Shown here: piece by piece, positions 1 through 52,985 of the stretch
Layout: each line of letters starts with the position of its first letter
Position numbering within the stretch: position 1 is the stretch's first letter
Origin: Bacteroidales bacterium
GTDB lineage: Bacteria; Bacteroidota; Bacteroidia; Bacteroidales; VadinHA17
NCBI GenBank assembly: GCA_025454755.1
Contig: JALONV010000022.1
Location: 1-52,985, forward strand
DNA: 52,985 nt
Direction of reading: 5' to 3'
Notes under the pieces: generated by a model
The model's input: the letters and a program-made list of their open reading frames with translations, nothing else
What the model was told of the DNA's origin: nothing
Database searches by the model: none
Position numbers and translations under genes: made by a program

Positions 1-1
1 A

Positions 2-169
2 AAATGTTATTTTACATTTTTTGATATAGCTGCAAAAAATATAGTGTGGATATGTGAAACAACCGGAAGAATCAACGGTAACGGAACAACCCAGTGGTAT
101 GGATTTGCAATGGTAGAATGCACAAGGAATTATATCGACCAGGTTTATAAGAAGAACCTTAAGAAATAA
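2..169 (+). CDS. 3' end of an unknown protein (partial)
   Basis: An open frame enters from the left edge and ends at a TAA at 167-169, giving 55 C-terminal residues. The end is lysine-rich and the stretch contains the residues NGNGTTQWYGFAMVE. I do not recognise a family, and the start lies outside the window. It reads in the same direction as the membrane protein that starts 43 bases downstream, so the two could be co-transcribed, but nothing else supports a link. Confidence 0.5.
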   Translation, partial: KCYFTFFDIAAKNIVWICETTGRINGNGTTQWYGFAMVECTRNYIDQVYKKNLKK

Positions 170-212
170 TTTTTTAAGTGAATATCATATTTGGAAAGAA
201 ACAAGACTGAAA

Positions 213-758
213 ATGAAAGTCAGGGTTTTTAATAATATTAAATTTTTCTCTGGCATCTTTTTATTGATCCTCAATGCTGGCATATGGATTAATGGACTGT
301 TTATTAACAGGGAGAGAGGGATGGATATTATAATTGCTATTCCCCTTCTGGTAACCGGTGCCTTTCTGCTTCTTAAATGGTTTAGAAACACCGGGACACA
401 TTTAAAATCTCAGCGATGGAAGTTCATTCTAAATGTATATCTCATAAATTATGCTGTTTTGTATTTCATATATATGCTTGCAGATATAATATTTAGTGAT
501 GCAATCGATTTTCTGACAATGCCCGGAATCATGCTTCCACTGCTTCTGGGTTTATTTGTAATGGGATTCATTTTATCCTGGAAAAATGAGCATTATGCTG
601 GAATCTTCTTCCTTCTCTGGTATTTTTTAGCTCTGTTCAGTCAAATTGAATATGGTGAAATCAGAGACCGTGGGCCATATATATTGATAGGCATTACCAT
701 TTTCATACATGGAATCCTATATTTGGTTTATTATTACAGGATTAAAGAGGAAAAATAG
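213..758 (+). CDS. Small polytopic membrane protein, function unknown
   Basis: The 181-residue product is almost entirely hydrophobic, with about six predicted membrane spans (roughly residues 10-30, 38-56, 70-93, 104-122, 129-145 and 156-174) and short charged loops. The C-terminus is basic and acidic (RIKEEK) and probably cytoplasmic. The ATG at 213 fits the start of the first charged segment. It has no recognisable motif and converges with the reductase gene on the opposite strand. It resembles the many small uncharacterised multi-pass proteins of Bacteroidota; I assign no function. Confidence 0.7.
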   Translation: MKVRVFNNIKFFSGIFLLILNAGIWINGLFINRERGMDIIIAIPLLVTGAFLLLKWFRNTGTHLKSQRWKFILNVYLINYAVLYFIYMLADIIFSDAIDFLTMPGIMLPLLLGLFVMGFILSWKNEHYAGIFFLLWYFLALFSQIEYGEIRDRGPYILIGITIFIHGILYLVYYYRIKEEK

Positions 759-824
759 CCTGGCAGGGGCTTACCTGTATTGAACCTGTCATAAAAAGAG
801 AGAGTAGAATCGGGCTGAGTGAAG

Positions 825-1814
825 TTATGTTGAATTAATATGTTCTGCCATTTTTTTCAAGCCTTCAATATTTGATATTTCAGGATTATAATTTAAAGAT
901 CTGCGTGCTTTGCTTATATTAAACCAGTGCGAACGGGTCAGTTCACTCACCAGGAAACGGGTTAAAAATGGTTCCCCTGATCTGAAGAATATTTTATGTG
1001 TTGTCTCTGACAGAGCTGAGATTGCAAAAGCAAGCCAGGATGGAACTGACTTTCGTATTGGTCCATGACCTGAGAAATCAAGCATCGTATTGAGGAAATC
1101 CCATAGAAGGACAGGTTCTCCGTTGGTAATGAAATACGTCTTGCCGGATGCTTCGGAATTTTTGATGATAGCCTCTGCTGCATTTATATGAGCTGAAACT
1201 ACATTGTCTATATATGAAACATCAATAATATTCTTTCCATTCCCGATTCTTCGCAACCTGCCGTTTTTAGCCCGTGATAAAACTCTAGGAAACAAATGGT
1301 TATCACCCGGACCGTATACTATATGAGGTCTTAAAGCAATTGTTCTAAAATCAGGTGAATTGACTTGCAGGATTAACTTTTCTGCCAAGGCTTTGGTTGC
1401 CGTATAATGTGAAACGGGCTTCACCGGGTAAGGAAGTGATTCATCAGATCCTTCAATTTTTTTACCATCAAAAACCACGCTTGCCGAACTGGTATATATC
1501 AGATATTTAATATTATTCATTTTACAGGCATGAATAATATTCCCGGTACCTTTAACATTTGTTTTGTAATAATCAATGTAATTACCCGAGATCCCGGCTT
1601 TTGCCGCAACATGAAAAACTATATCCATTCCCATGCATGCCTTTTGAACTGAATCGGGGTCCGACAAGTCTCCTGTTTTTATATTAACCCCGATATCTCT
1701 GAGAGCCGGGTAATCATTCCTCGAGAAGCTTGTAACTACGAAACCTCTTTTAACCAGTTCATGCACAAGGGCTGAACCTATAAAACCACCTCCGCCGGTA
1801 ACAAAAGCATTCAT
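825..1814 (-). CDS. oleD: OleD-like NAD(P)-dependent 3-hydroxy/3-oxo acid reductase (extended SDR)
   Basis: The 329-residue protein is an extended short-chain dehydrogenase of the 3-beta-HSD/epimerase type. The dinucleotide-binding motif TGGGGFIG lies at residues 6-13, a conserved SS pair near 109-110, and the catalytic YxxxK at Y137/K141 (YTATK). In the ole pathway OleD reduces the 2-alkyl-3-oxo acid made by OleA to the 2-alkyl-3-hydroxy acid used by OleC. Its ATG overlaps the stop of the upstream ligase gene by four bases (ATGA), so translation is probably coupled. It is the last gene of the cluster. The specific role comes from context; the fold alone would also fit a sugar epimerase or sterol dehydrogenase. 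Confidence 0.8.
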   Translation of the reverse strand: MNAFVTGGGGFIGSALVHELVKRGFVVTSFSRNDYPALRDIGVNIKTGDLSDPDSVQKACMGMDIVFHVAAKAGISGNYIDYYKTNVKGTGNIIHACKMNNIKYLIYTSSASVVFDGKKIEGSDESLPYPVKPVSHYTATKALAEKLILQVNSPDFRTIALRPHIVYGPGDNHLFPRVLSRAKNGRLRRIGNGKNIIDVSYIDNVVSAHINAAEAIIKNSEASGKTYFITNGEPVLLWDFLNTMLDFSGHGPIRKSVPSWLAFAISALSETTHKIFFRSGEPFLTRFLVSELTRSHWFNISKARRSLNYNPEISNIEGLKKMAEHINST

Positions 1815-3460
1815 TTTATTTTTTTTGAAGCCCAGAGAGCAAGTTTCTCCCGGAATATCTTTGCATTATGCCGGGGATCAACAGGAAATTCTTTCTTAAA
1901 TAAGATATCATTTATATTTTTTGTGATGTTACACATTTTCCCCAGCTCCTTCAGTTCATCCATAATTTTGGGATTTGCTTTGATCCCATTTAATAACTGG
2001 ATGCATATTACGGGTTTTTTAAATCCTGTGTCATTAATGTTAATCCCGACAAGAGCTGATCTGGATACAAGCGGATGCCGATTAAAAACGGCTTCGCACG
2101 GAATGGTAAAAAGAGTTCCTTTATGAGTTATTACCCTGTGCGATTTTCGTCCGTAAAACCAAATCTTTCCTGAAGAATCGATTTTTCCCAGGTCTCCCAT
2201 ACGATGCCAGATTTTATGAGTAGAAAGATCCTGAATTTTGGACAACCTGTCGGCATCGGGTTTTCTATAATAGCCTTTTGATACCCATGGTCCACTAACT
2301 ACAATTTCCCCGACTTCATTTACATCCATCAGTTTTGCGTCCCCCCACGATTCAATATGTTTATCAGTTATTTCAATGATTTTTACATCCAATGGTTCAA
2401 TAGGTCTTCCTATGCAGATTACATTCTCATATTCATGATTTTCTGAGTAGATTTTTAGCAGTTCAGAAGCAGTCACATCAGTAACGGGCAGCGCTTCGGT
2501 AGCTCCATAAGGAGTATGAATAACTGCATCATCGGGAACCAGTCTGCTGAAAGATTCCAGGATATGACCGGGAACTGCGGCTCCTGCTGAAATTATATTC
2601 ATCAGGGTAGGCAGTTTTATGTTTCTCGGTTGACAATATGAAGAAAGTTTATTCAGGATCATCGGAGACCCAAACATCTGTGTGCATCCAAAATCATATA
2701 TGTTCCTGATGACTTTTTCCGGATCCATTTTTGCCGGGTGCATCATATCCATGTCTGCAATAACGGAAGAGTTGCCATGGCATATTGCAAACAGCCCAAG
2801 AAGAGGGAAGGTGCAAAGATCGGTTACATTTGACCCGATTTTGAACCGGGATCTTGTTACCTCAATTTGATTTTTAAGCATGCCAGCCGTATAAATAGCT
2901 CCTTTTGCCGGACCAGTACTGCCGCTGGTGAAGAAAATGACAGCCATATCTTGAGGATTACCTGAATAAGAAGGGAATGGTCTGTTGTTATCAATTCTCA
3001 GGCTATTTAGTCTTTTTGTTCCTTTCAGACTGACCATTCCAGTTGTTATTTTGATTTTTACTGTTTTAAAGGCATGCGGGAATAATAAAAAAAACAAATG
3101 AGCTTTGGGGATGCCTATAAAAGCTTCGGCTTCCAGGTCGGCCAGAACAGTTAACATTGCTTTGATTCCCATTCCGGGATCTATCATAACCGGTACGGCC
3201 CCGATCCTGAGCAATGAAAATATCAGTACAAAAAAGTTAGTTCCTGCCGGTACCAAAACAAGAGTTCTTGTACCTGCCTTAAGGCCTGCCTGGCTGAGTC
3301 CAAATGAAAGAGCATTAACTTTATTTTCAAGTTCTTTATATGTAATTTTTTCAGGGGAAAGAATAGCAGGCTTATCAGGGGATTTTTCAGCATTCAGCTT
3401 AAGATAGTCTGAAATATTGTTGATTTCAGAAGCATTTATATGTTGATCAGATGTCAGCAT
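1811..3460 (-). CDS. oleC: OleC-like AMP-dependent ligase (beta-lactone synthetase type)
   Basis: The 549-residue protein is a member of the ANL adenylate-forming superfamily. The P-loop TSGSTGPAKG lies at residues 178-187, the A5-type motif YGATEALPV at 318-326, and the A7/A8 region (RMGDLGKID, then YGRKSHRVI) lies in the C-terminal third. The tail holds a PVDPRHNAKI segment with the C-terminal-domain lysine. The YGATEALP and RHNAKIFREK signatures are what I associate with OleC rather than with ordinary acyl-CoA ligases. OleC activates a 2-alkyl-3-hydroxy acid with ATP and closes it to a beta-lactone. It sits 11 bases after the second ketosynthase and overlaps oleD by four bases. I infer that it makes a beta-lactone here, either as an end product or as an olefin precursor. 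Confidence 0.85.
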   Translation of the reverse strand: MLTSDQHINASEINNISDYLKLNAEKSPDKPAILSPEKITYKELENKVNALSFGLSQAGLKAGTRTLVLVPAGTNFFVLIFSLLRIGAVPVMIDPGMGIKAMLTVLADLEAEAFIGIPKAHLFFLLFPHAFKTVKIKITTGMVSLKGTKRLNSLRIDNNRPFPSYSGNPQDMAVIFFTSGSTGPAKGAIYTAGMLKNQIEVTRSRFKIGSNVTDLCTFPLLGLFAICHGNSSVIADMDMMHPAKMDPEKVIRNIYDFGCTQMFGSPMILNKLSSYCQPRNIKLPTLMNIISAGAAVPGHILESFSRLVPDDAVIHTPYGATEALPVTDVTASELLKIYSENHEYENVICIGRPIEPLDVKIIEITDKHIESWGDAKLMDVNEVGEIVVSGPWVSKGYYRKPDADRLSKIQDLSTHKIWHRMGDLGKIDSSGKIWFYGRKSHRVITHKGTLFTIPCEAVFNRHPLVSRSALVGININDTGFKKPVICIQLLNGIKANPKIMDELKELGKMCNITKNINDILFKKEFPVDPRHNAKIFREKLALWASKKIK

Positions 3461-3471
3461 GTCATTATATC

Positions 3472-4380
3472 TTAATTTCTGTAAAGCGCCACAGAGACTT
3501 TTATTCCTGAGCCGATTGTGAGAAAAATTATATTCTTTGCACTTTTGAAACGATCATCATCCCAGGCTTTTTTCAGCGCAAATGCCGGCCCGGCTGTATG
3601 GAATGTTTTTTCTCCGTTTTGTGAAATTTCGACAAAATTTTCATTCATTCCAAGACGGGCTTTTAACCTTCCTGTAAATTTCAAAGGACTTTGGGATCCT
3701 ATTAATAGGTCAATTTCTTTCAGCAATATTCCTGACTCATCAAGAAATTTATACAATGATTTAACCGCTAATTCGACACATAAATCTGGATATGATTCCC
3801 GCTGGGAGACATTAAGAATGTTTTGGCCTCTTTTTTTCCAGGTTGGAATGCTGTAAAAAGTCCTGCTGACCAGTTCTTCGCTGTATTCAGGATATGTATA
3901 TGTTCTGAACAGCGAAAATCCCCTGGAGCCTTCTGTTAAAGAAAGTATTATGGCGGCAGCAGATGCATTGAAGTTAAATGATTTCGACAAACCATGAAAG
4001 GGTTCAGAATCGCCGGCAACTGTCATTCCAAAAGATATTTCTTTATTCACTAATGATCTGTGAACAATTTCTATTCCTGTAAGCAAACCACATCCACCAT
4101 TATTTATGTCAAATGAAAAAGTGTTTTGAGTTTTGGTTGAATCGTCAAAAGCAGTTCTGCCGGAAGAGATTTTCTCCTGGATAAGAGCTGCGATTGAAGG
4201 CTCTCCTGTGTTCTTATGGCGGTATATTCCAGTATAGATCAAAAGGCCGAGGCCACACATATCAACTCCGGATTTTATCAGACAGTGCCGGGCTGCGCGA
4301 ACGGATAAATTGATTGAATTTCCAAGGTAAAAACTGAAATGCGGTCTGGCGACGGTGACCATATCAATTAAGCTTCCCAT
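3472..4380 (-). CDS. Degenerate ketosynthase III, probable non-catalytic partner of the OleA-like enzyme
   Basis: About 302 residues from the ATG at 4380; an in-frame TTG at 4392 is a weaker start. The thiolase fold and the motif spacing match the neighbouring OleA-like protein, but all three catalytic residues are lost. At the nucleophile position the partner has DISNACAG and this protein has DINNGGCG, putting Gly96 where Cys belongs. The His position reads IGSQ (Ser229), and the Asn position reads NGEK (Glu257). The glutamate of the EPS motif (Glu60), equivalent to the general base Glu117 of OleA, is kept. This is the pattern of a chain-length-factor-like subunit, as described for the LstA/LstB pair of lipstatin biosynthesis. 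The gene overlaps the catalytic ketosynthase gene by 17 bases, as expected for a heterodimer. Confidence 0.75.
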   Translation of the reverse strand: MGSLIDMVTVARPHFSFYLGNSINLSVRAARHCLIKSGVDMCGLGLLIYTGIYRHKNTGEPSIAALIQEKISSGRTAFDDSTKTQNTFSFDINNGGCGLLTGIEIVHRSLVNKEISFGMTVAGDSEPFHGLSKSFNFNASAAAIILSLTEGSRGFSLFRTYTYPEYSEELVSRTFYSIPTWKKRGQNILNVSQRESYPDLCVELAVKSLYKFLDESGILLKEIDLLIGSQSPLKFTGRLKARLGMNENFVEISQNGEKTFHTAGPAFALKKAWDDDRFKSAKNIIFLTIGSGIKVSVALYRN

Positions 4381-5419
4381 AGCGGTATACAATATCGTTC
4401 ATTTTGAAGATTACCACACCAATGATCAGTCCGGATGCAAAACAGAGCAGCATGACATTATCATCTTTACTGAATTGTTTTTCTTTCAGATATTTGTACA
4501 TAGCCAGGAAATGTGTGGTTGAAGCAGTATTCCCTGTATCTTTTAATGTAATTGCTATATGCCCGGGCTTCTCCCCGAAACATTCCAGATAATGATTAGC
4601 TCCGGAAAGGATAGAGCTTCTCGATGTTTGATGAGGAATCAGCCATTTAATATTATTCAGTGACATTTTACTGTTGCTAAGTGCCTGCTGTAATATAGGA
4701 ACAGACTCAGTTATTGCAGCCTGATGGATCTTTTTTGCCCTGGTTTTCATTTTTCCTCCGGGAGCGTTCCGGTTTTGCATTCCGGTGCACAGATTGCTGT
4801 ATTTGCTAAGTGTTATAAAACCTGATACAGTGAGGCCATTATTCTCTTCATCAGTTCTTTCAATTATTGCTGCCGCTCCGCAGTCACCAAGCGTTAGAGA
4901 AGATAATTCCGAGCTTAAGGATGTTTTAATATTTTTTAATGCATGATCACTTATGTTTGAAATGTATTCCCCGCTCACTATCATACAGGTTTTAATAATA
5001 CCCTGTCTGATAAATTTCTCAGCTAAATATACACCGGTAAGCATTCCTGCACATGCATTGGAAATATCAAATGTCATTGCATTATCAGCTCCGATAGCTT
5101 TCATTATTAAAATTGAAAAGGAAGGTTCGTAAAGATGTGATAATCCATCTTTATATTTTGTAATTGAGCAATTAATGATCATATCGAGTTCATCAGCCCG
5201 GTATTTTGAATATGAGAGACAATCATTCGCCGCATCCACTGCCAGGGAAAATGAATCTTCACCGGGAGAACATACCTTCTTTTCAAATATCCCTGTCAGC
5301 AATCCAAACTTTCTGACGCACGGAGTTTTAAATCTCTCCAGCAATTCCTTGGTAGTTAATGTTTTTGAAGGGAATTTCACTCCTATACTTTCAATCTGGC
5401 ATTTCCAGTTCATATACAT
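4364..5419 (-). CDS. oleA: OleA-like acyl-CoA condensing enzyme (ketosynthase III/thiolase fold)
   Basis: The 351-residue protein carries the full KAS III triad: Cys123 in DISNACAG, His263 in IPHQTS and Asn297 in DTGNTAS. Glu98 in YEPS corresponds to OleA Glu117, which removes the alpha proton during the non-decarboxylative Claisen condensation. OleA joins two fatty acyl-CoAs head to head into a 2-alkyl-3-oxo acid. It starts seven bases after the alpha/beta hydrolase gene and overlaps the degenerate ketosynthase gene. ATG codons at residues 1 and 3 are both possible starts. A FabH-type role is less likely given the clustering with OleC and OleD homologues. Confidence 0.8.
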   Translation of the reverse strand: MYMNWKCQIESIGVKFPSKTLTTKELLERFKTPCVRKFGLLTGIFEKKVCSPGEDSFSLAVDAANDCLSYSKYRADELDMIINCSITKYKDGLSHLYEPSFSILIMKAIGADNAMTFDISNACAGMLTGVYLAEKFIRQGIIKTCMIVSGEYISNISDHALKNIKTSLSSELSSLTLGDCGAAAIIERTDEENNGLTVSGFITLSKYSNLCTGMQNRNAPGGKMKTRAKKIHQAAITESVPILQQALSNSKMSLNNIKWLIPHQTSRSSILSGANHYLECFGEKPGHIAITLKDTGNTASTTHFLAMYKYLKEKQFSKDDNVMLLCFASGLIIGVVIFKMNDIVYRYGKLN

Positions 5420-5426
5420 CCATGGA

Positions 5427-6335
5427 TTAACTTAATAATTCGATCTCTGCTTTGATCCTGAACCTGATTATAATATCAGCAAGTTCCGCGCTTCTGTCTT
5501 CCTGGATAAAGTGACCTGCCTCAAGCCTAACATGATCCTGTCCGATTGCTCCGGGGATCCTCTTCTGTAGATATTCATCACCGCCGTATGTTATCGGATC
5601 ATTACTGCTGAAGACAGTCAGAAAAGGTTTCTTCCATTCATTAAGCGATTTATATGCAGTTTTGTTTGCTGCTGATTCAGGATCATTTGCAGAAACCGGT
5701 ACCAGATGGGGGAGAGCACGAATTGCGACTTTATATTTTGATGAAGGGAAAGGTGCACGGTATGCTTTTCTCTCTTCTTTATCCAGTTTGCGCAATGTTC
5801 CCACCTCAAGAATACGATCGACAGGAATATTTGGGCTGTATTTTGCAAAGTACTTCCATAATTTAAAAGTAGAATGAATTTTTTGTTCACCTGTCGGCAG
5901 CATACCGTTGCTGACTATTATTCCCGTAAACAGATCCGGGTGTAGTGCGGCAATTCTTAGTCCGATCAAAGATCCCCAGTCATGGCAGAAAAGGATTATC
6001 TCTTTAAGATTTAATTGGAAAATGAAATTTGTGATCCAATCAATATGTGACTGGTAAGTATGTGATTTTATGCACTGGGGTTTATCTGATTTCCCGAAGC
6101 CAATTAAATCAGGAGCAACAACCCGGCAGCCGTTTTCTGAGATTTTCCTGATAATGTGCCTGTACAGATATGACCATGCCGGAACACCATGAAGCAACAA
6201 AACAGGTTTATCATTATCAGGACCTTCATCCACATAATGCATTTGAAGATCATTGATCCTTAAGAAATGAGATTCAAAGGGGTATTCTTTCAGACCATTA
6301 AATCGAGATTCCGGTGTCTGAAGTATCATATCCAT
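5427..6335 (-). CDS. Alpha/beta hydrolase of the haloalkane dehalogenase family, OleB-like by context
   Basis: The 302-residue hydrolase has an Asp nucleophile (Asp119 in FCHDWGS), a probable acid Asp246 (SSNDP) and a His base, His275 (EAGHFIQE). The oxyanion region reads HGVPAWSYLYR. This is the haloalkane dehalogenase layout. The late acid position and APDLIGFGKSDKP resemble subfamily I dehalogenases, whereas typical OleB proteins carry an HGNP-type oxyanion motif. OleB decarboxylates the beta-lactone to a cis-olefin. As first gene of the cluster, seven bases before the OleA-like gene, it most likely acts on the cluster product. It could instead open the lactone without decarboxylation, or be a true dehalogenase. 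Confidence 0.7.
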   Translation of the reverse strand: MDMILQTPESRFNGLKEYPFESHFLRINDLQMHYVDEGPDNDKPVLLLHGVPAWSYLYRHIIRKISENGCRVVAPDLIGFGKSDKPQCIKSHTYQSHIDWITNFIFQLNLKEIILFCHDWGSLIGLRIAALHPDLFTGIIVSNGMLPTGEQKIHSTFKLWKYFAKYSPNIPVDRILEVGTLRKLDKEERKAYRAPFPSSKYKVAIRALPHLVPVSANDPESAANKTAYKSLNEWKKPFLTVFSSNDPITYGGDEYLQKRIPGAIGQDHVRLEAGHFIQEDRSAELADIIIRFRIKAEIELLS

Positions 6336-6366
6336 TAATCCTGCATTTTATTTATGTTGCAACAGT

Positions 6367-6864
6367 TTAATCGTTCTCTTTTGTAAATGTAAACCCTGCC
6401 ATGGGGAAATAATTTACTCCCTGAGTATAGCGCAGATCTCCTTCTATTCTACCATTTGCAGGACCGGGACTAAGCCATAGTTCTACCTCTTTTAAAGGTA
6501 GAGGGTCTTTATCGAAAATCTTTCCGATCTTACCACACTCAATAGTAAAAGACAAACCCGACATCTTAACCGGCAGGAGCCAGTTTGTTTTTAACTTACC
6601 TTTTTCGAATTTTGCAGATCCAATAGAACCTTCTACAGACTTATCATCATTAATTTTCAGTATGACGATTGCTGAATCTGAAGTAAACTGGAACCCTGTC
6701 TTTTTATCTTTGACACGGACAGTTATCATACTTTTATCTGACTTCCATTCGCCGATCAGATCCTGAGGTATACTCTTCTGACCACATGATTGAATCATAA
6801 ATGCAGCCAGAATTAAATATAACGGCAGCAAAGTTGTACGAATAAATCTTGTCTTTGTATTCAT
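6367..6864 (-). CDS. Exported lipoprotein, function unknown
   Basis: From the ATG at 6864 the product has about 165 residues. A basic N-terminus (MNTKTRFIRTT) is followed by a hydrophobic segment and Cys in IQSCGQKS, which reads as a lipoprotein signal peptide. A longer frame begins at 6903 but would bury this signal. The mature part is beta-rich, with GEWKSDKSMITVRV near the start, reminiscent of small lipocalin-like or calycin-like Bacteroidota lipoproteins; I cannot assign a family. It lies 31 bases upstream of the hydrolase gene on the same strand and could belong to its transcript. Confidence 0.65.
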   Translation of the reverse strand: MNTKTRFIRTTLLPLYLILAAFMIQSCGQKSIPQDLIGEWKSDKSMITVRVKDKKTGFQFTSDSAIVILKINDDKSVEGSIGSAKFEKGKLKTNWLLPVKMSGLSFTIECGKIGKIFDKDPLPLKEVELWLSPGPANGRIEGDLRYTQGVNYFPMAGFTFTKEND

Positions 6865-6987
6865 ATTATTATGATTTAAAGTTAAATATACACTTACTTG
6901 CACACTCCGGGTCGTTATTCTTTTGTAAATTAGTTGTATAGTATTTTACAATGATTCAACAATTAATTTCTAAGTAATAGTCATATT

Positions 6988-7923
6988 TTGCAGCAGGAAG
7001 ACCAAATATTGTTCAGCCTTCTTAAAAAAGAGATAGCGCAAACCATGATACAATCTTATCCCGGTACAGATCCTGATATATCAACCTGGAAAGGACAGGA
7101 AATAATTGAATTCCAGGAGGAGTTGAAGAAGAAAGTCAAAGGCCAGCTGAGTGAAAAGTGGTTCTACACGCACATGAAAGCCTCAAATCCGAAATTGCCA
7201 AGGATCGATGTGCTGAATTTGCTGAGCCGGTATTCAGGTAACATCGACTGGCAGGATTTCAGGCATAAGAACATCAGCCAAATCACAATTGCAGGGAAAT
7301 CACTTAAGCCTTTAAATATTCTGATCAGGATCCCTTTATTGTTCATTGCTGTCATGACCGTGATATTAATTATTTTAAAATTGATTAATACTCAAAACTA
7401 TAAGTTCGCTTTCATTGATTCTGATACCGGGGAACCGATAATCAGAAATGATATAAAGGCAGCCTTGCTCATGGAAGACGAGTCCCCGACGAATTATTTG
7501 TCAGACGAAAATGGGAGCATAATTATAAGGACAAATAAAAGCCGGGTGAATTTCGTTGTGAAAGCTCCATATTATATCACTGATACCGTTAAAAAAATCC
7601 TCAGGAAATTCAGGAATAATGAAATAATCAGCTTAAGGCCTGATTATTATGCACTTATGATAAGCTACTTTTCACAGAGTGATGTAAGTTCATGGGAAAA
7701 AAGAAGGGAACAACTTGAAAGGATACTCAGTGAAGAAGCAATAATATACCAGTTTCCCGATAAGAATGCCGGGAACAGCATGGCCCTTTTCAACAAGCAG
7801 GAGTTTATTGATAAGATTACCATGCCCTCATCAGGCCTTCGTCAAATAGAGATATTGGATTGCCGTTACATTGATGGAAAAATTGCGATCCTCCGCTTTA
7901 GGATAAATAGAGAAATGGAATGA
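6988..7923 (+). CDS. Unknown single-span membrane protein with a periplasmic regulatory-like segment
   Basis: The 311-residue frame begins with a TTG at 6988; the first in-frame ATG is about 20 codons later at 7045. The N-terminal 110 residues are charged and presumably cytoplasmic. One membrane helix follows (about residues 112-134, IPLLFIAVMTVILIILKLI). After it comes a segment starting FAFIDSDTGEPI, which looks like a carboxypeptidase-regulatory-like beta fold, and then a mixed C-terminal domain. The gene overlaps the next gene by four bases (ATGA), so the two probably form an operon. I recognise no catalytic motif. The layout is that of a transmembrane anchor or anti-sigma-like protein, but this is a guess. 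Confidence 0.6.
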   Translation: MQQEDQILFSLLKKEIAQTMIQSYPGTDPDISTWKGQEIIEFQEELKKKVKGQLSEKWFYTHMKASNPKLPRIDVLNLLSRYSGNIDWQDFRHKNISQITIAGKSLKPLNILIRIPLLFIAVMTVILIILKLINTQNYKFAFIDSDTGEPIIRNDIKAALLMEDESPTNYLSDENGSIIIRTNKSRVNFVVKAPYYITDTVKKILRKFRNNEIISLRPDYYALMISYFSQSDVSSWEKRREQLERILSEEAIIYQFPDKNAGNSMALFNKQEFIDKITMPSSGLRQIEILDCRYIDGKIAILRFRINREME

Positions 7924-8558
7924 AATGGTTAAAATACATATGGATCCTCCTACTGATTTACCTTGTTTGCGCTGCAAGGACATGCAACGAGGATGAAGAG
8001 GCTGCTGCCACCAGGGAAGAGCAGCAGGTGGAAAGATTAATAGAGAGTATTGAAATGGCTTTTACAACTGAGACTCTTACTGATTCCATACTGAGGGCAT
8101 ATGAAACAACGGCAAGGGATAAACTTTATGATTTTGCCGATTACCTGAAAATAGCCTCAGATACTTCACTCGATTTGAAATTCAGGAAGCAGGCAGCAGA
8201 ATCTATACGAAATCTGTTTATTCCGGGTCAAATCAAATTATTAAACTGGAGCAAATATTATCATGCGAAAGGGCAGAATAGTCTGGATCTTCTAATTGAG
8301 CAGAGCCTTTCTGGAGGAATTTCCGGCTGGATTCAACCTTCGCAAATAAAGATCAAGTATCCTTTTAACATGTTAAATGACTCTATATATAAGGGAGGAA
8401 TTTCATTTAATCCGGTTTATTTTCCTGTTAAACAAATCAAGGAATCCGAAAAAGGATCTGCAGAATTTAATATTGATGTTTTTCTGATTAGGGAGAATAA
8501 ATCTTTTGGGGACAAAAAGCTCAGGATTTGGGAGGTTTATTTTGGCAATTTAGAATAG
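7920..8558 (+). CDS. Exported (lipo)protein, function unknown
   Basis: The 212-residue product begins with a short basic and hydrophobic segment (MKWLKYIWILLLIYLVCAARTC) typical of a signal peptide; Cys17 or Cys22 could be lipidated. The next stretch is acidic (NEDEEAAATREEQQ), common just after a lipoprotein cysteine. The rest is helical, then beta-rich, with no known motif. Its ATG overlaps the stop of the upstream membrane protein gene, so the two probably act together at the cell envelope. Confidence 0.6.
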   Translation: MKWLKYIWILLLIYLVCAARTCNEDEEAAATREEQQVERLIESIEMAFTTETLTDSILRAYETTARDKLYDFADYLKIASDTSLDLKFRKQAAESIRNLFIPGQIKLLNWSKYYHAKGQNSLDLLIEQSLSGGISGWIQPSQIKIKYPFNMLNDSIYKGGISFNPVYFPVKQIKESEKGSAEFNIDVFLIRENKSFGDKKLRIWEVYFGNLE

Positions 8559-8617
8559 GAATATTATGAGGGTGTTTGTAAAATTAATGGTGAATATTTT
8601 GCATTTATGTCATATGA

Positions 8618-8899
8618 TTCAACCATATTAAAAATTCAATCTTAAGCAAAATACTATTTATCTTAAGTATTGTAGTATTTGTATTCTGGATTTCCGGTCA
8701 GGCTATTGATGTATATCGTTTTGCCGCAATTGGTTCAATCTATGAATTTATCTGGCTTTTTATGCTATTGATGTTATTTGTTATGCCAATAATCTCACTG
8801 ATATTTTTATTAAAGGGGGGATTTAATATCAGGTCCCTTTATCTGTATACAATAATAATTACTGTGACAAACATTCTCCTGATGATCTTTTTAAAATAG
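8618..8899 (+). other. Open frame for a small membrane protein without a clear start (possible gene remnant)
   Basis: A 93-codon frame runs from just after a TGA at 8615-8617 to a TAG at 8897-8899. It reads like real coding sequence: two to three hydrophobic helices (KILFILSIVVFVFWISG, then FIWLFMLLMLFVMPIIS, then LYTIIITVTNILLMIFLK) separated by polar turns. There is no ATG, GTG or TTG before the second helix. Either the start is unconventional, or the 5' part was lost to a frameshift or deletion. The neighbouring region also holds decayed genes, which favours a remnant. Confidence 0.35.
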
Positions 8900-9047
8900 G
8901 CCTCTGTTAAATATAAATGGCAAAAATACAAACCATGATTGAACTAAACTCTCATCAGGATTATAAATGTGTAGAATTAACCCTAAAGCAAATAAAATTA
9001 GGCTTCTATGGTAATAGTATGAAGGATCATCACTTTTAAGTATCCTG

Positions 9048-9551
9048 ATGAAAAGAACAATATTACTTGTCATTCTTTCAATTCCGGGTATATTTTTATT
9101 TGCTCAGAGCAAAAGTGACACCGCCACAAAAAGACCTCTGAATAATTTTAACCTGAATCTTCTGGGCGAAGCGTCGCTGATTTCATTTAATTATGAGAGA
9201 CTGCTTTTTATAAGTCCGAAATTCTTTTTAACCGGCCAGTTAGGAATCGGATACAATGAGGAATTCCAGCTTTTCGATAATTCACCGCCGGAAAAGTACA
9301 CCATAATCTCGCATCATATTACCGGGAACTATGGGAAAATGAGGCATTTTTTTGAATTTGGACTATTTGGTGCGATAGTCAGCGGAAAAACTGATCATCA
9401 TTATTTATTAGGACCGGTAGCAGGATACAGGATACAGCCATTAAGCTCCGGCAAAATAAATATTAGAATTTATGGCAATATCCCTGTTTTAGGTTTTGAA
9501 ACGGAAATGACCTTTATCCCTGTTGGAATAAGCTTTGGTTTATGTTTTTAA
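9048..9551 (+). CDS. Secreted or outer-membrane beta-rich protein, function unknown
   Basis: The 167-residue product starts with a cleavable signal peptide (MKRTILLVILSIPGIFLFAQ). The mature part is made of alternating amphipathic strands, for example FNLNLLGEASLISFNYERLLF and FFLTGQLGIGYNEEF, and ends in GISFGLCF. The strand pattern and aromatic final residue suggest a small outer-membrane barrel. The pseudogene just downstream encodes a protein with similar NLLG/ILG ... NYER/NYDR phrases, so the two may be relatives of one family arranged in tandem. The function is unknown. Confidence 0.65.
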   Translation: MKRTILLVILSIPGIFLFAQSKSDTATKRPLNNFNLNLLGEASLISFNYERLLFISPKFFLTGQLGIGYNEEFQLFDNSPPEKYTIISHHITGNYGKMRHFFEFGLFGAIVSGKTDHHYLLGPVAGYRIQPLSSGKINIRIYGNIPVLGFETEMTFIPVGISFGLCF

Positions 9552-9583
9552 TACCATCACTGAATTTTATCAAGTTCTCCTGA

Positions 9584-10127
9584 ATGACATTTACATTATC
9601 AAATATTATGTTAAATCATGATGGTATATTAATCGTAAGGATATTTTCAATTGTCCTTCTGATAAATATTTTATTCAGCAGTCTGCTGAATGCCCGGGAT
9701 TCAGAAAAAGATTATCGCAGGGAAAAACATCAAGGAAAAATTCCGTTTATCTTGAAATCCTGGGCGACGGCGCAGTATGGTAACTTAATTATGACCGGAT
9801 CGTACCTTTAAGAAATAATAACGCGTTGGTTTTCAGGGCAGGCGGAATGAATATCATAGTCATTTTACAGATACATTAAGTTTCAATTTCATCGGCGCAG
9901 TAGGTTTCCTGACAGGCGGTCCGAAACAATTTTTTGAAGTAAGTATGTGATATACACATTTTTCAGGGAGCCAGGACCGCCTGGTTGTTCTGACTACGGG
10001 AAACCGTCGCCAGGGGCCCAAAGGCCTGATCATCAGATTTACACCAATGTACATTTACAATACCGAAAAGGGAGATACTTTTGGCAATTCTTTATAGTTT
10101 GGATTATCCTTAGGCTATTCGTTTTGA
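9584..10127 (+). pseudogene. Decayed gene for a small outer-membrane protein
   Basis: Three frames together read as one protein. A signal-peptide-like stretch (FSIVLLINILFSSLLNA) continues until about 9735. Another frame then gives NSVYLEILGDGAVW, a TAA at 9781-9783 and LNYDRIVPLRNNNALVFRAGG. After a second shift near 9846 the frame gives NEYHSHFTDTLSFNFIGAVG, then FEVSM, a TGA and YTHFSG, and finally a TAG before the ending FGLSLGYSF. That is at least two frameshifts and three internal stops. The intact phrases resemble a common Bacteroidota small barrel protein and the gene just upstream. It is clearly non-functional. Confidence 0.75.
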
Positions 10128-10172
10128 TAATAGTATTTAAAAGTAGGAGTCCTGCCACCTTAATCAAGACTA

Positions 10173-11027
10173 CTAATTCTTAGTCCAGTCAACAATTACT
10201 TTAATCATATCTTCCTTAACATTACCAAAACCATGATTGGTGTCGAATGCCTTAATGCTGACCTTATCTGATTTTAGAAGTTTAAGTTTCCGGTACAATG
10301 GAAGACAGTGTTCTTCAATAGGGGCTGTAGTGTCAAGCCATCCCACAATAAATAAAATTTCCTTATCCTTGAGTTTTTCAGCATTCTTAACAAGATCGAA
10401 AAGGTCAACTTTTATAATGATTGATTCATTATAACTGTGAAATGATTGTAAATCACAATTTATCGGGCCATCAGGAGTAAATGCTCCGGATATTCTTTTT
10501 TCAAATGATTCACGGTATACCGTATCAGCCTTCATTTTTTTTATGTGGACGGAATTATCAGATCCACCAATAGATATGACCTTCCTCATTCCAGGATTAT
10601 AAAGGGCTGCTGTTAAAACATATCCGCCTCCAAGACTATGGCCGCATACAGTTATTCTTGAAGTATCGATTCCAAATTGACGAATTGTCTTTTCCTGTTT
10701 AAAAAATTCCAGTGCAACATTAATATCATGAATACTATTTTCATCATTAAACCTTCCCTCGCTGCTAAAGCTTCCCTGATAATTAAAAGCCAAAATATTA
10801 ATTCCGGCAGAATTAATTTTTTCAGCCAATCCAAGCGGACTCTGGTTGTTACCCGGGAAGCCATGAGCCAGTATTAAAGTAGGTGAATATCGGTCATGGG
10901 CAGGATAAAAGTATGCATTTAATATATTTCCGTTACTTACCAGATCAATCTTTACAGGAGATGGTTGAGCTAATAATATGGCACTTTTAAAAGCTAATAA
11001 AAGTATCAGGGGAAGTTGATGTTTCAT
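10173..11027 (-). CDS. Secreted alpha/beta hydrolase (serine esterase/peptidase type)
   Basis: The 284-residue product has a signal peptide (MKHQLPLILLLAFKSAILLAQ) and the alpha/beta hydrolase core. LILAHGFPGNN holds the oxyanion-hole region near residues 51-61. The nucleophile is Ser131 in VCGHSLGGGY, the acid is probably Asp232 in VGWLDTTAP, and the base is His265 in DTNHGFG. The layout matches the dienelactone hydrolase/acetyl-xylan-esterase-like family. The substrate cannot be read from the sequence; an exported ester or peptide hydrolase is the safe call. It stands alone between a pseudogene and a 265-base spacer in which I see nothing else. Confidence 0.8.
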   Translation of the reverse strand: MKHQLPLILLLAFKSAILLAQPSPVKIDLVSNGNILNAYFYPAHDRYSPTLILAHGFPGNNQSPLGLAEKINSAGINILAFNYQGSFSSEGRFNDENSIHDINVALEFFKQEKTIRQFGIDTSRITVCGHSLGGGYVLTAALYNPGMRKVISIGGSDNSVHIKKMKADTVYRESFEKRISGAFTPDGPINCDLQSFHSYNESIIIKVDLFDLVKNAEKLKDKEILFIVGWLDTTAPIEEHCLPLYRKLKLLKSDKVSIKAFDTNHGFGNVKEDMIKVIVDWTKN

Positions 11028-11243
11028 TGTTTGGATTTTAATTAATTCCGGTGCGAAGTAATTATAAAGTTATACTATGTTAATATTAAAGCCAAATTTA
11101 TTTTAATCTCTGTATATGTTTGATTATGTGTATATTGTAAACTCTGACACCAATTCTATCAACATCATTAATATTTAATCCTGTAAAGGATTGATCTTGA
11201 ACGATTTAAATTTATATTGAGTTTTAATTTCCTGATTTATTCC

Positions 11244-11251
11244 TAAATTTG
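11244..11251 (+). promoter_or_regulatory. Possible Bacteroidota -7 element (TAnnTTTG)
   Basis: TAAATTTG matches the Bacteroidota sigma-ABfr -7 consensus TAnnTTTG and lies 40 bases before the ATG at 11292. A good -33 TTTG at the usual spacing is not evident, so this is a weak prediction. Confidence 0.3.
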
Positions 11252-11291
11252 AGATTACATCTGTAATAAATGGCATTAAATCTGAGTCAAA

Positions 11292-11567
11292 ATGAAATTA
11301 CGTCATCTTTTCATAATCAACATTTTCATCGCAATCTTTTTTGGAGGTTCATGTACATTTTTACCTCATTTTGTATTCTCATTATATAATATTGTACCTG
11401 ATGAGGCATCCATCTGGGTTGCCCGCCTGGCCGGAGGTTCCATCCTGGGCTTTGCAACACTCATGTGGTTTGGTATTAAAACAGCTTCAACCGAGTCCCA
11501 CAACCCAATTGCTCTTGCCTATGCTTTTTTCCTGTTTATCCGGCCGGATATAAGCAATAGGGACTAA
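11292..11567 (+). CDS. Small membrane protein, probably truncated
   Basis: The 91-residue product has at least two membrane helices (about residues 6-28 and 44-62) with the phrase WVARLAGGSILGFATLMWF. This matches the first two-thirds of a family of roughly 120-130-residue four-helix proteins whose conserved core reads like VARLFGAALLGFG. The normal third helix begins (IALAYAFFLF) and then breaks off into a polar RPDISNRD ending. The missing C-terminal part is not found in other frames before the next gene at 11625. I think it is a truncated copy, possibly non-functional. Confidence 0.5.
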   Translation: MKLRHLFIINIFIAIFFGGSCTFLPHFVFSLYNIVPDEASIWVARLAGGSILGFATLMWFGIKTASTESHNPIALAYAFFLFIRPDISNRD

Positions 11568-11624
11568 GTTTTTATAGGAAATTTTAATTTTAGAATACTG
11601 ATTGCAAAGTTACTAAATTACTGA

Positions 11625-12104
11625 ATGAAGATAATTAAAAAAATACTGATCCTGGGAATCGGAAATGATATTCTTACCGACGATGGTATTGGCCCCAGGC
11701 TTGTTCGTGATCTGGCTCAAATGAACATCAATCCAAATTTCGGATTTGATGTCGCCGGCTGCGGTGGACTGGAGATAATGGAACATATAAAAGGTTATGA
11801 TAAGGTGATTTTCATTGATGCAATACGTACCCGTACCGGTAAACCTGGCGCTGTATATTATTTTATTCCTTCTGATTTCCGTGAAACCTCTCATCTGTCA
11901 AATCTTCACGATCTGAATTTTCTTACATCGCTAAAACTGGGAGAAATCCTTGAACTTGGACTGCCTTCCGATTTACATATAATTGCTGTCGAGATCCTTG
12001 AGGACATGGTATTCGGCGAGGAATTGACCTTTCCTTTAAAGAATGAGTATCCCCGCATTCTTAGAAAAGTGGTATCTCTTATTAAGAAGATAGCTGAAAA
12101 ATAA
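11625..12104 (+). CDS. [NiFe]-hydrogenase maturation protease (HycI/HybD family)
   Basis: The 159-residue protein has the family signature GIGNDILTDDGIGP at residues 11-24. Probable nickel-sensing ligands are Asp20 (DDG), Asp65 (IFIDAIR) and His95 (SNLHDL), which line up with Glu16, Asp62 and His93 of HybD. These endopeptidases remove the C-terminal tail of the large subunit after nickel insertion. The MvhA-like large subunit encoded at 14462 still carries a tail after its DPCxxCxxH motif, so it is the likely substrate. The gene lies upstream of, and in the same direction as, the hydrogenase genes, separated by the response regulator gene. No hypABCDEF genes are present in the window. Confidence 0.9.
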   Translation: MKIIKKILILGIGNDILTDDGIGPRLVRDLAQMNINPNFGFDVAGCGGLEIMEHIKGYDKVIFIDAIRTRTGKPGAVYYFIPSDFRETSHLSNLHDLNFLTSLKLGEILELGLPSDLHIIAVEILEDMVFGEELTFPLKNEYPRILRKVVSLIKKIAEK

Positions 12105-12326
12105 GATCGCCCGATTTTTCTCTTTTAAATTATAACCTTTATCCTTCTTCAGGGGACTGTATATATTATCTCAAAATATTTTTTCCAAAATTTCATTGCT
12201 GCTATTTGTCTAATTCTTCGTAATTTTATATGAAATGTTCTTTTTGTATATAAATTAAGAATGCAATGTTCTATATATAAGCACTTTAAGATGCTTCCTG
12301 TTTTTATTGCAATTATCTGATAACAT

Positions 12327-12333
12327 GGAGGGA
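12327..12333 (+). promoter_or_regulatory. Strong Shine-Dalgarno site of the response regulator gene
   Basis: GGAGGGA lies 7 bases before the ATG at 12341. Such strong sites are uncommon in this window, where most genes lack them, so efficient translation of the regulator is suggested. Confidence 0.5.
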
Positions 12334-12340
12334 CATAAAA

Positions 12341-12787
12341 ATGAATGAAAAAGCAAAAATTCTCGTTGTTGAAGATGACAGTGATCTCGTTGCTGCAATA
12401 ACTAAAATACTTGAAAACAAAGGCTATGCTGCTTCAAGTGCATATGATCCGGAAGAGGGCTGGGATAAAATAAAACAGGATAAACCGAATCTGATCATCC
12501 TTGATGTTATGTTTGGAGGTAAGGGAGAATCAAAAGGATTTGATTTTGCCCATAAAATAAGGTGTGATAAGCAATTTTCTGATATTCCGATATTAATGAT
12601 GACAGCAATTAATACAGAGAAGCCTTTTTTCAATTTTTCGCCGGAGACAGATGGTGAATTTTTACCCGTCGATGCTTTTCTTGACAAGCCTGTCAAATCT
12701 GATGAACTTTATCTTAAGGTTGAAGAGCTATTAAAGCAGAAAACCAGCAAATGGATTAATTGGCCAGAAAAGAACAATAATAACTGA
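12341..12787 (+). CDS. Stand-alone response regulator (receiver domain only)
   Basis: The 148-residue protein is a single CheY-like receiver domain. Acidic residues Glu11-Asp13 (VVEDDSD), the phospho-acceptor Asp55 (ILDVMF), the switch Thr88 (MMTAIN) and Lys116 (FLDKPVK) are all present. There is no DNA-binding or enzymatic output domain; the C-terminus ends in polar KNNNN. It precedes the hydrogenase genes by 260 bases, and a histidine kinase gene follows the same gene block at 20748. I infer that they form a pair adjusting hydrogenase or respiratory activity by protein contact. The 236 bases upstream show nothing but AT-rich sequence. Confidence 0.85.
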   Translation: MNEKAKILVVEDDSDLVAAITKILENKGYAASSAYDPEEGWDKIKQDKPNLIILDVMFGGKGESKGFDFAHKIRCDKQFSDIPILMMTAINTEKPFFNFSPETDGEFLPVDAFLDKPVKSDELYLKVEELLKQKTSKWINWPEKNNNN

Positions 12788-13046
12788 TTAATATTTACTT
12801 TTTTCATCATTAAACTATCCCTTCAAACTGCCTTTAATATACTATCATTGTCGCTGGACGGGCATTTCAAAGAATTAGAGAAGTTTTTATTATCCTTTAA
12901 AATATTGTATTTGGACTGTTTATTGTGAGACATTTCACTTTAAACATTAGATTATTAGGGGATTCCTTAACTTTTATATATTTTTTCTTAAATTTATTAC
13001 AAAGATTTTTTGTAACTGGGTTTAATTATTTAAGAAGATAAATCAT

Positions 13047-13472
13047 ATGGAATTTAATCCCCGGATTGTTGCATTTCTCTGCAACTGGTGCTCATACACT
13101 GGTGCTGATCTGGCAGGGACATCAAGGATGGAATATAAATCTAATGTACGAGTTGTCAGGATCATGTGTTCAGGTCGTATAGAACCAACATTTGTACTCA
13201 GAGCATTTACAAAAGGTGCCGATGGTGTGCTTATCTGCGGCTGTCACCCCGGTGACTGCCACTATCAGGAAGGAAACTACCGCTGTTTACGCAGGTTCCT
13301 GTTATTGCAGAAATACATTCTGCAGATGGGAATTGAAACAGAAAGGCTTAAGCTCGAATGGATAAGTGCCAGCGAGGGAAAACAATTTGCAGAGCTTGTG
13401 AATAGTTTTACTGAGACAATTACTGAACTAGGGCCCTGTAAAATAAAGGATACAATGAAGGTCCTGACCTAA
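13047..13472 (+). CDS. mvhD: MvhD: iron-sulfur linker subunit of a Hdr-linked hydrogenase
   Basis: The 141-residue protein matches the MvhD/FrhD-like family in length and cysteine pattern: LCNWCSYTGAD (Cys12, Cys15), IMCSGR (Cys41), ICGCHPGDCHY (Cys64, Cys66, Cys71) and Cys80. In methanogens MvhD holds a [2Fe-2S] cluster and passes electrons from the hydrogenase to HdrA. It is the first gene of the hydrogenase block and is followed after 18 bases by the small-subunit gene. In QmoB a similar domain is fused to HdrA; here it is a separate protein. The assignment is firm; the electron path is inferred from methanogen complexes. Confidence 0.9.
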   Translation: MEFNPRIVAFLCNWCSYTGADLAGTSRMEYKSNVRVVRIMCSGRIEPTFVLRAFTKGADGVLICGCHPGDCHYQEGNYRCLRRFLLLQKYILQMGIETERLKLEWISASEGKQFAELVNSFTETITELGPCKIKDTMKVLT

Positions 13473-13490
13473 ATTAATAAATCTCACATT

Positions 13491-14465
13491 ATGGAAGGTT
13501 CAAAGCCAAAATTAAAGCTTGCCGTATATTGGGCAGCTGCCTGCGGTGGCTGCTGTGTATCCGTGCTTGATGTTCATGAAAAACTGTTTGATGTTGTTGC
13601 TGCCGCCGACCTGGTATTCTGGCCTATTGCGTTCGACATCAAATACCGCGATGTAGAGGAGATGCCCGACCAGAATATTGATGTCACCCTGTTTAATGGA
13701 GCAGTCAGAAACAGCGAAAACGAACATATGGCAAAGCTTTTAAGAAAGAAAAGCAAGATCCTTGTTGCCTATGGCAGCTGCTCACATCTTGGAGGCATTC
13801 CCGGACTTGCAAATTTTTCAACAAAAGAAGAATTATTCCGGAGAGTATATTCGGAAAGTGAATCAACTGTAAATCCTGATAATGTAAATCCTCTTCCGGA
13901 ATTTGAAGTAAAAGAGGGAGTTTTAAGCTTACCCGATTTCTATAATGATGTCAGATCACTTACACAGGTTGTCGAAGTGGATTATTTCATACCGGGTTGT
14001 CCTCCGCAGACTGAAAGGTTACTTGAAGTCTTTACAGCAATTGTGAGCGGGGCCGAGCTCCCGCCAAAGGGTTCTGTCATTGGGGCCGGAACAAAGACTC
14101 AGTGTGATGATTGTATCAGGAAAAAGACTGAAAACAAGCGCATTAAAAAATTTTACCGACCATGGGAGATTCAGGATGACGGAGTATCCTGTTTCATGGA
14201 ACAGGGGGTTATTTGTATGGGACCCGCTACAAGAGAAGGATGCGGATACCGTTGTATTAAGGGTAATGCTCCGTGCCGCGGATGCTATGGTCCTCCCACC
14301 GGAGTTATCGACCCGGGTGCCAAAATGATGTCATCTATTGCCAGTATCATAGATGAAAAAGAGCCTGAAGAGATAAGCAGAGTCCTTGAAGATGTGGTCG
14401 ATCCGGCCGGATTATTCTACCGTTTTAGTCTTCCCGTTTCATTAATAAGAAGAAAATTAATATGA
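13491..14465 (+). CDS. mvhG: MvhG: small subunit of group 3c-type [NiFe]-hydrogenase
   Basis: The 324-residue protein has no Tat signal, so it is cytoplasmic. The proximal-cluster cysteines are in AACGGCCVS (Cys18, Cys21), GSCSHLGG and FIPGCPPQ. Further cysteines in the C-terminal part (CDDC, VSCFMEQGVICMGPATREGCGYRC, CRGCYGPP) would hold the medial and distal clusters. This matches MvhG-like small subunits and the NADH-quinone oxidoreductase 20-kDa family fold. Its stop overlaps the start of the large-subunit gene by four bases (ATGA), so synthesis of the two subunits is probably coupled. Confidence 0.9.
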   Translation: MEGSKPKLKLAVYWAAACGGCCVSVLDVHEKLFDVVAAADLVFWPIAFDIKYRDVEEMPDQNIDVTLFNGAVRNSENEHMAKLLRKKSKILVAYGSCSHLGGIPGLANFSTKEELFRRVYSESESTVNPDNVNPLPEFEVKEGVLSLPDFYNDVRSLTQVVEVDYFIPGCPPQTERLLEVFTAIVSGAELPPKGSVIGAGTKTQCDDCIRKKTENKRIKKFYRPWEIQDDGVSCFMEQGVICMGPATREGCGYRCIKGNAPCRGCYGPPTGVIDPGAKMMSSIASIIDEKEPEEISRVLEDVVDPAGLFYRFSLPVSLIRRKLI

Positions 14466-15925
14466 AAAGGATCACAATAGACCCTATAACCAGGCTGGAA
14501 GGCCATGGTAAAATTGAGATTTTCCTGAACGATGAAGGAGAAGTTAACAATGTCTATTTCCAGGTTCCGGAACTAAGAGGTTTCGAGAAATTCTGTGAAG
14601 GAAGACCTGTGGAAGAGCTTCCTGCCATCGTCGCAAAAATATGCGGTGTTTGCCCGGGCTGCCACCATATGGCATCGGGTAAAGCTGTTGATGCTGTATT
14701 TGGCGTTAACCCTCCTCCTACAGCAAAAAAACTCAGGGAACTTTTTTACATGGCACATTTTGTTCACAGTCATACCGCCCACTTTTATGCACTTGCGGCG
14801 CCTGACTTCGTTGTTGGTCCCTATGCACCACCTACTAAAAGGAATATTCTCGGGGTAATTGAAAAGGTAGGAAAAGAAATTGGGACAGAAGTCATTAAGC
14901 AACGCCGTTTGGCACAGGAAATCCAGGCTCTGCTTGGCGGCCATCAGACTTTTGTAGTGATGAATATCCCGGGAGGCGTCAGACGAGGGCTCTCTGAAAC
15001 AGAACGGGATGATATAGCCGATAAAGCAAAAGGCTTTGTTGAATTCGCAAAATTTACATTGAAGATTTTTGAAGATGTAGTATTGAAGAATAAGGAATAC
15101 GTCGATTTAATCCTCAATGGCCCCTATTCGCTTAAGCTTCATTCAATGGGACTTGTCGACGCCAGCAACAAAGTAAATTTCTATGACGGAAAAGTCAGGG
15201 TGGTCGATACGGAAGGTAAGGAATTGTGTAAATATTCTCCTCCGGAGTATCTCGATTATGTTGCCGAGCATGTTGAGCCATGGACATATCTGAAATTCCC
15301 GTTCCTGAAAAAAATAGGATGGAAAGGATTTATTGAAGGACAGAATTCTGGAGTGTATCATGCCACACCTTTATCGAGACTAAATGCTGCTGACGGGATG
15401 GCTACACCCCTTGCCCAAAAGGAGTATGAAAGAATGTACACCACACTCGGAGGGAAACCTGTTCATGCGACATTAGCAATGCACTGGGCAAGGCTTGTAG
15501 AGCTGTTATACTCCGCTGAACGATGCCTTGAGCTTGCAATGGATCCTGAAATTACCGGCAGGGAATTACGTGCTCAGCTGGGTCCTATCCCTGGCGAGGG
15601 TGTCGGTATTGTGGAAGCCCAGAGAGGCACCCTGACACACCATTACTGGACTGATGAAAAGGGTATTGTGAAAAAAGTCAATATAATAGTAGGAACAACG
15701 AATAATCATGCTGCAATCTGTATGTCGATTAAAAAAGCTGCTGAAGGCTTTATTAAAAAAGGGGTTGAAGTAACAGACGGCATCCTGAATCTGATTGAAA
15801 TGTCGTTTCGGGCTTATGATCCCTGTTTTTCGTGCGCCACACACTGTTTCCCGGGACAAATGCCGATGATTCTTGAGATTCGTGAACCCAATGGTGAATT
15901 AATCCAGCGTTTGATAAGAAATTAA
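14462..15925 (+). CDS. mvhA: MvhA: catalytic large subunit of group 3c-type [NiFe]-hydrogenase
   Basis: The 487-residue protein binds the NiFe active site. The N-terminal motif is ICGVCPGCHH (Cys61, Cys64), after the signature ITRLEGHGKIEI. The C-terminal motif is DPCFSCATH (Cys455, Cys458). A 26-residue tail follows His461 and should be cleaved by a maturation protease such as the one at 11625. The L1/L2 motifs and the MvhD/MvhG neighbours place it in the Hdr-linked group 3c. It catalyses reversible H2 oxidation. In known systems it is soluble and feeds HdrA; here a membrane protein gene lies downstream in the same block. Confidence 0.93.
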   Translation: MKRITIDPITRLEGHGKIEIFLNDEGEVNNVYFQVPELRGFEKFCEGRPVEELPAIVAKICGVCPGCHHMASGKAVDAVFGVNPPPTAKKLRELFYMAHFVHSHTAHFYALAAPDFVVGPYAPPTKRNILGVIEKVGKEIGTEVIKQRRLAQEIQALLGGHQTFVVMNIPGGVRRGLSETERDDIADKAKGFVEFAKFTLKIFEDVVLKNKEYVDLILNGPYSLKLHSMGLVDASNKVNFYDGKVRVVDTEGKELCKYSPPEYLDYVAEHVEPWTYLKFPFLKKIGWKGFIEGQNSGVYHATPLSRLNAADGMATPLAQKEYERMYTTLGGKPVHATLAMHWARLVELLYSAERCLELAMDPEITGRELRAQLGPIPGEGVGIVEAQRGTLTHHYWTDEKGIVKKVNIIVGTTNNHAAICMSIKKAAEGFIKKGVEVTDGILNLIEMSFRAYDPCFSCATHCFPGQMPMILEIREPNGELIQRLIRN

Positions 15926-15973
15926 ATTATTCTGACAGGTAAGTGATATTAAATAATCAATAAAGAAGGAATT

Positions 15974-17776
15974 ATGCGAACCGGAGTCTTTTTCTGCCAG
16001 ACAGATGACAACAGGAATCTTAATATTGATGCTATAGCAAAATATTCAGCTAACCTTCCTGAAGTTGAAACGGTCCAGATCCTGAGATTGAAACCTCTTC
16101 CTGAAATAAATTTTATTTGTCATCAAATAAAAACAAATAATCTGGAAAGGGTAGTCATTGCAGGAGATATACCAGGATATTATAAACCTGTCTTTACCAG
16201 GGCAATGGCCCTGGCAGGTGGCAATGCAGATGAAATACGGCTTGCCTCATTCCAGGAACATGGTGCCAGAGGCGAAAATGCCATGGATCGTGCCAAAGCT
16301 ATTGTTGCCTGTGCCACAATGGGCGTACCATTTCCTCTCGCTGCCGTTCCGGGGGGAAACCCTGTCAACCATGCAACTCTTATTATAGGAGCAGGTATAG
16401 CAGGGATACAATCTGCCCTGGAAATAGCCAATGCCGGCAAGCAGGTATTCCTTGTTGAGCAGACAGGGACGATAGGCGGACATATGGCAATGTTCGATAA
16501 AACATTCCCCACCCTCGATTGCGCCGCCTGCATCCTTACTCCCAAAATGGTATCTGTGGGGCAGCATGAAATGATCCGGCTGTTGACAAAGTCTAAAGTG
16601 GTCGCTGTTTCAGGAAAACCTGGATCTTACAGGGTTAAGATCAAACAAAGTGCCCGCTACGTTGATGTTAAATCGTGTATCGCATGCAACCTGTGTACTG
16701 AAGTTTGCCCCGTTAAGGTCAAAAGCGAGTTTGATGCAGGAATATCAATGCGTAAAGCCATCTATATCCCTTTTCCTCAAGCTGTTCCCAATGCATACCT
16801 TGTAGATGAGAAAAGTTGTACTTATATCCTTTCTGAAGGTAAGAAATGCGGCGTCTGCATGAAAAAATGTCCCAAGGAATGCATAAACCTGAATGAAACC
16901 GACCATACTATAGATATTGAAGTGGGAAATATTATTCTGGCAACAGGATATGAGCTTCTTGACGTCAGTAAAATAGAACAATATAAATATGGCATATTCC
17001 CTAATGTATTGACTTCCATAGAATTTGAGCGGCTTACAAATGCTTCCGGGACAACCGGAGGCCGGATTGTTACCAAAACAAAAAGGTTTAATAAGAAAAC
17101 AGAGAAGGATGAATGGATCTTCTCCCCTGAAGGTATTCCGCCGAGAAGTGTTGCACTTATTCATTGTGTGGGATCCAGAAATAAAAAGTATAATCCTTAC
17201 TGTTCCCGGGTATGCTGCATGTATTCTCTGAAATTCGCTCATCTTATAAAAGAAAAAGTTCCAAACGTAACCGTTTACGAGTTTTATATAGACATGCGGG
17301 CCTTTGGCAAAGGTTATGAGGAGTTTGCTGAAAGGATTAAACAGGAAGGAACATTTATTGTGCGCGGACATTCAGCATCTGTTGAGATGAAAGACGATCA
17401 AATGGTAGTGCGGGGAGAAGATATCTTTAATGATAAATTAGTTGAATTCAAAGTCGACATGGTCGTACTGGCAGTTGGACTGATACCATCGCCCGGAACT
17501 GAAGAGCTCAGCAGGATGCTGGGAATACAAAGAGATACCGATGGCTGGTTTTCCGAACTTGATTACAATGGCAGTCCTACTGATACTGATAAGGGCGGAA
17601 TTTATGTTGCCGGAATGTGCCAGGCACCAAAAGATATTCCTGATACAGTAGCGCAGGCTGCTGCAGTGGCTGCAGGAGTTTTGGGCAGCCTGACAAGCGG
17701 GAAAGGGCTCGGGCACATGAGCAGCCTTACACTCAGCGAAATAGAAGCCAAAGCTAAAACCATACATACAATCTAA
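15974..17776 (+). CDS. hdrA: HdrA-like flavoprotein with internal ferredoxin insert (HdrA1)
   Basis: The 600-residue protein has the HdrA core: FAD-binding GAGIAG at 139-144, the DCAACILTPKM segment at 182-192, HCVGSR near 397-402 and YCSRVCCM at 409-416. A ferredoxin-like insert carries two [4Fe-4S] motifs, CIACNLCTEVCP (235-246) and a second set at Cys282, Cys292, Cys295 and Cys299. The N-terminal domain has lost the usual cysteines (GVFFCQTDDN instead of a CxCG motif), and there is no C-terminal ferredoxin. HdrA is the flavin centre for electron bifurcation in Hdr complexes. It starts 48 bases after mvhA behind a modest AAGGA site. A second HdrA-like protein, encoded two genes later, carries the missing parts. 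Confidence 0.88.
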   Translation: MRTGVFFCQTDDNRNLNIDAIAKYSANLPEVETVQILRLKPLPEINFICHQIKTNNLERVVIAGDIPGYYKPVFTRAMALAGGNADEIRLASFQEHGARGENAMDRAKAIVACATMGVPFPLAAVPGGNPVNHATLIIGAGIAGIQSALEIANAGKQVFLVEQTGTIGGHMAMFDKTFPTLDCAACILTPKMVSVGQHEMIRLLTKSKVVAVSGKPGSYRVKIKQSARYVDVKSCIACNLCTEVCPVKVKSEFDAGISMRKAIYIPFPQAVPNAYLVDEKSCTYILSEGKKCGVCMKKCPKECINLNETDHTIDIEVGNIILATGYELLDVSKIEQYKYGIFPNVLTSIEFERLTNASGTTGGRIVTKTKRFNKKTEKDEWIFSPEGIPPRSVALIHCVGSRNKKYNPYCSRVCCMYSLKFAHLIKEKVPNVTVYEFYIDMRAFGKGYEEFAERIKQEGTFIVRGHSASVEMKDDQMVVRGEDIFNDKLVEFKVDMVVLAVGLIPSPGTEELSRMLGIQRDTDGWFSELDYNGSPTDTDKGGIYVAGMCQAPKDIPDTVAQAAAVAAGVLGSLTSGKGLGHMSSLTLSEIEAKAKTIHTI

Positions 17777-17781
17777 GGAGG
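17775..17781 (+). promoter_or_regulatory. Strong Shine-Dalgarno site of the QmoC-like gene
   Basis: AAGGAGG overlaps the stop codon of the first hdrA-like gene and lies 5 bases before the ATG at 17787. It fixes the start of the QmoC-like gene and suggests reinitiation within an operon. Confidence 0.55.
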
Positions 17782-17786
17782 TCGTT

Positions 17787-18944
17787 ATGTCTGTCAGAGT
17801 AAATCCAATGTTTATTGATGATCTGGACCGTTTCGGTGCCGAAGATGTTCAACTCTGTTACCAGTGCGGGGATTGTTCAACTGTTTGTCCTCATGCAGAT
17901 GAAGTATATAAATTTCCCCGTAAATCGATGCGTTTACTGCAGATGGGGTTGGAACAGAAGCTTGAAACCACTCTGGAGCCATGGTTATGTTATTACTGCG
18001 GTCAGTGCTCCGAACAATGCCCGAGAGAAGCAGATCCGGGGGAAACCATGATGAGCCTGCGGCGTTGGCTTATTTCCCGTTATGACTTTACCGGGATTGC
18101 CCGCCAGTTTTTTAAATCCAGAATTACGGAGATTATTGCTATTATCAGCATCGCTCTGCTGACCGGGGCTTTTCTGTTATTTTATGGATTGTCCGGCGGC
18201 AATATACATATATATGATGGTGACGGGGCCTTTTTACCCAGTCCCTTCATCCACAAATTCGACCTTTCGGTCGGAGGAATACTGGCAGTCTTCCTTGTTC
18301 TCAATGCTATCCGTATGTGGTATTTTGTTATGATCAAAGGGACAACATTTGCCGTACCATGGTGGCTCTATATTACTGAAATTTACCAGCTTCCATGGCA
18401 TTTCTTAACACAGAAACGTTATTCGGAGTGTGAAAGAAAGCGTGAACATAAATTTTATATGCCATGGATAATCCACCTGGGACTGATGCTTGGATATGTC
18501 ACAATGCTGGTTCTGGTAATGGTTTTTATCGAACAGTTACAGGCAGGACCTGAAATCCGCTGGCAGGTACATATTTTCGGATACCTCGCAACTATAGGCC
18601 TGATTACAGGGACTGTTTATTTCATAAGGAGCCGTTTTAAGAAACATTATATCCAATACAAAAAATCGCATGGCACCGACTGGGTCTTCGTGGTTTTACT
18701 GTTTATAATTGTTTTAACCGGTATTGCACAGCATATTTTTCATCGCACCGGACTATATGAATGGGCTAACATTACATATGTCATTCATCTGATGAGTGTT
18801 GTTCCATGGTTACTCAGGATGCCATTCAGTAAATGGTCCCACCTGATCTATCGTCCCCTGGCCATGTATCTTGCAGCTATCCGCAGAGATGCATTAGTCA
18901 GGCAGGTCACTATAATAAATTCTAATCCTGTAGTGGTAAAGTAA
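17787..18944 (+). CDS. QmoC-like HdrC-HdrE fusion: [4Fe-4S] ferredoxin domain plus cytochrome b membrane domain
   Basis: Residues 1-100 form an HdrC-like domain with two [4Fe-4S] motifs, CYQCGDCSTVCP (Cys24-Cys34) and CYYCGQCSEQCP (Cys68-Cys78). From about residue 113 there are some six membrane helices of the NarI/HdrE type. Candidate haem b ligands in or near the helices are His156, His230, His262, His316, His319 and His334. The length (385) and the layout, including the PFSKWSHLIYRPLAM ending, fit QmoC of sulfate reducers better than separate HdrC and HdrE. The protein should link the cytoplasmic flavoproteins to the menaquinone pool. No HdrB (CCG-domain) gene accompanies it. Confidence 0.85.
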   Translation: MSVRVNPMFIDDLDRFGAEDVQLCYQCGDCSTVCPHADEVYKFPRKSMRLLQMGLEQKLETTLEPWLCYYCGQCSEQCPREADPGETMMSLRRWLISRYDFTGIARQFFKSRITEIIAIISIALLTGAFLLFYGLSGGNIHIYDGDGAFLPSPFIHKFDLSVGGILAVFLVLNAIRMWYFVMIKGTTFAVPWWLYITEIYQLPWHFLTQKRYSECERKREHKFYMPWIIHLGLMLGYVTMLVLVMVFIEQLQAGPEIRWQVHIFGYLATIGLITGTVYFIRSRFKKHYIQYKKSHGTDWVFVVLLFIIVLTGIAQHIFHRTGLYEWANITYVIHLMSVVPWLLRMPFSKWSHLIYRPLAMYLAAIRRDALVRQVTIINSNPVVVK

Positions 18945-18956
18945 AAGAACGAGCAT

Positions 18957-20693
18957 ATGAAAAATTGCAGAATCGGCGTTTATGTTTGCATGTGCGGAAC
19001 AAATATCGCTAAAATAGTTGATGTGGAGGCTGTTGTTAAGTTCGTATCAGAACTTCCGAATGTTGTTCTTGCAAAAACTTATAAATATATGTGCTCCAAT
19101 CCCGGTCAGGAGATGATAGTCCAGGATATTAAAGACAACCAGCTCAACAGGGTGGTAGTGGCTGCCTGCAGCCCCAATATGCATGAACGTACATTCCGTA
19201 ATGCATTACGCGCTGCCGGTCTGAATCAATATCTTCTTGAGATGGCCAATATACGGGAACAGTGCAGCTGGGTTCATACTGATATAAAAGAGGCTACTGA
19301 AAAAGCCAGGGCGCTGGTTTATGCTGCCATATGCCGCGTTGAGCTCCATGAAGAGCTGGAAAGCATGTCGGTTGATATGTGCCCGAATGTGCTTGTTATC
19401 GGAGGAGGAATTGCCGGGATGACTGCAGCCCTTGAAATAGCAGATGCAGGAAATAATGTTTATCTGGTTGAAAAAAACGATCACCTTGGCGGTAATCTTG
19501 CACGAGTAGACCTTACAGCGCCATACCTTTATTCTGCCCGTGATCTTCTTACTGAAAAAATTACGCGTACCAATAACAACAAAAAGCTTCATATCTATCT
19601 GCAGTCCAAAGTGACTAATCTGACAGGATATATAGGTAATTTCAAAGCAACAATTAATTCGCTGAATGGAAAACCGCCTGAAAAGAATAAACCTGCTGAG
19701 GTTGAAATAGGGAATGTGGTCGTATGTACAGGATACAAGGAATTCGATGCTTCACGCATCGTACACTACGGATACGGCAAACTGCCGAATGTAATAACTT
19801 CTTTTGAACTGGAAAAAATGATCCGGGCGGGACGAATCGTAACAAAGGAAGGGAAAATACCAAGGCATGTAGCAATTATTCATTGTGTCGGTAGCCGGAG
19901 CCAGGAGTTTCATACTTATTGTTCAAGAGTCTGTTGTATGACTGCCCTGAAGTATGCACATGAAATCAAATCAGCTAATCCTGAATGTTATATTTCTGAT
20001 GTATATATTGACATGCATGCATTCGGAAAAGGACATGAAGATTTTTACTGCAGGTCTTCAGAAGCCAAGACACTATTCCTTATGTACGAAAAAGGCGACC
20101 GCCCTGTTATTCATAAAGCTACATCGAAAGATAATTGTGAGATGCTGATAGAAGTTAATGAAAAGCTTTCAGGTGAAGTTATTGAGATTCCCGCCGACCT
20201 GGTAATCCTGATGGTAGGGATGGAAGCCCGTGAAGATTCGCACGAAGTAGCCCGAATTGTAAATATAAGTCAGGATAAGGAAGGATGGTTCATTGAGAGC
20301 CATCCTAAGCTTGAGCCTGTTGCCACTACAACGGATGGAATATTTATTGCCGGGACCTGTGTCGCTCCGAAAGATATTCCTGATAGCGTCGCCCAGGCAA
20401 GGGCTGCAGCAGCAAGGATACTTGCAAGAATAGCAAAAGAAAAAATTGAAGTAGACGCTCTCTATTCGGAAGTAAATGAAAACCTATGCTCCGGATGCCG
20501 GCTCTGTAACCAGCTTTGCCCTTATAGTGCAATTGAATTCCTTGAAGATAAGAAACAGAGCCATATCATCAGTGCTTTATGTAAAGGCTGCGGAGTCTGT
20601 GTTGCCGCCTGCCCGTCATCAGCTATAAATGGCAGGCACTTTACAGACCAGCAGGTACTTGCACAGGTTGACGGACTTTTTGTCATCCCCTGA
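18957..20693 (+). CDS. hdrA: HdrA-like flavoprotein with N-terminal and C-terminal iron-sulfur modules (HdrA2)
   Basis: The 578-residue protein keeps the N-terminal HdrA iron-sulfur domain (VCMCGTNIA, Cys11/Cys13; YMCSNPGQ; AACSPNMHERTF). FAD-binding GGGIAG follows at 149-154, then CVGSRSQEF near 310 and YCSRVCCM near 321-328. It ends with a ferredoxin domain holding two motifs, CSGCRLCNQLCP (511-522) and CKGCGVCVAACP (542-553), and the HdrA-typical HFTDQQVLAQV tail. It lacks the internal ferredoxin insert that HdrA1 has, so the two proteins together carry one full HdrA set. It starts 12 bases after the QmoC-like gene. I infer that it forms a QmoA/QmoB-like heterodimer with HdrA1. Confidence 0.88.
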   Translation: MKNCRIGVYVCMCGTNIAKIVDVEAVVKFVSELPNVVLAKTYKYMCSNPGQEMIVQDIKDNQLNRVVVAACSPNMHERTFRNALRAAGLNQYLLEMANIREQCSWVHTDIKEATEKARALVYAAICRVELHEELESMSVDMCPNVLVIGGGIAGMTAALEIADAGNNVYLVEKNDHLGGNLARVDLTAPYLYSARDLLTEKITRTNNNKKLHIYLQSKVTNLTGYIGNFKATINSLNGKPPEKNKPAEVEIGNVVVCTGYKEFDASRIVHYGYGKLPNVITSFELEKMIRAGRIVTKEGKIPRHVAIIHCVGSRSQEFHTYCSRVCCMTALKYAHEIKSANPECYISDVYIDMHAFGKGHEDFYCRSSEAKTLFLMYEKGDRPVIHKATSKDNCEMLIEVNEKLSGEVIEIPADLVILMVGMEAREDSHEVARIVNISQDKEGWFIESHPKLEPVATTTDGIFIAGTCVAPKDIPDSVAQARAAAARILARIAKEKIEVDALYSEVNENLCSGCRLCNQLCPYSAIEFLEDKKQSHIISALCKGCGVCVAACPSSAINGRHFTDQQVLAQVDGLFVIP

Positions 20694-20747
20694 TTGTTCA
20701 TTTATTCACCGGTGTTTTTTATCTAATAATTTTTCACCAACCATCAA

Positions 20748-22100
20748 ATGGAAGAAAAATTAGTCCCGGCACATATACTTTTTGCAAAATGGTTCATCAG
20801 GATCAGGTGGGTTGCTCTGTTTATTCTTATTATCTCTAATTATATTGTCACTCACCTGCTTGATATTTCGATCAGGGAAATACCTATATATATTCTTTCT
20901 GCGATCCTGCTAATTCTAAATGTTCTCCACAGAATTATCCTGCGGCGGATCACTAATGATGGTGGAAGGAAAGTAACCTTAAGGATTAAAAGAGACATCC
21001 ACTTCCAGATTATTACAGACCTGATTATTCTTACTTTGATCCTCCATTACTCAGGAGGAATAGAGAATCCGCTTATCCTTTTTTATTTTTTTCACCTGAT
21101 TATTGCAAGTTCAATATTTTCTACTTTTCAAAGTTATGTGTATGCGATTTTTGCACTTATACTTGCTGCAACCCTGGCTATCCTTGAGTGTTATGCCATT
21201 ATTCCTCACTTCCCGCTGGAAGGCTTCGTTACACATGAACTTTATAAGAATGTCTTATATGTATTTGGGGCAGGATTCATTTTCGCCTGCACTTCAATTA
21301 TGGTGGTAGGCCTTTCACACATGATCATATACAGGTCAATTAAAAGCGAGGAGACCTATGTAATAACGAATATCGAACTCGAAAACAAAGACAAACTTAA
21401 AAACGAATATGTACTTAGGGTTACACATGACATCAAAGGTCATGTTGCCGCAATCCTAAGCTGTCTCGAAGTAGTCAGATCAAATCTGACAGGACCTCTC
21501 AATAAAGTACAGGAAGAATTTTCAAACCGCGCATATGAGCGGACTGAGCTGCTTTCCAGTTTTATTAAGGACCTGCTGAATCTGACAAGGAAACGATTGA
21601 AACACGATTATGAATTTGAAGAATTTCTTTTGACAGACCTGGTCAGCAAAGTTGTGTCTCCCATTCAGATCCTGATGAAGGATAAGTCAATTGATTTTAA
21701 TATGTACCTCGATAAATCGATCGGAAGGATTGCAGGTAATCCATATACCATCGAGGAACTATACTCGAATCTTTTGCTCAATGCAGTAAAATATACTCCT
21801 CCGCACGGACACATTGAACTAACAGTTAAGAACCGGATAAGCAATTTCATTACTGAGGTATCCGACTCAGGGATCGGAATACCGAATGATGAGCTCCCGA
21901 AAATTTTTGATGAATTTTACCGGGCTACCAATGTTCCAAAAGATATTAAAAGCGGATCAGGGCTGGGTCTTTCAATTGCAAAACAGATCGTTGAGGATCA
22001 TAAAGGTAAAATATGGGTAACGAGTGAGGTCGGTGTATGGACTAAATTTACTTTTATCCTTCCAAAGAATAAGGTAGATATTAAAGCAAATCTTCTGTGA
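20748..22100 (+). CDS. Membrane-bound sensor histidine kinase
   Basis: The 450-residue protein has about six membrane helices in residues 15-195 with very short loops, so it probably senses a membrane or redox signal rather than a periplasmic ligand. The phospho-acceptor is His227 in RVTHDIKGH. The ATPase has an N box (NLLLNAVKYTPP), G1 (DSGIGI), F box (IFDEFYR) and G2 (GSGLGLSIAK). It starts 54 bases after the second hdrA-like gene on the same strand and may be in the same transcript. The likely partner is the receiver-only protein encoded at 12341 on the other side of the hydrogenase genes. Confidence 0.85.
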   Translation: MEEKLVPAHILFAKWFIRIRWVALFILIISNYIVTHLLDISIREIPIYILSAILLILNVLHRIILRRITNDGGRKVTLRIKRDIHFQIITDLIILTLILHYSGGIENPLILFYFFHLIIASSIFSTFQSYVYAIFALILAATLAILECYAIIPHFPLEGFVTHELYKNVLYVFGAGFIFACTSIMVVGLSHMIIYRSIKSEETYVITNIELENKDKLKNEYVLRVTHDIKGHVAAILSCLEVVRSNLTGPLNKVQEEFSNRAYERTELLSSFIKDLLNLTRKRLKHDYEFEEFLLTDLVSKVVSPIQILMKDKSIDFNMYLDKSIGRIAGNPYTIEELYSNLLLNAVKYTPPHGHIELTVKNRISNFITEVSDSGIGIPNDELPKIFDEFYRATNVPKDIKSGSGLGLSIAKQIVEDHKGKIWVTSEVGVWTKFTFILPKNKVDIKANLL

Positions 22101-22102
22101 TT

Positions 22103-22612
22103 TGCATCACGTGCAGTGGATTCGCAGCACATATTTGTCATAATCCCGGAAATCACAAGATCTTCTATTTCCAGACATCGAAGGATTGTTTCCAGATCCG
22201 TATTGTAGAATGCAGAATACCTGTGTTTAAGAACAATCTTCTCTCAGGGCAGCGGGGCAATGCTATCATGTACTTTGCTTTCGGGACTTCCTTCAATACA
22301 CATGCCTTTCCACCACCATCCCATAATACCACTATCTAAATTGTCAGGATGATGCACATGACATGTAAAGATTACCGGGCGGTTTGCATCCCGAGAAGCA
22401 TTAATTAATTTTATCAGAGCCGGTAGAATAGCCAGTCCACCACATATAAAAGTTGGTGAAGCAGGATCCAGAAAAAACTTTTGCATATCAATAACAAGAA
22501 GAACTGACTTCTCTTTGTTAATATGCATCGGATGCTGATTGAAATCTGAAATTCTTTCCAGCCAGATCTTTGACTTTACATCTATTGTTTCAGTTGTCAC
22601 ATATGGCTCCAT
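22103..22612 (-). pseudogene. Isochorismatase-family cysteine hydrolase, broken by an in-frame stop and 3' truncation
   Basis: From the ATG at 22612 the protein reads as an isochorismatase-like hydrolase: LLVIDMQKFF with the catalytic Asp, then PVIFTCHVHHP. A TGA at 22244-22246 stops it after 122 residues (HDSIAPLP). The same frame continues without a break as EKIVLKHRYSAFYNTDLE, with the catalytic Lys region, and SGIMTNMCCESTARDA, with the catalytic Cys. The family usually has Pro-Gly-Glu here, so one base change (GGA to TGA) explains the stop. Recognisable sequence ends at about 22103, next to the end of the convergent kinase gene, so some 40 C-terminal residues are missing too. The product would lack two of three catalytic residues. 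Confidence 0.8.
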
Positions 22613-22698
22613 AAAGAATTATTATTATTAATTAACAATATAATCAGGGATCTGACTTAATGCAGTGATGCCCCAGCCCTGTAGGCCGGCTCCTCGCT

Positions 22699-22723
22699 AA
22701 AAATACCCACCGGGTGTTTTTTT
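22699..22723. terminator. Bidirectional intrinsic terminator
   Basis: A run of five A, then a short hairpin (TACCC / GGGTG around loop ACC), then seven T. The symmetry lets it act in both directions. It lies in the 397-base spacer between the isochorismatase pseudogene and dxs, which also holds GA/CT-rich repeats and a damaged tRNA gene. Confidence 0.5.
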
Positions 22724-22757
22724 ATGCTTGGCCCTGTCATCCGGGCAGGAATAAACA

Positions 22758-22827
22758 GTGTGAGTGCGAGTGTGAGTAAAACAGAAGCGAATATGCTCGC
22801 TCCCGCTCCCACTCTCGCTCTGTTTTC
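22758..22827. repeat. Imperfect inverted GA/CT-rich repeat next to a damaged tRNA-Leu
   Basis: The left arm is GTGAGTGCGAGTGTGAG; the right arm is the pyrimidine-rich stretch at 22795-22827, which begins GCTCGCTCCCGCTC. The arms pair imperfectly (about 12 of 17 positions) around AAAACAGAAGCG. The right arm is nearly identical to 52799-52830, where it also sits on the 3' side of a minus-strand tRNA gene. Confidence 0.6.
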
Positions 22828-22860
22828 AGCCCACCTTCGCTAAAGCTTCGGTGGACAATG

Positions 22861-22927
22861 TACCCGGAGGGGGAATTGAACCCCCACGATATTGCTATCA
22901 CTGGTGTTTGAGTTCCGCCATCCGGGC
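22861..22927 (-). tRNA. tRNA-Leu(CAA)-like gene with internal deletion (probably a pseudo-tRNA)
   Basis: On the minus strand the sequence starts GCCCGGATGGCGGAA and ends with a perfect T arm (GGGGG-TTCAATT-CCCCC), the acceptor TCCGGGT and discriminator A. A type-II variable arm (GATA-GCAA-TATC) and the anticodon loop CTCAAAC followed by ACCAG are present, giving anticodon CAA. The stretch that should hold the rest of the D arm and the 5' anticodon strand is missing, about 17 bases. At 67 bases it is far shorter than the usual ~85 for tRNA-Leu. It is a deleted tRNA gene, or an assembly error. Confidence 0.6.
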
Positions 22928-23008
22928 AAATAAGTCATGCAAGCCGTGCAGCCGTGCAGTCATGAATGGCATCGCAAATATAAAATAATTATTGAATTTA
23001 ACCCCACT

Positions 23009-24958
23009 TCAGGGCCTGTCCCGATAGTTTGAGCGGAGCGAAGACGTATCGGGAGGGGATGGGGGGTTTGTCATTTCACGAATGGTTTTCTCGATCACGG
23101 TCTGATCATATCCGCATTCCCTGATCAGCTCCTCCTGGCTTCCCTGTTCAACAAAATAATCTGGTATACCAAGTCTCCTGACATCAGCAACATAAACGTT
23201 GTCACACATGAATTCGATTATTGCACTGCCGAAACCTCCTTTTAGAATACCATCTTCAACAGTAACAATTTTTTTGAATCTTTTAAAAACTGAATGAAGA
23301 ATTTCAGTATCAAGAGGGACAACAAATCTCAAGTCGTAATGCATAACGGAAATGGATTCTTTCGCAAGCTTTTTCACAACAGCGGCAACATCATTTCCCG
23401 TGTGCCCGATGCTGAGAACGGCAATATCGCTACCCTCACTGATCAGTCTGGCTTTCCCGATTTCAATTTCTTCAAAAGGTTTTATCCAGTCTGCAATTAC
23501 ACTTGTCCCTCTTGGATAACGGATTGAGAATGGTCTGCTGTTTTTTTCAAGCTGGGCAGTGTACATCAGGTTTCTCAGTTCCACACCGTCCATAGGTGCA
23601 CTGACGATGATATTCGGGATGGATCGCATAAAGGCCAGGTCAAAAAAACCATGGTGTGTGGCGCCGTCCGATCCTACAAGTCCTCCCCTGTCGATACAGA
23701 AAACGACATGCAGATTCTGAAGAGCAACATCATGGATCACCTGGTCGTATGCTCTCTGGATGAATGATGAATAAATGTTGCAGAAAGGGATCATCCCCTG
23801 TGTGGCCAGGCCTGCAGAGAAAGTTACTGCATGCTGTTCAGCAATGCCTACATCGAAAGTCCTTTCGGGGAATTCCTTCATCATAATGCAGAGTGAGCAA
23901 CCTGTTGGCATGGCAGGTGTTATGCCTGCAATTTTTTCATTCATTCTTGCAAGTTCAAGGATCGTATTCCCGAAAACCTCCTGGTACAGTGGCGGAGTTC
24001 CTTCTCCGGTTGTGCTCATCAGTTCCCCTGTCTCTTTATCGAATTTGCCTGGTGCATGAAATGTGGTCTGGTTCTCCTCTGCCTGCCTGAAGCCTTTTCC
24101 TTTGACAGTGATACAGTGAAGTACCTTTGGTCCGGGTATTCTTTTCAGATCACCCAATACTTTTGCCAGGTGCATTACATCGTGCCCGTCGATAGGTCCG
24201 AAATACCTGAAACCCAAACCTTCAAAAATGTTGCTTCTGTCGAGGATCGTACTCTTAAAACCTGCTTCAAGCTGGGCTGCCAGTGTCCGTGCACGGGGTC
24301 CTACTTTTCCGGCTTTTCCGAGAAAATTCCAGACTCTATCCTTGAATTTGTTATATGATCTGCTGGTGGTGATATCGAGAAGGTATTCCTTAAGTGCCCC
24401 GACATTGGGATCAATGGCTATATTATTGTCATTGAGGATAACAATAATATCAGATTTAGATGTGCCAGCATTGTTCAACCCCTCGAAAGCCTCTCCTGCA
24501 GTCATGGCACCATCTCCTATTATTGCAATGACCTGTCTTTTTTCTCCCTTTTGTTTTGCGGCAACTGCCATTCCGAGTGCAGCCGAAATAGATGTGGATG
24601 AATGTCCTGTTCCAAACGCATCATATTCACTTTCTGACATTTTTGGGAATCCGCTTATGCCCTTGTATTTTCTGTTTGTGTTAAAAACGTCACGTCTTCC
24701 GGTAAGTATCTTGTGACCGTATGCCTGGTGGCCTACATCCCATATGATCTTGTCATAGGGGGTGTTAAAAACATAGTGCAGGGCCACGGTCAATTCAACC
24801 ACACCAAGACTTGCCCCGAAATGACCCGGATTATTGCTAACGGAGTCAATAATGAACTGACGCAGCTCTGAACAAACCTGCACAAGCTCCAACTGATCAA
24901 GTTTCCTGAGATCTTCAGGAGAACTGATATCCGACAGAAGGCTTTTTCCCTCGTTCAT
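23009..24958 (-). CDS. dxs: 1-deoxy-D-xylulose-5-phosphate synthase
   Basis: The enzyme joins pyruvate and glyceraldehyde 3-phosphate, with thiamine diphosphate, in the first step of the MEP isoprenoid pathway; isoprenoids are also needed for menaquinone. Visible motifs are the N-terminal WDVGHQAYGHKILTGRR, the thiamine-binding GDGAMTAGEAFEGLNNAG, and HDGV-type residues in the pyrimidine domain (IDRGGLVGSDGATHHG). Two adjacent ATGs at 24961 and 24958 are better starts than one upstream. The last 18 or so residues (PPSPPDTSSLRSNYRDRP) are not part of the family: they are translated from a dispersed repeat that has replaced or extended the 3' end. The core enzyme is complete. Confidence 0.95.
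   Translation of the reverse strand: MNEGKSLLSDISSPEDLRKLDQLELVQVCSELRQFIIDSVSNNPGHFGASLGVVELTVALHYVFNTPYDKIIWDVGHQAYGHKILTGRRDVFNTNRKYKGISGFPKMSESEYDAFGTGHSSTSISAALGMAVAAKQKGEKRQVIAIIGDGAMTAGEAFEGLNNAGTSKSDIIVILNDNNIAIDPNVGALKEYLLDITTSRSYNKFKDRVWNFLGKAGKVGPRARTLAAQLEAGFKSTILDRSNIFEGLGFRYFGPIDGHDVMHLAKVLGDLKRIPGPKVLHCITVKGKGFRQAEENQTTFHAPGKFDKETGELMSTTGEGTPPLYQEVFGNTILELARMNEKIAGITPAMPTGCSLCIMMKEFPERTFDVGIAEQHAVTFSAGLATQGMIPFCNIYSSFIQRAYDQVIHDVALQNLHVVFCIDRGGLVGSDGATHHGFFDLAFMRSIPNIIVSAPMDGVELRNLMYTAQLEKNSRPFSIRYPRGTSVIADWIKPFEEIEIGKARLISEGSDIAVLSIGHTGNDVAAVVKKLAKESISVMHYDLRFVVPLDTEILHSVFKRFKKIVTVEDGILKGGFGSAIIEFMCDNVYVADVRRLGIPDYFVEQGSQEELIRECGYDQTVIEKTIREMTNPPSPPDTSSLRSNYRDRP
23020..23070. 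repeat. Dispersed palindromic repeat inside the dxs 3' end
   Basis: Perfect 7-base arms CCCGATA (23020-23026) and TATCGGG (23047-23053) enclose 20 bases containing GCGGAGCG, followed by GGGAGGGGATGGGGGGTT. The GGAGCG core and the G-rich tail recur at 36975-37014 (GCGGAGCGGGAGGGGGGACG). It encodes the odd C-terminal residues of Dxs. Confidence 0.65.
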
Positions 24959-25108
24959 CATTGTTGAAATAATCTGCAAATATAACAATTATTATTGCCC
25001 TCTGCCTGCAGATGCATACGGGGGATTTTCTTAATTTTGCCCCAGCCGGACTATTCCGGAAACAATATTTAGAGGAAAAAGTTTGTTATATCAATATATT
25101 TTTCAGTC

Positions 25109-26122
25109 ATGAAAAGAAATCTTATTCCTGTAATTGCATCAGTGCTTGTCTCACTCTTAGCAATATCGTGTGTCCCCGGCAAAAAATACAAAACACTTCA
25201 GGACACCAGCCGTCAATATATGGATGAGAGAGACCAGTTTAAAACCGATAATATCAGCCTTGAGATGGCAAACAGGGAGCTCGAAGCCAGGATGGCTGTT
25301 CTTGAAAAACAGGTGGGAACGATTAAGGAGGACATAGCAAAAGCTCAGGGCGAGCGTGATAAGGCAGTTGATGAGTTTAACAGGATCTCTTCAAAATATA
25401 CGGAACTGCAGAATGCACAGGAGGATCTCGTCCGCGGCAATGTAAAGGAGACTCAGGCACTTATTGCTGAATTGCAATCCGCACAGAAGAGCCTGCAGGA
25501 AAAAGAAGACATAATGCGTCAGCTGGAGCAGACACTCGACTCCAAAAAATCATCACTCGATGAGCTCACCTTTGAGCTGGAGAAACGAAATGCCAGGCTG
25601 GTTGAGCTGCAAAAGATTCTCGATGCACAGAAAAAGATAGCCCAGGATCTGAAAAATAAGGTCTCCGAAGCACTGCTTGGATTTGAGAACAATGGCCTTA
25701 CCGTTACAAATAAAAACGGGAAAGTATATGTATCTCTCGACGAGAAATTATTGTTCAAAAGTGCAAGCTGGGATATCGATGCCAACGGAAAGGCCGCACT
25801 GAAAAAGCTTGCAGGAGTACTTGAAAAAAATCCTGACATACAGATAACAATTGAAGGGCATACAGACGACGTTCCGTATAAACCAACCGCCAGCGAACTA
25901 AAGGATAACTGGGACCTGAGCGTTAAGAGGGCAACAACAGTTGTCAGAGTACTGCTTGAAGGATCAAAGATAGACCCGGAACGGCTGACAGCTGCCGGCC
26001 ATAGTGAATATATGCCTGTTGATTCACGCACTACTGCCGATGCCCGCCAGAAAAACAGGAGAACAGAAATTGTTCTTACTCCCGACCTGACAGAGCTATA
26101 CAAGCTGATCAACAAATATTAG
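25109..26122 (+). CDS. OmpA-family lipoprotein with long coiled coil
   Basis: The 337-residue product starts with a lipoprotein signal peptide (LLAIS-C21). Residues of about 35-185 form a charged coiled coil (repeated E/K/Q-rich heptads such as LEQTLDSKKSSLDELTFELEKRNARLVEL). The C-terminal OmpA/MotB-like domain (about 205-330) contains IEGHTDDVPY and the KRRTEI-type NRRTEIVL segment that contacts peptidoglycan. It probably tethers the outer membrane to the cell wall across the periplasm. It is divergent from dxs and stands alone. A possible -7 element TAATTTTG lies at 25032-25039. Confidence 0.85.
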   Translation: MKRNLIPVIASVLVSLLAISCVPGKKYKTLQDTSRQYMDERDQFKTDNISLEMANRELEARMAVLEKQVGTIKEDIAKAQGERDKAVDEFNRISSKYTELQNAQEDLVRGNVKETQALIAELQSAQKSLQEKEDIMRQLEQTLDSKKSSLDELTFELEKRNARLVELQKILDAQKKIAQDLKNKVSEALLGFENNGLTVTNKNGKVYVSLDEKLLFKSASWDIDANGKAALKKLAGVLEKNPDIQITIEGHTDDVPYKPTASELKDNWDLSVKRATTVVRVLLEGSKIDPERLTAAGHSEYMPVDSRTTADARQKNRRTEIVLTPDLTELYKLINKY

Positions 26123-26139
26123 CAATCCGCTTTTTACTT

Positions 26140-27690
26140 CTACTCTGAAAACTCAAGGAGATTGATTTTTATGTTTTTCAGTGCCTGAAGAAGATTATCT
26201 TCAGGTTTCAGGAAATCCTGGTTGCCCCAGAATTGATAATCATAACTGGTTATTGTTTTTGAAAATACTGAATGAACAGGAGCGAGCTCTTCTCTCTCAA
26301 ATCTGGCCACATTCTCCGTCTTGATGCCTGTCACTGCGAGTTCAAAGAAAACATTGAACTGGCTGTTAAAGAGTTTTTTCTTTCGCTTCGAAACAAAAAC
26401 AAGATCGCCTCTCACATGATTCAGGTAATATCTGTCATTCATTTTACGATAGCTTACTGAATATTTCACCGTTAAAGGCCATGTGTCAAAACCATGTGTG
26501 GAACTTGATACAAACGACTCTCTCATTTTCTGTATATATCCCGGATGAAGCTCGAAATCAGCATGCAGAAGTGCATAATCATCTGCATCAATGTACATGG
26601 ATCCCCTGAAAAGCGGGAGATCAATACCTTCTCTCTGCTCGAAGTCAATTACATAGGCTGCACCCTCGTCGGTAGAAACAATATCTGTGATCCTGTAACT
26701 ATAATCATGCATGTTTTCAGTCTGCATGAAATCAAAGTTATTCTTCATGCCGTCAAGCTCCAGACAGGTGTTCAATCCGGCTTTAAGCCTTATTGCCAGA
26801 GTGTCGTCCATGGAATTATTCTCGATTTTCCTGCTCCGTATTATTTTGATCTGATCATTGAGTAGTGTGCTCCCGTATGAGCTCTTGAAGATCTGAAGGA
26901 CAGCCTCAGAATATACCTGAAGATCGGTTTTCTTCAGTACCCCCTCCCTGTAGAAGCCGGTCATCATTGCCGGTGTGGATCCATAGTTTTTAATTATAGC
27001 GTTTACACTCTTATGGATAATTTCCTGGGGCACATGAGTCCTTATAATGATTTCGGGGATAGATATGAATTCACGAACCAGGCTGATATTAAAATTATTA
27101 CCGACAGCCTGTTTAACCGGGATCTCTCTTCTTAGATATCCAAGGTATGAAACAAGGATCGTATCAGAAAGGAATTCACGTTCAATTTTCAATACGAATT
27201 CGCCATTTGCGTTTGAGACCATACCCTTGCCTTTGTTTTTTACGGAGACTGTTGCAAATGACAAAGGATCTTTCGATTCAGCATCCGTGACCGTGCCGGA
27301 TAAATAAAAAACTTCTTCTGCAGCAACAGGATAGGTTATTTTAATCCGGGGTGGTAACTTCCTGGATATTATGATGTACTTATCTATTATTGTATAATCC
27401 AGGGAATCAGATTTCAGTATACTGTCAAGAATGATTTCGAGTCTTTCTTTGCTGAAAGTTAGGTTTACCTTATTTTCTGAGTTGACAAGACGGCTGTCGT
27501 ATGTGAAATTATATCCTGTGTGTCTTGTTATAATATCAAATGCAGCGCCAGCTTTTACAACTCCTGTTCTGAAAGTGAATAAGGAATCAAGAATACCTGC
27601 CTGTCCTGTTGCCGCCTGGTGGCAGGACAACAGGATTATAATTGAGACGGTTAAAATTCTTTTTACAATATTGCCATTGACCGGCAGCAT
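26140..27690 (-). CDS. STN plus CarboxypepD_reg-like protein without a TonB barrel, partner of the FecR-like regulator
   Basis: The 516-residue product has a signal peptide, then an STN domain (about residues 37-110: GVVKAGAAFDIITRHTGYNFTYD ... YTIIDKYIIISRK). A carboxypeptidase-regulatory-like beta sandwich follows (about 128-200: LSGTVTDAESKDPLSFATVSV). The last 300 residues form a beta-rich domain ending QFWGNQDFLKPED, with a LolA-like phrase (DLPLFRGSMYIDADDYALLHADFEL). The length leaves no room for the 22-strand TonB-dependent barrel. STN domains of transducers normally touch FecR anti-sigma factors; the gene 15 bases upstream encodes one. I infer a barrel-less signal input protein. Confidence 0.75.
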   Translation of the reverse strand: MLPVNGNIVKRILTVSIIILLSCHQAATGQAGILDSLFTFRTGVVKAGAAFDIITRHTGYNFTYDSRLVNSENKVNLTFSKERLEIILDSILKSDSLDYTIIDKYIIISRKLPPRIKITYPVAAEEVFYLSGTVTDAESKDPLSFATVSVKNKGKGMVSNANGEFVLKIEREFLSDTILVSYLGYLRREIPVKQAVGNNFNISLVREFISIPEIIIRTHVPQEIIHKSVNAIIKNYGSTPAMMTGFYREGVLKKTDLQVYSEAVLQIFKSSYGSTLLNDQIKIIRSRKIENNSMDDTLAIRLKAGLNTCLELDGMKNNFDFMQTENMHDYSYRITDIVSTDEGAAYVIDFEQREGIDLPLFRGSMYIDADDYALLHADFELHPGYIQKMRESFVSSSTHGFDTWPLTVKYSVSYRKMNDRYYLNHVRGDLVFVSKRKKKLFNSQFNVFFELAVTGIKTENVARFEREELAPVHSVFSKTITSYDYQFWGNQDFLKPEDNLLQALKNIKINLLEFSE

Positions 27691-27704
27691 TCTTTAAAGA
27701 TGAG

Positions 27705-28613
27705 TCATTCTTTTGAGAGATGGTAAACATTTCCATCCTTTGTGTAACTCAGGTTAAAGCTAGTACAAATTAAGCGAATAATTGTATCTCTCGACTGGAT
27801 ATCGATGGGAGAGGTCCATCTATTGGAAAGGATTGCCGGGTCATCAGCTTTAATATCCATGTTGTACACCCTCTTAAGATCCCTGAATACGATTTCAAGG
27901 GACTGTCCGTCATAATTGAGTTTTCCGGTATTCCACGACATGTAATTTGGATTCTGGTTAAGCGTTTTTTGGGCATGTTTTGAGTCCATTGTACCAACAT
28001 CCCCGGGCTCAAGAGTAATATCACGTATTCCGGAATTATCTGTTAGCATAACCTTGCCTGAAGTGACAAATACCTCAACAGCTGAATCGACATTATCTGT
28101 TATCACATTGAAAGAAGTACCGACAACCTTAACGCTTGCTTTTCCGGCGTCAATGGTGAAAGGTTTTGATGCATCGGCTGTTATTTCGAAGAATGCCTCT
28201 CCTGAGAGAGACACCTGTCTGCTCCTCTTTCCGAAGTTTGATTTATATGACAATCTTGTGTTTCGGTTCAGTATAATGGAGCTTCCATCAGGAAGTGAAA
28301 CTGCCTGATTCTTCTGATCATCGCCGGTGGAGGCAATAATTGTTTTGATTAGTGCATCACTGTTACCAATGTATATAGCTGTCGTTCCAAGCCCTATCAG
28401 CACCAGGATCGCAGCAGCGACCCTGATCAGCCTGCTCCTTATAAATAATTGTCTGTCAGGTTTTAAGGATATAACAGTTGCCTGTTCATTCATCCTCGAC
28501 CAAACTTTATTCCATGCCCGGTCGACATCTGTTTCCTCTGCATCTGACACTCCGGGAGCAAGTATCTCCAACTCCTTGTCAATCAGTTCCTCTTTGTTTG
28601 TTTTCTCTTTCAT
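27705..28613 (-). CDS. FecR-family anti-sigma factor
   Basis: The 302-residue protein has a cytoplasmic N-terminus (about 1-58) that should bind the sigma factor, one membrane helix (about 60-82, RLIRVAAAILVLIGLGTTAIYIG) and a periplasmic FecR domain (about 100-200, VSLPDGSSIILNRNTRLSY ... VSLSGEAFFEIT). A C-terminal DUF4974-type domain follows (NYDGQSLEIVFRDLKRVYNMDI). Its ATG overlaps the sigma-factor stop by four bases (ATGA). It likely holds the sigma factor inactive until an STN-bearing protein signals. Confidence 0.9.
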   Translation of the reverse strand: MKEKTNKEELIDKELEILAPGVSDAEETDVDRAWNKVWSRMNEQATVISLKPDRQLFIRSRLIRVAAAILVLIGLGTTAIYIGNSDALIKTIIASTGDDQKNQAVSLPDGSSIILNRNTRLSYKSNFGKRSRQVSLSGEAFFEITADASKPFTIDAGKASVKVVGTSFNVITDNVDSAVEVFVTSGKVMLTDNSGIRDITLEPGDVGTMDSKHAQKTLNQNPNYMSWNTGKLNYDGQSLEIVFRDLKRVYNMDIKADDPAILSNRWTSPIDIQSRDTIIRLICTSFNLSYTKDGNVYHLSKE

Positions 28614-29146
28614 TTTTCCTTCAATGCTTTTCTGAATTCCTTAAGTGCCCGCCCCATATTGGCTTCCACCGTTTTAACTGAGACGGAAAGCTTTTCTGCT
28701 ATCTCTGAATATTTCAATCCCTCAAACCTGTTCATGCAGAATATCCGTCCGCATCTTTCGGGCAGCCGTTCAATCACTTTTGCGATTTTAAGCTGCAGCT
28801 CATTATATTGAATTATCTCAACAGGGCTTTCTGTCTTTTCCATTTCCCTCTCCGCCATTTCCCGGGCATGTCGTTCGACTACCCTTGTATGGCTGAGCCA
28901 ATGGAGGCAACTATTATGTACTGCCCTGAAAAGATATCCATTCAAAGAACTCTCAATATTGATTTTTTGTCTCTCCTGCCAGAGCCTTACGAAAAGGTCC
29001 TGGACAATTTCCTCAGCTGTATCGTGATCCTTTATTATTGTTTTTGCGTACCTCACCAGTGAAACATAGGAGGATCTGAAAAGTGATTCGAACTGTCCTG
29101 TATCACCCTGCCGGATCCTCCTGATTATCTCATTATCACTGATCAT
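28610..29146 (-). CDS. ECF-type RNA polymerase sigma factor (Bacteroidota FecI-like)
   Basis: About 178 residues from the ATG at 29146; a TTG two codons earlier directly follows the upstream stop. Region 2 is visible at FESLFRSSYVSLVRYAKTII ... AEEIVQDLFVRLWQ, and region 4 with its helix-turn-helix at FEGLKYSEIAEKLSVSVKTVEANMGRALK. It is followed by its anti-sigma gene with a four-base overlap and preceded by a CarboxypepD_reg-like gene with almost no gap. It likely directs transcription of this four-gene set and perhaps distant targets. Confidence 0.92.
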   Translation of the reverse strand: MISDNEIIRRIRQGDTGQFESLFRSSYVSLVRYAKTIIKDHDTAEEIVQDLFVRLWQERQKINIESSLNGYLFRAVHNSCLHWLSHTRVVERHAREMAEREMEKTESPVEIIQYNELQLKIAKVIERLPERCGRIFCMNRFEGLKYSEIAEKLSVSVKTVEANMGRALKEFRKALKEK

Positions 29147-29152
29147 AGGCAA

Positions 29153-30463
29153 CTATTCTCCAAGGTTATCTCTGTCGCTGAATTTCAGCTTCTTATTGAG
29201 TTTACGTATTGCTGATTCAATACTCTGGTCTGGTTCAATCACATTATATTCACCCCAGAAATCGGGATCCACAAAGTTATTCACTTTATCGGAGAACACA
29301 TCTGTATACCTCAGCCTGTCTTTTCCTGCAAATTTAATAACTTCCTCGGCAGTACGGTCAGTGACAGCTATCTCAGCCATTGTAGTATAATAGGTGTTGA
29401 AGAGTTTCTTCTTCCAGTTAACCTTGAATTTAACTTCTGCCCTGGAGTATGCAAAGTACCATTTGCCATTCTGTTCGCGGTATTTTGCACGATAGGTTGC
29501 TATCTCAGGGGTAACCTCCATTCCAAGAGGTTTCTTCCTGATGAAGATCGACTGGGCAGCCTCTTTGTCAGAAAGGTTGAAACCAAATTCCGCCTCGCTT
29601 ATTGCATATGAATCCATTTCGATGTAGAGGTTTCCCATGAACAATGGTATGTCAACAGATGGTTTTTGTGAAAATCCTATAACATAATGGGGTCTTCCAT
29701 CAATCTCAATAACACTTGAGAGAGAGTAATTGTAGTACTTCATTGCATCAAGCGTCAGAATTGCCTCAGTGTTCTTCAATATGTCAAGTTCGAGTGAGCT
29801 TACCGGTCCACCCTGAAGCTTGAAAAGAACTGTATCCATCTTTTCAACATCAGAGCTTTTTCTTCCCTTGTAGATCCTGGCATTGTCAAATCGGACATCA
29901 TTGGCATATGGGGCTTTAAATATTTCCACAACTGCCTCGCCTATTGAGACATAAGTCCTGTTCTTACGGATGGTTTCCCTGTAAAATGCAGTCATCAGAT
30001 TCGGTACATCCTCATAGTTCTTGCCAATCCTGGTTATAGCCCTTGTGACGATATCATACGGATCTATCGGTTTGACAATTATCTCCTTAATGGGAATCGG
30101 TGCCGACTCCATTGAAATGACATTCTTATATCCGTTATCTCTCAGGGAGCTGATCGGAACCAACTTATTCTTATACCCGAGGAATGTGAATTCAAGATTT
30201 TTTGAAAGAAGCGATTCTCCGATCTTGAGAGTGAATTCACCGTCAATATTGGTTACAATAGCCACATTGGCATCAGAAACCGCAACGGAGGCAAAAACAA
30301 GAGGCGCACCTGTTTCAGCATCAACAACTTTACCTTTAATGGTAGTATATGACTGCTGATCAGATTTCTTCCTGTCGGGTGAAGCATCTGCAGCAACCGT
30401 CTGAAAGGCAAATAACAGAAGGAGTGCTGCGGCATAAAACGAAATGTTCTTAAAAGTTTTCAT
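29153..30463 (-). CDS. CarboxypepD_reg-like surface protein, paralogue of the STN protein but without STN
   Basis: From the ATG at 30463 the product has 436 residues and a signal peptide (MKTFKNISFYAAALLLLFAFQTVAA); a TTG at 30520 opens a longer, less likely frame. A carboxypeptidase-regulatory-like domain follows (IKGKVVDAETGAPLVFASVAV). The C-terminal 300 residues align by eye along their whole length with the protein encoded at 26140: LMTAFYRETIRKN versus MMTGFYREGVLKK, DIPLFMGNLYIEMDSYAI versus DLPLFRGSMYIDADDYAL, and FWGEYNVIEPD versus FWGNQDFLKPE. It leads the operon. The role is unknown; probably an envelope protein controlled by the sigma factor next to it. Confidence 0.75.
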   Translation of the reverse strand: MKTFKNISFYAAALLLLFAFQTVAADASPDRKKSDQQSYTTIKGKVVDAETGAPLVFASVAVSDANVAIVTNIDGEFTLKIGESLLSKNLEFTFLGYKNKLVPISSLRDNGYKNVISMESAPIPIKEIIVKPIDPYDIVTRAITRIGKNYEDVPNLMTAFYRETIRKNRTYVSIGEAVVEIFKAPYANDVRFDNARIYKGRKSSDVEKMDTVLFKLQGGPVSSLELDILKNTEAILTLDAMKYYNYSLSSVIEIDGRPHYVIGFSQKPSVDIPLFMGNLYIEMDSYAISEAEFGFNLSDKEAAQSIFIRKKPLGMEVTPEIATYRAKYREQNGKWYFAYSRAEVKFKVNWKKKLFNTYYTTMAEIAVTDRTAEEVIKFAGKDRLRYTDVFSDKVNNFVDPDFWGEYNVIEPDQSIESAIRKLNKKLKFSDRDNLGE

Positions 30464-30597
30464 GGCATATTTCTTTTGGTTAATACTGGATACTTTGCTT
30501 GTAACACTTTTTCTTTTCAACCCTATGACCTGTATGATGGTATTTTACCCTATCCTGTTCATAAAAAAAATTTTAGTATCTTACTTTTTTTAGGGCG

Positions 30598-31563
30598 ATG
30601 GAAAATCTGCTTGTCAAACCGGTAAATGCTGTTATGGCCGGTTATTCTTACATGCAAAGCCTGATCTCAGGAAGCGCAGCAGTTTATGGGATGCCCCTGG
30701 CCGCGGGTATTGAACTTACAAATTATTGTAACCTGAATTGTCCCGAATGCAACTCTGGTTCCGGTATAATGACCAGGGACCGGGGATACCTGAGCATTGA
30801 TCTTTTTGAAAAAATTGTTGCAGAACTGGGTCCTTTCATGTATAATTTAAACCTTTATTTTCAGGGCGAATCAATGATGCATCCGCTTTTCTTTTCAATT
30901 CTGGAAAAATGCGGAGATATCAGAACAACGCTCTCGACAAACGGGCACTTCCTTTCGCCTGAGAATGCCGAAAAAGTTGTCAGATCACGATTACACACCC
31001 TGATTGTTTCGCTCGATGGAATGGATCAGTCAACTTATTCTTCATACCGGGTAAATGGCGATTTCAGGACCGTAATAGAGGGTATTAGAAATATTTCGGA
31101 TTCAAAGAAGAAAAACCCTTCACGATTAAAACTGGTAATTCAGTTTCTGGTAAACAGGAATAATGAGCATCAGGTTGAGGCCGCAAAAAGATTTGCTGCT
31201 GAAATGAATTCCTCTTTGCAACTGAAATCGATGCAGATAATAAACAAGGATTCGCATCTATCCTGGCTTCCCTCATCAGGAAAATTCAGACGATACACCA
31301 GATCGGGTACTGAATATGCAATAAAGAGCAGATTGCCAGACAGATGTGCCAGGTTGTGGTTCAATCCGGTAATAACCTGGGACGGGAAAGTGGTACCCTG
31401 CTGTTTCGACAAGAATGCCGATCATGTTATGGGTGATATTAACCAGGAATCCTTCAGAAATATATGGAATGGGGGAAAATACAGGCAGTTCAGGAAGAGT
31501 ATTCTTACCGGCAGAAGGATGATAGATATTTGCAGGAATTGTACTTCAGGATTAAAACAGTAG
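30598..31563 (+). CDS. Radical SAM protein with SPASM-type C-terminus
   Basis: The 321-residue enzyme has the radical SAM motif CNLNCPEC (Cys44, Cys48, Cys51) and phrases typical of the barrel (YFQGESMMHP, TTLSTNGHFLS, LIVSLDGMDQSTY). The C-terminal part has the SPASM cysteines: RCARLW, GKVVPCCFDKN and ICRNC. Such proteins bind extra iron-sulfur clusters and modify peptides or other substrates. No small precursor-peptide gene is evident beside it: upstream is a 134-base spacer, downstream the convergent frr gene. The substrate cannot be named. Confidence 0.85.
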   Translation: MENLLVKPVNAVMAGYSYMQSLISGSAAVYGMPLAAGIELTNYCNLNCPECNSGSGIMTRDRGYLSIDLFEKIVAELGPFMYNLNLYFQGESMMHPLFFSILEKCGDIRTTLSTNGHFLSPENAEKVVRSRLHTLIVSLDGMDQSTYSSYRVNGDFRTVIEGIRNISDSKKKNPSRLKLVIQFLVNRNNEHQVEAAKRFAAEMNSSLQLKSMQIINKDSHLSWLPSSGKFRRYTRSGTEYAIKSRLPDRCARLWFNPVITWDGKVVPCCFDKNADHVMGDINQESFRNIWNGGKYRQFRKSILTGRRMIDICRNCTSGLKQ

Positions 31564-31569
31564 GATCTC

Positions 31570-32133
31570 TTAAACCGTCATGACATCCTTTTCCTTGAGA
31601 GCCATTACCTTATCAATTTTTTCGCTGTAACTTGTTGTAAGCACCTGAACTTTTTCGACTGCTTCTTTTTCAATGTCCTCAGGAAGTCCGTCCTTAAGCA
31701 GCTGTTTCAATTCGTCATTTGCCCATTTACGAGCATTGCGGACACTGATTTTTGCAGTTTCGCCCTCATTCCGGACCTGTTTAACCAGCTGATGCCTTCT
31801 TTCTTCAGTAAGGGGAGGGATATTTATGCGGATTACTTCGCCATTATTTACAGGCATAAGTCCTATGTTAGCCGCCATAATAGCCTTTTCGATCGTGCCA
31901 AGCATGGTTTTTTCCCATGGCTGGATCAGAATGGTCTTTGGATCAGGAGTGTTAATATTGGAAACCTGTGCAAGAGGTGAGTTGACACCGTAGTAATCAA
32001 CGGTGATACCGTCAAGCAGGGCGGGATTTGATCTTCCGGCGCGAAGTCTTGCAAGTTCATGCTCAAGGTGGTCAAGGGCATGCTGCATCCTGTCCTTTGT
32101 CTCTTCTAAAATAAGTTCAACATCTTCGTTCAT
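31570..32133 (-). CDS. frr: Ribosome recycling factor
   Basis: The 187-residue protein matches RRF in length and sequence: LARLRAGRSNPALLDGITVDYYG near residues 29-51, VSNINTPDPKTILIQPWEK, INIPPLTEERRHQLVKQVR, and the C-terminal helix. RRF splits post-termination ribosomes together with EF-G. It follows pyrH on the same strand after 78 bases, the usual order in bacteria. Confidence 0.97.
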   Translation of the reverse strand: MNEDVELILEETKDRMQHALDHLEHELARLRAGRSNPALLDGITVDYYGVNSPLAQVSNINTPDPKTILIQPWEKTMLGTIEKAIMAANIGLMPVNNGEVIRINIPPLTEERRHQLVKQVRNEGETAKISVRNARKWANDELKQLLKDGLPEDIEKEAVEKVQVLTTSYSEKIDKVMALKEKDVMTV

Positions 32134-32211
32134 AATGCTGACTGTTTTTTAAATACTTAAAAAATCATAACCATAACAAAATTAATAAAATAGCGGGAAT
32201 TGCAAATTTTG

Positions 32212-32919
32212 TCAGTCACAAATAAGAGTCCCGGTTTTAACGCCGTTAACCACTTTCATGAGATTGCCCGGCGTATTCATATCAAAAACCACAATAGGCA
32301 TGTCGTTATCGCGGCACATGGTGAATGCAGTCGAATCCATAATTTTGAGCCTTCGGTTGATGACTTCCTCAAAAGTAATATTTTCGAACCTGGTCGCAGA
32401 CGGATCCTTTTCAGGGTCAGCTGTATATACACCATCTACCCTGGTGCCTTTCAGAAGAACATCTGCTCCGATCTCGACAGCCCTCAGAGCTGAGGCTGTA
32501 TCGGTGGTGAAAAACGGATTTCCTGTTCCGCCTGAAAGGATGCAAACAGTTCCCTTTTTCAGCTCTTCCACAACCCTGTCCCTGTTATAATACTCTCCTA
32601 CCGGTTCCATCCTTATGGAGGTAAAAACCCTTGCCTTGCCCCCAAGTCTTACAATTGCGCTTTCGAGTGCCAGGCTGTTGATTATAGTTGCAAGCATCCC
32701 CATCTGGTCGCCCTTTACCCTGTCGAAACCAGATTCAGTTCCGCTTAGTCCGCGGAAGATATTGCCTCCGCCTATTACTACAGCTGCTTCACAGCCTTCC
32801 CGTACGATATCAATTATCTGTCCGGCATATTCTTCGAGGACATCCTCGCTTATTCCGTGATTATCTCTTCCTGCCAGGGATTCTCCGCTCAGTTTTAATA
32901 ATATCCGCGAGTATCTCAT
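32212..32919 (-). CDS. pyrH: UMP kinase
   Basis: The 235-residue amino-acid-kinase-fold protein phosphorylates UMP to UDP. The phosphate-binding KLSGESL (9-15), GGGNIFRG (49-56), GDQMGMLAT and GGTGNPFFTTDTAS segments are all present. It lies between tsf and frr; an intrinsic terminator at 32948-32978 separates it from tsf, so it may also have its own promoter. Confidence 0.97.
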   Translation of the reverse strand: MRYSRILLKLSGESLAGRDNHGISEDVLEEYAGQIIDIVREGCEAAVVIGGGNIFRGLSGTESGFDRVKGDQMGMLATIINSLALESAIVRLGGKARVFTSIRMEPVGEYYNRDRVVEELKKGTVCILSGGTGNPFFTTDTASALRAVEIGADVLLKGTRVDGVYTADPEKDPSATRFENITFEEVINRRLKIMDSTAFTMCRDNDMPIVVFDMNTPGNLMKVVNGVKTGTLICD

Positions 32920-32947
32920 AGATAGTGTCGTTTTTGTAAAGATAGAT

Positions 32948-32978
32948 AAAAAAAAAGATGGCGCCCATGAGCGCCACC
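32948..32978 (-). terminator. Intrinsic terminator between tsf and pyrH
   Basis: On the minus strand an 8-base stem (GGTGGCGC / GCGCCATC, one G-U pair) with loop TCATGG is followed by nine T. It lies 28 bases after the tsf stop and could end or attenuate the ribosomal transcript before pyrH-frr. Confidence 0.7.
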
Positions 32979-33005
32979 TTGATATTGAAATATGAACTTA
33001 CGTGT

Positions 33006-33836
33006 TTACAGGTTAAGTGTGAACCTTTTAAAAGAGGTAACTGTAAGGTCTTTGTCTGATGATTTCAGATACTGGGCTATTGTCTGCTTGTTGTCTTTAA
33101 TGAACTCCTGGTTCAGCAAAGTGCTTTCCTTGTAGAATTTGCCAAGCTTGCCCTGTGCTATTTTTTCAAGCATCTCATTTGGTTTTCCGTCACGTCTTGC
33201 CTGTTCCTTGCCAATCTCGATTTCCTGTGCGATCACCTTTTCAGGAACATCGGCTTTGTCAACAGCAACAGGGTTCATTGCCGCAACCTGCATTGCAATG
33301 TCTTTGCATACCTGAACATCAATGCCGGATTTATTAAAACCAACAAGTGTTGCAAGCTTGTTTCCGGGATGAATATAAGCCTGTACATGTGCTCCTTCAA
33401 TTTTGTCGAAATATGAAAGTTCAAGTTTCTCGCCGATAATACCGATGTATTCAACGACTTTATCGCCGACTTTACCTCCATCCATAGGAAGAGTTTTAAG
33501 TTCCTCGAGGTTTGACGGTTTCCTGGCAATTGCAATGTCAAGTATTTTGGTTGCGAATTCGATGAAACCTGCATTTTTTGCCACAAAATCACTCTCGCTG
33601 TTAAGAACAGTCAATGCTCCGTATTTCCCGTCGGCACTGACCTTTGCAAGCACGACTCCTTCAGTGGCTTCCCTGTCGGCGCGCTTACTGGCTACAGCCT
33701 GTCCCTTTTTTCTTATTATTTCAATTGCCTTGTCAAAGTTGCCGTCAGCTTCCTCAAGAGCTTTTTTGCAGTCCATCATGCCTGCCAGAGTCACTCTTCT
33801 GAGCTTCGCAACATCTGCTGATGTAATTGTTGCCAT
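33006..33836 (-). CDS. tsf: Elongation factor Ts
   Basis: The 276-residue protein has the N-terminal UBA-like domain (LRRVTLAGMMDCKKALEEADGNFDKAIEIIRKKG) and the EF-Tu-contacting NSESDFVAKN motif (usual form TDFV). EF-Ts recycles EF-Tu-GDP. It follows rpsB; the 51-base spacer holds a heptamer repeat. The length is normal for Bacteroidota. Confidence 0.97.
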   Translation of the reverse strand: MATITSADVAKLRRVTLAGMMDCKKALEEADGNFDKAIEIIRKKGQAVASKRADREATEGVVLAKVSADGKYGALTVLNSESDFVAKNAGFIEFATKILDIAIARKPSNLEELKTLPMDGGKVGDKVVEYIGIIGEKLELSYFDKIEGAHVQAYIHPGNKLATLVGFNKSGIDVQVCKDIAMQVAAMNPVAVDKADVPEKVIAQEIEIGKEQARRDGKPNEMLEKIAQGKLGKFYKESTLLNQEFIKDNKQTIAQYLKSSDKDLTVTSFKRFTLNL

Positions 33837-33853
33837 CTTAAATTCTTATTATC

Positions 33854-33888
33854 TAATCACTAATCACTAATCACTAATCACCAATCAC
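33854..33888. repeat. Tandem heptamer repeat between rpsB and tsf
   Basis: TAATCAC occurs four times in perfect tandem (33854-33881), followed by one variant, CAATCAC (33882-33888), which ends in the rpsB stop codon. On the transcribed strand this reads GTGATTA repeats directly before tsf. Confidence 0.8.
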
Positions 33889-34784
33889 TATTCCTCTTCC
33901 TCTTTCTCGTCAGGTTCGCCTGCCACTTCCTCTTCATCCTCTTCTTCAGTTACCTGGGCAACAGTTTCTTCTTCAGCCTCTTCTTCTTCCTCTTCTTCTG
34001 TAATTGCCTCAATAAGTGAAGCAGGAATATCTTTTGCTTCAAACTCTTTTCTTATGCTTTTCTTGTCTTTCAGGCCTGGTTCCTTGTCTTTCTCGATCTT
34101 TCTTTCATTGAGCCCTTCCTCTATTGACTGGCAAAGGATTTCAACAATAAGAGAAATTGATTTTGATGCATCGTCATTTGCAGGAATCGGAAAATCAATG
34201 TCAGAAGGATCAGAGTTAGTGTCAACCATTGCAAATACCGGTATGCCAAGACGTTTGGCTTCCCTTACTGCAATATGTTCTTTGCATACATCGACGACAA
34301 AAAGCGCTGAAGGGAGACGTGTGAGGTCGACAATGCTTCCGAGGTTTTTCTCGAGTTTGGCTCTCTGGCGTGTAACCTGCAGCTTTTCACGCTTTGACAG
34401 GTTGGTAAAAGTACCGTCGGTAGCCATTTTATCGATTGATCCCATTTTCTTGACAGCCTTACGGATAGTCGGGAAATTGGTGAGCATCCCACCCGGCCAG
34501 CGTTCAGTCACATAGGGCATATTGACCTTTTTGACTTTCTCAGCAACAATCTCCTTTGCCTGTTTCTTGGTGGCGACAAAAAGAACCTTCTTTCCTGACT
34601 TTGCTATATGCTTCATTGCTGACGCAGCTTCGTCGAGCTTTACGATTGTTTTTTCGAGGTCGATGATGTGAATACCGTTACGTTCCATAAATATATAGGG
34701 AGCCATAGCCGGATTCCACTTTCTTTTAAGGTGTCCAAAGTGAACACCTGCATCCAATAATGTTTTAAAATCTGTTCTGGGCAT
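33888..34784 (-). CDS. rpsB: 30S ribosomal protein S2 with long acidic tail
   Basis: The 298-residue protein has the S2 core (GVHFGHLKRKWNPAMAPYIF, LFVATKKQA, RWPGGMLTNFPTIRK, IPVFAMVDTNSDPSDIDFPIPANDDA). After about residue 250 it continues into a highly acidic tail of nearly 45 residues rich in Glu (EEEEEEEAEEE ... DEKEEEE), beyond the usual S2 end. Acidic S2 extensions are known in some Bacteroidota. It is followed by tsf. Confidence 0.97.
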   Translation of the reverse strand: MPRTDFKTLLDAGVHFGHLKRKWNPAMAPYIFMERNGIHIIDLEKTIVKLDEAASAMKHIAKSGKKVLFVATKKQAKEIVAEKVKKVNMPYVTERWPGGMLTNFPTIRKAVKKMGSIDKMATDGTFTNLSKREKLQVTRQRAKLEKNLGSIVDLTRLPSALFVVDVCKEHIAVREAKRLGIPVFAMVDTNSDPSDIDFPIPANDDASKSISLIVEILCQSIEEGLNERKIEKDKEPGLKDKKSIRKEFEAKDIPASLIEAITEEEEEEEAEEETVAQVTEEEDEEEVAGEPDEKEEEE

Positions 34785-34899
34785 TTTTATTTAATTTAAG
34801 TTTACATTCTGTTAAAATCAATTGCAGAGTAGTCCATCTTTTACGGAGTCTCTGCAATTTAGATACTAAACCTGCATCAAATGATTGACGAGACTGATC

Positions 34900-35286
34900 C
34901 TAGCGTTTACTGAACTGGAATCTCTTTCGGGCTTTCGGACGGCCCGGTTTTTTTCTTTCAACTTCTCGCGGATCACGCGTCATGAATCCGTTCGATTTAA
35001 GAATTTTTTTATTTTCCTCATCAATCATAACGAGAGCCCTGGTGATGCCAAGACGAAGAGCTTCAGACTGGCCTTTTACTCCACCGCCCTCAAGATTTAC
35101 TTCAATATCATATTTATCAAAGGCATTTAAAACAAGCAGAGGCTGGGTTACAACATACTGAAGGATCTCACTTCCGAAATATTCTTTATAATCCCTGCCG
35201 TTAACAGTTATCTTGCCTTTGCCATCACTTAAATATACTCTTGCAACGGCTGCTTTTCTTCTTCCAAGGGCATTGATTGCTTCCAT
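34900..35286 (-). CDS. rpsI: 30S ribosomal protein S9
   Basis: The 128-residue protein shows S9 hallmarks: GRRKAAVARVYL near the N-terminus, INGRDY-like VNGRDYKEYF, GGGVKGQSEALRLGITRALV, and the basic C-terminal tail ending QFSKR that reaches the ribosomal P site. It starts nine bases after rplM. Confidence 0.97.
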   Translation of the reverse strand: MEAINALGRRKAAVARVYLSDGKGKITVNGRDYKEYFGSEILQYVVTQPLLVLNAFDKYDIEVNLEGGGVKGQSEALRLGITRALVMIDEENKKILKSNGFMTRDPREVERKKPGRPKARKRFQFSKR

Positions 35287-35295
35287 GTCTGTTTC

Positions 35296-35748
35296 CTACT
35301 TGTTTTTAATTTCGATTTTTTTTGGTTTCTGAGCTTCATGCGGATGGGATGTCCCTGTATAAACATGAAGGTTCCTGTAAAGAGCGCTTCCAAGACGATT
35401 CTTGGGAAGCATGCCTTTAACCGCATTCTCAACAAGCCAGATAGGATTCTTCTTCAGCATCTCAGAAGCAGTTGTGAACCTCTGTCCTCCCGGGTAACCG
35501 GTATGCCTTACATATTCCTTCTCATTCCATTTATCTCCGGTTAAAACAACCTTTTCCGCATTGATGACAACAACATTGTCGCCGCAATCAATATGGGGAG
35601 TAAAATTGGTTTTGTGCTTTCCCCTCAGCATGCTGGCAATCATTGTTGCAAGACGGCCAAGAACGGCACCTTCTGCATCCACGATCACCCACTCCTTGTT
35701 AACAGTTGTCTTGTTTGCCGATACTGTCTTGTAACTTAAAGTGTTCAC
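35296..35748 (-). CDS. rplM: 50S ribosomal protein L13
   Basis: The 150-residue protein matches L13: WVIVDAEGAVLGRLATMIASMLRGKHK, DCGDNVVVINAEKVVLTGDKW, HTGYPGG and AVKGMLPKNRLG. It heads the rplM-rpsI pair, followed by rpsB-tsf, the common Bacteroidota arrangement. The 173 bases upstream, towards the divergent guanine deaminase gene, are AT-rich and should hold both promoters. Confidence 0.97.
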   Translation of the reverse strand: MNTLSYKTVSANKTTVNKEWVIVDAEGAVLGRLATMIASMLRGKHKTNFTPHIDCGDNVVVINAEKVVLTGDKWNEKEYVRHTGYPGGQRFTTASEMLKKNPIWLVENAVKGMLPKNRLGSALYRNLHVYTGTSHPHEAQKPKKIEIKNK

Positions 35749-35921
35749 TTGTTATTCGTTTTTAATTGATATACTTATACTTAACTTAAAAAACCCTGTT
35801 ATTTCGGGATTGCAAAAATACAACATATTTATTAAAAAAAAAGAATATTGCTCAGATTTTATTCCTGATGCCAAAAAGTAAGCTTAATTTTACAATCTTT
35901 TAATGAAAGAAGATTAAGCAA

Positions 35922-36401
35922 ATGGGAAAAATGGAAGATGACAGGTTCTTGCTTCTGAATGCAATTAAAATTGCAAAAAAAGGAATTAAAAAAGGTCGGG
36001 GACCTTTCAGTGCCCTGGTGGTAAAAGACGGGAAGATCATAGCAAAGGCAAACAATAAAGTGGTCGTTTCACATGATCCGACAGCTCATGCCGAAGTGCT
36101 GGCAATAAGAAAAGCATCATCTCTGCTGAAGACACATGACCTTTCTGATTGCGTTCTTTACACTTCTTGTGAGCCATGCCCGATGTGCCTTGGTGCCATA
36201 TACTGGTCGGGAATCAGGAAAGTAATCTATGCATCAGATCGCAACGACGCTGAACGATCAGGATTCAGCGATAAGCTGATATACGATGAGATCGGACTTG
36301 AACCAGCGAATAGAAAAATAAAATTCATCAGGATAACAGATGCCGGAGGTGAAAAGGTTTTCGAAAAATGGGACAATTTTGAAAACAAGATCCCATACTG
36401 A
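35922..36401 (+). CDS. guaD: Guanine deaminase (cytidine-deaminase fold)
   Basis: The 159-residue protein has the zinc motif HAEV (His56, Glu58) and CEPCPMCLGAIYW (Cys83, Cys86). The DPTAHAEVLAIRKA stretch, LYTSCEPCPMCLGAIYWSGI and the C-terminal NFENKIPY closely resemble bacterial GuaD rather than the tRNA deaminase TadA, whose C-terminus differs. GuaD converts guanine to xanthine. The DNA glycosylase gene overlaps its 3' end. A TadA role remains possible but is less likely. Confidence 0.85.
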   Translation: MGKMEDDRFLLLNAIKIAKKGIKKGRGPFSALVVKDGKIIAKANNKVVVSHDPTAHAEVLAIRKASSLLKTHDLSDCVLYTSCEPCPMCLGAIYWSGIRKVIYASDRNDAERSGFSDKLIYDEIGLEPANRKIKFIRITDAGGEKVFEKWDNFENKIPY

Positions 36402-36933
36402 TCCTAAAGCAGGCGAGAAACTCTTACGCGACTTCTTTACACGCGATGTCCTGATGGTAGCTCCCGATCTTATCGGAAAAATTCTGGTGATCAAAAGCAG
36501 CAATAATATCTCTGAACGTTTTATGATAACGGAAACTGAAGCTTACCGCGGGGAAGAAGATGAAGCCTGTCATGCCTGCAGGCGAAGAACCAGACGAACT
36601 GATGTGATGTATCATGAAGGTGGAAAGATCTATGTATATTTCGTTTATGGCATGTACTGGATGTTAAACTTTGTAGCAGGGACAAAAGATGATCCTCAGG
36701 CTGTGCTGATACGCGCTATTGAAGGATTCAAAGGCCCCGGAAAACTTACAAAAGCACTCGGAATAGACCGGTCATATTATGGTGAAGACCTGACAACTTC
36801 AAAACGCATCTGGGTTGAGGATACCGGGATAAAACCGGTAATTAAAACCGGACCCAGGATCGGAATTAACTATGCCGGAGATATCTGGAAAAATAAACCC
36901 TGGAGGTATATACTCTGCCCCCAAACCCCCTGA
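36340..36933 (+). CDS. 3-methyladenine DNA glycosylase (AAG/Mpg family)
   Basis: Up to 197 residues. Core motifs of the AAG family are clear: ITETEAYRGEEDEACHA with the catalytic Glu, RRTDVMYHEGGKIYVYFVYGMYWMLNFV, and VLIRAIEG. The enzyme removes alkylated purines from DNA. The ATG at 36340 overlaps guaD by 62 bases; a TTG at 36379 is another start. The C-terminus ends abruptly (WRYILCPQTP): the family usually ends soon after a PWRF-type motif, and here the last residues and the stop come from a C/G-rich repeat whose hairpin loop contains the TGA. Confidence 0.88.
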   Translation: MPEVKRFSKNGTILKTRSHTDPKAGEKLLRDFFTRDVLMVAPDLIGKILVIKSSNNISERFMITETEAYRGEEDEACHACRRRTRRTDVMYHEGGKIYVYFVYGMYWMLNFVAGTKDDPQAVLIRAIEGFKGPGKLTKALGIDRSYYGEDLTTSKRIWVEDTGIKPVIKTGPRIGINYAGDIWKNKPWRYILCPQTP

Positions 36934-37014
36934 AGGGGGCTGAAAAAATACAGATTTAACCCCCTTGCATGAAATCCCGCGGAGCGGGAGGGGGGACGGG
37001 GGGTTCCTCAAGTT
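36918..37014. repeat. C/G-rich dispersed repeat with two hairpins
   Basis: The first hairpin is CCCCC-TGAA-GGGGG (36926-36939), the second TCCCGC-GGA-GCGGGA (36975-36989), followed by GGGGGGACGGGGGGTTCC. The second part shares GCGGAGCG and the G-rich tail with the repeat in dxs at 23020-23070. It lies between the glycosylase and DUF2723 genes and holds the glycosylase stop codon. Confidence 0.7.
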
Positions 37015-37020
37015 AAAGTG

Positions 37021-40000
37021 ATGTTAAAAAAAATACCTGTCACCCTCATTTCGTATTTTTTTGCGTTCTTTGTTTCTTCATTTAAAAAAATTCAGGTTAT
37101 GGATTCAGTATGGGCAACCTATCGCCGCTGGAATAATATTACAGGCTGGTTTGTTTTTCTGCTTTCAGCAGTCGTCTATATGCTGACAGTGGAACCTACT
37201 GTCAGCTTCTGGGATTGTGGAGAGTTTATCCTTTCAGCTTTCAGGCTGCAGGTTGGACATCCTCCGGGAGCACCCCTTTTCCTGATGATAGGACGAATAG
37301 CAACTTTATTTGCTTTCGGTGATGCATCAAAGGCGGCCATGATGGTAAACATGCTTTCCGCACTCTGCAGTGCTTTTACCATTCTGTTCCTCTTCTGGAC
37401 AATAACTCACCTGGTCAGAAGGGTCTACACACGTTCAAACCCTCTTGAATCAAAGCACATCCCTGCAATTATCGGAAGCGGACTTCTGGGCTCACTAGCA
37501 TATACTTTTTCAGATACATTCTGGTTCTCGGCTGTGGAAGGGGAGCTTTATTCGCTCTCTTCACTGATCCTTGGACTTGTTTTCTGGGCTATGCTCAAGT
37601 GGGAAGAAGAGGCAGATGATCCACGTTCGGGAAGATGGATTATCTTCATCGCCTTTATCATGGGTCTCGGTTTAGGCGTCCATCGTCTTAACCTGCTTGT
37701 AATACCGGTACTTGTCTTTGTATATTATTTCAGGAAATACGAAGTCTCCACGAATGGAGTTTTAAAAACACTTCTGTTCTCAGTAGCCCTGCTTGGGACG
37801 ATGGTTTTTATAATTATTCCCGGAGTGCCAAAAGTAGCAGGATGGTTTGAACTTATTTTTGTAAATGTCTTTGGATTACCCTACAATACGGGCCTTCTGA
37901 TATTTGTTTTAGCAGTTATCGCCGGACTGGTCCTGGGTATAAAGTTCTCATTGAAAAGGAAAATGATGATCCTGAATTATGTAATAACCTGTCTTACAGT
38001 GATAATGATAGGGTATTCATCATATGCCATGATCATGATAAGGTCATCAGCCAGGCCACCCATGAACCAGAATAATCCTTCTGACATTTTTTCTCTGGCA
38101 TATTATATTAATATGCAGCAATACGGGAGTTCCCCCAAATTTCATGGTCCTTACTACAGCGCTCCTGCAGAGGATGTGAAAAATGTTATTGCAGGTTATA
38201 ACAAGGTGAAGGGCAGATATGAGCCTTATTATAAACCTGACTATGTTTATAATGAGAAATTCACAACGATATTTCCAAGGATGTACAGTCCTGAACCTCA
38301 GCATAAACCCTCCTATGAATATTGGGGCAGGATTAAGGGCAGAAAGTATACGGTCAGTTCAGGTTCAGGCCGCGAAACCATAGTATGCCCGACATTCGGC
38401 GAAAACCTGCGTTTCTTCTTCAGATATCAGACAGGCTTCATGTATCTGCGTTACTTCATGTGGAATTTCGCAGGAAGACAAAACGATATCCAGGGAAACG
38501 GCAACAAGATACATGGTAACTGGATAAGCGGGATAAAATTCCTCGACGAAATGAGGCTTGGAGACCAGGATAATATTCCGGAAGATCTGAAAACAAATCC
38601 GGCCAGAAATACCTTTTTTCTGCTGCCACTTATTATCGGCATTTTCGGGATACTGTGGCAATACAGGAGAGACAGGAATGGTTTTTTCCTTGTATTCATA
38701 TTCTTTTTCATGACCGGAGCTGCGATAATTTTCTACCTTAATCAATATCCTAATCAGCCAAGGGAACGTGATTATGCCTATGCGGGTTCATTTTATGCCT
38801 TTGCTGTATGGATCGGCATTGGGTTCATGTATATGTATGATCTCCTGAAAAAAGCTTTGGGTGAAAAAATATCTGCAGCAGTAACTCTTGTGATTCTTCT
38901 GGCTGTCTGTCCTGTGCTTATGGCCTTTCAGAATTGGGACGATCACGACAGGTCAGGCCGTTATACTGCACGCGACATTGGCGCCAATTACCTTGAGTCG
39001 TGTGCCCCCAACAGCATACTTTTTACTTATGGAGACAACGATTCATTCCCGGTATGGTACGTCCAGGATGTTGAACAGATAAGATCCGATGTAAGAGTGG
39101 CAAACCTTAGCTATATCCAGGCAGGATGGTATATCGATATGATGAGGCAAAAAGCCTTCAAATCAGATCCCTTACCCTTTTCATTACCGTCAGAAAAATA
39201 TATTGAAGGAGTAAGAGTTCAGATGCCGGTTAACAATACTGTCGATAAACCTCAAAACCTGAAGACTGTGGTCAGGTTTCTCGGGCTCGATGACAGGAAG
39301 TTTCAGATCGACTTAAGCGGAAGAGGCGACTTTGTAAATTACCTTCCCACAAGCAAATTGCAGATCGATGTTGATTCCGCATTTGTGCTGTCAAACGGCA
39401 CAGTGAAGGATTATTTGAAAGACAGGATAGTTTCACCGATGATATGGGGATATACAGAATCAGATGCATTAAAGGGCGATCTGGCAATTATGGATCTGCT
39501 GGCTACAAACGACTGGAAACGTCCGATATATATGTCTACAACAGTGCCCAGCAGCCAGTACAAAGGTCTTGAGAAATTTTTCATTCAGGAAGGCATGGCT
39601 TACAGGATTGTTCCGGTCAGGACATACGATACCGATCCGGGAGAGTACGGCATGATCGATTCTTATGTTATGTACGATAATATGATGAACAGGTTCAAAT
39701 GGGGCAATGCCGGAGACCCTTCAGTATACCTTGATGAAAATAACCGGAGGATGTTCTCCAACTTCAGGAGACTTTTCGGGAACCTTGGAAGGGCTCTGCT
39801 CCAGGAAGGTGACACCATAAAGGCTGTTGAAGCTATCCATAGAGGACTTGAAATTGTCCCTGTCACCAAACTGCCTGATGATTATTTTTCAATAGGTCCT
39901 GCCGAAATACTCGTAAGAGCAGGGAATAAAGATGAAGGTGAAAAAATATTCAACAACATTATTGCCTATGCCAACGATCACCTTGAGTACATAGCAAGTT

Positions 40001-40167
40001 TAAAGAGCAGCGACCGTTATGATCTTGACACTGAGATTGCAATAAATATGCAGTCACTGCTGGATATCTATTACCTCGCTGAAGATCTTAAACTCTCCTC
40101 AGTAAAAAGTACGGTTGAACCTTTTGTAAATGAATACTACGCTAAGTTTTATCCTAAGAACAGGTAA
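37021..40167 (+). CDS. DUF2723 polytopic membrane protein (glycosyltransferase-like fold)
   Basis: About 1048 residues. The N-terminal half shows the DUF2723 signature (EPTVSFWDCGEFILSAFRLQVGHPPGAPLFLMIGR) and some ten or more membrane helices, related to protein O-mannosyltransferases (GT-C). A periplasmic part with NQYPNQPRERDYAYAGSFYAFAVWIG and DNDSFPVWYVQD follows, and the C-terminus is helical and TPR-like. Starts at GTG 37018, ATG 37021 or ATG 37099 are possible; 37099 gives the N-terminus most like the family. It probably moves sugars from lipid carriers to exported proteins, but this family is uncharacterised. The deacetylase gene follows after two bases. Confidence 0.9.
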   Translation: MLKKIPVTLISYFFAFFVSSFKKIQVMDSVWATYRRWNNITGWFVFLLSAVVYMLTVEPTVSFWDCGEFILSAFRLQVGHPPGAPLFLMIGRIATLFAFGDASKAAMMVNMLSALCSAFTILFLFWTITHLVRRVYTRSNPLESKHIPAIIGSGLLGSLAYTFSDTFWFSAVEGELYSLSSLILGLVFWAMLKWEEEADDPRSGRWIIFIAFIMGLGLGVHRLNLLVIPVLVFVYYFRKYEVSTNGVLKTLLFSVALLGTMVFIIIPGVPKVAGWFELIFVNVFGLPYNTGLLIFVLAVIAGLVLGIKFSLKRKMMILNYVITCLTVIMIGYSSYAMIMIRSSARPPMNQNNPSDIFSLAYYINMQQYGSSPKFHGPYYSAPAEDVKNVIAGYNKVKGRYEPYYKPDYVYNEKFTTIFPRMYSPEPQHKPSYEYWGRIKGRKYTVSSGSGRETIVCPTFGENLRFFFRYQTGFMYLRYFMWNFAGRQNDIQGNGNKIHGNWISGIKFLDEMRLGDQDNIPEDLKTNPARNTFFLLPLIIGIFGILWQYRRDRNGFFLVFIFFFMTGAAIIFYLNQYPNQPRERDYAYAGSFYAFAVWIGIGFMYMYDLLKKALGEKISAAVTLVILLAVCPVLMAFQNWDDHDRSGRYTARDIGANYLESCAPNSILFTYGDNDSFPVWYVQDVEQIRSDVRVANLSYIQAGWYIDMMRQKAFKSDPLPFSLPSEKYIEGVRVQMPVNNTVDKPQNLKTVVRFLGLDDRKFQIDLSGRGDFVNYLPTSKLQIDVDSAFVLSNGTVKDYLKDRIVSPMIWGYTESDALKGDLAIMDLLATNDWKRPIYMSTTVPSSQYKGLEKFFIQEGMAYRIVPVRTYDTDPGEYGMIDSYVMYDNMMNRFKWGNAGDPSVYLDENNRRMFSNFRRLFGNLGRALLQEGDTIKAVEAIHRGLEIVPVTKLPDDYFSIGPAEILVRAGNKDEGEKIFNNIIAYANDHLEYIASLKSSDRYDLDTEIAINMQSLLDIYYLAEDLKLSSVKSTVEPFVNEYYAKFYPKNR

Positions 40168-40169
40168 TC

Positions 40170-40775
40170 ATGCGTCTCTTCAGGCCTTTTATCGCGGCAA
40201 GATGGCTTTTCCCGAAAGCCCTTTTCAGGATAATAAGCCCTGGAAAAACCGTATGCCTTACCTTCGATGATGGCCCGCATCCTGAATCTACTCCGCAGCT
40301 ACTTAAAATTCTGGATTCAGAGAATGTCAGGGCTGTTTTCTTCTGCAGCGGTGAGGCGGCTGAGAAATATCCCGGACTGATAAATGAAATAAGACGGAAT
40401 GGTCACTTGATCGGAAATCATGGCTATTATCATTTCTGCGGATGGAGAACTTCAGCAAAAAAGTACTTTGAAAATGCTGAGAAAGCAGCACAGTTTACTT
40501 CATCAACTCTTTTTCGTCCTCCCTATGGACGAATTCGTTTAAATCAATACCAGCGTCTTAAAAAACAATTCCGCATAGTTTTCTGGGATATCATGTCCTT
40601 TGATTTTGACAGTAGTTTTGGTGCTGACCGGTCCCTGCACATACTGAAGAAAAAACTGAGACCCGGCTCAATAATAGTTTTGCATGATACCCCGGGATCA
40701 AACTGCAGGATGTTCCTTCAGGATTTTATTAAGGCAACAATCAGTAAAGGATATAGATTTTGTATTTCGGATTGA
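40170..40775 (+). CDS. Polysaccharide deacetylase (NodB/CE4 family)
   Basis: The 201-residue enzyme has the CE4 motifs TFDDGP (residues 31-36; catalytic Asp33 and metal ligand Asp34), HLIGNHGYYH (His84, His88), RPPYGR near 116-121, and IIVLHDTP near the end. It removes acetyl groups from N-acetylated sugars such as peptidoglycan or exopolysaccharide. No clear signal peptide is seen, though the N-terminus is hydrophobic. It begins two bases after the DUF2723 gene and so is probably translated with it, suggesting a joint role in envelope glycans. Confidence 0.9.
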   Translation: MRLFRPFIAARWLFPKALFRIISPGKTVCLTFDDGPHPESTPQLLKILDSENVRAVFFCSGEAAEKYPGLINEIRRNGHLIGNHGYYHFCGWRTSAKKYFENAEKAAQFTSSTLFRPPYGRIRLNQYQRLKKQFRIVFWDIMSFDFDSSFGADRSLHILKKKLRPGSIIVLHDTPGSNCRMFLQDFIKATISKGYRFCISD

Positions 40776-40809
40776 AGTGTTACATTTGGGATAACATATT
40801 TACCCGTAA

Positions 40810-42087
40810 ATGAATATTCTTGTCCTGGGTTCGGGAGGCAGAGAACATGCAATTGTCTGGAAACTTTCCCAGAGCAAAAAGATAACCGGAATATTTGCTG
40901 CCCCCGGCAATGCCGGCACTTCGGCATTTGGAACTAACCTGCCGCTCGATCCTGAAGATTTTGAGGCCGTAAAAAAAGCTGTGCTCGACCACAAAATAAA
41001 GATGGTAGTGGTCGGTCCCGAAGCACCTCTTGTAGCAGGCATACATGATTTCTTTCTCAGTGACTCAGATCTGAAGGGAATTCCGGTGATTGGTCCGGAC
41101 AAATCGGCCGCCAGGCTCGAAGGCAGCAAAGATTTCGCAAAATCGTTCCTGGTCCGCCATAATATTCCCACAGCTTCATATAGAAGTTTCAGCAAATCAA
41201 ATTCAGATCAGGCTTTGACATTCCTGAAATCACTCAGGCCACCCTATGTAATTAAAGCAGATGGTCTCGCTGCCGGAAAAGGAGTGATAATACTCGATGA
41301 TCTTGAAGCCGCTTTTCAGGAGGTAAAATCGATGCTTGACGGCAAATTTGGCTCTGCAGGACAGAAAGTAGTGATCGAGCAATTCCTGAAAGGCGTCGAG
41401 CTATCGGTTTTCATTATCACAGACGGCCATTCATACAAGCTTCTTCCCGAGGCAAAGGATTATAAAAGGATCGGAGCCGGAGATACAGGTTTGAACACAG
41501 GAGGCATGGGTGCGGTTTCCCCGGTGCCTTTTGCTGATAAACATTTCATGGACAAAGTCATCAGCAGGATTATTGATCCGACAATGAAGGGATTATCAGA
41601 AGATGAAATCACATATAAGGGATTTATCTTCTTCGGACTTATTAATGTGGATGGAGATCCATATGTGATAGAATATAACGCCCGTCTTGGAGATCCTGAA
41701 TCAGAAGCAATAATACCGAGGATAAAATCGGATCTTTTCGATCTGATAGAAGGGGTTGCCGAAGGTAATCTTGAGACAAAAGAAATTGAAACAGACAACA
41801 GATTCGTTACTTCAGTAATGATAGCGTCCGGTGGTTATCCGGGCAGCTATGAAAAGGGAAAAGTAATTTCGGGACTTGACAACACAGACGAATGTGTGAT
41901 CTTTCACGCTGGAACAAAATTGTCAGGTGAAGGGGTTATTACATCTGGAGGCAGGGTTCTTGCTGTAAGTTCCTGGGGGGAAACAATGCAGGAGGCTCTG
42001 GACGGATCATATCGCAATGCCCGCAGGATTTCATTTGAAAAAATGTATTTCAGGCCAGATATAGGATTTGACCTGAAGAAAAAATAG
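40810..42087 (+). CDS. purD: Phosphoribosylamine-glycine ligase
   Basis: The 425-residue ATP-grasp enzyme joins phosphoribosylamine and glycine in the second step of purine synthesis. The N-terminal NILVLGSGGREHAIVWKL, the ATP-grasp PYVIKADGLAAGKGVII and the segments TGGMGAVSPVPF and EYNARLGDPE are all in place. The length is typical. Its TAG overlaps the GTG start of the next gene by one base (TAGTG). Confidence 0.97.
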   Translation: MNILVLGSGGREHAIVWKLSQSKKITGIFAAPGNAGTSAFGTNLPLDPEDFEAVKKAVLDHKIKMVVVGPEAPLVAGIHDFFLSDSDLKGIPVIGPDKSAARLEGSKDFAKSFLVRHNIPTASYRSFSKSNSDQALTFLKSLRPPYVIKADGLAAGKGVIILDDLEAAFQEVKSMLDGKFGSAGQKVVIEQFLKGVELSVFIITDGHSYKLLPEAKDYKRIGAGDTGLNTGGMGAVSPVPFADKHFMDKVISRIIDPTMKGLSEDEITYKGFIFFGLINVDGDPYVIEYNARLGDPESEAIIPRIKSDLFDLIEGVAEGNLETKEIETDNRFVTSVMIASGGYPGSYEKGKVISGLDNTDECVIFHAGTKLSGEGVITSGGRVLAVSSWGETMQEALDGSYRNARRISFEKMYFRPDIGFDLKKK

Positions 42088-43091
42088 TGTTAAGGATTTT
42101 TAAAGGTACCGGCCCCGGGGTTATTCTTCTTATCATAATGGCCCTTGCAGCTATGTGGATCAGCGCCTTCCTCGAGCCAAGGCTGCCTTCACCGGCTATT
42201 TATGAAATAAGACCAATGCCGCTTTATTCAGTTCTGAAGATGCTTGTCGGACAAAATCCGGTACCCGGTGTAATAATCTCTTTTGTGATCCTTTCGTTCA
42301 TGATGTTTCTCATGGTACATTTTAATACAACTGTATTTTTTATCAATGAGAGAACTTTTCTGCCGGCCATCCTGTACCTTTTATTAAGCTCGCTTTTCCC
42401 TCAATATCAGGTTCTTAATCCGGTTCTTCCATCTGTGGTCTTTCTGATGCTTGCTGTAATGAGAATATTGGATTCATACAGGAAACCAGGCATTGCTTAT
42501 AATTTTTTTGATGCCGGTCTTATGATCGGAATCGGCAGTCTCTTCTATGCAAATCTCATCTGGTTCGGACTTCTGGTATTCATAGGGATAGCAATTCTCA
42601 GAACCGGTAATATCAAAGAGATAGCAGTAGGTGTTCTTGGGCTTGCCACACCTTTTCTTCTTACAACCGGCCTCTATTATGTACTTGGAAATGACCTGGC
42701 GCTTTTTATGGAAGATATAGGTGAGAATATGTTTGGCTATTCAGCAATATATGATTTTTCAAGGCTGACAATAACAGCAATAATATTGATTGGACTTGCA
42801 GTCATTGTCAGCATAGCACACCTTTTTATGGGGATAAATTCAAAGAAGATTAAAGCACGGAAGGCTTTTTCAATACTGTTGTGGGGATTCTTTATATCAC
42901 TGATCCTCTATTTCGCTCTCCCTTCGATGTCTGTTGAGATAATTTGGATAACAGCAGTGCCTGCCAGTTATTTCCTGGCGCATTATTTCGTATTTGTGAG
43001 AAAGAAGCTGATTCCTGAGATTATTTTTTCAGCACTTTTTGTGCTGGTTATGCTGCTGCAGGGTTTCTACATTTATACGCAGGTTACTTAA
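42087..43091 (+). CDS. Polytopic membrane protein (DUF6427-like)
   Basis: The 334-residue product has eight to ten membrane helices and starts with a GTG that overlaps the purD stop. Segments such as ILYLLLSSLFPQYQVLNPVLPSVVFLMLAVMRIL and FDAGLMIGIGSLFYANLIWFGLLVFIGIAILR resemble DUF6427 proteins of Bacteroidota, commonly found beside purine and surface genes. No catalytic motif is evident. Its 3' end overlaps the convergent gene by eight bases. Confidence 0.75.
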   Translation: MLRIFKGTGPGVILLIIMALAAMWISAFLEPRLPSPAIYEIRPMPLYSVLKMLVGQNPVPGVIISFVILSFMMFLMVHFNTTVFFINERTFLPAILYLLLSSLFPQYQVLNPVLPSVVFLMLAVMRILDSYRKPGIAYNFFDAGLMIGIGSLFYANLIWFGLLVFIGIAILRTGNIKEIAVGVLGLATPFLLTTGLYYVLGNDLALFMEDIGENMFGYSAIYDFSRLTITAIILIGLAVIVSIAHLFMGINSKKIKARKAFSILLWGFFISLILYFALPSMSVEIIWITAVPASYFLAHYFVFVRKKLIPEIIFSALFVLVMLLQGFYIYTQVT

Positions 43092-43518
43092 CCATCGAAA
43101 CAACACCAACCCCGGATCCCTGCTGCCCATCCTTAAAATCGTAATTGAGCTGGTAAATTCCACTCCTGTTGCAAGTAAGCTCTACTGATTTATAAGCTTT
43201 GCCTGTTTTTGGATCATAAGAGGAAAGGACAATCTGGTTTGCGTCGTTTTTAATTGTAAGGATAAGTTCTCCTTTTGAGCCTTCTGCGGTGCACAGGGAG
43301 AACTTGTACTTCGTGTTCTTCCAGAGCGACATTTGAGTTTTATAGCGCAGTTCACCTGCTTCAGGAGCTTTGGCAAGCTGTATCCTGAAATCTTTCAGGT
43401 ATTTGCTGTCAGTCCCTGCATTCATTACGCAATTGCTAACGAGGGGATCGGTAGTTTGTCCGTGTAATATGAAACCTGATAAAAGCAACACTAATAATGC
43501 GATAAAATGTTTTTTCAT
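43084..43518 (-). CDS. Small secreted protein, function unknown
   Basis: From the ATG at 43518 the product has 144 residues with a signal peptide (MKKHFIALLVLLLSGFILHGQ). The mature part is beta-rich, has three cysteines (SNCVMN, SLCTAEG, LTCNRSG) and looks like one beta-sandwich domain (ELILTIKNDANQIVLSSYDPKTGKAYKSVELTC). The ATG comes one base after the stop of the upstream lipoprotein gene (TAGTATG), so the two are co-translated and probably act together in the envelope. I do not recognise the family. Confidence 0.7.
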   Translation of the reverse strand: MKKHFIALLVLLLSGFILHGQTTDPLVSNCVMNAGTDSKYLKDFRIQLAKAPEAGELRYKTQMSLWKNTKYKFSLCTAEGSKGELILTIKNDANQIVLSSYDPKTGKAYKSVELTCNRSGIYQLNYDFKDGQQGSGVGVVSMVK

Positions 43519-43519
43519 A

Positions 43520-44434
43520 CTAATTATTTGCAATTAGCTTGTTTCTGATTGTTTTTGTGATATCAATAATAGCTGCCAGCTGTTCATCATTCATCTCGAC
43601 AACACTTGTTTCGGTCTGTTCAACAACGAGAGCCCCGTTAACTTCCCTGCTTACCGGTTCGCCGAGTGTATAGGTTATCCTGATCTCCCTGTATTTTTCC
43701 TTGATATCCTGTAAATCCTTGCAAAGAACACCAAATTCAGGATCCCTGTTGCAATAAGGATTTGCGAGCATGATAAGATCATTAAGTATGATCTTCTGTT
43801 CACCGATACGATCCCTCAGCACCGGATCAGGATATTCAGTCATAACCTGTGTTGCCAGATATTGTGCCTCAATCCATACGCCTATTATCATAAGTGCGGA
43901 AAGCTGTCCGCGGTCATTGTCACGCAGGTATTTGTCAATCTGGGTATATGAGTCAATCGAAAGAAAGAGGAGCGAATCGAGATTTGACTTGTTCAGTGAG
44001 AGCCTTTTAATAGTCTCAAAATCAAAGAATTGTCCCACCCTGATTCCTTCGGCAAGTTTTCTGATTGAAGACAGGATATCAATTGATGAACCGGTTTTTT
44101 CATACATGTTAAGATAACCGAGATCAGCGCCCAGTATACCAAGCGTGAATGCCTTATCGAAAGAAGTCGTTTGTTTATTTGCATCGATGGATGAAGCCAG
44201 GTAATCCGGAGAAAATGGCACAGCCAGCGATTGAAGGAGATTCGCGATCTCAACAGGAGAAGAAATATTTCTGGCGATTTCCTCAATGGCTTCAGTGCTT
44301 AGTTTTTCTTCTTCGCCAACAGGAATCGAGTCAGCCTCAGGGAAAACAAACTGAGAATTATTGCTTGATGAATTCCGGCAGGAAAAACATACAAGCAAAA
44401 TAAAAGCCAGAAAAAGAAAAGATCTTCCTTTCAT
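43520..44434 (-). CDS. Lipoprotein, function unknown
   Basis: The 304-residue product has a lipoprotein signal (FILLVCFSC19) followed by a Ser/Asn spacer (RNSSSNNSQ). The rest is largely helical, with phrases such as FTLGILGADLGYLNMYEKTGS. I have seen similar helical lipoproteins in Bacteroidota but cannot name a function. The secreted protein gene follows after one base. It lies 37 bases downstream of the ABC transporter gene on the same strand. Confidence 0.75.
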   Translation of the reverse strand: MKGRSFLFLAFILLVCFSCRNSSSNNSQFVFPEADSIPVGEEEKLSTEAIEEIARNISSPVEIANLLQSLAVPFSPDYLASSIDANKQTTSFDKAFTLGILGADLGYLNMYEKTGSSIDILSSIRKLAEGIRVGQFFDFETIKRLSLNKSNLDSLLFLSIDSYTQIDKYLRDNDRGQLSALMIIGVWIEAQYLATQVMTEYPDPVLRDRIGEQKIILNDLIMLANPYCNRDPEFGVLCKDLQDIKEKYREIRITYTLGEPVSREVNGALVVEQTETSVVEMNDEQLAAIIDITKTIRNKLIANN

Positions 44435-44471
44435 CAGGATGACAGGTTGATTTCTACAAAAATATAAAAAA

Positions 44472-47400
44472 TCAGGTTACCAAATTCTTAAAGAACCGCT
44501 TTCTTAACCTGAATTTTTCAATAAACATTACCAATTTGGCCAGAAGTTCATAATATAATATCAGGTACAGAACAATTGTGCTAAGCAATACAAGCACAAT
44601 ATTGAAGGTGAACGCATCAATTTTCACACCGAAGATGTACTTCGAAGGTGCATAAAAATGTGTCCTGAAACCAAAAAATCCCTTTTTTGAAGGATCAAGA
44701 TATATGGGGTCTATATTCTGAACGATGGAGTTTTTATAAAATAGTATCTTCTTCCTTTCATAATACTTTGTTACGATCTCTTCAAGCTTGTAATTGTAAT
44801 AGTCATCACGCAGTTTGTCAAGTCCTGTTTTGTTAAGATTATAAAACCTGTCTTTCCTGTCACTTGCGGAATTTGAGGCGAGACTGAATATGGCATCCAG
44901 CCTGTCCAGGTACCTTTTCACTGAATCGGCAAGGGGAAGATTGAATTTCTCCATGGTAAGTTTATCCTGGTTCCTGAACTCCGGCAATCCATAAAGATCA
45001 GGCATTTTACTGATCTCTTTACTAAGAAGAGCAAGCTTGCTGAATTCAGCATTTTTTATATCCTTTGGCAAATCGGTCTTATTTGCAAAAGAGTTGCTCA
45101 TATACTCCTGGACGCTTGTATCCAGCGCTTTTCTCAACTCAGGTATCCTGTGAACCTTATTGAAATCGGACTGGCTGATCTTTTTCTGCAGGATATAAAA
45201 TGTTTCACCCTGCTGGTTGTATTTTTGGGTGCTGTACCGGTTATCCTTGAACTGGGAAACCATAAGCGCCTCATAGGTCCACCTTGTCGGCATAAGCTCA
45301 GCGATTACGGGCACCTTTTCAACACTGCCAATCTTCCTGTTCAGTTTATCGAAAGAGAACATCGCCCCGCTGAGTACCATCATAGGAATGATTAGCAGCG
45401 GTATAATTATATATATCGTTATTGCAGAATTGAATGATGCGGAAATATTCAGCCCGACCATATTTGCGCAGAAGGCAGTTGTGAAGAGCGCCACCCAGTA
45501 GTGGAAAAACATTCCCTTTATGCCAAGTATCGGATTTGCGATCAGAAGAAATAAAACCGATTGAAGAGCGGAGATTATTATAAGTACGGCTATCTTGGAA
45601 AAGAGATAGCTTGTTCTGCTAAGATTAAGGAATCGCTCTCTTTTAAGTATTTTCCTGTCGCGGAAGATCTCCTCGGCACTGATTGTGAGCCCAAGGAAGA
45701 GTGCCACTATAAGGCTCATGAAAATATAAATCGGGATATTTTCATTCTCAGAGAAAATATAAACTGTCGAGTTTGGATCAGGGATGTACCTTATTATGAA
45801 AGATAATACAAACCCCAGGATCGGGGCTTCAAAAAGAGTCAGCTGAACATATTGCCTGTTAGCCAGCTTACTTTTCAGGTCCCTCGAAAAATAGATCAGA
45901 AATTGCTTAAAAAGACCAGGCCGCTGAAGGTTCTTATGTGGCGGCTCCTTCACTTCAGGAATATTCTCAATAGAATACTTCTGACGGAATTTTTCTGCCC
46001 ACTCTTTTGGTTTTACCTTTCTTTTGTCGGTGTATTTGCCAAATTCATCAACGACATGAGCTTCAATTATATTAAAGATCAGCTCGGTATTTACGTTTCC
46101 GCATGAAGGGCATTCTCCCACGTTTGAGTTGATCTGGGCATCCAGGGTTTTAAAATAGATTACTGCGTCAACCGGATTTCCGTAATATGCCATACTTCCT
46201 TCCTGGTCGAGAATGATAATCTTATCGAACATCTTGAAGATTTCGGAAGATGGCTGGTGAATGACTGTAAAAAGAAGCTTCCCCTTGAGTGTGAGGTCCC
46301 TGAGAAGATCCATCAGGTTCTCTGAATCTCTTGAAGAAAGGCCTGATGTTGGTTCATCAAGAAAAAGTACAGAAGGTTCCCTGATAAGTTCCAGGGCAAT
46401 ATTGAGTCTCTTCCTTTGCCCGCCGCTGATGACCTTGTTAAATGGCGAACCCACCTTCAGATCTCTCTTATCAAGCAATCCGAGATTAGATAAGGTGCGA
46501 TCGACAATATCAGTTATTTCGATTTTATTTTTGCCTTTAAAACACTGACAGCCGGCAAAATAGAGGTTTTCAAAAACTGTAAGATCTTCGATCAGGAGAT
46601 CATCCTGGGGAACGAAACCCAGAACACCTTCAAGGGCTTTATTGTCTTTAAGTACATCAAGCCCGTTTATCTTCACTGTGCCGCCTGTTGGTTTTTCAAT
46701 ACCGCTAAGCAGATTGAGAAGCGTAGTCTTTCCTGATCCGCTGGCACCTAGTATGCCGACAAGGCTTCCTTCATCGATCGAGAAGCTTACATCATCAACA
46801 GCTGAATGGCCTTCCACAAAATTGTAGGTAAGATGTTCTACATTGAACGAAAGCTTATGAATGATTACATCGGAAAGGAAAGTAGAACTTATGTCGCTGT
46901 AATAGATGGGATAGCTTGTGGATGATCTCAGCGTTCCGCCTTTTGCGAAAGTGTAGACCTGTCCCGGGCTTATAGGAAGTCCGTTGAGATAAAGCTGTTC
47001 TCTTGAGATATACTTAAGGAAGTAAAGATCGACGCTGGCGGTCCTGAGGAAGAAGATGCTTGTATCCTGGTATCCTGTAAGCATCCTCTTGCACAGCTCA
47101 CACTCTTTGTGTCCCGGTGTCAGAACAAGAATCGAATCGTTTTTAAGGTTCTCAGGCTCATTATTTTTTACAAATTGTTCAGTAGCAGCGAATTCATCGG
47201 GAGATATTTTAAAAACCTCGGCAACGGTGTTGATTATATTCATTCTCTGCGGGGTAAACCTGCGGTCGGCATTCACAAGCTCGTAAAGACGCATCAGAAC
47301 CACAACTTTCTGTTCCTGGTTAAGAGTGCGGTTGATCTTTTTGCAGATGCCAAGAACTTTTACTGAGTCCCTGACCGAGGGAACAGAAGGTACTTTCTCG

Positions 47401-47588
47401 GCCGATTTTTCAATTACCGGACCGGCATGTTCATCGAAGAGAGCAAGATATTCACTTACGCTTTCCTGTGATAACTGTTTGGTAAGGAAACCGGTAACAT
47501 ATCCACGCTCATCAAGTATCATTCCACCGTCCTGCTTGACAATAAGCGCGAACAATTCCATCAATGCCTTCAGGATCTCCTCACTCAT
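44472..47588 (-). CDS. ABCG-type ABC transporter with TerB-like N-terminal domain
   Basis: The 1038-residue protein begins with about 145 helical residues resembling a TerB-like domain (LMRLYELVNADRRFTPQRMNIINTVAEVFKISPDEF). A short region with an FHA-like strand pattern follows (LYLNGLPISPGQVYTFAKGGTLRSSTSYPIYYSD). The ABC domain has Walker A GASGSGKTT (about 281-289), Q-loop VPQDD, signature ISGGQRKR (about 387-394) and Walker B VLFLDEP. A CPSC zinc-knuckle-like spot lies after it, then six membrane helices of the ABC2/ABCG kind, with a long soluble insert between helices five and six. Half-transporters like this may export lipids or other hydrophobic compounds; the substrate is unknown. 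Confidence 0.88.
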   Translation of the reverse strand: MSEEILKALMELFALIVKQDGGMILDERGYVTGFLTKQLSQESVSEYLALFDEHAGPVIEKSAEKVPSVPSVRDSVKVLGICKKINRTLNQEQKVVVLMRLYELVNADRRFTPQRMNIINTVAEVFKISPDEFAATEQFVKNNEPENLKNDSILVLTPGHKECELCKRMLTGYQDTSIFFLRTASVDLYFLKYISREQLYLNGLPISPGQVYTFAKGGTLRSSTSYPIYYSDISSTFLSDVIIHKLSFNVEHLTYNFVEGHSAVDDVSFSIDEGSLVGILGASGSGKTTLLNLLSGIEKPTGGTVKINGLDVLKDNKALEGVLGFVPQDDLLIEDLTVFENLYFAGCQCFKGKNKIEITDIVDRTLSNLGLLDKRDLKVGSPFNKVISGGQRKRLNIALELIREPSVLFLDEPTSGLSSRDSENLMDLLRDLTLKGKLLFTVIHQPSSEIFKMFDKIIILDQEGSMAYYGNPVDAVIYFKTLDAQINSNVGECPSCGNVNTELIFNIIEAHVVDEFGKYTDKRKVKPKEWAEKFRQKYSIENIPEVKEPPHKNLQRPGLFKQFLIYFSRDLKSKLANRQYVQLTLFEAPILGFVLSFIIRYIPDPNSTVYIFSENENIPIYIFMSLIVALFLGLTISAEEIFRDRKILKRERFLNLSRTSYLFSKIAVLIIISALQSVLFLLIANPILGIKGMFFHYWVALFTTAFCANMVGLNISASFNSAITIYIIIPLLIIPMMVLSGAMFSFDKLNRKIGSVEKVPVIAELMPTRWTYEALMVSQFKDNRYSTQKYNQQGETFYILQKKISQSDFNKVHRIPELRKALDTSVQEYMSNSFANKTDLPKDIKNAEFSKLALLSKEISKMPDLYGLPEFRNQDKLTMEKFNLPLADSVKRYLDRLDAIFSLASNSASDRKDRFYNLNKTGLDKLRDDYYNYKLEEIVTKYYERKKILFYKNSIVQNIDPIYLDPSKKGFFGFRTHFYAPSKYIFGVKIDAFTFNIVLVLLSTIVLYLILYYELLAKLVMFIEKFRLRKRFFKNLVT

Positions 47589-47637
47589 AAATTAACTGTG
47601 AAATGCTCTGATTCAGAAAGCCGAAGATATGAAAATT

Positions 47638-48762
47638 CTATCTTTTCTTGGCCGACCTCTTTATAAATTTTCTTTGTATCCAGCCCGGGATAATAGAAGC
47701 GCCTACGATAAGGTATGGATAATAGCTTATTATCCTCCAGATGATAGCCATCGCCAGTGCTATGCTTCCGACATGGGCGGCATCAACAGGAATTGCATCA
47801 GAAATATATCGTCCCAGGATAATTTCAGCAAATCCGCTTCCACCCGGGGTCGGGCTCAGGATCATCATTATCCATGTAACCAGCTGCCTGGCGAATATCA
47901 GAAAATGTTCGCTGATGGCAAAGAATGCCATAAGTATGGCATTAATGACCCAGTATCTGGATGTCCATGAAAGAAATGTTGCGGTAAAAGCCTTCACCCA
48001 GAATGAAAAAGGTTTCCTCTTTAATTCATGTGAGCTCTCCACAATATCATTGCCTGCCTTAACGGCTGAATCATTGAATCTTCTCAAAAAAGGAAGCTTG
48101 AAAACCCAGATGATGGTTTTGCGGATGCCTTCCGGATTAAAGAAAAGACCATAACCCACGAAGAGAACCCATCCCAGTATTAATCCATACCCTGCAATGG
48201 CAACAAACGTAAGGTTGTTCAGCAATGCTCCGCCACTTCCTTCAAGGGATGTCGTAAAAAGTATATCACTGCCTACAATAAGAAGTATCAGGGGGAACAT
48301 TATCACAAAATACAATTCATCGAGGAATGATGTAGCCAGAACAACGGCAGTGCTTCTGCCTACCGACAGACCTTCTTTATGGATGAAAACAACTGCCACT
48401 GCCGTGCCACCAACTGTCGATGGTGTTATTGCCGACGTGAATTCCCATAACATGATAACCCTGAAAGCCTGCCTCCAGTTCAGGTCATTTTCAGATAATA
48501 TTCTGATCCTGATCATGTACCCAAGGTCCCGGCCTATCATGCAGCACCATGCCAGGAAAAGCCAGAAAACTGATTTCCAGGTAAAATCTATTTCTTTTAA
48601 GACATTAATATTAATGTCTCTGAGTATAAGCCATAAAACTACTCCCAATCCCAGGACAACAGGAATGATAATTCTTCGCGGATGCAAATGACGGGCAATA
48701 TTTTTATCAGATATATTCAATACATTTAGAAACCGCAAAAGATACGTTAAAAATAAAAGCAA
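47638..48762 (-). CDS. Flippase-like polytopic membrane protein (LPG synthase TM/UPF0104 family)
   Basis: Up to 374 residues with about eight helices. The segments WEFTSAITPSTVGGTAVAVVFIH and SPTPGGSGFAEIILGRYI are hallmarks of the UPF0104/AglD/MprF-N-terminal family, proposed to flip lipid-linked molecules. No ATG exists near the N-terminus; TTG codons at 48762 and 48717 are the likely starts. It lies 50 bases upstream of the ABC transporter gene on the same strand. A 237-base spacer separates it from the divergent epimerase gene; I see no clear signal there. Confidence 0.85.
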   Translation of the reverse strand: MLLFLTYLLRFLNVLNISDKNIARHLHPRRIIIPVVLGLGVVLWLILRDININVLKEIDFTWKSVFWLFLAWCCMIGRDLGYMIRIRILSENDLNWRQAFRVIMLWEFTSAITPSTVGGTAVAVVFIHKEGLSVGRSTAVVLATSFLDELYFVIMFPLILLIVGSDILFTTSLEGSGGALLNNLTFVAIAGYGLILGWVLFVGYGLFFNPEGIRKTIIWVFKLPFLRRFNDSAVKAGNDIVESSHELKRKPFSFWVKAFTATFLSWTSRYWVINAILMAFFAISEHFLIFARQLVTWIMMILSPTPGGSGFAEIILGRYISDAIPVDAAHVGSIALAMAIIWRIISYYPYLIVGASIIPGWIQRKFIKRSAKKR

Positions 48763-48999
48763 AAATCCTTTTCCTGAATATCATTATTATTTGCCTGACA
48801 ATAACGTGCAACTCAGGTTCAAGAACACACGGCCGCAAAATTTTCATTACCTTCGAGGGTGTTAAAAGTAAAATGTTATTTCAAATAAAAAGGATTCTCG
48901 TTTTTCAATTATCCCGGGAAGTTCACAGATACCAAATTTGATCAGTCTTATTTTATTAATTTAACAACATAAAAAAATCTCGGCATAATCAACAGGCTT

Positions 49000-50010
49000 A
49001 TGAATAGGATATTGTTAACAGGCGCATCGGGAGCGGTCGGCCGGGAAGTTCTGCTGCAACTGTGTGAGTCGCAGGATGAGTTTGACATAACTGTATTTGA
49101 CCTGAAAACAAAAGGATCAGAATCATTTTATAAAAAAATAAAGAGTAAATTCAATTTAATCTATGGCAATATTTCCGTAAAGGATGAAATATGCGCTGTG
49201 TGCAGGAATAAGGATGTGATCATTCATCTTGCAGCAATAATACCACCACTAGCAGATAAAAATCCCAAACTGGCGGAAGCCGTAAATATAGAAGGAACAA
49301 GGAATCTGGTTGAGTGTGCAGAAGAACTTTCCCCGGATGCATTCTTCATATATTCTTCCTCAATTTCAGTTTACGGTAACAGAAATAAAGATCCATTGAT
49401 CAGAACAGGCGACAATCTTGTTCCGAGTGAACGCGATGAATATGCAAAGACTAAGATTGAGGCGGAAAAAATAATCACCGGAAGCGGGCTGAGATGGACA
49501 ATCTTCAGACTGACAGCTATCATGGGAACTGACAACCACAAGGTTTCGCCACTCATGTTCCACATGCCTCTGGACACCAATATGGAGATAGCAACGCCTG
49601 AAGATACTGGAAGAGCCTTTATCAACGCACTCCGTCATACCGGGAAGTTAAGAGGGAACATCTATAACCTGGGGGGCGGGGAAAAATGCAGGATAAGCTA
49701 CAGGGATTTCCTCTCACGCTCTTTCAAAGCAATGGGGCTGGGCTCTCCGGATTTTCATTCAAATGCCTTTGCCTCGAAGAATTTCCATTGTGGTTATTAC
49801 GCAGACGGGGATATCCTGGAGGAATTACTGCACTTCAGGAAGGACACTATAGATGATTATTTTATAGTTCTGAGAAAATCAATCTCTCCTGCCGGGAAGC
49901 TTTTCACCTCCATATTCAGGAAGATCATAAAAAAACATCTTGAAAGACAATCCGAACCTCTTGCTGCAATAAGAAAGAATAATACCATTGATATACAACA
50001 TTATTTTTGA
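49000..50010 (+). CDS. NAD-dependent epimerase/dehydratase (extended SDR)
   Basis: The 336-residue protein has the Rossmann motif GASGAVG (about 8-14), a DVIIHLAAIIPP segment, a YSSSISVYG strand and the catalytic YAKTK (DEYAKTKIEAEK). Substrates of this family are nucleotide sugars or other hydroxylated metabolites and cannot be fixed from the sequence. The next gene, a B12-dependent radical SAM enzyme, starts at or just before its stop, so the two are probably one pathway. Confidence 0.85.
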   Translation: MNRILLTGASGAVGREVLLQLCESQDEFDITVFDLKTKGSESFYKKIKSKFNLIYGNISVKDEICAVCRNKDVIIHLAAIIPPLADKNPKLAEAVNIEGTRNLVECAEELSPDAFFIYSSSISVYGNRNKDPLIRTGDNLVPSERDEYAKTKIEAEKIITGSGLRWTIFRLTAIMGTDNHKVSPLMFHMPLDTNMEIATPEDTGRAFINALRHTGKLRGNIYNLGGGEKCRISYRDFLSRSFKAMGLGSPDFHSNAFASKNFHCGYYADGDILEELLHFRKDTIDDYFIVLRKSISPAGKLFTSIFRKIIKKHLERQSEPLAAIRKNNTIDIQHYF

Positions 50011-51563
50011 TACTCATATTTTCAGGCATCTTGGAGAAAAAACGATATAAGCTTCTTTTGATAAGCCCGGCACAGCCATACATTGGATATACTGCACACG
50101 CCGAGCTTGCCAAGATGTTCGGCAGAAAAAGACTGATGATACCTCTTGCGCTGCCTGTTGTGGCTGCATATACACCTGACCACTATGACGTTCGTATTAC
50201 AGATGAAGAGACTGAACCGTTACCTGTTGATTATCAACCGGATATTGTTGGCATTACCACTCTTAATGCCACAATGAAAAGGGCTTTCGAACTGGGTGAT
50301 TTTTTCAGGAAAAAGGGGATAGCAGTTGTGATGGGAGGTGTAAATGCATCAGTTATGCCGGGAAAATATCTTGAACATTCAGATGCAGTAGTTATAGGAG
50401 AAGCTGAAAATGCATGGGAAGATTGTCTTGCAGATTTTGAAAAGGGAACTCTGAAAAAAACGTATAAGGCAGATCCACAGTATGAATACAAAAATCCAAA
50501 TCAACCAAGATGGGACCTGGTAAATATGAATTCGATTTTCCAGTTTGCTGTACAGGTAACACGGGGATGCCCTTTCGACTGTAATTTCTGCCTTGTATCT
50601 GAGATTTTCGGCAGACAAATGAGATTCAGGGATATCGACAATGTGATTAAAGAGATAAAGAACCTCCCGGCGAAATATATTTTCTTTGTAGATGACAACC
50701 TCACAATAAATAAGAAATATGCGCATGAACTTGTGCTCCGGCTTAAACCCCTTGGCATTTCCTGGGCATGCATGGCAAGCATTGATGTGGCTGAAGATGA
50801 AGAGCTGCTTGTCGACATGGCGAAATCGGGTTGTTTTAACATACTTATAGGGTTTGAATCACTTAATCCTGAAAGTCTTAATGAAACAAACAAAGGTCAT
50901 AACAGGGGTGGAACAATTTACCGGGAGGCGATAAAGAAAATCCATCAGGCAGGAATCCAGATCAACGCTTCTTTTATTGTTGGTTTTGATCACGATACAC
51001 TGGAGGAGTTTGACAGGATATTTGAATTCACGATCGAGAATGGTCTGCCGAATGTAAATCTCCATCTTCTGGCATCTCCGCCGGGCAGCAAACTATATGA
51101 AAAGCTCAGGGAACAACATCGTTTGTTTGATGCGCCGGAAAGCATGGGAGCAGGATTTTTCCCGACGATCCGCTATGCCGGGATGGGACAGCTCGAAATG
51201 TTTGATAAGTATATCGAAACCCTCCGCTGCCTCTATTCATGGGACACAATACTGGATAAAGCACGGAAATTATTTTCCGGCGGGACATTTATTCATCCCG
51301 GAGTTAATGTCTCCTTTTTTATTAAAATCAGAGTTACCTTAATAATTCTGAACGAATTTCTATTTACCCGGGAAAAAGCAAAAAGATCATTGCTTGCTTT
51401 TTTCATGGATTTGATCAGTAAGAAAAAAATCGCTCCTGACAGGGCATTCTCATTCATGCTCTCAATGTTGAGCGCACATCGTCAGCTCGAACTCAATATG
51501 AGAGTCAACGAACATTACCGCAGTCTGATCCGCCGTAATGACACCGGTCCCTGGACCCGGTAA
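50007..51563 (+). CDS. B12-binding-domain radical SAM enzyme
   Basis: Up to 518 residues. Residues 10-150 form a cobalamin-binding-like Rossmann domain of the BchE/Hpn type (ISPAQPYIGYTAH, PDIVGITTLNATMKRAFEL, VVMGGVNASVMPGKYLEHSDAVVIGEAENAWEDCL). The radical SAM domain follows with CPFDCNFC (TRGCPFDCNFC) and DDNLTINKKYA. A C-terminal extension of about 130 residues after the barrel resembles the DUF4070 region seen in hopanoid methylases such as HpnP. It may methylate or rearrange a lipid or polyketide; no squalene/hopene genes are in the window. Starts are TTG 50007 or TTG 50031; no ATG is close. Confidence 0.85.
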   Translation: MILIFSGILEKKRYKLLLISPAQPYIGYTAHAELAKMFGRKRLMIPLALPVVAAYTPDHYDVRITDEETEPLPVDYQPDIVGITTLNATMKRAFELGDFFRKKGIAVVMGGVNASVMPGKYLEHSDAVVIGEAENAWEDCLADFEKGTLKKTYKADPQYEYKNPNQPRWDLVNMNSIFQFAVQVTRGCPFDCNFCLVSEIFGRQMRFRDIDNVIKEIKNLPAKYIFFVDDNLTINKKYAHELVLRLKPLGISWACMASIDVAEDEELLVDMAKSGCFNILIGFESLNPESLNETNKGHNRGGTIYREAIKKIHQAGIQINASFIVGFDHDTLEEFDRIFEFTIENGLPNVNLHLLASPPGSKLYEKLREQHRLFDAPESMGAGFFPTIRYAGMGQLEMFDKYIETLRCLYSWDTILDKARKLFSGGTFIHPGVNVSFFIKIRVTLIILNEFLFTREKAKRSLLAFFMDLISKKKIAPDRAFSFMLSMLSAHRQLELNMRVNEHYRSLIRRNDTGPWTR

Positions 51564-51705
51564 AAACGTACAATTCATAATTCTCTGCTTTTTATATCAC
51601 AAATTTGGCCAATAGTTTGCCAAAATCAGGATTATTTCTGAAATTTGATTTTGGGCGATTTTAATCAAATCGGTTTTAAATTGTAAAATCAATATTTATA
51701 CAACG

Positions 51706-52101
51706 ATGGGTTTACATGATGTTCATATACTTCCGACAAGGACAACACCTGAGATTTTTCTTAATCCAAAGGGCACCGTCAAAATAAAAGGACGGGCAAT
51801 TGATGAAAGCCGGGATAAACCACCGGAACAGATGACTAACTGGATCGACGAGTACATTCAGAATCCTGCCCAGCTTACCGAAGTAATCATTGCGCTGGAA
51901 TTTCTGAACAGCTTTAATACTCTTGTACTGACTTCTACACTAAGGAAACTTTCCCAGGTTTCTCAGAAGGGCAAAAAGCTCGCCATTAAATGGTTTTATG
52001 AAGAAGACGATATCGACATCCTGGAACGGGGAGAATATATATCAGCAACAGTTAACATTCCCACGGAATTCATCAAAACTGAGGATGTAGGGAATTGCTG
52101 A
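51706..52101 (+). CDS. SiaC-like regulatory phosphoprotein (DUF1987 family)
   Basis: The 131-residue protein shows the family layout: TTPEIFLNPKGTVKIKGRAIDESRDKPPEQMTNWIDEYI, then IIALEFLNSFNTLVLTSTLRKL. The NSFNTL...TST stretch corresponds to the YFNTSSxK segment in SiaC, where a Thr is phosphorylated by the kinase SiaB. In pseudomonads SiaC controls a diguanylate cyclase. No SiaA/B-like genes lie next to it here, so the partner is unknown. The single gene is flanked by a 142-base spacer upstream. Confidence 0.8.
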   Translation: MGLHDVHILPTRTTPEIFLNPKGTVKIKGRAIDESRDKPPEQMTNWIDEYIQNPAQLTEVIIALEFLNSFNTLVLTSTLRKLSQVSQKGKKLAIKWFYEEDDIDILERGEYISATVNIPTEFIKTEDVGNC

Positions 52102-52134
52102 TTTTAATCCTTATACATTTTTTGATATCTTTTT

Positions 52135-52767
52135 TCAATAGAATTTTAATACGATAGGAGCAAGCTCCTGTATTTTTCCGTCCGGTCCGGCAACCAGGAT
52201 TTTTTCAAAAATAACTTTCTGATCTCTTCTAAGGCTGGCCAGATCCGATCTCATTTGATCAGTCAGTTTATTTCCTTTAGCGGCTCTTACTTCACCACCA
52301 ATTGTTGTGGAAGTCATCATGGTGAAACTCTCAACGTTAAATTTTATGTCCCATGCGAAATCGGGTACTTCAACCCTGAGCTCCGCGGTCTGCAAGGCAT
52401 CTTCTTTTGATATTGTGCCGGAATTCAGACCTGCAAAAACTGCAACAGGTACCGGAACTGATTTTATTCTGAAGGTCTTTTCAGATACTTTTTTATTATC
52501 CACTAAAACCGTTATTACAGATTCACCCGACCCTGCAGGAACAACTTCCCATCCATTGGCACTTTTCGTAATTGTCCCATTTGTTATCTCAGCGGTCACT
52601 CTTTCCGGTTTTATCCCCGGCACTGCTATCTCAACCGGATTCGGAATGCCCATATAGAGTACATTCATGTTGGTTGCTGCCACAACAGCGCCTTTTCCAG
52701 TTTCCTGGGCGAGGGTGATTCCCGGCAGGAATATAAGGAACCATAGAATGAAGATTGATTTTTTCAC
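52135..52767 (-). CDS. Exported stand-alone GldM C-terminal domain protein
   Basis: The 210-residue product has a GTG start, a signal peptide (MKKSIFILWFLIFLPGITLAQ) and only the C-terminal part of GldM: TNMNVLYMGIPNPVEIAVPGIKPERV, PVPVAVFAGLNSGTI and FEKILVAGPDGKIQELAPIVLKFY. GldM is normally about 500 residues with a membrane helix and forms part of the type IX secretion/gliding motor; the transmembrane and D1-D3 parts are absent. No gldK, gldL or gldN is nearby. I infer a periplasmic relative that may interact with the secretion apparatus or with other envelope proteins. Confidence 0.8.
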   Translation of the reverse strand: MKKSIFILWFLIFLPGITLAQETGKGAVVAATNMNVLYMGIPNPVEIAVPGIKPERVTAEITNGTITKSANGWEVVPAGSGESVITVLVDNKKVSEKTFRIKSVPVPVAVFAGLNSGTISKEDALQTAELRVEVPDFAWDIKFNVESFTMMTSTTIGGEVRAAKGNKLTDQMRSDLASLRRDQKVIFEKILVAGPDGKIQELAPIVLKFY

Positions 52768-52798
52768 AGTATTCAGGATTATTGAACAGAATGCGAAC

Positions 52799-52830
52799 GC
52801 TCGCTCCCGCTCACACTCTCACTCTTTTTC
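52799..52830. repeat. CT-rich dispersed repeat on the 3' side of tRNA-Ala
   Basis: It starts GCTCGCTCCCGCTCACACTC and ends CTCTTTTTC, differing from 22795-22827 at only a few positions. Both copies lie at the 3' side of minus-strand tRNA genes, here two bases from the tRNA end. Confidence 0.6.
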
Positions 52831-52832
52831 TG

Positions 52833-52906
52833 TGGAGATTAGGGGAGTCGAACCCCTGACCTTCTGGCTGCCAGCCAGACGCTCTAGCCAACTGAGCTAA
52901 ACCCCC
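52833..52906 (-). tRNA. tRNA-Ala(GGC)
   Basis: The 74-base cloverleaf is complete on the minus strand: acceptor GGGGGTT / AATCTCC, D stem GCTC/GAGC, anticodon stem TCTGG/CCAGA with loop CTGGCAG (anticodon GGC), T arm AGGGG-TTCGACT-CCCCT and discriminator A. The G3-U70 pair, the main alanine identity mark, is present. CCA is not fully encoded. Confidence 0.92.
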
Positions 52907-52946
52907 GTAAAAGAACTATTAAAAAGTGTCACACACGCTCTAGTCC

Positions 52947-52978
52947 CGAAAATCGTTCACGATTTTCGAGGATCCTCG
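52947..52978. repeat. Perfect hairpin followed by a palindrome, upstream of tRNA-Ala
   Basis: CGAAAATCG (52947-52955) and CGATTTTCG (52960-52968) form a 9-base stem with loop TTCA. CGAGGATCCTCG (52967-52978) is a second, overlapping perfect palindrome. It may be part of a larger repeat cut off by the window edge. Confidence 0.55.
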
Positions 52979-52985
52979 TCATGCA

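Follow-up and report, generated by a model that had tools for sequence, protein, structure and literature searches.

A hydrogenase, two dissimilar HdrA proteins and a QmoC-like subunit encoded together in Bacteroidales: a candidate H2:menaquinone:ferredoxin complex

The window, a 52,985-nucleotide stretch of contig JALONV010000022.1 from an uncultured anaerobe of the Bacteroidales, carries at 13047-20693 six genes on one strand in the order mvhD-mvhG-mvhA-hdrA1-qmoC-like-hdrA2, an operon that appears to unite components which elsewhere belong to two different enzymes. Judged by sequence, the best reading is a quinone complex of the Qmo-like type that receives its electrons from a group 3c hydrogenase. 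We lean towards the view that MvhAGD, HdrA2, HdrA1 and the QmoC-like protein form one membrane-attached complex coupling H2, menaquinone and ferredoxin, in which electrons from H2 would probably be bifurcated to menaquinone and ferredoxin. The original prediction had described the same gene block, with an hdrC/hdrE fusion between the hdrA genes, as a candidate H2:menaquinone(:ferredoxin) complex. All six open reading frames were found as described, and the candidate reading is supported by conserved co-localisation in two gene orders and by the lack of hdrB in the clusters examined. Further support comes from the complete hydrogenase motifs, the invariant histidines of the membrane domain, and the menaquinone and Rnf genes of the genome. 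No description of such a hydrogenase-HdrA-QmoC complex was found in the literature searched; one paper tentatively suggests that Mvh pairs with a QmoB homologue.

Intergenic spacings across the six genes are 18, -4, 48, 10 and 12 bases. Upstream lie genes for a maturation protease and a response regulator, and downstream that for a histidine kinase (Table 1); response-regulator orthologues (66-80%) are equally placed in loci L038, L041, L042, L045 and L051.

Table 1 Features of the gene block and its flanks, in positions of the window
Feature	Position	Strand	Evidence
Maturation protease, HycI/HupD-type	11625..12104	+	PF01750 1.7e-9; TIGR00072 3.7e-27
Response regulator, receiver domain alone	12341..12787	+	PF00072 6.1e-16
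MvhD, [2Fe-2S] link hydrogenase-HdrA	13047..13472	+	PF02662 (FlpD/MvhD) 3.6e-55
MvhG, hydrogenase small subunit	13491..14465	+	NF045875 VhuG 4.5e-69, under cut-off of NF045875
MvhA, group 3c-type [NiFe] large subunit	14462..15925	+	NF041785 VhuA 8.7e-118, under its cut-off; PDB 5odc_F 3.8e-119
HdrA1, QmoA-like half	15974..17776	+	PDB 5odc_A 2.8e-128; motif inventory, column counts
HdrA1 inserted two-cluster ferredoxin domain, residues 235-300	16676..16873	+	Eight conserved Cys
QmoC-like HdrC-HdrE fusion	17787..18944	+	NF038018 2.4e-57, 195 bits
HdrA2, QmoB-like half without fused MvhD	18957..20693	+	PDB 8rvu_a 5.5e-150
HdrA2 C-terminal two-cluster ferredoxin domain	20487..20615	+	Pfam Fer4 matches, motif inventory
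Membrane sensor histidine kinase	20748..22100	+	HATPase_c 8.7e-28
GGIENPL in histidine kinase, residue 103	21054..21074	+	Counterpart of RegB ubiquinone-binding heptapeptide

Genome contigs were scanned for the hdrA1-qmoC-hdrA2 core, defined as a QmoC-like gene adjoined by one or both HdrAs with ≥50% identity over ≥250 residues. The co-localisation of mvhA, two hdrA and qmoC-like genes without hdrB, for which the original prediction had proposed a genome search, was borne out: the core was present in 34 of 46 named loci, and at least one mvh gene directly adjoins a trio in 29 of these 34, in two gene orders. For the remaining five, the contig end falls on the relevant side before the mvh position becomes visible, and L057 holds two trios, one without an adjoining mvh gene. 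In view of the 34 loci and two gene orders, chance neighbours or an annotation artefact were rejected. The distribution extends outside Bacteroidota, and the cluster is rare, with a close HdrA1 in one of 395 genomes (even phylum draw, three candidates scored per genome).

Group 3c [NiFe] hydrogenases (Mvh/Vhu) are defined by the motifs L1 ICGxCxxxH and L2 AYDPCxxCATH according to PMC6085437. The MvhA of the window carries both intact (ICGVCPGCH and AYDPCFSCATH), with a C-terminal extension beyond DPCFSCATH that fits the maturation protease encoded upstream, and MvhD and HdrA are co-encoded in the block, as in group 3c. No twin-arginine signal was seen on MvhG upon inspection by eye, and the protein is therefore probably cytoplasmic; a periplasmic hydrogenase was rejected on the same ground. 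Over the length that they cover, the hydrogenase-linked rows retain the MvhD cysteine pattern 12,15,41,64,66,71 in register, whereas MvhD-like proteins of hydrogenase-free loci do not. The MvhA tree resolved two clades, one of 22 Bacteroidota rows (99/99) and one of 8 rows from other phyla (100/100), beside a set of 6 rows linked to HdrABC or NuoEF (88/94), and it retained on a long branch L154_2516, a distant row from a different hydrogenase. MvhDGA may have been recruited once or twice.

By their domain content the two HdrA proteins are non-equivalent, a QmoA-like and a QmoB-like half. The motif inventory found in HdrA1 the FAD domain, the HA4 cysteines and an inserted ferredoxin domain, whose eight cysteines are all kept in 37 of 37 HdrA1 rows; the N-terminal cluster motif and the C-terminal ferredoxin are both absent from HdrA1 by motif inventory and column counts. 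HdrA2 contains the N-terminal cluster motif, the FAD domain, the HA4 cysteines and a C-terminal 2x[4Fe-4S] domain, and the inserted ferredoxin region is missing in all 37 of its rows. These 37 rows are not all independent, since those of L048 and L133 are identical. The HdrA tree and column counts exclude L125 and L130, the truncated HdrA2 from L055, a second, partial HdrA1 in L133, and sequences shorter than 380 residues, including the HdrA1 of L070 and L129. The HA4 cysteines and the equivalents of E356 and K409 were present in all 74 HdrA rows (37 HdrA1 and 37 HdrA2); the checked FAD-site residues are common to every kind of HdrA and therefore do not single out bifurcating ones. For a common origin of HdrA1 and the QmoA-like proteins of hydrogenase-free loci, the AU test gave p 0.056.

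The QmoC-like protein combines an N-terminal 2x[4Fe-4S] domain with a following membrane cytochrome b-type domain. Its score lies below the 300-bit cut-off of the QmoC equivalog, above which no match was found in any of the 20 genomes searched, all with this or related clusters. His 230, 334 and 352 are invariant in the 35 aligned rows, out of 47 for the window and the 46 loci. A structure model (pLDDT 83.6) matched HdrC (prob 1.00) and NarI (prob 0.97) in Foldseek, yet at E >0.2 and with no fold match at E <0.001, so that the membrane half weakly resembles NarI.

The best PDB matches of both HdrAs and of MvhA were to Mvh-HdrABC, the H2:heterodisulfide,ferredoxin reductase of methanogens (5odc), and Elp-Hdr (8rvu), with which the block shares MvhA, MvhG, MvhD and the HdrA and HdrC domains. 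In contrast to both, it is without HdrB/CCG, and its HdrC continues into a cytochrome b-type domain, the PDB match covering the HdrC part only. The single HdrA of Mvh-HdrABC bears N-terminal, inserted and C-terminal cluster domains, whereas these are divided over HdrA1 and HdrA2 in the block; the missing HdrB and the split HdrA features thus place the block outside Mvh-HdrABC. With QmoABC, the quinone-interacting membrane-bound oxidoreductase of sulfate reducers, the block shares the HdrC-HdrE fusion and nearly the same QmoA/QmoB domain split, both compared with a single locus, L124, as the bona fide Qmo reference. In that locus MvhD is fused to QmoB, whereas it is a separate gene in the block. 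HdrA2 carries a cysteine at position 13 and HdrA1 a cysteine-poor N-terminal domain, features missing from QmoB and QmoA of L124, respectively. The partner of QmoABC is APS reductase and that of the block a [NiFe] hydrogenase, with no aprAB among the six genes. An ordinary QmoABC of sulfate respiration was rejected on QmoC score, MvhD fusion and partner. Related MvhDGA proteins (50-68%) of the same phylum have as electron partner, in place of QmoC, an NADH-type module with NuoEF-like and HdrA genes (L150, L151, L153) or a CCG protein among HdrABC-type genes (L152, L154). Fix/EtfABCX, an unrelated flavoprotein, takes its electrons from NADH. According to PMC10734219, it bifurcates to menaquinone and ferredoxin, as proposed here for the block.

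We infer the assembly, haem, quinone site, bifurcation and direction of the complex as follows. MvhA would cleave H2 at its cytoplasmic [NiFe] site, and electrons would pass through MvhG to the [2Fe-2S] cluster of MvhD, which would ride on a mobile arm that HdrA2 forms with its N- and C-terminal cluster domains. This arm would serve the FAD of HdrA1; in Elp/Mvh-Hdr, taken here as the model, one HdrA is described as serving with its arm the FAD of its partner (PMC12350162). One electron would then run from HA4 of HdrA1 over the HdrC domain of the QmoC-like protein and haem b to menaquinone, and the other would be carried by a cluster of the HdrA2 C-terminal domain to the inserted domain of HdrA1 and from there to ferredoxin. 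The net reaction would be 2 H2 + MQ + Fd(ox) -> MQH2 + Fd(red), with the direction changing once H2 falls to around a few Pa or less. The genome encodes Rnf and an SdhC; MenA was not found in it, and the case for menaquinone therefore rests on two MqnA/MqnD-family matches of the futalosine route.

The computed sum of both branches is favourable above ~5 Pa H2 and positive below with ferredoxin at -500 mV, and turns positive below ~1 Pa at -450 mV. At such very low H2 the complex might run mainly in reverse, confurcating menaquinol and reduced ferredoxin to H2 and so disposing of menaquinol in fermentation or syntrophy; we regard this as unlikely to be its main direction. Confurcation of menaquinol and ferredoxin is likewise a proposal for QmoABC in PMC3685469. 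However, the cluster of L066 adjoins CODH/ACS-type genes for CO2 fixation, which consume reduced ferredoxin, and for H2 release the genome already has [FeFe] hydrogenase matches at five places and a group 4-like large subunit (C47), whose two CxxC motifs rule out an assignment to complex I/Mbx only. For the preferred, bifurcating reading count this L066 neighbourhood, the favourable energetics and the RegB-like kinase encoded downstream; against it count the rarity of the cluster, the L057 trio without mvh, the HdrB-like ORFs elsewhere in the genome and these further hydrogenases.

Still less likely is a plain H2:menaquinone oxidoreductase of the same assembly, in which the ferredoxin domains are mere wires or relics and menaquinone takes all electrons. 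The step from H2 to menaquinone alone is strongly downhill (-65.6 kJ/mol at 1 bar H2, computed), but for this job bacteria have simpler periplasmic uptake hydrogenases. Relics decay, whereas the inserted domain is kept throughout HdrA1 and gone throughout HdrA2. The domains of QmoABC are nearly alike and its ferredoxin partner is, in PMC3685469, merely proposed, which favours the plain enzyme.

The block was also predicted to be without a CCG-domain HdrB, and this held: none of its six proteins matched PF02754, and a CCG profile built for this analysis found nothing across the whole window. Six CCG stretches occur in the genome, within four ORFs, all on other contigs. Applied to twelve control loci, the profile detected 14 CCG ORFs, versus one in the 34 core loci (L041, ~5 kb beyond hdrA2) and no CCG protein inside their clusters; a CCG text pattern, which misses real CCG proteins (L155) and matches two HdrA2s, led to the same answer as the profile. 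An hdrB-like gene belonging to the complex had been named as evidence against the prediction; none lies within the clusters, and four HdrB-like ORFs stand in other operons of the genome. A soluble heterodisulfide-type complex borrowing its active site from such an HdrB, for which one may cite contigs C26 and C53, where single-CCG proteins lie next to HdrC-like ones, and the frequent separation of HdrABC from MvhAGD noted in PMC6085437, is highly improbable and was rejected as the main reading, given that the CCG genes lie on other contigs with HdrC-like neighbours of their own, that none is in the clusters, and that the HdrC domain of the block is fused to a membrane domain.

Under the preferred reading, a bifurcating H2:menaquinone:ferredoxin complex, anaerobes would have a direct route on which the high-potential acceptor paying for H2-driven ferredoxin reduction is menaquinone and not a heterodisulfide. 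A genome survey (PMC6085437) took MvhAGD, as a working assumption, to imply the presence of HdrABC, and the cluster runs against this. The second HdrA and the ferredoxin role in Qmo-type complexes, both unsettled, would become testable here with easily assayed H2. Because each HdrA is missing what the other retains, this single asymmetric complex could also reveal the electron path between protomers that has been proposed for Hdr complexes. More tentatively, at somewhat short of even chances, the block may represent a new quinone-linked branch of flavin-based bifurcating hydrogenases, with an asymmetric HdrA heterodimer, one input arm, one ferredoxin exit and a QmoC anchor, catalysing 2 H2 + MQ + Fd(ox) <-> MQH2 + Fd(red) and sitting close to equilibrium under the H2 pressures of syntrophy. 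It would then belong to a wider plug-in platform whose HdrA pair and QmoC accept H2 (Mvh), NAD(P)H (L125 and L130, where an NfnB/GltD-like insert occurs with the HdrA pair and QmoC) or APS reductase (Qmo).

The kinase encoded downstream bears a RegB-like quinone motif in its sequence. The ubiquinone-binding heptapeptide of RegB is given as GGXXNPF in PMC10525716, and all 15 orthologue rows carry GG(I/V)ENP(L/V/M) at residue 103, with L, V or M at the end where RegB has F.

The six genes of the block are all encoded on the plus strand, with spacings of 18, −4, 48, 10 and 12 bases, in a genome of 2.93 Mb (97.8% complete) whose relatives place it in Bacteroidota. MvhD matched the Pfam FlpD family above cut-off; in the NCBIfam search the top models were VhuG for MvhG, VhuA for MvhA and HdrA2/HdrA for both HdrA-like proteins, while the 385-residue protein matched the QmoC model with 195 bits (cut-off 300). 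Since the best NCBIfam matches all lay under the curated cut-offs, the six names rest on kinship. The originally described order mvhD-mvhG-mvhA-hdrA-(hdrC/hdrE fusion)-hdrA was confirmed. In MvhA the two nickel motifs are present and the chain runs on past DPCFSCATH, as would be expected of a protein that is trimmed by a maturation protease of the kind listed in the table. The MvhG sequence shows no twin-arginine signal, so H2 turnover is probably cytoplasmic.

Features of the window and of comparison loci (L), with their positions
Feature	Sequence	Position	Strand or place
Ole-like gene row	window	825-6335	minus
Hydrogenase maturation protease	window	11625-12104	upstream of block
Receiver-only response regulator	window	12341-12787	upstream of block
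HdrA1 (QmoA-like half)	window	15974-17776	plus
QmoC-like (HdrC-HdrE fusion)	window	17787-18944	plus
HdrA2 (QmoB-like half)	window	18957-20693	plus
Membrane histidine kinase	window	20748-22100	downstream of block
Second-type cluster	L132	2408-10038	
Second-type cluster	L133	12981-19998	
Second-type cluster	L057	3-4917	
Second-type cluster	L070		
Core with diverged QmoC	L129	7182-10965	
QmoC-like cluster, no hydrogenase genes in visible stretch	L125	2263-8621	
QmoC-like cluster, no hydrogenase genes in visible stretch	L130	7425-14753	
[NiFe]-like cluster (L158)	G000:C47	5000-24000	

HdrA columns were counted in 37 HdrA1 and 37 HdrA2 rows, using the numbering of HdrA in the methanogen Mvh-HdrABC structure (PDB 5odc). 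The inserted ferredoxin domain had all eight of its cysteines in 37/37 HdrA1 and was missing from 37/37 HdrA2. The N-terminal Cys 11, 13, 46 and 71 were present in every HdrA2 (37/37); in HdrA1, Cys was found at 13, 46 and 71 in 0/37 and at 11 in 28/37, and Cys 194 and 197 occurred in 37/37 HdrA1 and 0/37 HdrA2. A pattern search confined the C-terminal two-cluster motif pair to HdrA2 rows, with one of the two motifs detected in the HdrA2 of L057 and the HdrA2 of L055 being cut. C386, C399, C403 and C404 (HA4), as well as E356 and K409, were present in all 74 rows and do not discriminate, because they also occur in the 9 HdrA rows and the 2 Qmo rows. In the tree, HdrA1 and HdrA2 separated into two clades, each of 37 rows and with 100% support (SH-aLRT, quick method); a more careful tree, thinned to 60 rows, again gave 100/100. 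In the mechanism proposed for Hdr complexes (PMC12350162), an arm cluster carries the low-potential electron to the other HdrA, into its inserted ferredoxin domain, and the high-potential electron exits via the HA4 of that other HdrA. In the window complex, HdrA2 retains the arm parts and HdrA1 the receiving parts; each conserved part would have one use if HdrA2 fed HdrA1, and, judged from this anatomy, the HdrA2 arm would feed HdrA1.

The closest PDB relatives of the block HdrAs and MvhA were the Mvh-Hdr and Elp-Hdr complexes. The first 100 residues of the QmoC-like protein matched HdrC chains and two weaker ferredoxin-type chains, and its membrane half had no PDB match. In the one bona fide Qmo reference found (L124; QmoC 423.8 bits), QmoA has the inserted ferredoxin and neither an N- nor a C-terminal cluster domain, whereas QmoB lacks the inserted domain, has 3/4 N-terminal Cys and a two-cluster domain at its C-terminus, and is fused to an MvhD domain. 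Given this nearly identical split, the window complex has nearly Qmo architecture; it differs in that MvhD is a separate subunit and that it carries a hydrogenase. Identity with Qmo was rejected on QmoC score, MvhD fusion and partner. The window and Qmo HdrA splits may or may not share one origin (p-AU 0.056). The block is read as a candidate for a Qmo-like complex that is fed by a hydrogenase, has its HdrA pair split, and probably connects H2 with menaquinone and ferredoxin; the original prediction of an H2:menaquinone complex possibly reaching ferredoxin is supported as a candidate and sharpened. Published proposals have QmoABC confurcating menaquinol with ferredoxin (PMC3685469, PMC10553843). 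According to PMC6085437, a survey that counted on the pairing, MvhAGD had been shown only with HdrABC; one paper tentatively suggested that Mvh pairs with a QmoB homologue. Among the matches listed from the open literature searched, as far as their visible text goes, a Mvh-HdrA pair-QmoC cluster was not described.

GTDB species genomes were scanned with the QmoC-like protein, yielding 46 loci, the nearest of which were in Bacteroidales MAGs. The proposed search for co-localised mvh, two hdrA and qmoC-like genes recovered the core (hdrA1-qmoC-like-hdrA2) in 34/46 loci, counting those in which one or both HdrAs are 50% or more like their window counterparts, with mvh adjoining in 29; L060 and L080 end before hdrA2. 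The mvh genes lie directly upstream of the core in 17 Bacteroidota loci and directly downstream in ten loci of non-Bacteroidota lineages (Acidobacteriota including Aminicenantes, Sumerlaeota, an actinobacterium and a Deltaproteobacterium/Myxococcota), seven of which have a maturation protease after the mvh genes on the same strand. L070, of the second, diverged type, has mvhD downstream, and L057 has two trios, one with mvhD adjoining at the contig edge and the other without mvh gene in the visible flank. L044, L055, L060, L063 and L080 end before the mvh position is visible, with hypB lying immediately upstream in L060. Judged by record titles, some six phyla have the core and some five have it with adjoining mvh, six of the non-Bacteroidota records being from one data set (Zod_Metabat) and bin labels being unsure because the near-identical L054-L056 carry three different phylum names. 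At genus level, QmoC of at least 71% was found in the own genome and 5/35 relatives. In one further relative, G034, HdrA1 and HdrA2 reach 82-83%, yet QmoC reaches only 45-47% and is nearer the second type, as if the membrane subunit had been exchanged. Among 395 genomes drawn evenly from the phylum, MvhA (E 1e-60 or better) occurred in 33, and a close HdrA1 in the own genome only, with three candidates per genome scored. The predicted complex is spread patchily across several phyla.

Second-type clusters in Bacteroidota (see table) have their mvh genes downstream and share 50-56% (HdrAs) and 38-39% (QmoC) with the window; L133 has both types in tandem. In L129, HdrA1 (partial) and HdrA2 are 82-83% like those of the window, and QmoC (45%) most resembles that of the second type (54% with L070), likely by exchange of the membrane subunit.

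The absence of HdrB from the block was borne out: the six CCG stretches of the genome, in four ORFs, sit on contigs C131, C26 and C53 and not on C18, which holds the window, and the single-CCG genes of C26 and C53 each adjoin HdrC-like genes of their own. A profile built from 18 CCG domains detected 14 CCG ORFs (E < 1e-19) in twelve control loci and three in the 46 QmoC-like loci, one of them (L041) within the 34 core loci, about 5 kb past hdrA2 and adjoining its own HdrC-like gene. Relatives of the window genome (L134, L135, L136, L138, L139, L140) have hdrC-hdrB-hdrA-mvhD clusters with further ORFs after mvhD; two of these were scanned in L134, giving one without Pfam match and one Fer4_22.

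At the quinone end, 35 rows out of 47 QmoC-like sequences were aligned; His 230, 334 and 352 were invariant in 35/35 and His 156, 262, 316 and 319 in 27/27 first-type rows. The structure model (pLDDT 83.6) matched HdrC and weakly NarI, with no E-value < 0.001. The genome holds two MqnA/MqnD-family matches (futalosine menaquinone route) and no match to MenA, a strong RnfC, five places with [FeFe] hydrogenase matches and, at the end of a contig, a b558-type SdhC. Contig C47 encodes a second [NiFe]-like large subunit, nearest NuoD/FpoD and with both nickel-type CxxC motifs; proton-antiporter and MnhB-type subunits are clustered with it, and the whole is probably a membrane hydrogenase of group 4. 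Next to it are two genes whose products resemble the beta and gamma subunits of sulfhydrogenase (or AsrA/AsrB). The downstream kinase has GG(I/V)ENP(L/V/M) at residue 103 in 15/15 orthologue rows (L048 and L133 being the same sequence) and in 0/7 other kinase rows; 13 of the 16 occurrences in 509,515 ORF residues of the 46 loci are these kinases. RegB binds coenzyme Q1 via GGXXNPF (PMC10525716, in a passage citing Swem 2006). A putative quinone-redox sensor beside the operon fits a quinone-linked enzyme, without proving it.

With textbook potentials of −414 mV (H2), −74 mV (menaquinone) and −500 mV (ferredoxin), most of which also appear in published abstracts, the reaction of 2 H2 with menaquinone and ferredoxin was computed at −49.0 kJ/mol for 1 bar H2, −3.3 for 10 Pa and +8.1 for 1 Pa. 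H2 uptake would thus be possible at pressures above a few Pa, and H2 release at lower ones. At one locus (L066) the cluster comes after CdhD-, RACo- and pterin-binding-methyltransferase-type genes, a setting that would call for reduced ferredoxin.

The four other MvhAs most like that of the window (64-68%) lie in L150, L151, L152 and L153. In L150, L151 and L153, MvhDGA (MvhA 63-68%) stands beside HdrA (~595 aa) and NuoE-/NuoF-like genes, possibly an NADH-linked Mvh-HdrA complex without nearby HdrB or QmoC, and in L152 MvhA stands beside HdrABC-type genes; with the QmoC-like neighbours, related hydrogenase modules of one phylum are therefore joined to three kinds of partner. L125 and L130 comprise mvhD-like, HdrA (910-950 aa), HdrA2-like and QmoC-like genes, the first HdrA having an inserted Fer4_20 and pyridine-nucleotide oxidoreductase module (NfnB/GltD-like) where HdrA1 has the ferredoxin domain, which makes them candidates for an NAD(P)H:quinone variant of this platform. 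Elsewhere in the window, consecutive OleD-like, OleC-like, 306-aa (without named family), ketosynthase III-like and haloalkane-dehalogenase-like genes, with Ole matches under equivalog cut-offs, are arranged much as in a cluster for long-chain olefins (Ole).
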